64,000 bases of DNA from Halichondria panicea (taxonomy: Eukaryota > Porifera > Demospongiae > Suberitida > Halichondriidae): positions 6,626,084 to 6,690,083 of the forward strand of contig NC_087387.1 in the NCBI RefSeq assembly GCF_963675165.1, written 5' to 3'. Under the pieces are notes generated by a model that did not search any database, was not told the origin of the DNA, and saw nothing but the letters and a program-made list of their open reading frames with translations. Positions within the stretch are counted from its first letter, which is position 1. Each line of letters starts with the position of its first letter. Shown in pieces: positions 1-64,000 of this stretch. The position numbers and the translations under genes were made by a program.

Positions 1-1541
1 AAACAGTAGCATCCGACGAACATGATTTGGTTTAGTTTGATGCATGATGCTTTAACGGACGGATGGGTCCGATATTTGTACGTGAGAAGATTTAGCACCA
101 CCAATACCACCAGTTCTATGATTGTAATAGTGAAGAAGATACCAACAACTTCATTGCTCACTGTATCTGCAGAATCAAACTTGTCAGGTATTGATTCCAA
201 CAGATTGTCTATCGGTATAAGCGTGTTTCCGTTCTTAAGATAAGCAACAGCTTTTGATATGCCATTTGTCACCTGTAGCACAGAAACAGATCTCAACCCA
301 AATCCCGACTTATTGTCAAACGCAATTCTTCCTGACACACCCTTAAAATCCAAGCGATAGAACTCGTCTAAAATCATATCCGACACGGTTGTATTTCCGT
401 ATTTGTAAGTTCTGAGGTCAAGACTTTCTGTAAGGTTGTCTAAAACAACAGACCACGCCCACAGTGAATCGTAAAAGTACGAGGTCCATACGGAATACTC
501 GATAGCGGGCCTGTTAAGTAGGCCGCTCTGCAAATTGCTTTCCTCGATTCCTTTTTGAATGAGTTGATCGTATTCGTTGAATGAATGTCTAGAATAGGTT
601 GACGGTGACGACTCGTTGATTGCTGATAATCGATAGACAAGAAATAAACTTCTATCGAGAGCAATAGTTTTAATGTCTTTTTCGGAACATGTGTATTTTT
701 TACCCTCGTAATAGAAGCTCACGTTACTAGCAATCTCATCGAATGTGTTGACGGTGACAATCCATTGGTAGGCTGGATATACCATCCCGAAATGTTGTGC
801 TAGACAAAGAGTTCGTTGCGTGATGTTCTTCGCTGTTAGCAAGAAGTTTATCCGAAGGCCATTTTTTCGTACCAGTTCTCTTAGTGGTATGTAGGTATTG
901 AACACAGGTGTAGAAACAATACTAAGTGTTCTGTTTAGTGATACAAGTTTTTGGACTTCACTGGCAATTGATGAGTAAAATGTACGAGTTTCTTCAAATA
1001 ATACTCCCACTTTGGTCCAGCTGTTCTTTATCATTAGTTCCACGGCTAATTTAGCAAATTTTTCCGATGAGCTGATAGAGCTCAGAGCGTAACGATATGT
1101 AGTTCTATTGGCCAGTATCAGGCTGCCTCCGCTATGAACTGTCACTAATGACAGCTGCTCACGACCTAGCAACGAACCTACTGCAGCTGATGAACTCGAA
1201 CAACCAGGACCTATAATACCAACCACTCGTTTGGGAGCAAATTGAGAATAGACATTGGCAAACACCGCCTCATAAGCTTTACTTGTGTGCTGACATCCAC
1301 TGTTGTTGTGAATCAGTTCTATACGATATTCTGGTAGTATTGCTGTCTGATTATTGATCTCCTCTTTGGCCATTTCCAGTGCTAATCTGATCTGAGGTCC
1401 ATCATCCCACGATGGATAGAATGGAGGCTCGTTGTACGGTAATAGACAAAGGATATGTAATGTTCTGTTCTTGGCACCAGCTGCAGTCAGTACCAATGTG
1501 GTAGCGAGAATGTAAGCAACAAATATTTGGAAGCTAGCCAT
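1..1541 (-). CDS. GABA-B-like class C GPCR, N-terminal part (cut by window edge)
   Basis: An uninterrupted reading frame runs from ATG at 1541 to the left edge, 513 codons in one exon. Residues 1 to about 24 form a signal peptide (MASFQIFVAYILATTLVL). Next comes a Venus-flytrap ligand-binding domain: LHILCLLPYNEPPFYPSWDD, then a GIIGPGCSSSSAAVGSLLGR block typical of the ANF/GABA-B receptor lobe, and FLLTAKNITQRTLCLAQHFGM. N-glycosylation sequons are frequent. Near residues 468-492 the first membrane helix begins (VVGIFFTITIIELVVLVVLN), followed by TYKYRTHPSVKAS and FVGCY, the intracellular-loop-1/TM2 pattern of GABA-B receptors. In the family the flytrap binds an amino-acid-type ligand and signals through G proteins; the ligand here cannot be told. 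The rest of the 7TM domain lies outside the window. Confidence 0.9.
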   Translation of the reverse strand, partial: MASFQIFVAYILATTLVLTAAGAKNRTLHILCLLPYNEPPFYPSWDDGPQIRLALEMAKEEINNQTAILPEYRIELIHNNSGCQHTSKAYEAVFANVYSQFAPKRVVGIIGPGCSSSSAAVGSLLGREQLSLVTVHSGGSLILANRTTYRYALSSISSSEKFAKLAVELMIKNSWTKVGVLFEETRTFYSSIASEVQKLVSLNRTLSIVSTPVFNTYIPLRELVRKNGLRINFLLTAKNITQRTLCLAQHFGMVYPAYQWIVTVNTFDEIASNVSFYYEGKKYTCSEKDIKTIALDRSLFLVYRLSAINESSPSTYSRHSFNEYDQLIQKGIEESNLQSGLLNRPAIEYSVWTSYFYDSLWAWSVVLDNLTESLDLRTYKYGNTTVSDMILDEFYRLDFKGVSGRIAFDNKSGFGLRSVSVLQVTNGISKAVAYLKNGNTLIPIDNLLESIPDKFDSADTVSNEVVGIFFTITIIELVVLVVLNLLTYKYRTHPSVKASCIKLNQIMFVGCYC

Positions 1542-2565
1542 CGATACTTGGCTTGTACATGAAGTTCAGGGCGTTAATCAGTGAAACTGTATGAGTGAAA
1601 ACATATGTTATGAAAGTTCGTTTAGTTGGTGGGTGGAATGCTTTAAAGTATACACGAACCCTGGCCAATTATGGTAATAACCACAAGGGAATTATAATGT
1701 TGCACTTGCAATAACAAAATATCCCAGTCGGCATTTATGAGATAGTTAGACACTGTTTATGAGGTGTCTATGAGAGTATCCCGAGTGTAGTGAGGGTACT
1801 ACGCATGCCTGAAGGCTTCTAAATCACATGCATGGACACCTCCAAAAAAGTGTCTAATTTGAGAATTAGATACTAGTGTAATACAACAAGTTTGACGGGA
1901 TACTAAGTAACTGGTTGTATATAGGTATATACTAAGTCCCATAGTACACCTCCTCTGAGGCACTTTTCCCATGTATACTTCCCATGTATAACATAATTAT
2001 ATAGATCTAGCTATATCAACTAGTGTCTATTAGGCATCGTATGCATGGTTGACAAAAGTATAGGATTAAGTTAGCACTTATTATGAGAAGCACATGCACT
2101 GTAAGTTTCTCATGCTGAAACACCACTAAACTAAAACTATACCACCCTAAAGTTTTGCACTGTACAGCCACAGTACAATAAAGCTCTACCTAGCAACTCA
2201 GTTCACTTGCATGGAGCAGCACATTCACTGCATTTGGTATCTTACTTGTATAGCAGATTAACAGTATATCGCTCTCCTTGCTTGCAGTTGCTCTGTATCA
2301 GACTTTTGATATCAGCTATAGGCTTGTACTGAAGCCCTACAGAATCTACTAGTGCCCTACAGATGCACAATGAACCACCAGCATATAAGGACTAATCCGC
2401 GGCCAGGACTCGAGACAATTAATTTCATTGTTATTGTCAACAATAGGGTCATCAACACAATCACGTACACTTATAGCCACAGTATACTGCACACATTAAT
2501 AATTCTCAGTACAACAGAACCACACTTATTGAATTAATCTCCTAGTTTAGTTCTAGTAAGCTCTG
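1542..2565. other. Intergenic stretch upstream of the GPCR
   Basis: About 1 kb between the 5' end of the GPCR gene and the 3' end of the E2F-region ORF. No coding signal was found apart from short open frames without gene character. It contains one small MITE-like inverted repeat (annotated separately) and AT-rich sequence. Confidence 0.6.
1746..1857. mobile_element. Short MITE-like inverted repeat (112 bp)
   Basis: The left end TTAGACACTGTTTATGAGGT is mirrored at the right end by ACCTCCAAAAAAGTGTCTAA, giving imperfect terminal inverted repeats of about 25 bp around a non-coding middle. No clear target duplication could be fixed. Confidence 0.5.
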
Positions 2566-3760
2566 TTAGTTGGCTCTCCTGAGCTGAGCCAGCGGTTGAC
2601 TATCTTTCACAGGAAATTGCCGCTGTGAACCTGTAGCACTCAACTTGAACCTCTTCGGGGAAGGCATCGCATTCTCTTGGGCATGATTATCCTCCGTGCA
2701 TTTAAGAGCCTCTTTTCGTGAACATTGTGGTACCATAAATTGTGCCTTTTGCACAGACGCTAAAGGCACTCTATTATTTGCATTGCTCGCAGTTCCCACC
2801 ATCTTCTCCTTGCTAGCTTGCAAGTTATACTGAGACTGAGAGGTGGTTCCATTTTTCACTGTTCCAATAGTTGGGCTGTTAGAGTTAGGTATAGGTGTGT
2901 GGTTAGCAACAGTAGGCAGGAGCAGGGAGCTGAGTTGGGGCAGCCAAGAGATGGGGATTTGATTGCTCAAAGTTGTTGCAGTAATGTCAACGTTCGGTTG
3001 AAGGCAGGTGACAATTTGGCCAGCTAGTAGAGCACTTTGGGAAATATTGCTAAAGTTAGAGATGTGGTTGGGAATCGAAACACTCGGTTGTCCAGTCCGT
3101 TCATTTATCACTGGAATCGATTTTTGCGATACAAGCGAACTTAGAACTTGAGAGGACAACGGTATACACATAGGAGCCATTGATGTTTTCAGGCCAGGTT
3201 CCATTCCAGGTATGCCAGATATGCCAGGTCCGGATCCAAGATCAGATACAGCAGGTTTCATCAAACTGGTGGTGGACATTTGCAATTGTTTCTCTTCTTC
3301 GTAGCGCTTAGAATATCCAACAGTAGTAATCATTTCGGGGCACTCGAGAATCACAGGAGGTGTCTCCGATGGCAGCTGGTCAGGAGTTAGTTTGGTGAGT
3401 AGATTTCCCATCATCAGCATGAGGTCCTTGGCAGTTTGGGTGACTCCTACTAGTGAGGGCGGCTCATCAGCTGCAGGTTTAGTTATAGGGTCAGAGTTCA
3501 TTCGAGGTGTCGTCACAGTAGGTTGAATTTGCGATTCAATACTTGTCTTTGGCGCTGCTATCTGATTGGTCGTTGCACTGGAAAGGAGGGGTGCCATTGA
3601 ATTAGTAGCTCTATGGAAGGGGTCCATAGATAACGGTGGTATTGGGGTGGCCGATAAAATGGGTGTGGTCTTGCCAAATGGAGGCGTGGCAGGTTTAGGT
3701 CGGATGGTACGTCCACCACCAAACACAGTCTCGACAGTGGAAGTGTAGCGCTGCACGAAC
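2566..3760 (-). CDS. Low-complexity ORF, probable C-terminal exon of the E2F7/8-like gene
   Basis: A long open frame ends at TAA 2566. Its credible part starts around FVQRYTSTVETVFGGG (about 3755). It is rich in Pro, Ser, Thr and Gln and looks disordered, with a basic patch SPKRFKLSATGSQRQF near the end. No catalytic domain is recognisable. It lies just downstream of the E2F exons on the same strand, and E2F7/8 proteins have long disordered C termini. The junction is unresolved: the preceding exon (4015-4115) can end in its own stop. A phase-compatible splice needs a weak donor (CAC|GTTCAC, about 4050) and the acceptor GTGAG|TTCGTG (about 3759). The open frame extends further upstream to 3828, but that part is hydrophobic (MLCVCSLTSSIL) and is probably intron. 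It could also be a separate gene. Confidence 0.5.
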
Positions 3761-4014
3761 TCACGGAACAATGGAGCCAGTATAGAAGAAGTCAAGGAAC
3801 ACACACACAGCATGCAAGTGATAAACAAATACAGTAGTATTAAAGCCAGATAGACAACTTAAAATAGCAGTGCTATATACTTCAGCTCTAAACATACAAT
3901 GAAGTGCAATATACTGTACGTAGTTGAAGTACTGAATGGCATGCAGGAAGTATCACACCCACACCATGCATGTAGTGAGGCTAAGCTACAACATGCAGGG
4001 AGTTGACATGACTG

Positions 4015-5033
4015 CTAGTGTGGTAGGATATCATGAGGGTACTTGTGAACGTGCTTCATCATCTCAGCCTCAAATTCTCGTATCTCAGAGAAATAGTCGG
4101 TAGCTTTAGGAGCACCTGAAAACACACACACACACAGAGAGATTAGAACGCCATTCTAGGTCTACCATTACTACACTGACTTGATACATTTAGCACATGT
4201 ACAGTGAAGGTTTCAAACTAAGCACACTTCATTACTGGCATATAAATTTCAATTTTAGGGGAATAATTAAGTAAGTGTACTGTCCCTTGCAATAGAGTAC
4301 CTTTGCTAGTAGCTGCTGCTGTGGTGTCTATCCTTTCACTACCAGCTGGGCGTTTCGGATTAGCCCCGCCCCCAAACGATATACTTCTCTTGAAACCAGT
4401 CTCCTTAACCTTCACAGGGGTCGCAGGTGCAGAGCTGGGCTTGCTGGATTGACCCTTGACCTCGTACTGATGGATAAACGGGCGGTTCTTCCCGAATGAG
4501 GGCCGTCTTGTGAGAGCAACCCCAGAGAGGGAGGACTTGGCAGTAAAGAGAGAGGTGGGGCAGTCACTCTTGCGGGTCACAGCTGCATGAGGAATAAATA
4601 ACAATGAGTAAAGTTTGACTGTTTGTCTCTATTGCATGGAACACTGTCAGGTAATAAATTTGGCTCCAGAAGTTCTATGGTCAATTATGGCTTCTGATTT
4701 ATGTTGAGTATAGGAACTAAGTTTTGGCATGCATTATTTGAGGGGTTGTTTAAGGTATTATAGATTGGACTGTGGTGACACCATGAAGCCGCAAACAGAT
4801 TGAAACCAGCACGGGTTTATAACGCTGTGTTGTGATAACAAGCACTTAGCAACTATAGTATTTCTGGTACTGCATGTTGTTGAACTCACGCAACACGTCG
4901 ATCTGTTCGAGGCTCGGACCACACCAGTAATAGCCGGGCATCTTGCGATGGTTGGGAGCAAGGAACGTCTTCTTACGTATCAGGTTGAGAGTGGTGAGAA
5001 CATTGGCTATGTCGTATAACCTTCGAACTTTGG

Positions 5034-5069
<36 letters not shown>

Positions 5070-7578
5070 AATCATAGAGTATAATATTAACGACTGTACG
5101 CATATCACTATAATTATACGTATGTTTATTTCTCACAAAAAGAAACGTGTATTTGCCTGAAATTAATCTAAACACACCGTAATTATTGTAGCTCTAGTTA
5201 TGACAATCGGACAATAGTTATGGGCAGTCAACATTGAAGTGTACAGTAGGAGCTAGCACTCACTCTTGTTGGTGGGTTGTGTTCCACCCGAGGTGGAGTC
5301 GTAGTTGTCAGGCATGAGTAGACTACCAGCACACTCCAGGGTCACCTCATGGCTCTGGGAGGTAACAAAGGTAGAGAGAGATGACGTATGGGAGGCAGCA
5401 AAGATGGAGGTGGTTTACTTATACAGTGCACACTGTATCACACAATCATATGACAATGCTACCACATTTATAATCAATTCTGGTTGTTATTGCTACAGTC
5501 TCAACAACAGTTAATTTAGTTAATTTACAGGTATGTTAATGGATATTTCTTTCGTAGATTGACCTACGTACGGGTGTTATGAGGAAGAGCATGACAAACT
5601 TCTGACAGAGCACGCCCAGTGACTTGTCCCAGCGACTCACAGGGCCGTCCTCACACATCACACTCTCCACACCCTCACTCAGCTCAGGTGCATCCACCCC
5701 CTCAAACTCGTACAGTGAGCGGAAATCAGAATCATCTCGTGCCATGGCCTGGAATGGGAATGGGCCCCAGTAAGCATGCACAGGTATCGGGTATATGCTG
5801 TTTAGCAAGGAAGTACGGGTACACTAAATGTATACTGTTAACATGAAGCAATTAAGAGGTCAAGAGTGTGTGACTGTTAGTGTACACTGTGAATACTCGC
5901 ACGCACACACGTGCACACACGCACGCACACGCACAGCACGCACGCACACGCACACACACGTAATGCACAGTGTACACAAGTGTGGTTGTTTTGGTTGCTT
6001 TTTTGTCAAATCTCAACCATAAATCTGCTACACATGAACAGCATGCTTGTTAACTCTGTACCTTTAGTTTAGCGAGTGTGACCAGTAGGCAGTCCTGTCC
6101 CAACCACATGTACCAGTTCTTAGACTGCTTGACGATCATCTCCAAGCTCTCGAGCACGTTGATGATGTCATAGATCCTCCGCCTGTTAGTGCCGAGAGTG
6201 GCGGCCACAGTCTCCAGGCTGAACTCACATCCCACACCAACATCAGTCTCAACTATCGTGAGAAATCTGAGGCAGGAAGAGAATGGTGCAAGCAACATCC
6301 ATTATAAGACATTGTATAGTAATTGTGAGAAACTACATGTAAATAATTACGTCATACTAGACTATGAATGTACCAGCTAGTACACAAAACAAATGAATAT
6401 AGAACTGTAATTTATGGGCGCAAGTATAATAGACTGTACATGTATTATAAGACAATACACGTCACATTGTACTAGTTGTATGGAGGTATGAGATTACCTT
6501 TGACAGAGCAACGAGAGTGACTTGTTCTTGCGTCCTGGTTGCTCGTCCTCACAAGCCACACCCTCCACACCATCACCCCCACCAGATGATGGACGCTTCA
6601 CCTGTACCGCCAGGGGAAATACTGTTATATCAGTGCTGGGAAATACATAGTATAATTATGTGTTGTGATTGTCAAACAGTTTGTTCTAGTGCAACTTTAT
6701 TATCTTTATTTGCTCAAAGCTTTGCAAAAATTCCCTCAATTTGCACCCATTCAAACAGAAGAGGAGCAGAGGACATAATTATGTGGTACATGTCTCCCTG
6801 GCCTTGTGCATGTTAGAGCTAGTGAAGTCTCTTACCTTGGACTTCTTGTGAGTGGTTATTTGGTATTCTCTGTCAATGGCACGCTCGGCTGCTGCAGCCG
6901 CTACCAGGACCTTGAGGTTGGTGGTGGGCGTCATGGGTGGACCTGTGTGATGTGTGGTGGTATGTGTGGTGTGCGTGGTGTGTGTGTGGGTGTATGGTGT
7001 GTGTGGTTCACCAATACTATGAACAACAATCACACAATACTAAAATCAGGTGATATACGATATGATATGCGTTCGCTTTCGTATCAACTCTACACATGTA
7101 GTTAGACTGGCGGCGACAGCCGCCCGAGCGTGTAGCGCGAGCGACTGGCAAACTGCCTCTCAGTCACTCGTCTCAGCGGAAGTGTAATAGATCGTATGAC
7201 ACTACTAAACATGAATATCTTTATAGATAATGTGGTTAAATTTTGCTATGAGATTCAGCTACTATGGAATGCACTGAATCCCCTGAAGTGTAAGTGCGGT
7301 TACAATTACAGGGCTAATATGACGTTGAGCAATCTGATAGGCTGCAATGCTCGTTGCAGCTGAGACGAGTGACTGATAGACAGTTTGCCAGTCCCTCGCG
7401 GTACACGAGGGGCTGTCGCCGCCAGTCTAACATGTAGTCATGTGCACTCATGTTCACCTGGAGTGTGCCCCGTCTTGTGTGGTGTGTTAGGGTCCATAGT
7501 TAGGGATGAGGTAATGCCAACACTGGTAGCCTTGGTAGCTGCTGGATCAGATGAAACACTAGCGTTAGGTCCGCTCAT
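4015..7578 (-). CDS. Atypical E2F (E2F7/8-type) transcription factor with two DNA-binding domains
   Basis: Nine coding exons join in phase: 7578-7458, 6942-6836, 6601-6498, 6266-6062, 5748-5572, 5354-5264, 5033-4890, 4582-4301, 4115-4015 (stop TAG). After an N terminus with PPMTPTTNLKVLVAAAA, a segment typical of E2F7/8, comes DNA-binding domain 1: RKNKSLSLLCQRFL, a short helix region, then NRRRIYDIINVLESLEMI. Domain 2 begins RWDKSLGVLCQKFVMLFL and continues KVRRLYDIANVLTTLNLIRK and PGYYWCGP. The RRxYDI motifs are the DNA-recognition helices. There is no DP-dimerisation or Rb-binding region, as expected for atypical E2Fs, which bind DNA without DP and repress cell-cycle genes. Downstream, TRRPSFGK and SSAPATPVK resemble the conserved post-DBD segment of E2F8. 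Exon 9 may instead splice on to the ORF at 2566-3760. Confidence 0.88.
5035..5069. repeat. (GT)n microsatellite in an E2F intron
   Basis: About 17 GT units lie directly before the acceptor (minus strand ...CACACACAG|CCAAAG) of the second winged-helix exon, so the repeat replaces the usual polypyrimidine tract with a CA run. Confidence 0.85.
7103..7429. mobile_element. MITE with long terminal inverted repeats and 9-bp target duplication
   Basis: The element starts TAGACTGGCGGCGACAGCC and ends GGCTGTCGCCGCCAGTCTA. The arms stay alignable for about 74 bp, up to GTCACTCGTCTCAGC. ACATGTAGT occurs immediately before (7094-7102) and after (7430-7438), a perfect 9-bp target duplication. No transposase is encoded. 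Long inverted repeats plus a 9-bp duplication fit a Mutator-like MITE. It lies in intron 1 of the E2F7/8-like gene. Confidence 0.85.
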
Positions 7579-7584
7579 TTACCT

Positions 7585-7594
7585 GTGTGCGTGT

Positions 7595-7632
<38 letters not shown>

Positions 7633-7663
7633 CGTGCGTGCGTGTGTGTGTGTGTGTGTGTGT
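7585..7663. repeat. (GT)n-rich microsatellite at the E2F 5' end
   Basis: Interrupted GT/GC dinucleotide tract just upstream (on the minus strand) of the proposed E2F start codon at 7578, so the 5' UTR or a first non-coding exon contains it. Confidence 0.8.
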
Positions 7664-7907
7664 AAGACAATATTCAAGCTCTAGTAAGAAAGTGAACTTG
7701 ACATTGTACATGTTGTAGTACAGTATTTATATAGAGTCTAGTAAAGCAGGAAGTAAAACTAGTTGGCAAGGAACAAGTGAACAAACTCAAGTTTCTAGTT
7801 CAAAACTAGACAGAACAAAACCTACTTCTTTCTTTTCTCAGTTTTCCTCTTTCTCTCTTTTTCTCAGTGCCTGTATTAGCATTCAATAGCTTCTTTAAAG
7901 TCTACAA

Positions 7908-8070
7908 GAAATTCCCGCTATATGTTGGAACCCGCCAGCACCAGAATCATGAGTTGACCAATCAAACGATGATGGGGGCGTGGCACTCGGCCACATGGCA
8001 GATGACCAGCCCCTCCCCGTACAGTATCCCTGGAGCGATTGCACGTGCGCAGAATGCAGCCCGATGGGGA
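7908..8070 (-). promoter_or_regulatory. Probable promoter of the E2F7/8-like gene
   Basis: Upstream of the E2F start codon there is an E2F-like site TTCCCGC (7912-7918), a CCAAT box in the NF-Y context GACCAATCA (7956-7964), and an NRF1-like GTGCGCAG near 8046, in sequence that is more GC-rich than its surroundings. E2F plus CCAAT sites are typical of cell-cycle genes that E2Fs autoregulate. The call rests on motif content only; no transcription start can be read from the sequence. Confidence 0.35.
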
Positions 8071-8460
8071 CACAAGTACAGCTCAAGTCATGTTTACAGC
8101 CAGAATTATTTTCCTGAGCTTTTATTCTGTCTTCAGTCATAGTGAGTGTTTTGTGTGCAGTAGATTCCCCATGTAGAGCTTACAATAATTATTGCTGTAT
8201 TTAATACTGTAATTATATGTAAATGACAATCACTTGTAATGCCAATAAAACAATCTCTGTTAACAGTACCTACATAATTATAGCTAATGACAGTAATCAG
8301 TATCTCTGTGCTAACAATAGCCACTATTTTTCATTTTAGCAGTTTTTAGTTGGTAAATAAACAATGTGTAATGTGTGCCGCAGATACATATGGATGCTGT
8401 TATTGTTCAAACCATATAGTTTGTGTCTAATTTTGTAAATAGCTAGAACACAAATGAAAC

Positions 8461-8535
8461 TTCCTGTCATCAGGTTTCAGGTTTCACTGTTCGTCACTGT
8501 TTGCATAAGTAGCTATTGTAAACGATATAAGTTGC
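8461..8535 (+). promoter_or_regulatory. Shared upstream block of 3-SRCR receptor genes
   Basis: The string CAGGTTTCAC followed by GTCACTGTTTGCATAAGTAG and ATATAAGTTGCT lies about 30-100 bp before the ATG of the receptor at 8566. The same block precedes the broken paralog at 22546 (about 22375-22435), and a third copy is at 26812-26875. Conservation between old, otherwise diverged copies suggests a core promoter, with ATATAA as a possible TATA-like element. Confidence 0.45.
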
Positions 8536-8565
8536 TACACAAAATTAGTCAGTCTGAAATTTACA

Positions 8566-10848
8566 ATGGCTAGTATGCTGATCTCGGTGCTAGTAGCTAC
8601 TTTCATAACACAAGGGACAGCACAAGGTGAATGAATTTTGTTTGAATATTTGTATTAACGTGAATAGATTACAGATACTTGCACTGTCGCTGGTGAGTTC
8701 GAGTTGAATCTTGATAGCTCAGTCAGTATTTGTCTGTCTTCAAATTCAAGTTTAAGTTTAAAATGGACCAGCGTATGTTCTTCTGGATGGACTATCACTC
8801 ATGCCAAACTGGCTTGTCAACAGAATAGTATGGATTTTCAAGGTACGTACAATAAGTGTTCAAATAATCATAATTATGTCTGTGAACATATTAGGGGCTC
8901 AGGTAGCAGTGGTTGATAAAGGGAACCCTACAACTTGTGTAACGTTCCCCGACTGCAATGGATATGAACAGAACCTGACTGAATGCATTCGTGGACACTC
9001 TTTTGATCTGCTATCAACTACTAGCAGTAACTTAGCTGGATTTATGTGTGGTAAGAAAGTTATACTGTCTATAGCTCTCTATATATACTCTTATTATGAG
9101 GCAAGACGTTTACAGGTTGTTCCAATGGTGATGTTCGATTCAGAGACCAACCAATTGAAATGGATAACTCAGTAAAAGGAGCAGTGCAGCTTTGTGTCCA
9201 TGGAGAGTGGGAAACATTGTGTGCAACTAAAAATAATTGGTTAAAACAAATTTCAAATACCATTTTCGCTCCATATGTGGTTTGTCGACAACTAGGCTAT
9301 TCTGAAAGAGGTATAATATCTAGCATGCTATCTGTTATCATGTGTACATACAGAAGCTGCAAGAGGTTCAGTCTGTTCATCTCTACCAACACCACCTCAT
9401 TTCATTAATCCTATGTGTAATGGAGCTGAAAGAAGCCTGTTAGAATGTAGCAGAACCAATCAAGGAACCACCTGCCCCAAACTGTCCTGTACAGGAGACA
9501 ATAGAGCGTATGGTGCAGTGACTTGTATTAAAGGTGAACAATTTATTACCATCTTGTATGTAATCATTCATGCACTGACAAGATTGCATCATTGGAACCA
9601 CAAGACTGGTGGATGGATCCACGCCAAGAGAAGGACGAGTGGAGGTGTGTGTGGGTGGTCGGTGGGGCACAGTGTGTAGTATCAATCATCAAGAAATCAC
9701 CGGGGCTGTCTGCTCTGAACTTGGATTTCCATCAAATGGTATGCACACTGTAAATTAGCTCTGTATTTTTGATAATTATGTGAGCTGAGTATTGAGGGCA
9801 AATCTGATAGCTATTAACTTATGTATTGTAATATAGGAGTTGAAGTTTTGAGGAATGGCACTACTACAGAGGGTACACCTGTGTATAGCTGTACACTAAC
9901 AACCAGCAGTAGTCTGAGTTGCACACCAACTGTTAACGTCAATTGCGATCATTCCATGGATCTTGGTGTTGTGTGCAAGACACACCAAGATGTTATTGGC
10001 TCAGTTATTAATAGGACAATCGATCAAACCCTTCAGACATGCCCTGAACCAACCACGACCAGCGGAACAAATCAGCCAGCCCCCACCACCAGTGAAGTAG
10101 ACCAATTCGTTACATTAGCTAATAATAAAATGATGGGAAGCTGTCCTACTGCTGCCTTGGGAGGATTGATTGGTCTTCTGGTGGTTGTGCTCCTAGGACT
10201 TGCTATTGGATTAACTGTAACTTGTTGTGTGTTGGGGAAGCGCTGGTCACAGAAACAGCAAGCTGAGTGAGTTCATTGAGCGTATGTGTTCCATTGAGTG
10301 TGTTGATAAATGCTTGTTGACAAAAGAGCCAGCTGAATAAGTTTATTTTGAAAGCACTATTCAGCTTATTTTCTTTCAGGCGTACATTGCATATACATTG
10401 TCCACTTTCAGTTCCAATATTAAGTATGAACACCTGTCTGCATGTCTGCATGACTGTACACAGATACAACATTTCTCAAGTGCAAAAGCTCTCAACAATT
10501 CAACGACAACTGAACAACCCAGTATACGATACAAGCATGGAACTACACAGTGCATACAGCTCCAGTGGACCCACCTACGAACAAGTTGCCAATGGCAATA
10601 AACAAGACCACACCTACTCAATACTTGAGCGCGATAAGAACATAAATCATCGCTCATTTCAGCTTAATCCTATAGATGAGGAGCAGAACTACCATGTGGT
10701 GGAGAGTGGAAGGTGTGTGGGTGTGGAGGGGGCAGGCTGCTGTGACGGTGTGTACAGTGAGGCTAGTAACTACGAAGTGCCAATGTCAAGCAAAACGGAC
10801 AGCAAAGTATGGCTGTGTGAAGAGGACTACTCCACACTCAAGCATTGA
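8566..10848 (+). CDS. Three-SRCR single-pass receptor with long ITAM-like tail
   Basis: Eight exons: 8566-8626, 8675-8842, 8895-9050, 9116-9310, 9354-9533, 9583-9738, 9837-10266, 10464-10848; 576 residues, all junctions in phase. Signal peptide 1-20 (MASMLISVLVATFITQGTAQ). SRCR-like domain 1 spans residues 21-128 and is divergent, domain 2 129-253 (VCRQLGYSERG), domain 3 254-352 (GRVEVCVGGRWGTVC, then DLGVVCK). A Ser/Thr stalk and membrane helix (GLIGLLVVVLLGLAIGLTV, about 410-437) follow. The tail has NPVYDTS, TYEQV-x9-YSIL (ITAM-like), NYHVV, NYEVP and a C-terminal DYSTLKH. Many SRCR domains bind proteins or glycans at the cell surface; here the tail tyrosines suggest phosphotyrosine signalling. 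This is the only intact three-domain copy; the paralog at 22546 is broken. The ligand is unknown. Confidence 0.85.
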
Positions 10849-12850
10849 GAGAACTGAACATTTGTGTATAAAATCATACACTTGCTTTTGATCAAAACTT
10901 AGAAATTTCAAGTACATATAATCTGAGTCACTATAATAATTATTATATCATACTATTTTGAATACTTTATCACATGTTTTAATGATGTGAGTTGTGGTTG
11001 GAGTGATGTAGTTTTGTCTAATTGGTTCTGATTCTCTTAACTGTCTATAAATGGGTTTGGAATTCAGTTCCTCAGAGGTAATGTGCATAACAGACATGCA
11101 TAATTATATACTATGATATTATCCTATGGATACTGAAGATTATCACGAGTCTGTGCCAGTAACTGCACGAGTGCCTGCAAGGCACGAGTGACAGTTACTA
11201 GGCACATTGGACGAGTGAATTATTATATGGTGGTGCAGTACACTTCTACATGTGCAATACTCCGCTCAAAGCACCCACTTCCAACACTGATGCCTGTTTG
11301 ATGCGTTAAATATGAACACTGACAACCTCCTGACCCTCAGCTTCACTGCAAAAAGAGCACAGAAGTGATACAGAGCATCAGAAAACGAGAAAAGAGACTG
11401 ATAAACATTGCAGTTGAAGACGAGTTTAAGAGAAAGAAAACAGCTAGAAAGACAAAGAAATAAGACTCTAGAACACCAAGAGAGCTTACAGAAGGCTACT
11501 TAAAGATTTTGTAGAGAACAGACAAGAAAAAAGACAAGAAAAACGTTGACAACCAGCAACCCGTTTTGAAAATGGATAGTAGGATAAACAGCATGTGCTT
11601 GCTTTCTATCATGCTCCAGTGTATCAGAAGAGGAAACATGCACCGCTATAACTGAAGAAAAGTGTGACAACCGTTTTTGAAGCCAAAACGACTTTATACA
11701 AGCCTGAACAGGCTTATATGGTGGTGCAGTACACTTCTACATGTGCAATACTCCGCTCAAAGCACCCACTTCCAACACTGATGCCTGTTTGATGCCTTAA
11801 ATATGAACACTGACAACCTCCTGACCCTCAGCTTCACTGCAAAAAGAGCACAGAAGTGATACAGAGCATCAGAAAACAAGAAAAGAGACTGATAAACATT
11901 GCAATGCATAATTATAAGTGTGTAAACTATGTTTTTCTGTTCTCTCACTGCTGAAAACGTTTTATTCCAAATAAGAATCACTTCCTAGTGTGCAATTGCA
12001 ATAATACTTCCGGGTGTGCAATATGGAAAAATATCTGCACAGTCGGTGATGAGTCGCTTCCTGTGCAATTTGAATGTAAAACGCTGATGTCAGCACTTAT
12101 TAAAAAGCAATAAAGAGTCATACTCCACTATAGAGGTAAAACTATAATAATTTTTTTCTTTTCTATTTCTTGTCACTAATTAATTTTGTGTGGCGATGTA
12201 ATTAGAAGAAAGACGGTAAATTCGTTACCTTCAAATACCCATGCATGAATAAAGTATAAGTTTATAGTAGATTGTTGACGGTGTTATTTCGAAAAAAAAT
12301 CTCTAATTAAGCCCATATTAAACTATTACTAACGGTTGATGTACGTCACTCAAGAGCTGTACTGAAAACCAATTTTAGGGATACAAAGTTAGTCTGTAAT
12401 TAAAGCAGACCACTGTACATACAGATGCATATACAGCTGTAGCCAGTTCTCACATGTTCTCTCTGAATTTAGATCATAACCATGGTGACAAGATGACGAG
12501 AGTGAACTCTGCATGACCTTGTTCCGGTGTCCATGCAAGGTTTGTAAACTAAGAGATAATCAAACTGGTGAGTTGGAGCAACATAACACGTTAGGGCCGG
12601 GACATTCTCTATTGTCATAGGTGGCCTGCCATTCTTCATCCTATAATATTGTAGTGATTCCTTTCACCTGGTTCAACTGTTCTGTTATGCATGTAATTGT
12701 GGTGCCAAACACTATGATTGCATGCTTGTGGTTGAGTAAACTAATAAATGAATGTGTTGTATACGTACGCTTGGCTCACCATTAATTATGAAAGATACTG
12801 AAACTACGAAGTTATTTAGGAGTTACCATGGTTAACTTATTCCAGTGTTG
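10849..12850. other. Intergenic stretch with repeats, no gene seen
   Basis: No receptor exon was found. It contains a hairpin-forming segment (about 11136-11215, CACGAGTGCC opposite GGCACGAGTG) and a 190-bp direct repeat listed separately. The remainder is AT-rich. Confidence 0.55.
11223..11903. repeat. 190-bp direct repeat pair flanking 301 bp
   Basis: 11223-11412 and 11714-11903 both begin TTATATGGTGGTGCAGTACA and end GATAAACATTGCA and differ at about two positions. The spacer (11413-11713) is unrelated, purine-rich sequence. It may be a solo duplication or a remnant of an element with direct terminal repeats. No ORF of note lies between. Confidence 0.75.
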
Positions 12851-12925
12851 TGGAAACACACGTCGCAAGCTGAGTGACCCCACTGAGAATATATGTATTC
12901 CATTGAGTGTGTTGTCGATATTAAT
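12851..12925 (+). pseudogene. Relic of a family P transmembrane-exon end
   Basis: GTTGTGGAAACACACGTCGC and AAGCTGAGTGA correspond to the ...CCVLGKRRSQKQQAE donor region of the family P membrane exon, followed by the intron start TATTCCATTGAGTGTGTTG. Nothing else of that gene remains. The same relic lies in the same place before the paralogous receptor at 53054 (52785-52850), so it predates that duplication. Confidence 0.65.
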
Positions 12926-13151
12926 TTTGTTGACAATAGCATTGAAGCATTTTCAGTTTATTAGTTTATAATAGCAACACATGTGTGTCTGTCTGTACAC
13001 AGCACAATATTTATCGTCTAATAGATGTCTAAATAGATCATCATGAATTGTTGTATAAAAATCACGGAATTGTGACTTTGAAATCGTTTCAGCTATAAAC
13101 TATACTGATTATAAGCAACTTAGAAATTCAACCTGACAGGATTACAAAATA

Positions 13152-14899
13152 ATGATACAACTCATCACAGTATCTCTTCTGTTTTTAGGAACACAAGGTA
13201 TACAGTAGTATTTGGATACTGCATGTAACTACATATCTAATATGTTACAGCTTGCTTTCATGGAGATATTCAATTGGTAAACGACAACAACGTTAACAAC
13301 ATTGTCGAGTTCTGTTATAAGGGGGATTGGAGAAGGATCTGTGTGTCTGATACATGGGGTAACGTTGAGGCCAACATTGTCTGCTCTCAACTTGGATACA
13401 GCGATCAAGGTGCTACTATAGATAACTCAACAGCTTTTCCTAAGAGTAGACATAGTCACTATTGTTGCTTTATATATATAGGTGCTACGACCAGCAATGT
13501 TAGTATTAGTCAGAATTCACCCTATACGTTTTTGAGGTTTGTCGACTGTGATGAATCTGACGCTAATATTGATGAGTGCTACTATGAAGCTCGTAATGGC
13601 TGTAATATGGTTGATAAACATGCAACAGTTCAATGTTCAAGTGGTAAGCATTCATTTAACATTATCATAACTATCCTTGTTGTACGCAGCTAATTGCGCT
13701 GACAGGGATATTCGACTGGTGGGTGGAGCTACTGACAACGAGGGAAGAGTTGAAATGTGTACAGATCGCCGTTGGATGGCAATTTGTAGCAACGCATCGA
13801 CTGAGCAAGACGCTGGACAAATGTGCCAAGAGTTTCGATTTGCTAGCATTGGTGAGTTCATAATAATTGTCAATTTAATCAATCTACTCTTCTGTGCAGG
13901 AGCTGAAGTGCTTGTATTCAACCCACGAAGAGTACCAACCATCAACTGCACTATAGGCGATTCTGGCGACCTCTCTTGCAATGAATCATGTGATGATGGT
14001 ACAACAGACCTAGGGATTCGTTGTGTCAGGCAGGAAGTTCTGAATCAAATAAGCACTCCTTGTGACAACGTAACTTCAGTTTATAATTCCACAATTCAAA
14101 CAAACCAGACTTGTGAATTCTCGTGTGATTACTGTAATACAACAGCTAGTCCCTCTGTTAGCCATGTACAGGGTAATGCTATGTCCACAGATACAGTAAC
14201 CTCTATATATACATGTATAGAGTCGTCATGTGGTACTGAGTCAAGCACTACAGCACTGGGGGTAATAGTTGCTTTGTTGGTGGCTCTGCTGGTGGTCTTG
14301 TTGATTGTTTGTGGAGTAATGTGGAATCGCATATCACAGAAACATAAACAAATGTAAGTTCATACTTATGTGTTTGTCATTTCAGAGCATTTTTGTCCTA
14401 CGTCTACTGTACACAGTTAATATATGTTGTACATGCAGCTGCATGTATGTCGTCAGAAACAAGCACACTCTCAACAATTCAACGACAACTGAACAACCCA
14501 GTATATGATACAAGCATGGAACTACACAATGCATATAGCTCCAGTGGACCCACCTACCAACAAGTTGCCAATGGCAATCAACAAGACCACACCTATTCGA
14601 TACTGGAATGCGATCAGAATACAAATCGTCACTCAAATCAGCTCACTGCTATAGACGAGGAACAGAACTACTATGTGGTGGAGAGTGGAAGGTGTGAGGG
14701 TGTGGAGGGGGCGGGCTGTGACAGTGTGTACAGTGAAGCTAGTAACTACGAAGTGCCAATGTCAAGCAAAACGGACAGCAAGGTGTGGCTGTGTGAAGCT
14801 GCTAAAATGTGGTTCCAAACTTCGGTGTTATATAGAGACCTTGCAATTCATGTGTGTCTGTTTATGTATATTCAATATAGGGACTCAGAAACTCTATAA
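13152..14899 (+). CDS. Two-SRCR receptor with disrupted tail reading frame
   Basis: Exons 13152-13197, 13251-13409, 13482-13643, 13690-13851, 13900-14353 join in phase. They encode a signal peptide (MIQLITVSLLFLGTQG), SRCR 1 (VEANIVCSQLGYSDQG), SRCR 2 (GGATDNEGRVEMCTDRRWMA, ending DLGIRCV), a stalk, and a membrane helix (ALGVIVALLVALLVVLLIVC) ending HKQM. The tail exon (from 14439) contains NPVYDTS, TYQQVANG and HTYSIL. However, with the acceptor used by its close paralog (GCAG|CTG) an extra CATG at 14442-14445 shifts the frame and predicts a stop after about 23 residues. The C terminus of the open tail frame is also changed: after WLCE it runs into former 3' UTR, losing EDYSTLKH. Either the tail is lost or another acceptor is used. 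Confidence 0.7.
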
Positions 14900-15337
14900 T
14901 ATAATTATATTTATTGAATACTTTTGGTAGGCTACTATGTGAGTTTTTGTTGGAGTGATGTAATCGTGTCTAAATCTGATTGGTTCTGATTCTCAATCAA
15001 CATAATTATAAAATGTACAGTCTAAATGGTTTTCTTGGAATTCAGTTCCTATAGGTACGTCAGCGCATATGTACACAGTCATATTAACCCTGGTATAGAT
15101 CACCTGATCTCCTGCATACTGTTCTACAAACTATTCCTATACAATGGTATAATTATTTCGACTGTTAGTAGTCATCCTATGAAATTATAAAGCCATCAGT
15201 TAGTTGTAATTTTAACTTTTTGACTTAGATATAGAAAGCGCTTTACAATAATATCTTGAGCACAGTGACTGTAGAGCCAAATTTCTGTATGCAATCTGTT
15301 TGTTTATTGTCAGTCCCTGAAAAGTGAAAACACAATA

Positions 15338-15606
15338 ACAAGTTGCCAATGGGAACGAACAAGACCACACCTACTCGATACTGGAATGCGACATAAACAA
15401 ACCATCACTCAAATCGTGCTATAGACGAGGAGCAGAACTATATACCATGTGGTGGAGAGTGGAAGGTGTGGAGGGGGCGGGCTGTGACTTTTTCTACAAT
15501 GAGTCTCTATAGTAACTATACGAAGTGCCGATGGCAAGCAAAACGGACAGCAAGGTGTGGCTATGTCATTATGTGAAGAGGAGTGCTCCACACTCAAGCA
15601 TTTAAG
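15338..15606 (+). pseudogene. Degenerate family P tail exon
   Basis: Sequence matching the receptor tail exon (CAAGTTGCCAATGGGAACGA, then AGGAGCAGAACTA, GCAAAACGGACAGCAAGGTG, CTCCACACTCAAGCAT) with several indels. It has no signal-peptide, SRCR or membrane exons around it. It lies downstream of the receptor at 13152 and may be its original 3' part or a separate remnant. Confidence 0.75.
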
Positions 15607-15974
15607 AATTGTGTACACTTGCATTGTGATTACCTGATAATTATAGAAGCCTTGCAATTCGTGTGTGTATGTATCAAGTGTTGTTGCCCAGTGAGTGGGC
15701 AGATCAAATCAATCCAGTGCTCTGTATATAGCATTTTGTATCACTACCATAGCAACCATATATTCCACTGCATTTGCACTGTGTTTTCCCCCACACCCAC
15801 CCAATAACTCATTTGGTCCCTTTTATAGGCTACTACCTTTCCATTAGTTGTGGAAAGAAACCTAAGAATTTACTACGGAATTCATGAATACACTATAATA
15901 TAATATCCACTCACAACACATGTCTTTTATTAGGGAAGAACTTGGCCAACCAGAAAAGTTTGACGTCATTGGGC

Positions 15975-16100
15975 AACAAGTTAGTTATTGCAGGCGCCCT
16001 CATGCAACATGCCATATTATTGCACTGGAGCAACATAATGCCCGAGGGCTGCAATGGCATGTTGCACTCGTGCTGGGCAATAATAACTTATTGATTCTCT
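15975..16100. mobile_element. Imperfect inverted-repeat element (MITE-like)
   Basis: GTTAGTTATTGCAGGCGCCC and TCATGCAACATGCCA on the left are mirrored by TGGCATGTTGCACTCGTGCT and GGGCAATAATAACTTA on the right. This gives roughly 35-bp imperfect arms around a short centre. Non-coding. Confidence 0.5.
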
Positions 16101-16221
16101 CCAAAAGCACTCTTGTTCTCTCCCATTGATATATAACTGCATGTATTCGATGGTGTTGTTATTTTGAGAGATCATGTTTGTTCAAATTCAATGGAAAAAT
16201 CAGTTCCTGCAATATACAGGT

Positions 16222-16284
16222 TAGCCTCGACTCCAGCCCCTTGAATAGTGGCCTTTCTCAGCGGCCTGGAATCGAGGCTATATG
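16222..16284. repeat. Short inverted repeat (GCCTCGA/TCGAGGC type)
   Basis: TAGCCTCGACTCCAGCCCC and GGCCTGGAATCGAGGCTA face each other about 25 bp apart, forming a hairpin-capable unit. Related CCAGCCTCGTT motifs end the inverted repeats at 57.5 and 57.9 kb. Confidence 0.5.
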
Positions 16285-16499
16285 CAGGTATGCTTACAGT
16301 AACCGAGATCATTATAAAGAATATTGCATCTCATTTTTGGTAGTTGCTGTGTATACAATACTACGCAAAATCAAAGTGACACTTATTATACATGCATTAC
16401 ATTATAATAAACACACACACATACACACATGCACCACACGAATCAACCTTATCACACTGCATGGGTTTCCCGGCACATGCCGAATATAATTATATTAAA

Positions 16500-17375
16500 T
16501 TTGAACCAACATGATCTCTCAAAATATACCACAGCATATACTATTGAACTGCGGGCTACAAGGGAAAATAATATTTATGGCTCATAAATTGGCACCTCAA
16601 ACATATGCAGTTAATGGTGTTTTCGATGAATGAAAATGTCTTGCATGAGAAACAAAATGTCATAACATAAATGAAAACATAGAGACAGAGGGTGTAGTCT
16701 GTAGACTAGTTCATCAAAAATTCTGCTGTGTGCTTGCAGAAGGAGCTGCTTTAGAGACACTCTGGGAGAGGGCTAGGGCTCAGGCTGAGCCTTGCTCACT
16801 AGCACTAGTTCAGCTTCTGTATTTAAATAAAAAGAAGCCAGTTTAGTAATAATATAGGAGTGGCTATTTTAAGCTTACCTTTGCTTGCCTTGTGACTAGC
16901 CTGGCATAGCTGAAGAGAGAGCTGGTCTAGACACCATCTAGAGCTAGCTGGCTGGTTGCTGCGCAGTAAGTGGAGGGAGAGGCTGACTAATTGAACAGAG
17001 GGGGGAGTGGCTCTGTACCGTTCGCTTTGAGGGAGGGGCTGGCTGCTCATATTCTGTCCCTGCGCAAGGATTTGAGTGTGGACAGCAGCCCTGGTGTGGA
17101 CAAGCTCTCTTTTCCTTTACGCCCTTGTAGTCGGGAGGTTTACTGTCATAATCCCCTCTACACTATACATTAACTGCTGTCTGAAACCTGACAACATTCA
17201 GGAACTCAGTTTCATTATGTTGTGACAATCCATAATATAGTGATTCATACAATAATTTATAGATTGATGTTTGTCAACTTGAAAAGCAAACGCAACTTAC
17301 GCAATTTAAAGGAAGCTACAGAAATAACAGGCAGTTAGAATAAAGTGCTTTAAATAATACTATAGCTAGTGAGAT
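16500..17375. other. Intergenic stretch, no gene recognised
   Basis: Only short open frames without homologous exons elsewhere in the complex. The last 150 bp before 17376 (AGGCAGTTAGAATAAAGTGC, ATAGCTAGTGAGATATGAAC) are shared with the upstream region of the paralog at 43268 and probably contain the promoter. Confidence 0.5.
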
Positions 17376-19074
17376 ATGAACACTCTGATATTGATTGCAA
17401 TCCTCTTTGTTGCTTCTAAAGCTGTTCAAGGTAAAGTTCTTGTATACTTCTATGATTAGATTGCAAGTTTACTCCCTCAGGCTGCATCAATGGAAAGGTA
17501 CAGATACGAGATGATGGTAGAGTCAATGTTTGCTCTGATCAAGAATGGAAAACTGTGTGTGAGAAAGGCTACCAATGGCGTGCTTATCAAGCTAACATTG
17601 CTTGCAGACTGCTGGGCTACAATAATAATGGTACATTTGTCAGTACAATGTATGCTTTGCTAGTTCTTTGGGTCCCACAGGGGCAAGTGTGGAACGATCA
17701 TGCTTTGTCTCAACCGGTCTGAATTACATTGATGTTAGTAAGTGTAGTGGAACAGAGAATACGTTTGAAGAATGTGGAATCAACCAAAGAGATTTTGATA
17801 CTTGCAGAGGTGGCTGCAGTGGTACCGAGAAAAGTCATCCTGAAATAATGTGTCTATTAGGTAAATATTTTGTTAAAAACAGCTGAGTATAATAATGTTT
17901 ATGAGTTGTAGCCGACTGCACTAACGGGACCATAAGACTGGTGGATGGGTCCAGCGTGAGAGAGGGACGAGTGGAGGTGTGTGTGGGCGGTCGCTGGGGA
18001 GCTGTTCAAACAAACAATTCCCAACTGGTTGAATTTGTTTGCTCTACACTGGGTTTCCCAACTGAAGGTAGGGACAGTGATGGTTGCCATGTGCATCTAA
18101 TAATTATGTTATAGGTTCAGAAGCAGTCACTACTTTTGGCAATGGAACAGCTCCAACAAGAAGCTGTGTAATAATGAATAGTGTCCTCCACTGTGTGGAT
18201 ATTGCAGACCAGTCTGTTGATGATTCCATGGATCTTGGTGTTGTGTGCAAGACATACCAAGATGTTATCAGCTCAGTTATTAAAATAACAATAGAACAAG
18301 CCCTTCAGACGTGTCCTGAACCAACCACAATCACACTAGCTGATGAAGTACAAAGCTGTGACAATGCTGGTAGCCCTATTGCAGCCTTGGGAGGAGTGAT
18401 TGGTCTTCTGGTGGTTGCACTCCTGGGACTTGCTATTGGATTGACTGTAACTTGCTGTGTATTGGAGAAACGCAGGTCACAGAAACAGCAAGCTGAGTGA
18501 GTAGTTCATTGAGCATATGTATTCCATTGAGTGTGTTGTTGTTTCATGAATAATTATTTGTTGACAAGAGAACCAGCTGAATAATTTTATTTGAAAGCAC
18601 TATATACATGTAGCATGTTTTTATTCAGGTGTATTGTATACATTGTCCACGTTCAGTTCCAATAATAAGTGAACACCTCTGTATCGATGCAGGTACAATA
18701 CTTCTCAAGTGCAAGAGCTCTCAACAATTCAACGACAACTGAACAACCCAGTATACAATACAAGCATGGAAGTACACAGTGCATACAGCTCCAGTGGACC
18801 CACCTACGAACAAGTTGCCAATGGCAATGAACAAGACCACACCTACTCAATACTTGAGCGCGATAAGAACACGAATCGTCGCTCAAATCAGCTCAATCCT
18901 ATAGACGAGGAGCAGAACTACCATGTGGTGGAGAGTGGAAGGTGTGAGGGTGTGGAGGGAGCGGGCTGTGACGGTGTGTACAGTGAGGCTAGTAACTACG
19001 AAGTGCCAATGTCAAGCAAAACGGACAGCAAGGTGTGGCTGTGTGAAGAGGATTACTCCACACTCAAGCATTGA
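17376..19074 (+). CDS. Two-SRCR receptor, long ITAM-like tail (intact)
   Basis: Six exons: 17376-17430, 17481-17630, 17681-17860, 17912-18067, 18115-18496, 18693-19074; 434 residues, no breaks. Signal peptide MNTLILIAILFVASKAVQG. SRCR 1 about 19-128 (WKTVCEKGYQWRAYQANIAC; NTFEECGINQRDF). SRCR 2 about 129-226 (GRVEVCVGGRWGAVQTNN; MDLGVVCKTYQ). The membrane helix is GVIGLLVVALLGLAIGLTV. The tail starts EYNTSQVQELSTIQRQLNN and has NPVYNTS, TYEQVANGNEQDHTYSIL (YxxV-x9-YxxL), NYHVV, NYEVP and C-terminal EDYSTLKH. SRCR 2 lacks the cysteine usually found after GRWG (AVQ instead of TVC), a trait shared with the other MNTL-type copies at 40048 and 43268. Confidence 0.87.
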
Positions 19075-19990
19075 GAAAACTGAATATTGTGCATGTATTA
19101 TATTTTATACTGCATCATGTGACTGTCTTATAGAGACCTTGCAATTTGTGTGTGTCTGTTTGTTCATTAGTAAAATCAGTGTTTTAGTTAGATATTAGTG
19201 ACTCAGAATTTCTATTCTCTCCTTTGATTATACTTTATCACAGTCTCAAGGATGTGAGGTAACTACTAATGTGAGTTGTGGTTCAGGTGATGTAATGTGT
19301 GTCCAAATAAATCTGATTGGTTCTGATTCTCAATCAACATATAAAATGTACAGTCTAAATGGTTTTCTTGGAATTCAGTTCCTAGACACTATGAGGTTAG
19401 CACACACGTACACAGGTATATTAGCCCTGGTAGATCACCTGATCTCCTGCATGCCCTTCTCCGCATTCCATTAACATCATGGACCTGAAACACTCCAGGC
19501 AGCTACCTAGTCCTCTGGTCCACTCTACATATATATACGGACATCACCATGGATACATATACAATGGTAGCAAAATGTAATCGAGCTTTTGGATTTTGTA
19601 CAACTGTGTCATCCCTATAATTATTATAGCCATCAGCAGTTGTAATTTCATCTTTTTTACAATAAGTTCTTGAGTACAGTGACTGCATAGCCAATGGAAC
19701 TCATTCTGTACACAGCAAGTGATACGTTTGTTTAGTGTCAGTCCCTGAAAACACAATAACATTATTCTAACAGTTGCTCAACAGCCCTAGAGATAACTTT
19801 CAAGAAGACCCAGTATTCATTCTTTGATTGTTTTTACCTCATGATTCAACTGTGAATTGTGATTACTGTTGTACAATCAGTGTTATGATGCATACACAAA
19901 GGTTTATGCATTAATCATGTAAGTACTTTGTATGATGACAGACTGCAAGTGTGTCTCTACACACTATAGCTATGTATATAACTGTAGTTG
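19075..19990. other. 3' flank between opposed receptor genes
   Basis: This flank contains sequence repeated after several receptors: TATAGAGACCTTGCAATTTG, GTGATGTAATGTGTGTC, GGAATTCAGTTCCTA and GAGTACAGTGACTGCATAGC. Similar copies occur near 14.83, 27.28 and 49.02 kb. No coding exon. Confidence 0.6.
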
Positions 19991-21350
19991 CAAGGTTCAT
20001 TCTCCTCCAACATTATTCCTTTTCTCCTTATTGACGGCTGCATGTGTACATATGAACCTCTGTATTGAAGAACTCATCATCACTTTTACTGGCCTCAATC
20101 TTCACTGGTGGTGGGTTGGCTGGTTTCAGTTTCTGTTTTTTGTGATCAATGACATCATATTCTCCAATTCCTTCATCGCTTGTAGTCACAGTATTGTAGT
20201 TAGGACCTAGTGAACTGTAGCTCGGTTCTATATAGTTGTGTCAGTGCAGCTCTCATTCCCTTGTAATAGAATTCTGCATGTTACGGGATAATTTTTTGCT
20301 TTTTTAATAGGGCAAATTTAGCAAATTGAATACCTTGGTTTTGTTGGACTTGAGTTCCTTTTCCTTGTGACAGTACAAGCCACCCACGCAATAACTGTCC
20401 CTACTTCCAGTAATACAAGAAATGCAATCACTGCTCCTAGTGCACTGGTAGCTATTGTATCACTGAACGATGGACACTCAACGGCTAAACCTCGAGGACA
20501 TAACCCACTGTCAGTGATGTTCCTACAGCTCAACCTATTGTTGGTGTCGATGTTACAGTTAATTTGTGGGCCAGTTGTATTCATTTCCATCGCTGCTGCT
20601 CCTACAAAAATTGCTTTGATTTGCTGTGAATATAAGTTTCTTACCTTGGCTTGGAAATCCTAGCTGAGAGCAAACATGTCCAGCTAGTGCTTGGTTGTAG
20701 CACATTGTACCCCATCGCTTGTTCTGACACACCTCCACTCGTCCTTGTTTTATGTTGGATCCACCCACCAGTCTTAGGGATTCATCAGTACAGTTAGCTA
20801 TAATAATAATATAGTTTAGGTTTAGTAGAAATCACGTTACCTGGAATGTATCCTTGTCTGTTGTTTTCACGCATATAAAAACGGCGACAGTGTTCCAATG
20901 TTGTTGTTGGCTTACACTCTGCTAATGTATTCTCCCCACCAGCACAAGATTGATTGAACATGAAGAACTTTCCCATATGAATATCCCCAAAGTCAGTCAC
21001 CTCTTTTATGGCTCCTGAAATAATAATTATATTACGGTATAGTGTGCTCTGTAGCATACCTTGGTCACTGTAGCCTAGCTGTCTGCATACAACATTCGCT
21101 TCAACACGCGACCACGATCTAGTACACAGAGTCCTCCAAGTACTATCAATGCAGTACTGAACGTAGCTTCTATTGTCCGTTGTGTTAAGTGACAGTTGAA
21201 CATGTTCACTATTACAGCCTGCATGCCATGTTTCTGTATATCAGTCTCTATATTATATATAGTGAATGTACTCACTTTGTGCTATTGCAGAGAGTTGTCC
21301 AACTAAAGCAATAGCGACTAGACCTAGTAGTGCTGAGATAATATTCGCAT
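19991..21350 (-). pseudogene. Family M two-SRCR receptor, broken at start codon and tail
   Basis: Exons 21350-21276, 21218-21060, 21014-20841, 20797-20645, 20601-20334 and a tail from about 20275. SRCR 1 (VEANVVCRQLGYSDQG) and SRCR 2 (GRVEVCQNKRWGTMC, AGHVCSQLGFPSQG) and the membrane helix (LGAVIAFLVLLEVGTVIAWV) are open. The start reads ATGCGAATATT where the paralog at 35485 has ATGGCAAATATC: one base is missing, so the signal peptide frame (ISALLGLVAIALVGQL) has no ATG. In the tail a 1-nt loss gives a stop (ACTATATAG) before the tyrosine motifs, and the normal terminator is also altered. SRCR 1 lacks its last cysteine (RQGYIPG for GWVKC). Confidence 0.8.
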
Positions 21351-21594
21351 GACTAATTCAAGCTATAATTATACTCTTGTGCATGTAAGCAGTAATTTTT
21401 AAGTATAGTCTACATGTACTGTGCACAAGCTATATAATGCTGCAAGTTGTTAATTTAGTAGTAATAATTACTTTCATGTATTGCATTTGTCCGTCTTTTG
21501 TTGTCATAGTCACCCACAAACACAACAGTTCTCTAAACTGAGTAGGTATTGAATGAAAGTGAATGCCTTGTAGACACAAGGTTTTTTATTCTCC

Positions 21595-21985
21595 ATTTGA
21601 GCTGGACAGTATATACTAGGCAATGTTCTATCACGCCTCGAAGAACGTACGATTTGTTCCTCTGCCTGTGGAACTGCATGCATTATTATAGCAATAAACT
21701 AAAAGGTGGGCAATAACTGATTTACACATTAGCTGCCATTAGTGTTTCTCCTCCTAGCAACAACACCACAACCAATCAGAGTGATTATTTGAAGGACCAC
21801 TAGAACACCAATAACTGCTCCCAATGCCGCTGTAATAGTGCTGGCATGATGGTTAGTCGAGCCTGTGAATGTACAAATATCCACTGTGACTCGACACTGC
21901 TCAATAATAATTATAAGGCTGCGCACATTTATATCCTCAAATGAATACATGTACTGAAACTGTAACATGCTCAAAAATAACTGTC
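21595..21985 (-). pseudogene. Relic of a third receptor subfamily (membrane exon)
   Basis: The minus frame 21974-21729 encodes a membrane helix ALGAVIGVLVVLQIITLIGC followed by GVVARRRNTNGS. Flanking bits near 21650 match the tail intron of the longer relic at 42.1-42.9 kb. No SRCR exon is left. Confidence 0.65.
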
Positions 21986-22545
21986 AGTCCAACACGATAC
22001 AATTCAAGGACTGTTTTCATTATAACATAATTATGGCTATAGAACTTGCAATAAACATAACAAGTCTACCAATCAGTAGTCAATAGCAACACAGAATGAA
22101 ACTGTATCACTCGATCGTCTTCTGAAAATACTATTTTTTATGGTCAACTAGTAGAATCAAGAAAGTTATATTATGCATGTATTGTTGGAATTCTTTGCAA
22201 CATGTTTACATATATGGATTTATAGCGTTACTCTTTTTGAAGTATGCCAGGATGTAGCAAATAAGTGAACAAGACTTAGATTTGTGTGAAGAAACCATTA
22301 GACCGAGTGCTACCATCACACCATCACCAGCAATTTTAATTGTATTTGTATAGCTATACGGAAATTCCTGTTATCAGGTTTCACTGTTAGGTCATTGTTG
22401 ATATAATAAGTGGCTATGTAAACTATAAGTTGCTAACACATTAATTATGTTAATTAATCAGTCTCTGTTGATTTGCGGGGGGGGGGGATATTTGTGGTTG
22501 AGCAATATTTAGCTATTTAGTTGCAAGTTAGATGCATGTTCTACA

Positions 22546-23668
22546 ATGGCTAGTATGCTAATCTTTGTGTTAGTGGCTGCATTCATAACACAAGGGACTG
22601 GACAAGGTGAATGGAATTTGTTTGTATTTCACGTGTATCTTAATAATTATAGATACTTGCACTGTCGCTGGTGAGCTCGAGTTGAATCCTGATAGCTCAG
22701 TCAGTATTTGTCAGTCTTCATCATCGGGGTTCAAATGGACCAGCGTATGTTATTCTGGCTGGACTATCACTCATGCAAAACTGGCTTGTAAGCAGAATGG
22801 TATGGATTTTCAAGGTATACGTATACAATAATTGTTCTAGACAGGTATAGTTGAAACTGTGAATACAGGAGCTCAAGTCATGGAGGTATCAGTAAACTCT
22901 ACAAGTTGTGTAACGTTGCCAGCCTGCAATGCGAATGAGCAGAACCTAACTGAGTGCTTTTAATGGAGGTCCTGTCACTTCATCATCATCTACCAACCAC
23001 ATAGCTGGATTTACATGTGGTAATAACATTACATATAATTATACTATCACATGCATCGCTCTATAATGTATGAGGAAAGCTGTATTTTTATACAGGTTGT
23101 TTCGATGGTGATGTTCGATTCAGAGACCAACCACTTGAAATGGATGACTCAGTAAAAGGGGTAGTGCAGTTTTGTGACAATGGAGAGTGGAAAACATTGT
23201 GTGCCGTTAATTGGTTAACAGCAAAATCATCCATTGCTGTCCCGCACGTAATTTGTCGACAACTATAGGTTATTCTGAAAGAGGTATAAGCTATTTACTA
23301 AGCATGTCGCATACATTTTGATGTGATGTATACAGGAGCTACAAGAGGTGCAGTCTGTTCATCTCCACCAACATCACCTCATTTCAGTCATCCTGTATGT
23401 AATGGAGTTGAAAGAAGCCTGTTAGAATGTAGCAGAACCAGTCGAGACTCCTGCCCCAGATTGTCCTGTACAGGAGACGATAAAACATATGGTGCAGTGA
23501 CTTGTATTAAAGGTGAATTTATTACCAAACTGCTTGTATGTAATTCATTCATGCACTGACAAGATTGCACTAACGGAACCACAAGACTGGTGGGTGGATC
23601 CACGACTAGAGAGGGACGAGTGGAGGTGTGTGTGGGTGGTCGCTGGGGTACAGTGTGTAGTATCAATC
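22546..23668 (+). pseudogene. Broken copy of the three-SRCR receptor
   Basis: Colinear with exons 1-6 of the gene at 8566: exon 1 22546-22606 (MASMLIFVLVAAFITQGTGQ), exon 2 from 22653, exon 3 from 22870, exon 4 from 23097, exon 5 from 23337 and part of exon 6. Exon 3 contains a frameshift with stop (GAGTGCTTTTAATGG). Exon 4 has a 2-nt insertion creating CAACTATAG. Exon 6 breaks off after CAGTGTGTAGTATCAATC (23668), where sequence of an oppositely oriented family M gene begins. Stalk, membrane helix and tail are missing. Confidence 0.88.
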
Positions 23669-24025
23669 CCTTTATTGGCTCCTGATATAAGATTGTGATA
23701 GCTAATTCATTAACGAGCAAAATTGTAACGTACCTTGGCCGCTGAGTCCCAGTTGTCTGCACACAACATTGGCCTCCACTCTTGTCCAGCTTCCACCACC
23801 AGCACACAGCCAATGCCATTCTCCATTGTGGCAGTACTGGACATACTTTTCATTCAGAAGTAAAGCTCCTGCCACAAATAGCTTTACAGTTCCATTATTA
23901 CACACTGCAAAATCATATTATTATAATAAATAATTATTACTGAAGCACTTACTTTTCTCGTCGGCGAGTATTTGTCTAACTAGGACAATAGTGAGTAATA
24001 CCAAGCAGATACTAGATCTAGCCAT
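23669..24025 (-). pseudogene. Family M 5' fragment (signal exon and first SRCR half)
   Basis: Exon 1 begins ATG 24025 (MARSSICLVLLTIVLVRQIL). The next exon, about 23906-23737, encodes an SRCR half (WHWLCAGGGSWTRVEANVVC RQLGLSGQG). The start of the following exon (GAGCCAATAAAGG) ends at 23668, fused to the plus-strand pseudogene. No SRCR end, membrane helix or tail remains. Confidence 0.82.
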
Positions 24026-24819
24026 GACTATTCTCCATACACTTGTGCATGCAAGCAAATCTAATGAGTACTGCAAATGCTTACACTTGTTGTGACTTAG
24101 TTTGGGTAATACGTTCATGTGTTGTATTTGCCAGTCTTTCGTTGTCATAGTTCACCCACAAACACAACAGTTGTGTGAACTGAGTAGGCGTTATGAAAGT
24201 GAAGCCTTTGTAGATACAAGGTTTCTATTTGTTTACTTTATATCACACCCCTATATAATACATTGTTTGGTGTGTGTACTGTGTGTTGCACTGCAGAGTG
24301 TTCTGAACATTGTTTGTGTGATGGCAAGAGTTCTACTCTCTTGGTTCCATGGATAACCATAATGACAATTAGCACATAAAATACAGGATACCGAAGTAAT
24401 TTAAACTCGTAAAATTTTCAGCGAGTATATACATGCACATGAACAGATAGGACTATAGTCATCACTAGATCCATTAGAGGGACGAACATCAGCATTTGTA
24501 ATTTCATCCTTTGTGGACAGACAATGAATCTTTGAATACAGCAACTGCATTCATGCAGAGCCAATAGAATGTATACTATACACACATGGCAATGCTGCCT
24601 GATTGTTGTATATGCTTACGCAATTCTTTCTTGAGGGAATATGTTTTGATCCACATGGCCAAAACAGCCATATAGTATTCAGCTGCCGTAATTTTGTACT
24701 ATTGAACAAATTATTATACAATCAGTGTTATAATTTATATATAGGTTGTAATGATGTATTCATGTATTATGCGTGTCTGCACACTAGTGACCGTTACTCT
24801 GAAAAAGTCCTCTCTTTCC

Positions 24820-26107
24820 TTAATTACTGGCTTCCACCGTCACTGGTGGTGGGTTGGATATCTGGAGTGCTCTCGGCTTGGGCTTGATATTATCAATGAC
24901 ATCATAGTCACCAACTGCTTCATCACTTGTGGTCACAGTATCGTAGTTAGGATCTTGTGAGCTGACGTTCGGTTGTTTTAGGAATGTCCCATTGTAACTC
25001 TCATTCACTTTTGTTAGAATTCTGTAACAGAGGAAACAATTCTAGCACATGCCATGCATGTAATTTAATACCTTTGTTTTGTTGAACTTGAGTGCATTTT
25101 CTTTGTGACAGTACAAACCACCCACGCAATAACTGTCCCTACTTCTAGTAGTACAAGAAGCCCAATCACTGCTCCTAGTACTGCTAGAGTATGTACAGCA
25201 TGGCTGAAAGTTTGGCATGTGATGACTAAGCTTCCTACATCACGTATAGGTGGCAGTTGTATAGTGTCTCCACAGTTCAGGGTGGTGCCATCATCTGTCA
25301 CTGTAATCAACTTTTGGGTCAATAGAAGAAGTAGTACTTTTCGCCATTGCTCCTGTATAAACATTCGTACATTTAAAGTTCATCTTAAATATAGTGTTGT
25401 GCATTATTACCCTGCATTGGAAATCCTAACATATTGCAAACGGTGTCTGCCAGCACTTCATTGTAACAGATGGATGCCCAATGTCCCTGTGTACAGAAGT
25501 CCACTCGTCCCTCTCTGTTAGTGAAACCACCCACCAGTCTCACTGTTCCATCAGTGCAATTAGCTGTATAGCAACTCAGCATCAGCTTTGATATGCAAAA
25601 ATGAATGCTCTTACCTGGTTGACATTTTACCCATCCTGCTCTATCACTACATGTACTATTGGTATGAATTCTGCACTCTCCTATGTTACTTTCCCCTCCA
25701 GCACAGGATGTGTCACCAAACATAAAGTAGGGTGGATTAGCTGTTGGTGTTGTATCACCTCCTTTCTTGGCTCCTGGTGATTGTAATTATAATTCAATGA
25801 CATGTATAATTTATATCCCATACTTTGGCCGCTGAGTCCCAGTTGTCTACACACAACATTGGCCTCCACTCTTGACCATGTTCCACCACCAGCACACAGG
25901 GAATGCCACTCTCCATCATGGCAGTACTGGACATACTCTTCATTGAAACTACCATATCTTACTAGCCGTACAGTTCCATTTTTGCACACTGCAAAAACAT
26001 ATACAGATCATTAAAGTATTATGCTGAAGCACTAGCTTACCTTGCCCGTCCGCGAGTGTGTGTATAACTATAACAATAGTGAGCAATACCAAGCAGATAC
26101 TAGCCAT
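24820..26107 (-). pseudogene. Family M two-SRCR receptor with one frameshift
   Basis: Exons 26107-26041, 25988-25824, 25773-25615, 25563-25411, 25352-25072, 25021-24820. All motifs are present: signal peptide (MASICLVLLTIVIVIHTL), SRCR 1 (VEANVVCRQLGLSGQ; GWVKCQPG), SRCR 2 (GRVDFCTQGHWASIC), helix (LGAVIGLLVLLEVGTVIAWV), tail NYDTVTTSDEAVGDYDVI. The fifth exon is 281 nt against 283 in the intact paralog. At GTTGATTACAGTG, where others read GTCGACTGTACAGTG, two bases are missing, giving a stop shortly after. It is nearly intact, so a recent pseudogene, an allele difference or a sequence error are all possible. Confidence 0.82.
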
Positions 26108-26454
26108 GACTATATAATATATTCTCCATAGCAGATTTGTTAGGTACTGTGCAAAGGCTAATGCATAGTCTTTTGTTGTCTTAGTCAACCCACCCACCCA
26201 CCCACCCACACAAATAAACATCTTTCTAAACTGACTAGGCATTGATAGCCTTGTAGACACAAGGTTTCTTATTTCCCTTTATGGTAATGGTTAGCCTGCA
26301 TGTTTGTTTACTTTAAGTCATATCCTCTCTCGTTCCCTGAGGGCATAACTCTGATAACAAAGTGTGCATGTGTGTATACGCATATCTGTATTGTATGTGT
26401 GCTGACTGTAGATAATAGTTAGTATAGTTCTCAAAATACGGTTTATTATTCATC

Positions 26455-26790
26455 TCTGACGCTAAGATTTGGTCCATTTGATTCAGTGTCTGTGATCAGA
26501 GCCTCGTTGCTGCTTGATACAAAAGCTGTAGGATAGCTCATTGTAATTGGTCTCTGTTCCGTCTTGGTGTCTTCATTCTTTTGCGGCTGTTTTGCCTTTC
26601 TTTTTTTTTACTGCGTAGGTGTGATCCTCGGCAATGAAGAACTCCTCTTCTCTCATACTGATTTCTTCCCTCACCGGTGGAGACAGATCAGCTTTGGCTG
26701 TGTTTGTGGGTGCCTGGCTGTATGTAGCATTGGCACAATTAATTTTGTCTACCTCCCAACCTCTGGGCTCTGGCTTCGTAATGATAAAAG
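26455..26790 (-). pseudogene. Tail relic of the third receptor subfamily
   Basis: On the minus strand the segment matches the tail exon at 42.1-42.45 kb: AACACTGAATC and GGACCAAATCT near the end, AGCAGCAACGAGGCTCTGA, and GAAGAGGAGTTCTTCATTGC followed by CGAGGATCACACCTACGC. It is broken by indels and has no upstream exons. Confidence 0.65.
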
Positions 26791-26811
26791 TGTCGCCTTA
26801 ACTATTATGGA

Positions 26812-27227
26812 ACTTCCTGTTTCAGGTTTCACTAGCTGTTAAGGTCACTGTTTGTATATAAGTGGCGATAAACTATAACAATTCAACGACAACTGAACAA
26901 CCCAGTATACGATACAAGCATGGAACTACACAATGCATACAGCTCCAGTGGACCCACCTACCAACAAGTTCCCAATGGCAATAAACAAGACCACACCTAC
27001 TCAATACTGGAATGCGATTAGAACACTAATCGTTGCTCAAATCAGCTTAATCCTATAGACAAGGAACAAAAGTACTATGTAGTGGAGAGTGGAAGGTGCG
27101 AGGGTGTGGAGGGGGCAGGCTGTGACAGTATGTACAGTGAAGCTAGTAACTACGAAGTGCCAATGTCAAGCAAAACGGACAGCAAGGTGTGGCTGTGTGA
27201 AGAGGAGCACTCCACACTCAAGCATTG
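26812..27227 (+). pseudogene. Promoter block fused directly to a tail exon (gene body deleted)
   Basis: 26812-26875 matches the block upstream of the three-SRCR genes (CAGGTTTCAC, GTCACTGTTTGTATATAAGT). It is followed at once by ACAATTCAACGACAACTGAA, the middle of a long family P tail exon, through NPVYDTS and TYQQV to the normal ending EEHSTLKH and TGA (27225-27227). Everything between promoter and tail has been deleted. The tail also has an in-frame TAG (GCGATTAGAACAC). Confidence 0.82.
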
Positions 27228-27931
27228 AGAAAACTGAACATTAATTTTGTGTATTATATTTTATACTGCATCATGTGACTCGTAGAGACCTTGTAATTTG
27301 TGTGTGTTTGTAATCAGTCTTTAGTAAATCTAGTATAGTTAATTACCATTGAATACTTTATCATGTGTCTCAGTAATTGGTACATTGATGTAATGTGAGT
27401 TGTGGTTGGAGTAATGTAATGTGTGTCTAAATAAATCTTATTGGTTAATTCTGGATTCTCAATCAACGTATAAAATGTATATACAGTCCAAATGATGTTC
27501 TTGGAATTCAGTTCCTAGGCACTATTATAGGTAAGCGCATATTGGTCCTGGTATAGATCCCCTGCACACTCCATTAACACAGACCTATCACTCCACAGCA
27601 GTTCATATTTTTTAACTGATAGAAAGCGTTTTACAATGAGTTCTTGAGTACAGTGACTGCATAGCCAATGGAACTTATTCTGTACACAGCAAATGATACG
27701 TTTGTTTATTGTCAGTCCCTGAAAACACAATAACATGTTCTACCAGTGTATTCTTTGACTGTTTTGACATTTATGACTGCGTGTGGTTTTACTGTGTATT
27801 GTGATTACTGTACAATCAGTGTTATGATAATTATGCATGCACAAGGTTGTATGAACCATAGCTACTAAATTAAGATGTCTGTATGATGAATGTGTCTCTA
27901 CACACCATAGCTATAACTGTTGTTGCAAAGT

Positions 27932-29311
27932 TTATTCTCCTCCAACATTATTCTTTTTCTCCTTATTGACAGCTGCGTACATATGCTCTTCTGCATTGTA
28001 GAACTCATCTTCACTCTTACTGGCCTCAACCTTCACTGGTGGTGGGTTGGATGGTTTCGGTTTCTGTTTGTTGTGATCAATGACATCATAGCCTCCAATT
28101 CCTTTATCGCTTGTGGTCCCAGTATTGTAGTTAGGACCTAGTGAACTGTAGCTTGGTTCTTCTATTAGAGCTGTGTCAGTGTAGCTCTCATTCACTTGTG
28201 TTAGAACTCTGATAATTTAAGACAAAGTTAGCAACTTGTGTATAGTAAAATTGAATACCTTTGTTTTGGTGAGCTTGAGAGCCTTTTCCTTGTGACAGTA
28301 CAAGCCACCCACGCAATAACTGTCCCTACTTCTAGTAGTACGAGAAGTCCAATCGCTGCTCCTAGTGCACTGGTTGTATTCTGTACAGCATAGTTGTGAG
28401 TTTGACACTTGATGACTAAGCTTGCCAGGCCTCTTGTAGGCATCTGCACTGAGTCTTTGCAGCTCAGTTTTGTACCATCATTTGTCACTGTACAATCAAC
28501 TTTTGGATCAATAGAAGAATTAGTACTTTGCGCCATTACCTCTGTATATATAATGTACATATACGTAGATTTCATCCATCTTAATAATAATCGTGTGCAT
28601 TATTACCTTCGATTGGAAATCCTAACATTTTGCAAAAGGTGCCTGCCAGCTCTAGATCTTCATTGTAACAGATGGATGCCCAATGTCCCTGTATACAGAA
28701 GTCCACTCGTCCCTCTCTGTTAGTGGTACCACCCACCAGCCTTACTGTTCCATTAGTGCAATCAGCTGTAGTAGCACTCAGTATCAACTTTGATACACAA
28801 AAGTTAATCCTCTTACCTAGTTGACATTTTACCCATCCTTCTCTATTATAACTACATGTACTACTGGTATGAATTCTGCACTCTCCTATGCTGCTTTCCC
28901 CTCCAGCACAGGATATGTCACCAAACATAAAGTAGGGTTGACTAGCTCTTGGTGTATCACTTCCTCCTTTCTTGGCTCCTGAAATTCAAGGTCACATGTA
29001 TGATGAAATGCAAAACTAGCATACCTTGGCCGCTGAGTCCCATTTGTCTACACACAACGTTGGCCTCCACTCTCGTCCAGCTTCCACTACCAGCACACAG
29101 GGAATGCCATTTTCCATTGTGGCAGTACTGGACATACTCTTCATTGAAACTACCATATCTTACTAGCTGTACAGCTCCATTATTACACACTGCACAATCA
29201 CATGCAGAGCATTAAATTACTTTATCTATTACTGAAAAACTTACCTTGCCCGTCCGCGAGTATATGTCCAACTAAGACAATAGTGAGTAATACCAAGCAG
29301 ATACTAGCCAT
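27932..29311 (-). CDS. Family M two-SRCR receptor, type 2 tail (intact)
   Basis: Exons 29311-29245, 29189-29025, 28978-28817, 28765-28607, 28541-28259, 28208-27932; 370 residues, all phases agree. Signal peptide MASICLVLLTIVLVGHILA. SRCR 1 about 23-131 (YVQYCHNGKWHSLC, VEANVVCRQMGLSGQG, GGESSIGECRI, GWVKCQ). SRCR 2 from 132 (GRVDFCIQGHWASICYNEDL). The membrane helix LGAAIGLLVLLEVGTVIAWV lies just before residue 278. Tail: NESYTDTALIEEPSYSSL, then NYNTGTTSDKGIGGYDVIDH, NPPPVKVEAS and HMYAAVNKEKK. The first ITAM-like half here reads YNTG rather than YNTV, so the tandem motif is degraded while YSSL, YDVI and YAAV remain. Confidence 0.86.
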
Positions 29312-29914
29312 GACTATTCGCAATGCAAATCTATTAGCTGGTTATTTGTTATACGTACTCTGGCTATGATTCAATACATTTGCTTTCATGTGTTGCATTT
29401 GTCTGTCTTTTGCCGTATCAAGCATAACAGTTCTCTAAACTGAGTAGGCGTTGAATGAAAGTGAATGCCTTGTAGACACAAGAGTGTTTTGACAATAATA
29501 ATTATGTCGATTCTATCAAACACGATATAGCCATTATAGAGCGATGAACAACTGCAGCCAGAACTGTTTGCTTCGTTTTCGTGGACAGTTTTAGTTGGAT
29601 AAATCTGTGAATACAGTGACTGTAGAGCCAATTCAATGGTACAAGACGAATATACGCTGTCTGATAGTTAACTGTCAATAACATGATAATTATGGTTATA
29701 GATCCTTGAGGGAATATGTTTTAATTCATTTTTTACTTCATTGGTACCACAAGTAATTATAGTTTAAACAGCATAATCATCGTGAACAAATCATATTGTG
29801 TACAATCAGTGTTATAAAATAATTGATGTATAGTAATAATCTCGTATTAATTTAAGGTACGTGTTTGTATGATACACCACTAGCTACGCCTGTTAGTATT
29901 GTATAGAGAAGTCC

Positions 29915-31346
29915 TCTCATTCCTGGATTCCATCGTCACTGGTGGTGGGTTGGATATCTGGAGTGCTCTCCGCTTGGGCTTGAAATTATCAATGACATTA
30001 TAGTCACCAACGGCTTCATTGCTTGTGATCAGTATCGTAGTTAGGATCTTGTGAGCTAACGTTCGGTTGTTTTAGGAATGTCCCATTGTAACTCTCATTC
30101 ACTTTTATTAGAATTCTGTTACTGAGGAAAAAAATTATAGCACCTCCAATGTTTGAATTACCTTTGTTTTGGTGAACTTGAGTTCCTTTTCCTTGTGACA
30201 GTACAAGCCACCCACGCAATAACTGTCCCTACTTCTAGTAATACAAGAAGTCCAATCACTGCTCCTAGTGGATTACTGTGAGTGTCAGTGCACGCTGGTG
30301 TTGTGGTACTGGGTGGGCTACTGCTAGGGATAGCTGGATTGCAGTTGCAGTCTGGTGTATTGTCAGGTGGACTAGGGCATGTTCCGTTGATTGCTAGAGT
30401 ATGTACAGCAGAGTTGAAAGTTTGACATGTGATGACTAAGCTTGCCATATCACATATGTGTGACTGTATAGTGTCTACACAGTTCAGGGTGGTGCCATCA
30501 TCTGTCACTATACAGTTGACTTTTGGGTCAATAGAGGAGGTAGTACTATTCGCCATTGCCCCTGTATAAACATTCGTAGATTTCTTAAATAATCTTGTGC
30601 ATCATTACCCTGCATTGGAAGTCCTAACATTTTGCAAACAGTGCCTGCCAGCTCTAGGTCTTCATTGTAACAGACGGTTGCCCAATGTCCCTGTGCACAG
30701 AAGTTGACTCGTCCCTCTCTGATAGTGGAACCACCCACCAGTCTCACTGTTCCATCAGTGCAACTAGCTGTATAGTATTATGCCATGCCATAATAGTATC
30801 AAAATGATTGCCAGTCGCCCTTACCTGATTGACATACAACCCATCCTATCTTATCATTTGCACATGTAGTAGGTGAATATATACTCTCCCTGCATTCCCG
30901 TATGTTACTTTCTCCTCCATCACAAGATGACTCAGCAAACATAAAATATGGTCCATTTACTGTGAGTGTACTACTATTCTTAATTGCTCCTAATCATGAT
31001 GAAATCATATAATTAACGGCATGAGTATAGGAACTATAACATACCTTGGCCGCTGAGTCCCAGTTGTCTACACACAACATATTGGCCTCCATGCACTCTT
31101 GTCCAGCTTCTACCACCAGCACACAGCCAATGCCACTCTCCATCATGGCAGTACTGGACATATCTTTTAGCCAAATTATCATTACGTTCAAATAGCTTTA
31201 CAGTTCCATTATTACACACTGCAATCATATCATATAGTCATAATGATGAATGATTTATTGCACTGAAAAACTTACCTTAATTGCCCATCCACGAGTATAT
31301 GTCCAACTAAGACAATAGTGAGTAATACCAAGCAGATACTAGCCAT
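29915..31346 (-). pseudogene. Family M receptor with signal-exon and tail frameshifts
   Basis: Exons 31346-31276, 31218-31045, 30989-30825, 30767-30609, 30561-30162, 30115 onward. Exon 1 is 71 nt against 67 in paralogs; GGGCAATTAAGGTAAG carries 4 extra nt before the donor and shifts the phase. Exon 2 has a CATG insertion (31090-31093) plus two further bases, together in frame. The stalk is long and Ser/Pro/Thr-rich (PSSSPPSTTTP, CNCNPAIP), like that of the chimera at 48.1 kb. The tail loses two bases at NYDT and ends NYDTDHKQ, removing the second tyrosine motif. Confidence 0.8.
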
Positions 31347-31683
31347 GACTATTCTGACACACTTGTGAATGCAAGTAGATCTAATGGTGTTTGCACAGGC
31401 TAAGCATGGCACAATAGTGCATAATTATAACAGCTTTCTAAATTGAGTAGGCGTTGAATGAAAGTGAAGGCTTTGTAGAAACAAAGTTAAGTTCTTATTT
31501 CCCTTTATGGTAATAGATTGGCTTGTTTGCGTTTACTGTCTATAAGTCACACCCCTATTGTGCCCTGGAGGCATAATTCATTACACAAAATTGTGTGTTT
31601 TGCACTACAGTGTGCAGAGTGTTCTGAATATTTGTGTAATGGCATGAGTTCTAGATTGGTAATGATAACCACAATGACAATTA

Positions 31684-31877
31684 TCGTATAGCGGGTTATT
31701 TTCGTATGGTGGAAATTTTCGTATTTTTCTTATCAGTAGAGCATCTCCAAAAATTAAAACTGCTAAATTGGTCTGGTACATTGATTCAACGTCACTATTT
31801 CAATCTAGAACTCTGTACGAAAATTGAAGGATAGTTCGTACGAAAATTTGCACCTACGAAAATTACCCGCTATACGG
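31684..31877. mobile_element. TA-flanked MITE
   Basis: The ends TCGTATAGCGGGTTATTTTC and GAAAATTACCCGCTATACGG are inverted repeats of about 22 bp, bordered by TA on both sides, as in Tc1/mariner-type MITEs. The centre is non-coding. A second copy lies at 55945-56138. Confidence 0.75.
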
Positions 31878-32040
31878 TAACACATAAACTACTGTAAACT
31901 CAGGATATCAAAGTTTGTACAGTTTTCAGAGTACGCATAATATAATTATGACTGCATGTAACAATCTTAGTTTCGTACTATATTATGCGTCTCTGCATAC
32001 TATAGCTATGACTGTTACTCTGAAGAAGTGTTCTCTTTCC

Positions 32041-33307
32041 TTAATTACTGGCTTCCACCGTCACTGGTGGTGGGTTGGATATTTTGAGTGCTCTCGGCTT
32101 AGGCTTGATATTATCAATGACATCATAGTCACCAACTGCTTCATCGCTTGTGGTCACAGTATCGTAGTAAGGATCTTGTGAGCTGACGTTCGGATCGAAT
32201 GTCCCATTGTAACTATCATTCACTTTTGTTAGAATTCTGTAACAGAGGAAACAATTATAGCATTGTTTTAATGAACTTGAGTGCCTTTTCCTTGACGGTA
32301 CAATCCACCCACGCAATAACTGTCCCTATACTTCTAGTAATACAAGAAGTCCAATCACTGCTCCTAGTGCTGCTAGAGTATATGTACAGCATGGCTGAAA
32401 GTTTGGCATGTGATAGACAAGCGTCTTGCACCACATATGTGCAGCTGCATAGTGTCTCCACAGTTCAGGGTGGTACCATCATTTGTCACTGTACAGTCGA
32501 CTATTGGATCAATAGAAGAGTTAGTACTTTTCGCCATTGCCCCTGTATAACACGTACATTTCATCTTAAATATAGTGTTGTGTATTTTATTACCCTGCAT
32601 CGGAAATCCTAACATTTTGCAAACAGTGCCTGCCAATTCTAGATCTTCATTGTAACAGACGGATGCCCAATGTCCCTGTGTACAGAAGTCCACTCGTCCT
32701 CTCTGTTAGTGGAACCACCCACCAACCTAACTGTTCCATCAGTGCAATTAGCTGTAGAGCACTCGGTATCAACTTTGATATGCAAAAATGAATGCTCTTA
32801 CCTGGTTGACATTTTACCCATCCTGCTCTACTATTACTATCACTACATGTACTATATTAGTATGAATGTTGCACTCTCCTATGTTACTTTCCCCTCCATT
32901 ACAGGATGTTCCACCAAACATAAAGTAGGGTGGATTAGCTGTTGGTGCTGTACCACCTTCTTTCTTGGCTCCTGGTGATTGTAATAATAATTCAATGACA
33001 TGTATATAATCTATATCCCATACCTTGGCCACTGAGTCCCAGTTGTCTACACACAACATTGACCTCCACTCTCGTCCATGTTCCACCACCAGTACACAGC
33101 CAATGCCACACTCCATCATGGCAGTACTGGACATATACTTTTCATTCGGAAATAAACCTCCTTCCTCAGATAGCTTTACAGCTCCATTATTGCACACTGC
33201 ACAACCATATTATACAAATTATTACTGAAGCAGCACTTACTTTGCCCGTCCGTGACTATTTGTCCAACCAGGACAATAGTGAGTAATACCAAGCAGATAC
33301 TAGCCAT
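32041..33307 (-). pseudogene. Family M receptor with two frameshifts
   Basis: Start ATG 33307 (MASICLVLLTIVLVGQIV). In the first SRCR exon AAGTATATGTCCAG has two extra bases compared with AAGTATGTCCAG in paralogs. In the second SRCR, AGAGAGGACGAG has lost one G of AGAGAGGGACGAG. The tail is open and complete (NESYNGT region as NDSYNGTF, YYDTVTTSDEAVGDYDVI, stop at 32041), showing the YxxV-x9-YxxI spacing. As assembled it cannot encode the full receptor. Confidence 0.8.
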
Positions 33308-34037
33308 GACTATATATTCTCGATACAATTCAAGTAGATTTATTAGGTACTGTGCAAAGGCTAATGCATGACGTTGACATTAATTTGGTAGTATGCTTGC
33401 CTGTCTTATGTTGTCATAGTCCACCCACCCACCCACAAGCATAAACAGCGGTCTAAACTGAGTAGGCATTGATAGCCTTGCAGACACAAGGTTTCTTATT
33501 CCCCTTTATGGTAATGGTTAGCCTGCATGTTTGTTTACTTTAAGTCACATCCTCTCTCGTGCCCTGAGGGCATAACTCTGATAACAAAGTGTGCATATAA
33601 TTATGCCATTGTGTATATACTGTGTGCTGACTGTAGCTAATAGAAAAGTGTTCTGAGTATACAGTTCTCAAAAACTTATATAATTTATGTTAAATTGCTA
33701 ATGTGCTAGGATTTGGTCCATTTGTATGAGATCTAACATCATAATTATACTGAAACATAGTTAGAACACGGTAATGCGACCTGATTGTTATTATAATTTA
33801 TGTATATTGCATGCATGTTTACACAATTCTTTACTTTCTTGAAGGGATGATTCACCGATGGCCTATAAACAACCATAGTATAGGAGCTAGTGCATGCACT
33901 CCTGATTATAGTATTCAGCATGCCGGAATTCTGTACATAATTATTCCACACATAGGTTGTAATAATTAGTTACGTATTCTGTAATATTATGCGTCTCTGC
34001 ACACTAGCTATGACTGTTACTCCGAACCTCTCTTTCC

Positions 34038-35485
34038 TTAATTACTGGCTTCCACAGTCACTGGTGGTGGGTTGGATATCTGGAGTGCTCTCGGCTTGGG
34101 TTTGAAATTGTCAATGACATCATAGTCACTAACTGCTTCATCGCTTGTAGTCACAGTATCGTAGTTAGGATCTTGTGAGCTGACGTTCGGTTGTTTTAGG
34201 AATGTCCCATTGTAACTCTCATTCACTTTTGTTAGAATTCTGTTACTGAGCCAAACAATTATAGCACCTCCATACATGTAATTAATTATTATACCTTTGT
34301 TTTGTTGGACTTGAGTTCCTTTTCCTTGTGACAGTGCAAGCCACCCACGCAATAACTGTCCCTACTTCTAGTAGTGCAAGAAGCCCAATCACTACTCCTA
34401 GTACACTGGTGATTGGGCTTCTTGGATGCATGGTTGTATTCTGTACAGCACTGGTTGAGATACTACTGCTTGGGATTGGTGGATCACTGCTGTTGGCGGT
34501 AGTTTGATCTTCGATTATGTCAGAGGGTGCCATGCATAATGTCGATGAGTTAGGACATGTCTCACAGAACGATGGACACTCAACGGCTAAACCTCGAGCA
34601 CATAACCCACTGTCAGTGATGTTCCCACAGCTCAACCTATTGTTGGTATCCATGGTGCAACTAACTTGTGGGCTTGTCGTGCTGATTACGTTTGACACTG
34701 CTGCTGTGAAACGTATACTTTACGTATGTAAATGTTTGCTTGACCTGATCATACTCGGTTCTTACCTTGGCTTGGAAATCCTAGCTGAGAGCAAACATGT
34801 CCAGCTAGTACTTGGTTGTAGCACATTGTACCCCATCGCTGGTTCTGACACACCTCCACTCGTCCTTGTCTTATGTTGGATCTGCCCACCAGTCGTACGG
34901 CTCCATCAGTGCAATCAGCTATAATTATTATAGATAGCTACCACTAGTTTTAGAGATAATAGCCGACCTGGATTGCATTTTACCCATCCTTGTTGATTAC
35001 TGTTGCAATTAGATAAAGCTTCAATTCTTTCACACTCTGCTAATGCATTCTCCCTGCCAGAACATGAGCCGAAATTGAACCTGAAGAAACCGCCACTGAT
35101 AGACATCGATGCTAGATTCCTATTAAACCCTTTTGTGGCTCCTGCACGTAAGTAGTAGTATTGTATTGTAGTATATAGAGCAATGCTAACAGTCACTGAC
35201 CTTGGTCACTGTAACCGAGCTGTCTACACACTACGTTGGCTTCCACTCGGGAAAATGGTTTGCCACACAGCCAACGCCATTCTCTCCATCAAGGCAGTAC
35301 TGGACGTAGCTTTTAGTCACTTGATCATCAAGACGTACTAGACGTAGAATTCCATTATTGCACGCTGCATGTGCAAAGTATCACAGAGGATTAAGTTACA
35401 GTATATATACATATTTACCGAGCTTGTCCGCCGATAGTTGTCCAACCAAAGCAAGCGTGACAAGCAGCGAACTGATATTTGCCAT
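34038..35485 (-). pseudogene. Family M receptor (divergent SRCR type) with one frameshift
   Basis: Start ATG 35485 (MANISSLLVTLALVGQLSAD). It is the closest relative of the broken copy at 19991-21350, sharing GRVEVCQNQRWGTMCYNQVL and AGHVCSQLGFPSQG. SRCR 1 exon: GATGGAGAGAATGG has an extra GA, giving a stop 15 codons later. The remaining exons are open: GGENALAECE-like segment (GRENALAECERIEALSNC), stalk with PIPSSSISTSAVQ, helix LGVVIGLLALLEVGTVIAWV, and tail NYDTVTTSDEAVSDYDVI. A single GA slip is the only clear lesion. Confidence 0.78.
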
Positions 35486-36098
35486 GACTATATTCTTGTG
35501 AATGCAAACAGATCTATACATGTAAATAATTATACCTATGATCGTGCAGTGTTAAGTAGGTTCAAGGTATAATGGAGTTGATGATAGTTTTTAGGTGTTG
35601 CATTTGTCTGTTTGGTTGGTATAGTTCAATGCATGCAAACATAGTAAATTAGACAGAGGTGCTTTCCATGTACGGTAACGCTTTTACCACTTGTACTATT
35701 TGCTATTATATTCCCCTATAGGTCATTGCTGCATGCATACACATTGTTGTGTCTGTATATAGAAGACAATCAGTATTTTAAAAAAATGCACTTACTATTT
35801 TTTGTTGCCTTCATTTCTTTGCCTTCTTTTTAGATGTGCATGTTTGGCTGTAAAACTGTAGTAGTATTATAGCATGAATACGTACATACTGAGACACTCG
35901 GTTTGGTGCACTATACATAGAGTATTTATATTCTCTATAATTAATTGATTATTCAACAGCTTATTTTATACCTTCACATCATTCCGTTAAACGGTTTTAT
36001 CGTACGATCAGTGTTATGATACATGCACACTATACATTATGTTCAAGTTTTATAATGCATCTGTATGCACACTATAGCTATGACTGTTGTTACAAGGT

Positions 36099-37535
36099 TT
36101 ATTCTCCTCCGACCATTGTTGCATGCTTCTTATTGACGGCTGCGTACATATGCTCCTCTGCATTGAAAAACTCATCCTTACTGGCCTCAACCTTCACTGG
36201 TGGTGGGTTGGTTGGTTTCAGTTTGGGCCTGTTGTGATCAAGGACATTATAGTCATCAATTCTTTCATCGCTTGTGGTCACAGTATTGTAGTTAGGACCT
36301 AGTGAACTGTAGCTCGGTTCTATAGGAGCTGTGTCAGTGTAGCTCTCATTCACTTGTAATAGAGCTCTGTTATAGCAAATAATAGGACACATTTTTAACA
36401 ATTTGTAATTTAATACCTTTGTTTTGGTGAGCTTGAGAGTCTTTTCTTCTTTGTGATGGTACAAACCACCCACACAATAACTGTCCCTACTTCTAGTAGT
36501 ACAAGAAGTCCAATCACTGCTCCTAGTGCACTGGTGATTGGGCTTGTTGCCTGGTAATTTTCCATGGAAGTGGTTGTGGGTGTTGCTAGAGTATGTACAG
36601 CATAGCTGAAGGTTTGACATGTGATAACTAAGCTTCCTGCACCACATATGTGCGGCTGTATAGTGTCTCCACAGTTCAGGGTGGTGCCATCATCTGTCAC
36701 TGTACAGTTGGCTTTTGGGTCGATAGAAGAGATAGATCTAGTAACGTTCGCTATTGCTCCTGTATCAACATATACATAAATTTAATGTTCATCTTAATTA
36801 GACTTGTGAATTACCCTGTATTGGAAGTCCTAACATTTTGCAAACAGTGCCTGCCAGCTCTAGATCTTTATTGTAACAGATGGATGCCCAATGTCCCTGT
36901 GTACAGACGTCCACTCGTCCCTCTTTGATAGTGGAACCACCCACCAGTCTCACTGTTCCATTAGTGCAACTAGCTGTATAGCACTCAGCATTAACTTTGA
37001 TATGCAAAAGTTAATACTCTTACCTGGTTGACATTCTACCCATCCTGCTCTACTATTACTTTTATTACATGGACTGGTATGAATGTTGCACTCTCCTATG
37101 CTACTTTCCCCTCCAGCACAGGATGTGTCACCAAACATAAAGTAGGGTGGATTAGTTTTTGGTGTTGTACCACCTCCTCCTTTTTTGGCTTCTGATGATT
37201 GTGATAATTCAAGGACATGTATGATGATATCATCAAAACTAGCATACCTTGGCCGCTGAATCCCAGTTGTCTACACACAACATTGGCCTCCACTCTCGTC
37301 CAGCTTCCACCACCAGCACACAGCCAATGCCATTCTCCATCATGGCAGTACTGGACATATTCTCTCATAAGGAAACCTCTTACCAGCTGTACAGTTCCAT
37401 TATTACACACTGCACCTATAGAGCATTAAAATCATCGATAATTATTACTGTAAAGCACTTACCGCCAGCTTGCTCGTCCGCGAGTATTTGTCCAACTAGG
37501 ACGATAGTGAGTAATACCAAGCAGATACTAGCCAT
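36099..37535 (-). CDS. Family M two-SRCR receptor, type 2 ITAM-like tail (intact)
   Basis: Exons 37535-37463, 37409-37248, 37191-37024, 36973-36815, 36759-36417, 36366-36099; 390 residues without breaks. Signal peptide MASICLVLLTIVLVGQILAD. SRCR 1 (YVQYCHDGEWHWLC, VEANVVCRQLGFSGQ, GWVECQPG) and SRCR 2 (GRVDVCTQGHWASIC, AGTVCKMLGLPIQG) are complete. The membrane helix is LGAVIGLLVLLEVGTVIVWV, just before residue 301. Tail: SYTDTAPIEPSYSSL, then NYNTVTTSDERIDDYNVL (YxxV-x9-YxxL), NPPPVKVEAS, and HMYAAV near the end. This is the best intact representative of family M and of its tandem tyrosine motif. Confidence 0.88.
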
Positions 37536-38220
37536 GACTATTCTGACACACTTGTGAATGCAAGCAGATCTTGTTAAGCACTGTGCACAAGCAACTGTAT
37601 GCATGGGTGGTTGACATTATTAGTTTTATGTGTACGATTGCTGGTCTTTTTGTTGTCATAGTCCAGCCAAACATAACAGCATTGAATAAAAGCGAAAGCC
37701 TTGTAGACATTAGGTTTCTTTTTTCCCTTTATTGTAATGGTTGTGTTACATTGTGTAATGTGTGTGCATGTGTACCGTGTGTTGACTGACTGTAACTAAT
37801 AGCTGAACAATGTTAGTGTACAGCTCTCAAAGTACGCTGGATTAGAGTGAAGAACAGCAGTTGTTGTAATTTCAAACAGACAAACAAGTATTTTTTAGCT
37901 CGATAAATCTGTAAATACAGTGACTTTAGGAATGTGTACACAAAATCCAGTCTGGTTGTATGTTTAGGCATTTGCTTAGTTCCTTGAATGGACATTTTTT
38001 ATTGTTTTGATTTAATGGTTCGGTTCACAGATGGCCTAAAGAGCGATAGTATAAATTGAACTAATTAATGTTATTGTGCATTTACATGCAATCAGTTTTA
38101 TATAATAATTAATCATACACAAATGTTTTAGTTTCGTATATAAGTTGCTTGTATTATGCGTCTCTGCAACTATAGTCATGACTGTTAACTCCTTTTCTCC
38201 TTAATTACTGGCTTCCACCG

Positions 38221-39349
38221 TCACTGGTGTGGGTTGGATATCTGGAGTGTTCTCGGCTTGGGCTTGAAATTATCAATGACAGCATAATCACCAACGGCTT
38301 CATCTCCTGTGGTCACAGTATCGTAGTTAGGATCTTGTGAGCTTACGTTTGGTTGTTTTAGGAATGTCCCATTGTAACTCTCATTCACTTTCGTTAGAAT
38401 TCTGTTACTGAGGAAAAAATTATAGCACTTCCAGCTTGTTGGAATATCACATATGTGCGACTGTATAGTGTCTACACAGTTCAGGGTGGTGCCATCATCT
38501 GTCACTGTACAGTTAACTTTTGGATCAATAGAAGTAGTACTTTTCGCCATTGCTCCTGTATAAACATTCGTACATTTAAACTTCATTTTAAATATGGTGT
38601 TGTACATTTTATTACCCTGCATTGGAAATCCTAACATTTTGCAAATGATGCCTGCCAGTTCTAGATCTTCATTGTAACAGATGGATGCCCAATGTCCCTG
38701 TGTACAGACGTCCACTCGTCCCTCTCTGTTAGTGGAACCACCCACCAACCTCACTGTTCCATTAGTGCAATTAGCTGTATAATTATCTCATACATGCAGT
38801 AATCAACTTTAACAAACTCTTACCTGGTTGGCAGTCTACCCATCCTTTTCTACTATTATCATCACATGTACTGGGATAACTAATGCCCTTACACTCTCCT
38901 ATATCATATTCCCTTCCAGTACATGTGCCACCAATTATGAAGTAGGCAAAGGGGTGTTGATCAGCTGGTACTGTTGTACTTCCTCCTTTATTGGCTCCTG
39001 ATATAGGATTGTGAACAAGGACATGTATAACAAGCAAAACTAGCATATACCATGGCCGCTGAGTCCCAGTTGTCTGCACACAACATTGGCCTCCACTCTC
39101 GCCCAGCTTCCACCACCAGCACACAGCCAATGCCATTCTCCATCATGGCAGTACTGGACATACTCTTTCATAAGGAAACCATACTCACCTTCTACTAGCA
39201 TTACAGTTCCAGTATTACACACTGCACAATCACATGCAGAGCATTAAATTACTTTATCTATGATTATTACTGAAAAACTTACCTTGCCCGTCCGCGAGTA
39301 TATGTCCAACTAAGACAATAGTGAGTAATACCAAGCAGATACTAGCCAT
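38221..39349 (-). CDS. Family M receptor lacking its membrane helix (possible secreted form)
   Basis: Exons 39349-39283, 39221-39051, 38997-38824, 38774-38616, 38555-38221; 301 residues. Signal peptide and SRCR exons are open (YVQYCHDGEWHWLC, GWVDCQPG, GRVDVCTQGHWASIC). In the last exon the sequence passes from CVDTIQSHICD directly through former intron (IPTSWKCYNFFLSN) into the tail RILTKVNESYNGT without a frameshift. The stretch encoding the end of the SRCR, the stalk and the membrane helix is deleted. The tail keeps YDTVTTGDEAVGDYAVI but ends early (ISNPHQ) by a 1-nt loss. With a signal peptide and no helix, the product would be secreted if expressed; it could equally be a decaying copy. 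Confidence 0.72.
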
Positions 39350-40047
39350 GACTATTCTGACACACTAGCTTGTGAATGCAAGCAGATCTAATGGTGTTTG
39401 CACAGGCTAATGCATGGGCGGTTGACATTCAGTTATTATCTATTCATGTGTTGGATTTGTGTCTGTCTTTTGTTGGCATTTCACCCCAAAACATAACAGC
39501 TAGCTTTCTAACTGAGTAGGCATTGTAGACGAAAGGTTTCTTTTATTTCCCTTTATGGTAATGGTTGGCCTACATTTATTTGCTTTACAGTAATGAAGAT
39601 GCAGCTTCATTGTTATTGATTGAGTGCAGTGATTACAGGAAAGCGATAATCGTAAAAATTGCTCAGTTCCTGGCATGGAAATTATTGTGGACCTATATCT
39701 TAATAGTCCCACAAATAATTCGAAGACCCAGTATTAACTGCAGTCAGTACATTCTTTGACTGTTTTAACCTTAATTCATGATTGCTGTATACTTGTGTTA
39801 TGATGCATGAACAAGGTTATTAGTATATTTAATATGATGTGTTTCTACACACTGTAGCTATTACTATAGCTGTTATTGTATACAAGCCTTGCAATAAAAG
39901 TAACAGTGTGCAGTATTCATTGTGCAGTATACATTCTGATTGTTTTGTTGTACATTCATGCAACACTGTTGTATGAACATTTATAAAAGTGTAAGCTCCA
40001 CTGTCTCATAGTTGAAGACTCTAATAAGACTATAGTGAGATATAAAT

Positions 40048-41270
40048 ATGAATACTCTACCACTATTGATTGTAATTCTTGTTGCCAGTTCTGAAACTGT
40101 TCAAGGTATGAACTTGTGTTTAATTTTTCGACTAACAGAGCAACAAGTTTACTCCCTCAGGCTGCATTGATGGAAAGGTACAGAGACTAGATGATGGTAG
40201 AGTCAATATTTGCTCTGATCAAGAATGGAAAACTGTATGTGAGAAAAACCCTGATGGTAGATGGAATGTCCGTAAGACTAATGTCGCCTGCAGACTGCTC
40301 GGCTACGCAGATAATGGTAATAATTATAGCACAATTATTCATAGCTTTAATGTATACACTATCTGATGAACTACAACATTAACAGGTGCAACTGTGAATC
40401 GAATGTGCTCAAATAAAACTGCTCAGACTAATTACATTAAAGTTCAAAAGTGCAATGGAACTGAGAATTTTCTCGAAGAATGTGGAATAGCCTCAACCGA
40501 TTTTGAGGATTGTCGAAGTAATAATTGCAATAATGGTCAGCAAAGAATTCCTCTAATAACTTGTCTACCAGGTTTGTATTTAGTTTATTGCTTATGTATT
40601 AGGAGATTACAAATTACAGTGAACTGCACTAACGGGACTATAAGACTGGTGGATGGATCCACTGACAGAGAGGGACGAGTGGAGGTGTGTGTGGGCGGTC
40701 GCTGGGGAACTGTTCAAACAAACAATTTGCAAATGGTTGAATTTGTTTGCTCTACACTGGGTTTCCCAACTGAAGGTAGGGACAGTGAGGATTTTAATTT
40801 ATGGTTGCATGTATGCCTAATTATATACTACTAATAATACAGGTTCAAAAGCAGTCAGTACTTTTGGCCATGGAACAGCTCCAATAAGAAGCTGTGTAAT
40901 AATAAACAGCATCATTCACTGTGTGGACATTGCAGATGACAATTCCTTTGAGCTTGGAGTTGTATGCAAGACACACGTTGGTGATTCGATATCTGCAGTC
41001 TTGGGAGGAGTGATTGGTCTTCTGGTGGTTGCACTCCTAGGACTTGCTATTGGATTGACTGTAACTTGCTGTGTGTTGGGGAAACGCAGGTCACAGAAAC
41101 AGCAACAAACAGAGTAAGTGTTTTCCCCATAATTATTTGCTTCAGTTTCAAGTATACATGCATACATGACGATGTACAGGTACAGCATTTCTCAAAGGCA
41201 AGAACTCTCAACAATTCTACAACCAATCGAACAACTCAGTACACAATGTGAGCACGGAAACACGCGATGA
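40048..41270 (+). CDS. Two-SRCR receptor with frameshifted, tyrosine-poor tail
   Basis: Exons 40048-40105, 40161-40316, 40386-40571, 40620-40775, 40843-41113, 41180-41270; 305 residues. Signal peptide MNTLPLLIVILVASSETVQG. SRCR 1 (WKTVCEKNPDGRWNV; NFLEECGI), SRCR 2 (GRVEVCVGGRWGTVQTNN; ELGVVCKTH). The stalk is almost absent compared with paralogs, so the helix (GVIGLLVVALLGLAIGLTV) follows the SRCR closely. In the tail exon one extra base (ATTCTACAACC for ATTCAACC) shifts the frame; the predicted end is STQCEHGNTR and all YxxL motifs are lost. The original frame downstream has its own stop (GAATAAATTGAC), so the tail is decayed. The ectodomain and helix are intact. Confidence 0.75.
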
Positions 41271-42136
41271 ACACAGCTCCAGTGGACCGATCTACGAATA
41301 AATTGACAATGGCAATCAACAAGACCACACCTACTCAATACTCGAACGCGATGAAAGCCCAGATTGTTACTCAACACAGCTCAATGATATAGACAAAGAG
41401 CAGAGCTACCATGTTGTGGAGAGTGAAAGGTGTGAGTGTGTGGAGGGGGCGGGGTGTGACAGTGTGTACAGTGAGGCTAGTAGCGGCGAGGTAACAAACA
41501 ATGTCGAGCAAAACGGACAACAAGGTGTGACTGTGTGAAGAGGAGTACTCCACACTCAAGCATTGAGAGAACTGAACATGCTCCGAATAATTATAGGGTT
41601 TGTATGAGTTATTTTTTACTTTATAGTGTTTCCTGTATCAGCCAATGGAATTTTATTTTGTAAAATGAGCAAGCATCAGTTTGTTTAGTGTCAGGTCCCT
41701 GATAACAATAACATATTTTAAGAATCCTAACAGTTGCGTACCTTTCATGGAGATTATCATGTACCTGTACTTTAACTATACAGTGAGCAACACCAAACAG
41801 TTACTAGCTAACCGTGACTATATATTCTCGATACATTATTTGTAAAAATAAGTACTGTGCACAGGTTAATGTATGATGATATAGTACTGCTTTCATGTTT
41901 TAGTCCACTCAAAGCATGATAGTCTTGTAGACAAAAGGTTTAATTCTTATTCCCCTGTATGTTGGCCTGCATGTTTACTTTAAGTTAGTTATCCTCTCTG
42001 GTGCCCTGAGGGCATAACTCTGATAACAAAGTGTGCGTGTGTGTATTGTACTGTGTGTTGACTCTCGCTAATAGCAGAGGGCTCTGAACAATGTTAGTAT
42101 ATAGCTAGTTCCCAAAATGAGGATGTTAAATTGTTA
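41271..42136. other. Decayed tail remnant and intergenic repeats
   Basis: Up to about 41568 the old tail-exon sequence continues out of frame (AAGACCACACCTACTCAATA, GTGTACAGTGAGGCTAGTAG, CTCCACACTCAAGCATTGAG). Near 41765-41815 a family M signal-exon relic can be recognised (CAGTGAGCAACACCAAACAG, ACTAGCTAACCGTGACT). The remainder is the repeated intergenic segment (TGCCCTGAGGGCATAACTCT) also found near 26.33 and 33.56 kb. Confidence 0.55.
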
Positions 42137-42860
42137 CTCAATCTCTGCCGCTAAGAGTTGGTCCATTTGTGTCTGGTTCAGTGTTTGAGATAAGAGCCTC
42201 GTTGCTGCTTGATACAGCAGCTGTACGTTGTTCAACCAATAGCTCATCGTGATTGGTTTCTGTTTCAGTATCACTTCTAGTGCCTTCATTGTTCTGAGAC
42301 TTCCTTACCTTTATTTTCTTTGATTTATCCACCACTGCGTAGGTGTGATCCTCGGCAATAAAGAATTCCTCTTCTCTCTTACTGGCTTCTTCCCTCACCG
42401 TGGAGACAGATAAGCTTTGGCTGTGTTTGTGGGTGCTTGGCTGTATGCAGTAACGGTATCATAGTTGTCAATTGCCGCATCATTTGCGATAATAACATTC
42501 GCATAGTTATGACCTCCGGACGGTATACTAGGAAGTGTTCCATCACGCCTCCTCGGTATTTAAGGAACGTATGTTTCATTCTTCTCATTCATGCCTGTGG
42601 AACTGCATGCATATAGTTAGCATACAATAAACAATAAACTAATAATATTATTGTTGGGAGATAACTGAGTTACACACACTTGATAGTTGGAGTTAGTGTT
42701 TTTCCTCCTAGCAACAACACCACAACTAATTAAAGTGATTATTTGTAGGACCACTAGAACACCAATAACTGCTCCCAATGCCACTGTAATGGCGCTGTCA
42801 TCGTTAGTCATTTCTGTAATTGGACATGTACTCGAGCCTGTAGTCGAGGTCACTCGAGTA
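42137..42860 (-). pseudogene. Best-preserved relic of a third receptor subfamily (helix and tail)
   Basis: Membrane exon 42853-42650: TGSSTCPITEMTNDD, then VALGAVIGVLVVLQIITLIS and CGVVARRKNTN. Tail parts are at 42588-42400 and 42398-42138. The last part encodes EEEFFIAEDHTYAVVDKSKK and ends PTLSGRD with stop at 42138. HTYAVV is a YxxV motif, comparable to HMYAAV of family M type 2. The middle contains a frameshift or stop, and no SRCR or signal exon lies upstream. Partial copies are at 21.6-22.0 and 26.45-26.8 kb. Confidence 0.7.
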
Positions 42861-42919
42861 GATAGGACATTTGAAACAGTTGGGTAAGTACTTGGTTGAT
42901 TTGGTGATGGTCAGCGATC

Positions 42920-43030
42920 CATCTAATGGTTTCTTCCCGGCATGTGCTAAGGGCCTATGAGTGTGATGATAAAAACCAAACCATATCCTACGTATGTACA
43001 TTGCTACGTACATAGAATACGAATAATAAT
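42920..43030. repeat. Dispersed repeat fragment (CCGGCATGTGCTAAG type)
   Basis: CCCGGCATGTGCTAAG, then GTGTGATGATAAAAACCA, also occurs at 55.20-55.25 kb beside the long CA tract, and in shorter form at 16.47 kb. Probably the end of a dispersed element carrying an internal CA microsatellite. Confidence 0.5.
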
Positions 43031-43267
43031 ATAGTATCGTGATGTTGTTATAAGATGCTGCGTCAAATTAGGCCTCTTTCTGATGCACATAATTGTTATA
43101 ACTGCTGTCAACAACATTCAGGAACTGAGTTTCAATGTTGTCCATCGTGTCATGCAACACCTGATATTTTTGTCAACTTGAAAAACAAACGACGCAACTT
43201 ACCTTAAAAGGAAGCTAGAAATGACAGGCAGTTAGAAAGCGCCTCAAATAAGACTAACTAGTGAGAT

Positions 43268-44691
43268 ATGAACACTCTGCTATTGATTGCAATCCTCCTT
43301 GTTGCTTTTAAAGCTGTTCAAGGTAAATTTATTGTATTACTTCTGTTAGACTAGGATACAAGTTAACTCCCTCACAGGCTGCATTGATGGAAAGGTACAG
43401 AGACGAGATGATGGTAGAGTCAATGTTTGCTCTGATCAAGAATGGAAAACTGTATGTGAGAAAAACTACCAATGGAGTGTTTATCAAGCTAATATTGCTT
43501 GCAGACTCCTGGGCTACAATAATAATGGTACATTCTTCAGTATAATGACTGTATGCTTTGCTAGTCTTTGGGTCCCACAGGGGCAAGTGTGAGACGATCA
43601 TGCTTTCCCTCAACCAGTCTGATGTACATTGATGTTAGTGAGTGTAGTGGAACAGAGAATACTTTTGAAGAATGTGGAATCAACCAAAGAGATGTTGGTG
43701 ATTGTTTAGATTGCAGTGGTGGCAAAAGACATCCTGGAGTAGTGTGTCTACGAGGTAAACATTTTGCTCACAAGAGTTTGAGTATAATAATTTATGTATT
43801 ACAGCCGACTGTGCTGATGGAGAGATAAGACTGGTGGGTGGGTCCAGCACAAGAGAGGGACGTGTGGAGGTGTGTGTGGGCGGTCGCTGGGGAACTGTTC
43901 AAAACAATAATTCCCAAATGGTTGAATTTGTTTGCTCTACACTGGATTTCCCAACTGAAGGTAGGAACAGTGAACATTTAAATAATAGTTGCCGTGAGTG
44001 CATACTATTTTGTAGGTTCAAAAGCAGTCACTACTTTTGGCCATGGAACAGCTCCAATAAGAAGCTGTGTAATAATAAACAGCATCATTCACTGCGTAGA
44101 CATTACAGATGACGATTCCATGGATCTTGGTGTTGTGTGTAAGACACACCAAGATGTTATCAGTTCAGTTATTAATAGGACAATCAATCAAACCCTTCAG
44201 ACATGTCCTGAACAAACCACGACCAGCGGAACAAATCAGCCAGCCACCACCAGCAGTGAAGTAGACCATTTCATTACATTAGCTAATAATGAAATGGTCG
44301 GTAGCTGTCCTACTGTCGTCTTGGGAGGAGTGATTGGACTTCTGGTGGTTGCACTCCTAGGACTTGCTATTGGATTGACTATAACTTGCTGTGTGTTGTG
44401 GAAACTCAGGTCACAGAAACAGCAAGCTGAGTGAGTTCATTGAGCATACGTTTTCATTGAGTGTGTTGCAGTTTCATATGCTTTTGGCAAAACAGCCAGT
44501 TGATTTTTGGCTTTTGTCCAATGTACAAATGCAGGTATTCTCAAGTGCAAGAACTCTCAACAATTCAACCACAACTGAACAACCCAGTGGACAATGTGAG
44601 CATGGAACCAAATAATGCCTACAGCTCCAGTGAACCCATTTACGAACAAGTTGCCAATGGCAATGAGCAAGATCACACTGTGGTATCCTGA
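43268..44691 (+). CDS. Two-SRCR receptor with short single-YxxV tail (intact)
   Basis: Exons 43268-43322, 43378-43527, 43581-43754, 43805-43960, 44016-44430, 44535-44691; 368 residues without breaks. Signal peptide MNTLLLIAILLVAFKAVQG. SRCR 1 about 19-126 (WKTVCEKNYQWSVYQANIAC; NTFEECGINQRDV). SRCR 2 (GRVEVCVGGRWGTVQNNN; DSMDLGVVCKTHQ). A Thr-rich stalk (TTTSGTNQPATTSSEV) and helix (GVIGLLVVALLGLAIGLTIT) follow. The tail of about 52 residues reads NPVDNVS where long tails have NPVY, keeps PIYEQVANGNEQDHT, and stops at VVS exactly where long tails continue with YSIL. So it keeps only one half of the tandem tyrosine motif. Confidence 0.87.
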
Positions 44692-45039
44692 CTTCACACA
44701 TATGTTATGTGTTCAACTTGTCATATTATGTATATCCTTATGAATTATAGTTATGTATAATCCAGAGAATGTTCTGGATTGTTTTTGGCCTCATGCTTAC
44801 TGATATCTAGCTTGATTATGCAGTTCACTCCTGTTTAACTGTCCACGTGTCTGTGTTTCTTATTCAGTCAGTCATTTCGCCAGGGTGCAGCTTATCTGCA
44901 CATCTGGGCAGAGACAGCGAACAATAGTAGCTATAAAGTTATACTACTTTTTCTCACTGATTCTCACTTTTTTTACTTGCTTGAAATACTCTGTCTGTTA
45001 TAAAAGAACAGGATATTAAGTCTAAATGGTAAAATTCAC

Positions 45040-46497
45040 GTTAGCTGAGTGGCTGTCCAATAGAAAACTGTATGCTAAAAAAACTACAGACTGAGATGGA
45101 GTATCCATGAGGCTAATGTCACATGCAGACTGCTCGCCCACGAAGATAATGATATTATATCATGAGTAATAACTTCTATATGCTCTGCTAGATACATACT
45201 TCACAGGGGCAACTACGGTGGCCCTGAGCGTTACTATTAGTTCACCTTAGCTACTTGATACTTCGCCTACCTTAGCTACTGGGTAGTTCGCCTACCTTAG
45301 CTACTGGGTAGTTCGCCAACCTTAGCTACTGGGTAGTTCGCCAACCTTAGCTACTGGGTAGTTCGCCAACCTTAGCTACTGGGTAGTTCGCCAACCTTAG
45401 CTACTTCGAAGTTGACCTTTGAACGGTATGTTAATGCTGCTGCTGGAGCCATGCAACTCAATATAAATGAGAGCTCCATGTATATATACAGGTACTGAGG
45501 ATTATCTGCAGCCGGTTAGTGCTACCCTATGGGTAACAGCAATGCAAGATGAGAGTACCACACTTGATTCATTTGGAAGTTACATGTTATTCACAATACT
45601 AGCTAGTCTAATAGCTTGGGGCAATAGAGCTAGGATTAAGAGACCTTTTTCTTCTCTTCCCCCTCCCCTCTGAGAAAAGGTCTGGCCCTAGACTAATACA
45701 ACACATGCAGTTCAAGTTGTTCACGTTTATATCTCCTAATCCCATTGCAGCACAAGAATTCTGTACTATACAATGGTTCTGGTGTGGTACTCTAGTCTTG
45801 CATTGCTGTTAGATAATCCTCAGTACCTGTATACGTGCTATGTAGCTCTCATTATTGATCTCTAGTCGCTATGTACAGTACGGCTACAGCAGCATTAAAC
45901 AGAATTAACATGCAGTTCAAAGGTCAATTGCGAAGTAGCTAAGGTAGGTGAACTATCAAGCAGCGAAGGTAGGTGAACTATCAAGTAGCTAAGGTAGGCG
46001 AACTATCAAGTAGAACTACCCAGTAGCTAAGGTAGGTGAACTACCCAGTAGCTAAGGTAGGCGAACTATCAAGTAGAACTACCCAGTAGCTAAGGTAGGT
46101 GAACTACCCAGTAGCTAAGGTAGGCGAACTATCAAGTAGAACTACCCAGTAGCTAAGGTAGGTGAACTACCCAGTAGCTAAGGTAGGCGAACTATCAAGT
46201 AGAACTACCCAGTAGCTAAGGTAGGTGAACTACCCAGTAGCTAAGGTAGGCGAACTATCAAGTAGAACTACCCAGTAGCTAAGGTAGGCGAACTACCCAG
46301 TAGCTAAGGTAGGCGAAGTATCAAGTAGCTAAGGTGAACTAATAGTAACGCTCAGGGCCACCGTAGGCAACAGTAAGATGCGGCCATGCTTGGACTCAAC
46401 CACTGAGAATTACATTGCAGTTCTGAGTTCAACGAAAAATTTGAACAATTTGGATTTGAACAATGTGGAATAACTTCAACAACTTTTGTGGATTGTG
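45040..46497 (+). pseudogene. Degraded family P gene split by a foldback element
   Basis: 45040-45207 resembles the first SRCR exon (AGAAAACTGTATGCTAAAAA, ACATGCAGACTGCTCG). 46372-46497 resembles the next exon (ATGCTTGGACTCAACCACTG, GAACAATGTGGAATAACTTC). The 1.15-kb foldback element sits at the intron/exon border. After 46497 the sequence switches to the inverted tail exon of a family M gene, so the rest of this copy is gone. Confidence 0.72.
45214..46365. mobile_element. Foldback transposon with subterminal tandem repeats
   Basis: The ends TACGGTGGCCCTGAGCGTTA and TAACGCTCAGGGCCACCGTA are perfect inverted repeats, flanked by GGCAAC at 45208-45213 and 46366-46371. Inside each end are tandem units of about 25 bp (CCTTAGCTACTGGGTAGTTCG), about six on the left and more on the right, where a compound unit with ACTATCAAGTAGA recurs. 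The arms remain complementary far inward (GGTACTGAGGATTATCTGCA against its inverse near 45.82 kb). No transposase is encoded. The related empty site CACAGGGTCAACCGTAAGAC at about 51560 confirms the insertion. Confidence 0.88.
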
Positions 46498-47824
46498 GTT
46501 TATTCTCCTTCAGCATTAGTCTTTTTCTCCTTATTGACAGCTGCGTACATATGCTCCTCTGTATTGTAGAACTCATCCTCACTTTTACTGGCCTCAACCT
46601 TCACTGGTGGTGGGTTGGATGGTTTCGGTTTCTGTTTGTTCTGATCAATGACATCATAGTCACCAATTCGTTCATCGCTTGTGGTCACAGTATTGTAGTT
46701 AGGACCTAGTGAACTGTAGCTTGGTTCTATTAGAGCTGTGTCAGTGTAGCTCTCATTTACTTTTAATAGAGCTGTACATGTTATGGCATAATTATTAATT
46801 ATAGAACAAAGTTAGCAAATTATACCTTTGTTTTGGTGGACTTGAGTGCCTTTTCCTTGTGACAGTACAAGCCACCCACACAATAACTGTCCCTATTTCC
46901 AGTAATACAAGAGTCCCAATCACTGCTCCTAGTGCACTGGTTGAATTACTTCCAGTGGTTTTATTCCGTAAAGCATAGTTGTGAGTTTGGCATGTGATGA
47001 CTAAGCTTGCCATATCACATATGTGCGGCTGTATAGTGTCTCCACAGTTCAGGGTGGTGCCATCATCTGTCACTGTACAGTCGACTTTTGGATCAATAGA
47101 AGAGTTAGTACTATTTGCCATTGCTCCTGTAACATACATAGATTTAACGTAAATAATCTTGTGCATTATTAACCTTCGATTGGAAATCCTAACATTTTGC
47201 ATACAGTGCCTGTCAGCACTTCATTGTAACAGATGGATGCCCAATATCCCTGCATACAGACGTCCACTCGTCCCTCTCTATTAGTGATACCACCCACCAG
47301 TCTTATGTCTCCACCGTTACAGTTGGCTGTATAATTATCTCATGCAGTATTAACTTTGATTTGCAAAAGTTAATGCTCTTACCTGGTTGACATCTTACCC
47401 ATCCTGCACTCTTACTACATGTACTGGTATGAATTATTGCACTCTCCTATGTTACTTTCCTCTCCAGTACATCTGCCACCAAACATAAAGTAGGCTAGTG
47501 ATTGATCAGCTGCTGTTAGCGTTATACCATGGCACCTCCTATGTTAGCTCCTGAAGATGGTGATGGACTAATTCAAGGACATGTACAACAAACAGAACAA
47601 ACGTACCTTGGTCGCTGAGTCCCAGTTGTCTACACACAACATTGGCCTCCACTCTCGTCCAGCTTTCACCACCAGTACACAGCCAATGCCATTCTCCATC
47701 ATGGCAGTACTGGACATACTTTTCATTCGAAAGGAAATTTCCTTCAGATAGCTTTACAGCTCCATTATTACACACTGCACAATAGAGCATAAAATACTTT
47801 ATTACTGAAGCACTTACTTTTCCT
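46498..47824 (-). pseudogene. Family M receptor without start, with frameshift and tail splice defect
   Basis: Exons recognised: first SRCR half about 47778-47607 (VEANVVCRQLGLSDQG), second half from about 47550, second SRCR about 47333-47177, membrane exon about 47125-46826 (LGAVIGTLVLLEIGTVIVWV), tail to 46500. Exon 1 is reduced to its last few bases, because the locus is joined head-to-head to an inverted copy at about 47820. The third exon reads GGTGCCATGGTATAACG and stops. At the tail acceptor the usual AACAG|AGCTCT is TGTACAGCTCT, so a normal AG in phase is missing. The tail frame itself is open (SYTDTALIEPSYSSL, NYNTVTTSDERIGDYDVI). Confidence 0.78.
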
Positions 47825-48653
47825 ATTTGGACAAATATTCGCGGACGGGCAAGGTAAGTTTTTCTGTGCAATAAATCATTTAATTTAATGATATGATTGC
47901 AGTGTGTAATAATGGAACTGTAAAGCTATCTGAACGTAAGTATAATTGGGCATCCATCTGTTACAATAAAGTGCTGGCAGACACCGTTTGCAATATGTTA
48001 GGATTTCCAATGCAGGGTAATAATGCACAAGATTATTTAAGAAATCTACGAATGTTTATACAGGGGCAATGGCAAATAGTACTACCTCCTCTATTGACCC
48101 AAAAGTCAACTGTACAGTGACAGATAATGGCACCACCCTGAACTGTGTAGACACTATACAGTCGCACATATGTGATATGGCAAGCTTAGTCATCAAATGC
48201 CAAACTCACAACTCTGCTGTACCTACTCTAGCAATCAACGGAACATGCCCTAGTCCACCTAACAATACACTAGACTGCCCTAGTCCACCTAACAATACAC
48301 TAGACTGCAACTGCAATCCAGCTATCCCTAGCAGTAGCCCACCCAGTATCACAACACCAGCGTGCACTGACACTCAAAGTAATCCACTAGGAGCAGTGAT
48401 TGGACTTCTTGTACTACTAGAAGTAGGGACAGTTATTGTGTGGGTGGCTTGTACTGTCACAAGGAAAAGGAACTCAAGTTACATGTACAGGTACAATACT
48501 TCTCAAGTGCAAGAGCTCTCAACAATTCAACAACAACTGAACAACCCAGTGGACAATGTAAGCATGGAACCAAATAATGCCTACAGCTCCAGTGGACCCT
48601 TATACGAACAAATTGTCAATGGCAATGAGCAAGACCACACTGCGGTATCCTGA
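47825..48653 (+). CDS. Chimeric receptor: family M SRCR and helix fused in frame to a family P tail
   Basis: The plus strand carries a 5'-truncated signal exon (TTTGGACAAATATTCGCGGA, donor about 47852/47853). An exon 47903-48016 begins as the first SRCR half (VCNNGTVKLSERKYN) and continues as the second SRCR (WASICYNKVLADTV), in frame. The membrane exon 48064-48653 has stalk repeats (CPSPPNNTLD twice; PSSSPPSITTP), helix (LGAVIGLLVLLEVGTVIVWV) and RKRNSS. It then passes without a break through former intron (YMY) into the family P tail RYNTSQVQELSTIQQQLNNP and ends GPLYEQIVNGNEQDHTAVS. No ATG or promoter of its own is visible, so expression is uncertain, but the fusion is open throughout. Confidence 0.72.
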
Positions 48654-48893
48654 CTTCTTCACATGTATTTATGTATTCCTCTATTCATTGGTATCCTTAT
48701 AATAATTATCTTCATAGATTGTGTGTTTGGTCTCATGCTTACTTATCTAGCTGCAGTTAACTCCTGTTCAACTTGTTTTTTCTGTTCATGTGTCTGTGTT
48801 TCTTATTCAGTCAGTCATTTCGCCAGGGTGCAGCTTATTCGCAATGACATCATTTGTTATGCAGAATCTGGGCAGATACAGAAGCTAAAGTTA

Positions 48894-48975
48894 CCGTATA
48901 GAGGGTAATATTCGTGGTTTTCGTTGTTGAAGGTCTGACCACGAATATTTCACCCACAAATGAAGCGACCTTGCC
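48894..48975. mobile_element. Truncated copy of the TA-flanked MITE
   Basis: CCGTATAGAGGGTAATATTC follows AAGCTAAAGTTA, the same insertion point as the full element at 55945-56138 (there in inverted orientation, GAAAATTACCCTCTATACGG). The other end is lost. The insertion therefore predates the inverted duplication of this flank. Confidence 0.65.
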
Positions 48976-48984
48976 TACCTACTT

Positions 48985-49787
48985 GCGCTAAATGTAGTTA
49001 GACCTTCGGTCTTATAGAGACCTTGCAATTCTTGTGTGTCTATTTGTGTATTTATAATTTTTAGTTAAGTTAGTTAAGTATAGTGACTCAGAACTCTCTT
49101 CTCTCCTTTGAATACTTTATCACAGTCTCAATGATGTGAGGTAGCTACTAATGTGAGTTATGATTCCAGTGATGTAATGTGTGTCTAAATAATTATGGTT
49201 CTGATTCTCCAAGCTTTACCTATACAATAATCGAACTTTAGGATTCTATTTCGATGTACGACTGCTGGTGGGGCCTACGGTACCCGTCAGCACTGAGTTG
49301 TAATTTTATCTTTTTTGACTGATAGAAAGCATTTTACAATAAGTTCTTGAGTACAGTGACTGCATGCATAGCCAATGGAACTTATTCTGTACACAGCAAG
49401 TGATACGTTTGTTTAGTGTCAGTCCCTGAAAACACAATAACATGTTCTAGTAATTCTAACAGTTGCTCAATAGTAGCCCTAGAGATAACTTTCAAGAAGA
49501 CCCAGTATTCGATTATTTTTACCTCATGATTCAACTGTGTGCATTGCGATTACTGTTGTACAATCAGTGTTATGATGTTGTTGAGATATACCCATCAACT
49601 CTGCATGTTTGTTTACTATAAATTATGTACGAGCTCAAAGTGTGTTTATGTTGCACTTGGATTGGATAATAGAAATAACACAATAATGTTTGCATACATA
49701 ATTAAATAGATTGTATAGTTGAGTAAAGAAATCCAAAGATCCAGGAAGTAATCCATACTCAGGAACTGTTTTCTGTTGTTCAGTAAC
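48985..49787. other. Intergenic flank repeats
   Basis: This stretch contains receptor 3'-flank copies (TATAGAGACCTTGCAATTC, GAGTACAGTGACTGCATGCA, TGATACGTTTGTTTAGTGTC) like those at 19.1-19.8 kb. No exon is visible. Confidence 0.55.
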
Positions 49788-51336
49788 ATGAAGCTGCAAA
49801 AAGACATGGAATTCATCAAACAGGCCTTCATTCTGCTGGTAGTGCTAACAGTATTTCCAAGAACTCACACAAAGTAAGTAACATAATTATACCCGATGAG
49901 TCAAGTCAGTGTCAATTGTGCATGCACTCACAATGGATCTATAGGCTGTTCTCATGGAGATATTCAACTGGAGAACAGTGGTGCTATACAAGTTTGCTAT
50001 AGCAACGTGTGGAAAAGTATCTGTAGAAATGGTGCATGGTCAAGTGAAGAGGTAAATGTAGTCTGTAGCCAGCTTGGATACAGCAACCAAGGTACGTGCT
50101 TTATAGAGTTATAACTTTGAGTGAAACTCTGCAAATTGTATATAGGTGCTAGTGCTTCGCATGAGTGCCGCTTGGCTGATACCAATGGATACCTCAGAAA
50201 TATTAATTGTCGTGGTAGCGAAAACAAATTATTCGAGTGTGGCTTCACACTTAATTCTGAATGTAATCAAGATGACAATTGCAAAAACGAAGATAAGAGG
50301 TCTGCCACTGTAATATGCTCACCAGGTACAATGCTAATTATACACTATATATAACTCTCATGTAAGTTTTCACTTCATGTAGCAAACTGCAGTAATGGTG
50401 AAGTGCGTCTGGTGAATTCAAGAGTGCATGGAGTGTTGTCTCAATAGTCGGTGGGGAGGAGTATGCAGTGTAGGGTGGTCAGAAGCAATGGCGGGTCTCC
50501 TTTGCTACAAACTAGGATTCTCTAATGGTAAGAATAGTTTGAGATCATACCTGATTTGTGTTGAACTTAATGTAACTTTACAGTGGCTGTGATGACAATC
50601 CTTAACCCATAACCCACAAACTTCTTCACAACTCGAGTGCACAATATCCGACAACGGGAATGTCAGCCGTACTGCTACCAGTGATTGTGACATGGAATTG
50701 AGAGTGATGTGTCTAGAGCAAGATTTTGTTACCCGACTAGTGAACCAGGAATGTACTACGAACTGTGAAACAATGTCAACTAGCACGGAAGTTAGTGATG
50801 ATCAGTCAACAGTGCCAACAACTGAGAACGTTTCTCAGGGAAATAATCAAAACTGTTCCATTGCATCTAGTGCCACAAGCAAAGTAGAACAACCCTCTAG
50901 CAAAATGGTGGAAAACAATAACTGTACATGTCCTATTGCTGCCTTGGGAGGAGTGATTGGTCTTCTGGTGGTTGTACTCGTGGGACTTGCTATTGGATTG
51001 ACTGTAACTTGCTGTGTGTTGGGGAAACGCAGGTCACAGAAACAGCAAGCTGAGTGAGTTCATTGAGCATATATTTTCATTGAGTGTGTTGTTGTTTCAC
51101 AATTGCTTGTTGATTGTTGATAATAATTATTATTAAAGGCACTATTAATTTGGCTTTCTGGCTTTTGTCCATGCATGCAATGCAGCAACAGTTCTCAAGT
51201 GCAAGAGCTCTCGACAATTCTAAACAACCCAGTGGACAATGTGAAAATGGAATCAAACAATGCCTACAGCTCCAGTGGACCCATTTACGAACAAGTTGCC
51301 AATGGCAATGAGCAAGATCATACTGTGGTATCCTGA
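49788..51336 (+). pseudogene. Two-SRCR receptor (short tail) with frameshifts
   Basis: Recognisable exons: signal exon from ATG 49788 (FIKQAFILLVVLTVFPRT), SRCR exons 49945-50091 (VWKSICRNGAWSSEEVNVVC) and 50146-50325, second SRCR 50383-50527, membrane exon from about 50583 to 51054 (GVIGLLVVVLVGLAIGLTVT), tail from about 51190 to TGA 51336 (GPIYEQVANGNEQDHTVVS). The signal exon ends in a different phase from its paralog at 62753. The second SRCR has a CATG insertion (50427-50430) leading to a stop (CTCAATAG). The membrane exon begins with stops. The helix and tail are intact. Confidence 0.78.
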
Positions 51337-51514
51337 CTTCTCCGCATGTATTTTATGTGTTCAACTTTACATTATGGTTATCTTTATATTTATAATAATA
51401 TGGATTGTTTTTGGTCACATGCATGCTTACTTATCTAGCTTGATTGTGCAGTTCACTCCTGTTTAACCTGTCGATCCACGGCACGGGAATAATGGGATAA
51501 TGAGTAAATAGCTT

Positions 51515-52205
51515 CTATAATTATGCTCTGCTAGACACATATATGTAGATCTACTTCACAGGGTCAACCGTAAGACGACCATGCTTGGACTCAACCGCTG
51601 AAAATTACATATGGGAACGAACTTTTTTGAGTGTGGATGGTCGCTGGAGTACTATGTTAATTCATAACTGGTAGAATATAATTATTTACTCTACGCTGGG
51701 TTTCCAAACTGAAGGTATAAGGACAGTGAACACTCAAATCATGCAGCTAATAGTTGCCGTGTGTGTCTAATGATTATAAGGTCAGAAGCAGTTATTACTT
51801 TTGGCCATGGAACAGCCCCAATAGAATTAGCTCCTCAGGCCACTGCATAGACATTGCAGACCGGTCTGTTGAGAGCGAAGACATACCAAGATGGTATCGG
51901 TTCAGTTATTTATAGGACAATCGATCAAACCCTTATTCAGACGAGTCCTGAACCAACTACCATCAGCGAGTCAGCCAACCACTAACATGCAGCCAGCAAA
52001 CCATGACCAGCGGAACAAATCAACCAATCACTTACAGTGAACCACCAGCAAAACAAGTCCACGATTATACAATGAAAATTAATGGTGAAGCTGTCCTATT
52101 GCTGCCTTGGGAAGAGTGATTGGTCTTCTGGTGGTTGTTCATAGATTTGCTGTTAGATTGTGTGTTGGAGAAACGAAGGTCACAGAAACAGTGAGCTGAA
52201 TGAGT
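51515..52205 (+). pseudogene. Strongly degraded family P gene
   Basis: Matches, in order, to the second SRCR1 exon (ATGCTTGGACTCAACCGCTG), the SRCR2 exon (TTTGAGTGTGGATGGTCGCT, CTCTACGCTGGGTTTCC), and the membrane exon (TTTTGGCCATGGAACAGCCC, AGGACAATCGATCAAACCC, GAAGCTGTCCTATTGCTGCC, GGTCACAGAAACAG). Many indels. It preserves the empty insertion site corresponding to the foldback element at 45.2 kb. Confidence 0.78.
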
Positions 52206-52414
52206 CTCCATGTGGAACGTATAGATCTATGTTTTCATTGAGTGTGGTTTATATTGTTGACAAAACAGCCAGCTGATTTAAAGGCACTGTTTGGCTTATT
52301 TTCTTTCTGGCTTTTATCCACTTTCAGTTCTAATTATGAGCATTTGTTACAAATGCAGGTAGATATATATAACATTATAATAATCCATGTCTAGTTGCTG
52401 TTTAGTATAACAAG

Positions 52415-52850
52415 AAGCTGCAGAAAGACATGGAGATCATCAAATTGTCATTTATTGGTAACACTCGATATTTTTTTTATCTAAAATTATACCTATAGTG
52501 CTTGTTGAACAGTAAAAATAATAATTATGTGTATAATTTATAGGCTATTCTCATCATGGAGATATTCGACTGGAAAGTGGTGATGGTCTACTGAATAGTA
52601 ATGGTGCTGTAAAAGTTTGCCATGACAGAGTGTGGAAAAATATGTGTAGAAATAATAGATGGTCAAGTGAAGAGGCGAATGTAGTCTGTGCTCAGCTTGG
52701 ATAACAGCAACCATAGCATGTGTTTAAAGTTCTGTACCTTTGAGTGAAAACTGTATAGGTATACTAATTATTCGTGTTGTGGAAACACAGGTCACAGAAA
52801 CAGCAAGCTGAGTGAGTCCACTGAGCGTATGTTTCCGTTGTAAATGTTTG
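52415..52850 (+). pseudogene. Family P fragment: signal and SRCR exon joined to a membrane-exon end
   Basis: The signal exon (GACATGGAGATCATCAAATT) and SRCR exon (about 52544-52705, VWKNMCRNNRWSSEEANVVC) end in a stop at GGATAACAGC. Shortly after, ATTATTCGTGTTGTGGAAAC and GGTCACAGAAACAGCAAGCT are the end of a membrane exon. A deletion has removed the exons between. Paralogous to the locus at 62753. Confidence 0.75.
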
Positions 52851-53053
52851 TTGATTAATTATGAGTATTTTTATACTTTCAGTTTATCAGTTTATAATAA
52901 CAATACATACATGTCAGACAGTATACAATATTTCTCGTGTCTAATAGATGTCTAAATAGATCATTATGAATTGTTGTATAAAAATCACGGAATTGTGACT
53001 TTGAAATCTATAAATATAAGCAACTTAGAGATTCAACCTGACAGGATTACAAA

Positions 53054-54668
53054 ATGATGATTCAACTCATCACAGTATCTCTTCTGTTTTTAGGAACACA
53101 AGTGTTGTTAACACAAGGTACTGTAGTATTTGGATACTGCATGTAACTATAGCATGTGTCTAATGTTTATACAGCTTGCTTTCATGGAGATGTTCAATTG
53201 GTAAACGTTAACAAAATTGTCGAGTTCTGTTATAAGGGAGAATGGAGAAGGATCTGTGTGTCTGATGATTGGGGCAACGTTGAGGCCAACATTGTCTGCT
53301 CTCAACTTGGATACAGCAATCAAGGTGTTACTATAATAGCTTTTCTTAAGAGTGATATAGTCACTGTAAATTGTTGCTTATATAGGTGCTACGACCAGCG
53401 ATGTTAGTATTAGTGAGAATTCACCCTATATGTTTTTAAGATTTGTCAACTGTGATGACTCCGATGCTAATATTGATGAGTGCTACTATGAAGCTCGTGC
53501 TGGCTGTAATAAAATTAATAAACACGCAACAGTTCAATGTTCAAGTGGTAAGCATTTCTTTAGACATTGCTTAATATATATAATAGTTGTGCGCAGATAA
53601 TTGTACTGACAGTGACATTCGATTTGTGGGTGGAGCTACTGACAACGAGGGAAAAGTTGAAATGTGTACAGATGGCCGTTGGATGGCAATTTGCAGCAAC
53701 GGATGGACTGATCAAGATGCTGGACAGATGTGCCAAAAGTTTGGATTTGCTAGCATTGGTAGGTTCATAATAATTGGCTGGTTTCACCTATCTCTACTCT
53801 TCTGTGCAGGAGCTGAAGTGCTTGTATTCAACCCACGAAGAGTACCAACCATCAACTGCACTATAAGCGATTCTGGCAACCTCTTTTGCAATGAATCATG
53901 TGACGATGACACAACAGACCTAGGGATTCGTTGTGTCAGGCAGGAAGTTCTGAACCAAGTTACTAATTCCACAGACTTCTCGTGTGATTACTGTAATATG
54001 ACAGTTAGTCCCTCTGTTAGCCATGTACAGGGTAATGCTATGTTCACAGATACAGTATCCTCTATGGAGTCGTCATGTGGTACTGAGTCAAGCACTACAG
54101 CACTGGGAGTAATAGTTGGTTTATTGGTGGCTCTGCTGGTGGTGTTGTTGATTGTTTGTGGAGCAATGTGGAATCGCATATCACAGAAAAATAAACAAAT
54201 GTAAGTTCATACTACTCTACTTATGTTTGTCATTTTAACTGTTCTTGAGCATTTTTGTCCTGCGTCTATTGTACACAGTTATGTAATTCATGCAGCTGTA
54301 TCTCATCAGAAACTAACAAACTCTCAACAATTCAACGGCAACTGAACAACCCAGTATACAACACAAGCATGGAACTACACAGTGCATACAGCTCCAGTGG
54401 ACCTACCTACGAACAAGTTGACAATGGAAATGGACAAGACCACACCTACTCATTACTGCAGAACACGAATCGTCGCTCAAATCAGCTCAATCCTGTAGAC
54501 GAGGAGCAAAACTACCATGTGGTGGATAGTGGAAGGTGTGAGGGTGTGGAGGGGGCGTGCTTTGATGGTGTGTACAGTGAGGCTAGTAACTACGAAGTGC
54601 CAATGTCGAGCAAAACGGACAGCAAAGTGTGGCTGTGTGAAGAGGACTACTCCACACTCAAGCATTGA
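53054..54668 (+). CDS. Two-SRCR receptor, long ITAM-like tail (intact)
   Basis: Exons 53054-53117, 53175-53324, 53386-53547, 53597-53758, 53810-54200, 54296-54668; 433 residues, no breaks. Signal peptide MMIQLITVSLLFLGTQVLLT. SRCR 1 (WRRICVSDDWGNVEANIVC; CDDSDANIDECYYEARAGC). SRCR 2 (GKVEMCTDGRWMAICSNGW; TTDLGIRCV). The stalk contains two NST-type glycosylation sites. The membrane helix is LGVIVGLLVALLVVLLIVC. Tail: NPVYNTS, TYEQVDNGNGQDHTYSLL (YxxV-x9-YxxL), NYHVV, NYEVP, EDYSTLKH. It is the intact twin of the gene at 13152, including about 300 bp of shared upstream sequence. Confidence 0.88.
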
Positions 54669-54990
54669 GAAATTTTGTACACTTGCATTGTGATTAAAAT
54701 GTTTACTATACCTTAAAATTATAGAGGCCTATGCAATTTGTGTATAATTATTTTTAAGGAAGTGTTATTGATTAATTCTCTCCCATGCTGCATGCATTGA
54801 ATATTGATTGCTGTTACCTAGCTACTATAATGTATTGGATGGTGTTGTGTTGTTATTTGTGTCTAAGAGATCATAATTATTGATTTTAATACGTCTTGAA
54901 ATCAGTTCCTGCAATATGTTATAATGATCTCTTTTTCAGTGGTTGCTGTGTATACAATGCCAATTACATACACAAGCATGCGCATACATT
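54669..54990. other. 3' flank with dispersed repeat
   Basis: AATCAGTTCCTGCAATATGT and GGTTGCTGTGTATACAATGC also occur at 16.2-16.36 kb, there too followed by a CA tract. This is the left half of a dispersed element whose core is a CA microsatellite. Confidence 0.5.
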
Positions 54991-55155
<165 letters not shown>

Positions 55156-55264
55156 GCATGCACAAATCAAAGCCTTATAATTATTATCACACTGGGTTTC
55201 CCGGCATGTGCTAAGAGCGTATGGTGTGATGATAAAAACCATGCGACGTATACGTGCTTACACA

Positions 55265-55470
55265 CGGCAACTATTAGCTGAGTGTTCACTGTCCCTACCT
55301 TTGGGAAACCCAGCGTAGAGATAATAATTATATTCTACCAGTTGTGAATTATGCATAGTACCCCAGCGACCACCCACACTCAAAAAATTCCATTCCCATA
55401 TGTAATTATCCGTGGTTGAGTCCAAGCATGGTCGTCTCACGGTTGACCCTGTGAAGTAAATCTGTGTAAC
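55265..55470 (-). pseudogene. Inverted fragment of a family P gene
   Basis: The reverse complement matches 51550-51760: AACCGTGAGACGACCATGCT, TTGAGTGTGGGTGGTCGCTG, and CTCTACGCTGGGTTTCCC followed by AAAGGTAGGGACAGTGAACA. Only parts of two SRCR exons remain, with indels. Confidence 0.7.
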
Positions 55471-55944
55471 TATCTAGCAGAGCATAATTTGTTATATTTG
55501 TTAACTGTCTTCACTTAAATATTCTTGTTTGCAGCAAGGGTACAATAGAACACACACACAAAGCACAGTACTTATAGATAGATGTTACCACTAAGTACAG
55601 TTCCAATTCTAGCTATAGATTGTTCTAGATCATTACAGATACAATACACTACAGCTACTTCTAGATAGTTCCAGTGGATACTACACTATTTACTCATGAT
55701 TTGATACTATTATCCTCGTGCCAAGCATGCAGTCTGCATGCGACATTAGCCTATATACTTACTTATTACTCCATCTGTGGCTTTTTTGACATACAGTTTT
55801 TTCATTCTTTGACTAGAGCAAATATTTACTCTAGTCTAGACTATACCATCATGTACCTCTCCATCAGATTATGATAGGCAGAGTATTACACGACATGCGG
55901 ACAGCAAGTAAAAAAAGTTAGAATCAGTGAGAAAAAGGAGAGTA

Positions 55945-56138
55945 CCGTATAGCGGGTAATTTTCGGGGGAAAAATATTCGTGGTTGAGTCATTTTGTGGA
56001 TACTATTTTCGTGGTTGCTGCTTGCACTGCAGGTAAAGGTAGGCAAGGTCGCTTCATTCGTGGGTAAATATTCGTGGCCAGAGCTTCAACCACGAAAACC
56101 ACGAATATTTTGCTTCACGAAAATTACCCTCTATACGG
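55945..56138. mobile_element. TA-flanked MITE, full copy
   Basis: The ends CCGTATAGCGGGTAATTTTC and GAAAATTACCCTCTATACGG, bordered by TA at 55943-55944 and 56139-56140. The inside has further inverted ATTCGTGG/CCACGAAT motifs. Same family as 31684-31877. Confidence 0.8.
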
Positions 56139-56385
56139 TAACTTTAGCTTCTGTCTCTGCCCAGATTCTGCATAACAAATGATGTCATTGCGAATAAGCT
56201 GCACCCTAGCGAAATGACTGACTGAATAAGAAACACAGACACGTGAACAGAAAAAACAAGTTGAACAGGAGTTAACTGCAGCTAGATAAGTAAGCATGAG
56301 ACCAAACACACAATCTATGAAGAAAATTCTACATAATTATTATAAGGATACCAATAAATAGTTGAATACATAAATACATGTGAAG

Positions 56386-57298
56386 TCAGGATACCGCAGT
56401 GTGGTCTTGTTCATTGCCATTGACAACTTGTTCGTAAATGGGTCCACTGCAGCTGTATGCATTATTTGGTTCCATGGTCACATTGCACACTGTATTGTTC
56501 AGTTGTGGTTGAATAGCTGAGAGCTCTTGTCTTTGAGAACTGCTGCTGCATTTGCAGTATGGCAAAAGCCGGAAAGCCAAATTAATAGTGCCTTTAAATA
56601 AACTTATTCAGCTGGCGGTTTTGTCAACAAGCATGAAACAACAAACACTCAATGGAACACATATATGCTCACAGACTCACTCAGCTTGCTGTTTCTGTGA
56701 CCTGCATTTCCCCAACACACAACAAGTTACAGTCAATCCAATAGCAAGTCCCACGAGTGCAACCACCAGAAGACCAATCACTCCTCCCAAGGAGGCAATA
56801 GGACAGCTTCCCAACATTTCATTAGCTGATATGGATTGGTCTACTTCACTGGTGGTGGTTGGCTGATTTGTTTCACTGGTGGTGGTTGGTTCAGCACACG
56901 TCTGAAGGGTTTGATCGATTGTCCTATTAATAACTGAGCCAATAACATCTTGGTATGTCTTGCACACAACACCAAGCTGAAAGGAATCATCAACAGACTG
57001 GTCTGCACTGTCCACACAGTGTAGGGAACTATTCATTATTACACAGCTTCTTGTCGGAGCTGTTCCATGGCCAAAAGTAGTGACTGCTTTTGAACCTATA
57101 ACACAATTATTAGACGCACATGGCAACCATCATTTTCCCTACCTTCAGTTGGGAAACCCAGTGTAGAGCAAACAAATTCAACCATTTGGGAATTGTTTGT
57201 TTGAACAGTTCCCCAGCGACCGCCCACACACACCTCCACTCGTCCCTCTCTTATGCTGGACCCACCCACCAGTCTTATCTCTCCATCAGCACAGTCAG
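56386..57298 (-). pseudogene. 5'-truncated family P receptor (SRCR, helix, short tail open)
   Basis: Exons 57298-57143 (ADCADGEIRLVGGSSIREGR, GGRWGTVQTNNSQM), 57095-56681 (LGVVCKTYQ, Thr-rich stalk, GVIGLLVVALVGLAIGLTVT) and 56539-56386 (tail, PIYEQVVNGNEQDHTAVS). All three are open and in phase, and the lengths 156 and 415 nt equal those in the intact gene at 43268. Signal peptide and first SRCR are absent: right after the acceptor side of the first exon, an inverted-repeat element begins (about 57306). Downstream flank matches 48.66-48.9 kb inverted. Confidence 0.8.
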
Positions 57299-58078
57299 CT
57301 GTAATTATATACCTAATTTCACATCTTATAATGTAGCTATATAGATAGACATCTATTATACTGTACTGTATATAGCACTATAGCCACTAGGCAGGCATGG
57401 AGGAGTAATTTCTCTTTCGGCACTAGAGGATTATATTTCATGCACTTTCTGTATAAATGTTACCTCAATAGCCTCTGTTCTGGGCCAATAGAACGAAGTT
57501 GAAGCTATATATAGAGACAACGAGGCTGGGAACTAATACTACCACAGTTTTAATAACATTGAGGTGATAAACAATGCTACAAGAATATACTACATTCGGT
57601 GTGCTATAGAATAATAGCTTGATCGATTTTCAAAGCCCTTTCAAGATAATCATATTTCGTTTACTTGGATCACGGTACACATACATGCACAAGTCCAATA
57701 TACATGCATGACTAAAAAGCTACTCTCATCATAGAATAGCAATTGCAAGTATACCCTCTATATATGAAAACACATCTTCATAAGATAGCAATGACCACCC
57801 TGCTTTTTATTTTGCCTATAATAATAATTGACTATTCTCAAAAAGTCAGCCTGTTTGGTGTACGGTGTCACTACCCATTATTCCAGTTTAAAGACATCAA
57901 TTTATTTGTGATAGCACTACCTGAGGTAGCCTCATTCCCAGCCTCGTTCTCTATATATATAGCTTCAACTTCGTTCTATTAAAAAAAATTGGCCCAGAAC
58001 AGAGGCTATTGAGGTAACATTTATACAGAAAGTGCATGAACTATAATCCTCTAGTGCCTGCCTAGTGGCTATGTTATA

Positions 58079-58187
58079 GTTAAACAATGGCCTCGAGTGG
58101 TATATTTGATTTACACGCGAGAGTAATCTGATAAACCACGAGGCGCAGCCGAGTTGGTTTATCTGATTACAAGGCCATAGTTTAACT
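58079..58187. mobile_element. 109-bp MITE nested in the composite element
   Basis: Ends AGTTAAACAATGGCCT and AGGCCATAGTTTAACT are 16-bp inverted repeats with one mismatch. The interior has CTCGAGTGG and a second inverted pair around AATCTGATAAACC/GGTTTATCTGATT. Confidence 0.65.
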
Positions 58188-58886
58188 GGCTTGTACTATG
58201 TTTAGAACTGTACTACTATGTTTAGCTACTTCCTGTCATGCTTCTTCAATGAATATGCTTATAACTACTGTTTGACGTCACTGTTGCTATAGCTATGCAA
58301 TGAATTTGCTATTTTTTTAAAAAGCGATGGCTGATTCAAGCAAGCGTCTATGATTCAAGCAAGCAATTGTGAAGGCTGTGTTTCTGCATCTTTATAGAAG
58401 GCACTTCAAGAAAGTACACTGGTGCTACTTGTCTACAAAGAGTGCAAATGTACCCCAAAATATCATTCCACAAGCCTACTGTACTGGCCCAGTGCAGTGC
58501 AGTCTCTTTAGTCTGAGAAACACTTGGCAGTCTGGACCCTTCTTACTGCTCCTGGTCCCATGCAGCAATGTAATAAGCAGGTTGTGACAACCAATGTTGA
58601 AAGTTGAAAAAAAGCAACACAAACAAACCAGTATCGTTCGATTCACGATCACGGAGTTCTTCCAAATTTGCCTCCTTTTTGGAAATATTTATCGCTCGAA
58701 CTTGGCTCTTTTTATGTTGACTAAAATCATTAGTATAGTAGTCTGTTTTGTATTGAATTCTCTCTAACTCTAATATTGCTAATATTGATTGAATTGAGTA
58801 GTGTGTCATTGTTTTAATTGAAACAGTGTGTCAATTTTGTTGCAAAGGTGGGATACTGCATTCAGTTCTAGCTGTACATGTAGTTT

Positions 58887-58952
58887 GACCACAGCCATGG
58901 TATATGGCAGTTATACACTAGGGTATAACTGCCATATACCATGGCTGTGGTC
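58887..58952. repeat. Perfect 30-bp-arm palindrome
   Basis: Arms 58887-58916 (GACCACAGCCATGGTATATG...) and 58923-58952 are exact reverse complements with a 6-base loop (ACTAGG). A strong hairpin, probably a recent foldback or MITE core. Confidence 0.9.
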
Positions 58953-59089
58953 AGACAGGTTGTATAAGTAGTATAAACTACAACTGAAGCCTTTGATCTT
59001 TGGTGCAACCATAGTACAAAGTGCTATATACAGTACAGTAATAGATGTCTATCTATAGCTACATTATAAGATGTGAAATTAGGTATATA

Positions 59090-59810
59090 CACTCTGAGGG
59101 TCAAATTATGCTAATTTAGTGCTCTATTATTCTCAATTATGCTAGTTGCTAGAAGTCTACCTATATAGCCCTAGAAGGGACACCACACCCTTCATAAGAT
59201 TAGTATGAAAAAGCATTCTCACAGGAAAACCATTGGGTGTATTGGTGTGTGTCTTTTATCTTGTACCTTATCAGTTTAGTCATGTGTTGTGCATCAACAT
59301 TATGAAATTCACAGTTTATAGCTTCCATCTGGAGTAGTCCCCATGGGACCTGAATTATACCCTATATGAAGTTGTAGTATCCCACAGACACTTGATTCTG
59401 ACAATATCAACAGTCTATACACAAATGCTCTGCATGGTTGCAACAAAGTGCTTTTAAACTTGACATCCCACTAAAATAATCTGGGATTCTCTGGGGAAAC
59501 GGTGATCGAGAGCATAACTACAATCTGTTACAAATGTTAGCAATTCCATGTGATGCCCAGCCAATACTTCATCAAGTCGAATTCCCTCTTTTTAATGTAA
59601 TACTGAGGTAAGTGGAATAGAAGTTAATTGCTAATTTTTCGTGAATGCGTGTATATATACATGCAAAGTATTACACACTCAGTACATATACTGGTGATGG
59701 AATGTGTTTAGAACACTCCATGGCATCACTGTGAACAGTGAACTGCATACATGTAAATACTAAAACACTGGCAATACCCCTGGATATGTTTTGAGCTACA
59801 ACACTGTAAT
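59090..59810. other. Intergenic stretch, nothing recognised
   Basis: AT-rich sequence without receptor exons, long open frames or clear repeats. Confidence 0.5.
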
Positions 59811-62322
59811 CCACTGGCATCACTGGTATCACTATATGAACACTGGCTTCACTGTAAACACTGTATCACTGGCATTACTGGCATCTCTGGAAACACTGGC
59901 ATCACTGTGAACACTGGCATCACTGGAAACACTGGCATCATTGGTATCACTGGTGAATACTGGCATCACTGGTATCACTGTGAACACTGTGAACACTGGC
60001 ATCATTGGTATCACTGTGAACACTATGAACACTGGCATCACTGCAAACACTGGCATCACTGGCATCACTGTGAACACTGGTATCACTGTGAACACTGTGA
60101 ACACTGGCATCACTGGAAACACTGGTATCACTGCGAACACTGGCATCACTGTGAACACTGGCATCACTGTAAACACTAGTATCACTGTGAACACTGGTAT
60201 CACTGGTATCACTGGCATCACTGGGATCACTGCAAATACTGGAATCACTGTAAACACTGGTATCACTGGCATCACTGGGATCACTGCAAACACTGGCATC
60301 ACTGTGAACACTGGAAACACTGGAAACACTGGCATCACTGTGAACACTGGAAACACTGGTATCACTGCAAACACTGGCATCACTGGAAACACTGGTATCA
60401 CTGGTATCACTGGGATCACTGTGAACACTGGCGTCACTGTGAACACTGGCAACACTGTAAACACTGGTATAACTGTGAACACTGGCATCACTGCAAACAC
60501 TGGCATAACTGCAAACACTGGCATCACTGGGATCACTGGGATCACTGTGAACACTGGCGTCACTGTGAACACTGGCATCACTGTGAACACTGGCAACACT
60601 GTAAACACTGGTATCACTGTGAACACTGGCATCACTGCAAACACTGGCATCACTGTGAATACTGGCATCACTGTAAACACTGGTATCACTGGCATCACTG
60701 GGATCACTGCGAACACTGGCATCACTGTGAACACTGGAAACACTGGAAACACTGGCATCACTGTGAACACTGGAAACACTGGTATCACTGCAAACACTGG
60801 CATCACTGGAAACACTGGTATCACTGGCATCACTGGGATCACTGTGAACACTGGCGTCACTGTGAACACTGGCAACACTGTAAACACTGGTATCACTGTG
60901 AACACTGGCATCACTGCAAACACTGGCATCACTGCAAACACTGGTATCACTGGCATCACTGGGATCACTGTGAACACTGGCGTCACTGTGAACACTGGCA
61001 ACACTGTAAACACTGGTATCACTGTGAACACTGGCAACACTGTAAACACTGGTATCACTGTGGACACTGGAACACTGGCATCACTGGAAACACTGTAATC
61101 ACTGGCATCACTGGCATCACTGCAAACACTGGCATCACTGTGAACACTGGCATCACTGCAAACACTGGCATCACTGTGAACACTGGCAACACTGTAAACA
61201 CTGTGAACACTGGCATCACTGCGAACACTGGCATCACTGCGAACACTGGCATCACTGGAAACACTGTAATCACTGTAATCACTGGCATCACTGTAATCAC
61301 TGGCATCACTGCAAACACTGGCAAACACTGCGAACACTGGCATCACTGCAAACACTGGCATCACTGCGAACACTGGCATCACTGCAAACACTGGCATCAC
61401 TGCGAACACTGGCATCACTGCGAACACTGGTATCACTGGGAACACTGGCATCACTGTGAACACTGGCAACACTGTAAACACTGCATGTGAACACTGCCAT
61501 CACTGCGAACACTGGCATCACTGCGAACACTGGCATCACTGCGAACACTGGCATCACTGGAAACACTGTAATCACTGGCATCACTGTAATCACTGGCATC
61601 ACTGCAAACACTGGCAAACACTGCGAACACTGGCATCACTACGAACACTGGCATCACTACGAACACTGGCAACACTGTAAACACTGGCAACACTGTAAAC
61701 ACTGGTATCACTGGGAACACTGGGATCACTGCGAACACTGGCGTCACTGTGAACACTGGGATCACTGTGAACACTGGCATCACTGCGAACACTGGCAGCA
61801 CTGCAAACACTGGCATCACTGCGAACACTGGCATCACTGCAAACACTGGCATCACTGCGAACACTGGCATCACTGCGAACACTGGTATCACTGGGAACAC
61901 TGGCATCACTGTGAACACTGGCAACACTGTAAACACTGCATGTGAACACTGCCATCACTGCGAACACTGGCATCACTGCGAACACTGGCATCACTGCGAA
62001 CACTGGCATCACTGGAAACACTGTAATCACTGGCATCACTGTAATCACTGGCATCACTGCAAACACTGGCAAACACTGCGAACACTGGCATCACTACGAA
62101 CACTGGCATCACTACGAACACTGGCAACACTGTAAACACTGGCAACACTGTAAACACTGGTATCACTGGGAACACTGGGATCACTGCGAACACTGGCGTC
62201 ACTGTGAACACTGGGATCACTGTGAACACTGGCATCACTGCGAACACTGGCAGCACTGCGAACACTGGCATCACTGCGAACACTGGCATCACTGCGAACA
62301 CTGGCATCACTGTAAACACTGT
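59811..62322. repeat. 2.5-kb minisatellite (9/18-bp unit, higher-order repeats)
   Basis: The array is built from 9-bp modules of type NNCACTGNN. The commonest 18-bp unit is AACACTGGCATCACTGTG, varying as TGCAAACACTGG, GGGATCACTG and so on. Larger repeats are visible: a block near 60266 recurs about 426 bp later, and 61477-61927 recurs from 61928. Because 9 is a multiple of 3, open frames run through it on both strands (Asn-Thr-Gly-Ile on plus; Pro-Val-Phe-Ala/Thr-Val on minus, up to 549 codons), which are products of the repeat. Confidence 0.93.
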
Positions 62323-62329
62323 ATGTAAT

Positions 62330-62740
62330 TATTGCGTAGGTGGGACTCTGTAATTATTCACTCTTTATGGATCCATCTTACATGAGACATCAACCAAATT
62401 TTGGGAGATTCCACATAATACACATTATCAAGAAGCATGGAAATGAAGTTTGGGGGGGTCTTAGAAAGCTCTGTGTAAGGCCACAAACATAAAAAAGTGT
62501 TTCGCGGCGTTACGGTGGGGGACAACACACGTACACATCGTTTCAGGATTAAGCCACACCCCCTGCACAAAAGTCTACGTTTTAACTTCCGTTGCCAATC
62601 CCTCTCTTCTTTATCTATGTTTCAAGGCACTGTTAGTCTTATTTTCTCTCTGGCTTTTATCCACTTTCAGTTCTAATTATGAGCACTTATATACAAATGC
62701 AGGTATAATAATCCATGTCTAGTTGCTGTTGTTAGAAGCT
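62330..62740. other. Flank between minisatellite and receptor
   Basis: No exon. The last 100 bp (TCTGGCTTTTATCCACTTTC, ATCCATGTCTAGTTGCTG) match the upstream region of the fragment at 52.4 kb. Confidence 0.5.
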
Positions 62741-62752
62741 GCAAAGAGAGAC

Positions 62753-63967
62753 ATGCAGATCGGCAAACTGTCGTTTATTGTACTGGTAACACTCAACATT
62801 TGTTTAGGGGCTCAAGGTAAGTAATTTACCTACAATGCTTGTTGAACAATAATGTATATAGGCTGTTCTCATCATGGAGATATTCGACTGGAAAGTGGTG
62901 ATGCTCTACTGAATAGTAGTGGTGCTGTACAAGTTTGCTATGGCAACGTGTGGAAAAGTATGTGTAGTGCAGAAATAATAGATGGTCAAACGAAGAGGCG
63001 AATGTAGTCTGTGCTCAGCTTGGATACAGCAACCATAGTATGTGTTTAAAGTTATTATTTATTAGTTTCATGTAACCTTGAATGAAAACTGTATGTATAG
63101 GTACTAATCATTCGTATAAATGCCGCTCAAATAATACAAATGGATACTTCAGAAATGTGAACAGTCATGGCACCGAACACAAACTTCTTGAATGTGGCTA
63201 CGCGAATAACCCTAGTACATGTAACCAAGGTGGAGGTTGCAATGGTTTGAGGAGAGATGCCACTGTGAGCTGCTTACTAGGTAATTTCATAAAAAATAGG
63301 TTCCAATTGTCAATTTACACCGTGTAGCAAACTGCAGTAATGGTGAAGTGCGTCTGGTGAACTCGAGAGTGGAGTCTTGCCTCAATGGTCGGTGGGGAGG
63401 AGTATGCAGTGTAGGGTGGACAGAAGCAATGGCAGGTCTCCTTTGCTCTGAACTAGGATTCTTTAATGGTAAGAGTGGTTTGAGATTGTTATTCAGTCAA
63501 CAGTGACAAGAACTGAGAATGTTTCTCAAAGTGTCACAAGTGAAGTAGAACAACCCTCTAGCGAAATGATGGGAAGCTGTCCTATTGCCTTTTTGGGAGG
63601 AGTGATTGGTCTTCTGGTGGTTGCACTCCTAGGACTTGCTATTGGATTGACTGCATGTAACTTGCTGTGTGTTGGGGAAATGCAGGTCACAGAAACAGCA
63701 AGCTGAGTGAGTTCATTGAGTTTGTTGTAAATGTTTATAAAAAACAGCTGAATAAGTTTATTTTAAAGGTATTAATTTGGCTTTCTGGCTTTTGTCCACA
63801 AATGCTACAACAGTTCTCAAGTGCAAGAACTCTCAACAATTCAACCACAACTGAACAACCCAGTACACAATGTGAGCATGGAACCTAACAATGCATACAG
63901 CTGCAGTGGACCCATTTACGAACAAGTTGCCAATGGCAATGAGCAAGACCACACTGTGGTATCCTGA
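62753..63967 (+). pseudogene. Two-SRCR receptor (short tail) with several frameshifts
   Basis: Signal exon 62753-62816 (MQIGKLSFIVLVTLNICLGA). The first SRCR exon has about five extra bases (TGTAGTGCAGAAATAAT), causing a stop at GCGAATGTAG. Next are SRCR exon from about 63102 (YANNPSTCNQGGGCNGLRRD) and second SRCR about 63328-63468 (WGGVCSVGWTEAMAGLLC). The membrane exon has lost its first part and carries a CATG insertion inside the helix (63654-63657, GLAIGLTACNLL). The tail is open and complete (CSGPIYEQVANGNEQDHTVV), ending TGA 63967. A sister of the copy at 49788. Confidence 0.78.
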
Positions 63968-64000
63968 CTTTACATGTATTTTATGTGTTCAACACGAGTT

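Follow-up and report, generated by a model that had tools for sequence, protein, structure and literature searches.

A fusion gene between two SRCR receptor families in a tandem cluster of Halichondria panicea, with a complete-looking copy and a truncated one

Comparable receptor clusters and the present locus

Receptors of the SRCR superfamily are described as expanded in Amphimedon queenslandica and as lying in tandem clusters: most members combine a signal peptide and SRCR domains with a membrane helix and a tail, two SRCR domains each occur in four genes belonging to one cluster, and the cysteines per domain number six in group A, eight in group B and seven in the sponge group C (PMC10855680, in part). 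The locus investigated here resembles this arrangement in its tandem SRCR cluster and two-SRCR genes; unlike Amphimedon, where three exons encode an SRCR domain (PMC10855680, in part), two exons per domain are present, and a word search of the main text of that study for "fusion", "chimer-" and "unequal" returned no occurrence. In the KIR cluster, recombination within the genes of a tandem array gave rise to fusion genes, which is ascribed to unequal crossing over; signalling is decided by the tail and the charge of the helix, and a charged residue in the helix can indicate that the receptor pairs with a partner chain (PMC5290243, in part). The present locus shares with KIR the tandem receptor cluster containing fusion genes, but it encodes SRCR instead of Ig domains, and its join runs from exon to intron with a one-base overlap, unlike unequal crossing over as given for KIR (PMC5290243, in part). 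The Sp185/333 genes of the sea urchin are clustered immune genes in repeat-rich DNA that has been called unstable; the likeness consists in clustered invertebrate immune genes within repeat-rich DNA, the difference in the gene family and in the opening of the abstract, which makes no mention of a tail swap (PMC5103432, in part). Among the titles and abstract openings of the open-access literature searched, no tail-swapped SRCR gene was found. The hybrid reported below is a genuine gene fusion; clusters of this kind are known, and fusions of this sort have been described from the KIR cluster. It provides a base-resolution view of how a tandem SRCR cluster can swap signalling tails between two families with common exon phases, and both the complete product and a decaying copy are left for comparison.

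The window, i.e. the whole stretch of 64,000 nucleotides analysed (C11:6626084-6690083; whole-genome searches covered 131.5 Mb in 39 contigs), contains a tandem array made up of two families of SRCR receptor genes, M and P, the former mostly on the minus and the latter mostly on the plus strand. Judged by their sequences, M and P are sister families of predicted type-I membrane receptors with two SRCR domains, six exons and intron phases 1-1-1-1-2. The exon order of family M is signal; SRCR1 (two exons); first half of SRCR2; second half of SRCR2 together with stalk and membrane helix; tail. The P gene at 17376-19074, read by eye, follows an M-like plan of six exons with intron phases 1, 1, 1, 1, 2. 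Outside the right arm of the inverted repeat described below, 18 M signal exons were found and 13 M-type genes possess all six parts (M8 being included despite its deleted helix); three of these, copy B (see below) among them, pass the strict frame-and-splice rule, which is a lower bound since a looser rule gives a few more full-length M genes (e.g. 37470, C11:6724030). Outside the same arm, 16/18 membrane-exon matches of family M are combined with an M tail and 2/18, the hybrid copies A and B, with a P tail; for the P membrane-exon matches (n = 24, some genes giving two) a P tail was found in 16 cases, no tail in eight and an M tail in none. Beyond A and B, this pairing of membrane exons and tails revealed no other case of an M helix combined with a P tail.

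Other rearranged genes occur in the array. In M8 (38221-38787, minus strand), the membrane-helix part is deleted and the second-half exon of SRCR2 lies in one frame with the M tail exon; the in-frame fusion would yield a protein without helix, and an inverted copy of M8 is built alike. Another broken rearrangement occupies 23563-23905, where a piece of P SRCR2 on the plus strand and an M head on the minus strand, the latter reduced to signal and SRCR1a, are turned towards each other by their 3' sides, 73 bp apart.

The tail junction and the complete copy B

In the hybrid gene of the window (copy A; see Table 1), an open reading frame at 48024-48653 (+, 209 codons) leads from VGTVIVWVACTVTRKRNSS via YMYR into YNTSQVQELSTIQ and ends on HTAVS and the stop codon; the terminal exon spans 48064-48653 (+). 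Homology to family M extends up to 48480, the very base with which similarity to the P gene at C11:6727978 begins, so that the two partners have one base in common. At the junction, the M exon end S-P-K-Q-R (as in M4) is replaced by Y-M-Y-R, and the intron is gone. The bases 48480-48490 are regarded as former intron, since TACATGTACAG constitutes the last 11 intron bases directly before the tail exon of this P gene. The first-pass annotation had postulated a single frame running from an M helix across three former intron codons into a P tail: the frame and the homology break bear this out, and the intronic origin of the codons was correctly recognised. A 35-base pattern across the tail junction, searched in the 131-Mb genome with up to three mismatches, gave two matches, both exact, and its reversed control gave 0, so that the match is not due to chance; whole-genome searches at the DNA and protein level revealed one other junction site, at C11:6738271-6739056. 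The tail swap is a true gene fusion.

Table 1. Features of the hybrid gene in the window (copy A) and of the family M genes compared with it.
Feature	Window position	Strand	Remarks
M4	29886..31346	-	closest M relative found for the outer part of the hybrid; fails the frame-and-splice rule
M9, family M gene adjoining the hybrid	46503..47775	-	head gone through the same deletion 1
Deletion 1 scar	47820..47821	.	M9 signal-exon region (-) joined to hybrid signal exon (+); from comparison with copy B
Truncated signal-peptide exon (...FGQIFADGQ)	47821..47853	+	no in-frame ATG; donor GTAAGT kept
Fused exon, first 12-15 codons of SRCR1a and second half of SRCR2a	47903..48016	+	deletion 2 scar at 47940-47947
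Terminal exon, family M part (second half of SRCR2, stalk, membrane helix)	48064..48479	+	88.9% to 30686-30175 (-) over 47945-48480
Former P intron end TACATGTACAG, now coding YMY and AG	48480..48490	+	identical to intron end of P gene C11:6727978
Family P short-type cytoplasmic tail and stop codon	48491..48653	+	93.5% to 44538-44691, 88.9% to 18690-18842, 88.3% to 56539-56386 (-)

Nearest in length to the hybrid tail are the short-type P tails, in which HTAVS or HTVVS is followed by the stop codon. The hybrid tail itself is a mosaic: over 48488-48530, which comprises three bases of former intron plus the first 40 of the exon, the sequence equals that of the P gene at 18690; taken in full, the tail has its closest counterpart in the short-tailed gene at 44538, and its 3' flank is nearest to the gene at 56398 (-). 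Four further places with a junction-crossing protein match or a matching tail (C11:6755319-6755615 (-), 6727975-6728139, 6714456-6714680 and 6710718-6711161 (-)) were read and discarded as M-P hybrids, all of them reading as ordinary M or P genes, beside an intron or across it; the 266-codon frame of the first exists only because its short intron is open.

Copy B (C11:6737624-6739009) is located about 64,000 bases from the window copy and consists of five exons (6737624-6737690, 6737748-6737915, 6737971-6738132, 6738190-6738342 and 6738390-6739009); all introns are bordered by GT-AG, the exon lengths place the four of them in phase 1, and the 1,170 coding bases form 389 codons in one frame with the sole stop at the end. 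Its predicted layout is signal peptide, two SRCR domains, M helix and P tail: the Pfam SRCR profile PF00530 is matched in two stretches (54.8 bits versus a cut-off of 26.1, E = 1.3e-14), the cysteines number 8 + 8, i.e. 16 over the two SRCR domains, and the putative signal peptide MASICLVLLTIVLVGQIFADGQ and membrane helix LGAVIGLLVLLEVGTVIVWVACTV were assigned by visual inspection and from their resemblance to other M exons. Over 0.3 kb, the DNA preceding B matches (77-79%) the spacers that precede two other M genes. Copy B is, as far as its sequence allows to judge, a complete, intact-looking gene; the copy in the window is most likely a relic, and the object of interest is the complete sister gene beyond the window. 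The stalk repeat CPSPPNNTLD (30 bp; 48246-48305, +) is present in two copies in A, three in B and one in M4.

Most simply, the fusion event would have been a deletion between adjacent M and P genes. In the ancestor, an M gene would have been followed by a P gene of like orientation; the loss would have extended from the end of the M membrane exon to the last 11 intron bases before the P tail exon, with a one-base overlap, and M exon 5 and P exon 6 would have become one terminal exon without intron. The product, a full receptor with M outer part, M helix including the conserved Glu, and short P tail, would survive as copy B, whereas duplication would have created a second locus at which two deletions led to copy A. 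This history as a whole (M-P fusion, B as survivor, A derived by duplication and two deletions) appears quite likely to us.

The hybrid product would be a type-I receptor combining M recognition with a P tail. LLE is present in 18/18 M helix matches, and a charged residue in 0/14 P helix cores listed (15 matches examined, one without core); only by analogy with KIR might the helix Glu be taken for a pairing site of a partner chain. The YxxPhi motifs number one in the hybrid tail (YEQI), three and four in two M tails, two in a short and four in a long P tail; the long P tail contains NPVY, where the hybrid tail has NPVD instead. The ITIM pattern, [SIVLT]xYxx[ILV], is absent from the five tails tested (the hybrid tail, two M and two P tails), a further point of difference from KIR. 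In the short-tail P subfamily (44538-44691, 51186-51334, 56386-56539 and 63806-63967), the protein ends soon after HT(A/V)VS, without NPVY. Counting A and B, 24 P tails were listed outside the right arm: 10 are short, with NPVY in 0/10, and 14 are long, with NPVY in 11/14.

Selection on the hybrid and reliability of the assembly

That copy B is an expressed receptor, in which a single deletion re-wired an M-type recognition module to P-type signalling, is a possible but rather unlikely reading. Such a receptor would reach the cell surface and signal differently: the three to four YxxPhi motifs of the two M tails would be reduced to one, and the M helix Glu would be kept. It would represent a natural tail swap within an invertebrate receptor cluster; if expressed, B would permit a direct test of whether an invertebrate receptor changes its signal yet keeps its recognition part, as in KIR fusions.

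Between B and M4, 29 non-synonymous and six synonymous changes were counted over 307 codons, after exclusion of codons affected by gaps or insertions. The dN/dS ratio, which had been proposed as a check of the hybrid, amounted to 1.45, and no constraint is detectable: given its 95% bootstrap interval of 0.64-4.96 (Fisher p 0.54), purifying selection on the hybrid is not demonstrated. The failure of M4 itself to pass the frame-and-splice rule may inflate this ratio, and the M family is fast-evolving anyway, as deduced from the values of 0.62-1.03 obtained for B versus six other M genes (partner stop codons also dropped). The introns of B and M4 differ at 2/144 bases, fewer than the exons; those of the six other M genes are too diverged from B for use as a yardstick. 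Between A and B, 3/590 bases of the hybrid exon differ (3/416 in the M part, 0/174 in the P part) plus one 30-bp repeat unit, versus 0/500 of the bases just outside (with a 10-bp insertion in B), beyond which the difference is 0.6-5.25% per bin. No extra conservation of the hybrid exon is seen in this comparison; since the exon is no more alike than the adjoining DNA, the likeness of A and B may result from youth or gene conversion.

Both hybrids might instead be chance by-products of a fast-rearranging cluster, with a frame open by luck, a copy B that is young and as yet undecayed, and neither of them ever a working receptor. This explanation comprises the same fusion history as the one preferred here and disputes function only, and the probabilities given to the two overlap; we regard it as a serious possibility, somewhat short of probable. 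It agrees with a dN/dS of B versus M4 that is not below 1, with the small difference between A and B that is equally small in the next 500 bases, with the 10/13 all-part M-type genes broken according to the strict rule (fewer by the looser one), and with the existence of another in-frame fusion in M8, but it does not lead one to expect that B retains the signal exon, all splice sites, the 16 SRCR cysteines, the stop codon and the M-type upstream region.

The assembly looks unreliable in this region. An inverted repeat of 43 kb relates window 1-43476 to C11:6762569-6807591 at 99.95-99.99%, almost at the contig end (6808682): window 1-12443 corresponds to C11:6807591-6795149 inverted (1 mismatch), and window 12436-43476 to C11:6793609-6762569 inverted (12 mismatches and 3 gaps). 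An E2F-family exon (PF02319) within the arm occurs at three genome places at 100%; the third of these, C11:6018058-6025000, is identical to the arms over at least 6,943 bp and starts directly after a 200-N run, and the window start directly follows an N run as well. A contig piece may have been folded or falsely duplicated. These peculiarities would suit an artefact of assembly, with misjoined repeats or two haplotypes in one contig having produced the M-P junction or the A/B pair; however, this is improbable, as the two contexts of the junction differ in the presence of the two deletions and in the number of stalk repeats (two or three), as the flanks of A and B differ by up to about 5%, and as both copies lie outside the inverted arms. 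The tail junction of the preferred fusion history is independent of the arms being real, since A and B are both situated between them and differ from each other.

Decay of the window copy

Relative to B, copy A has suffered two losses. Deletion 1 comprises about 1,579 bp of B (6736079-6737657) that are missing from A, both start codons included; in B, this stretch holds two signal exons, a truncated M gene end and spacer. As deletion 1 joins two facing signal exons, M9 and the hybrid are both headless. The frame before the first donor of A reaches a TAA upstream without an ATG, and the first intron is 8 bases shorter than that of B. The SRCR1b exon of M9 shows a frame change at 47434/47436; the copy of M9 beside B is also frame-changed there and fails the frame-and-splice rule at SRCR1b. 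Deletion 2, whose ends overlap by 3 bp (ATT), removed about 481 bp without closing the frame; the missing sequence is a normal M stretch from SRCR1a to SRCR2. The fused SRCR domain contains seven cysteines versus eight in each domain of B, and A spliced from the second exon (234 aa) gave no Pfam SRCR match above cut-off, the best one being SRCR_2 (E = 0.48, 11.5 bits versus a cut-off of 27). Copy A has most likely decayed from a B-like gene, since the reverse direction would require the gain of normal M sequence in exactly the right places, and it is probably a headless, silent gene.

The first-pass annotation had considered the hybrid functional for a time on account of two independent junctions that keep the frame. 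The in-frame fusion of the first and second SRCR exons it described is indeed present (47903-48016, join within 47940-47947), but the argument built on both junctions fails: the SRCR1/SRCR2 join occurs in A only, a probably dead copy, and says nothing on function because it sits in a headless gene. Frame conservation at two joins would by itself be weak evidence, with an estimated chance of about 1/3 each. What stands is the in-frame tail swap, carried by the complete, intact-looking gene B; this gives the idea of a working hybrid more support than can be drawn from the window alone. Copy A by itself is rejected as a once-functional hybrid: it has no start codon, its upstream region is gone, its cysteine count is odd and no SRCR match exceeds the cut-off. 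Continued expression of A as a decoy or regulator, a short protein started at the next ATG in frame (47893), would profit from the open downstream frames and splice sites, but is highly improbable, as this start needs retention of intron 1 and provides no signal peptide, the upstream region kept by B is lacking and the SRCR domain has seven cysteines.

Just downstream of M9, a tandem repeat of the GTAGCTAAGGTAGG type is located at 46000-46330, and a long tandem repeat tract at 59757-62353 is open in several frames.
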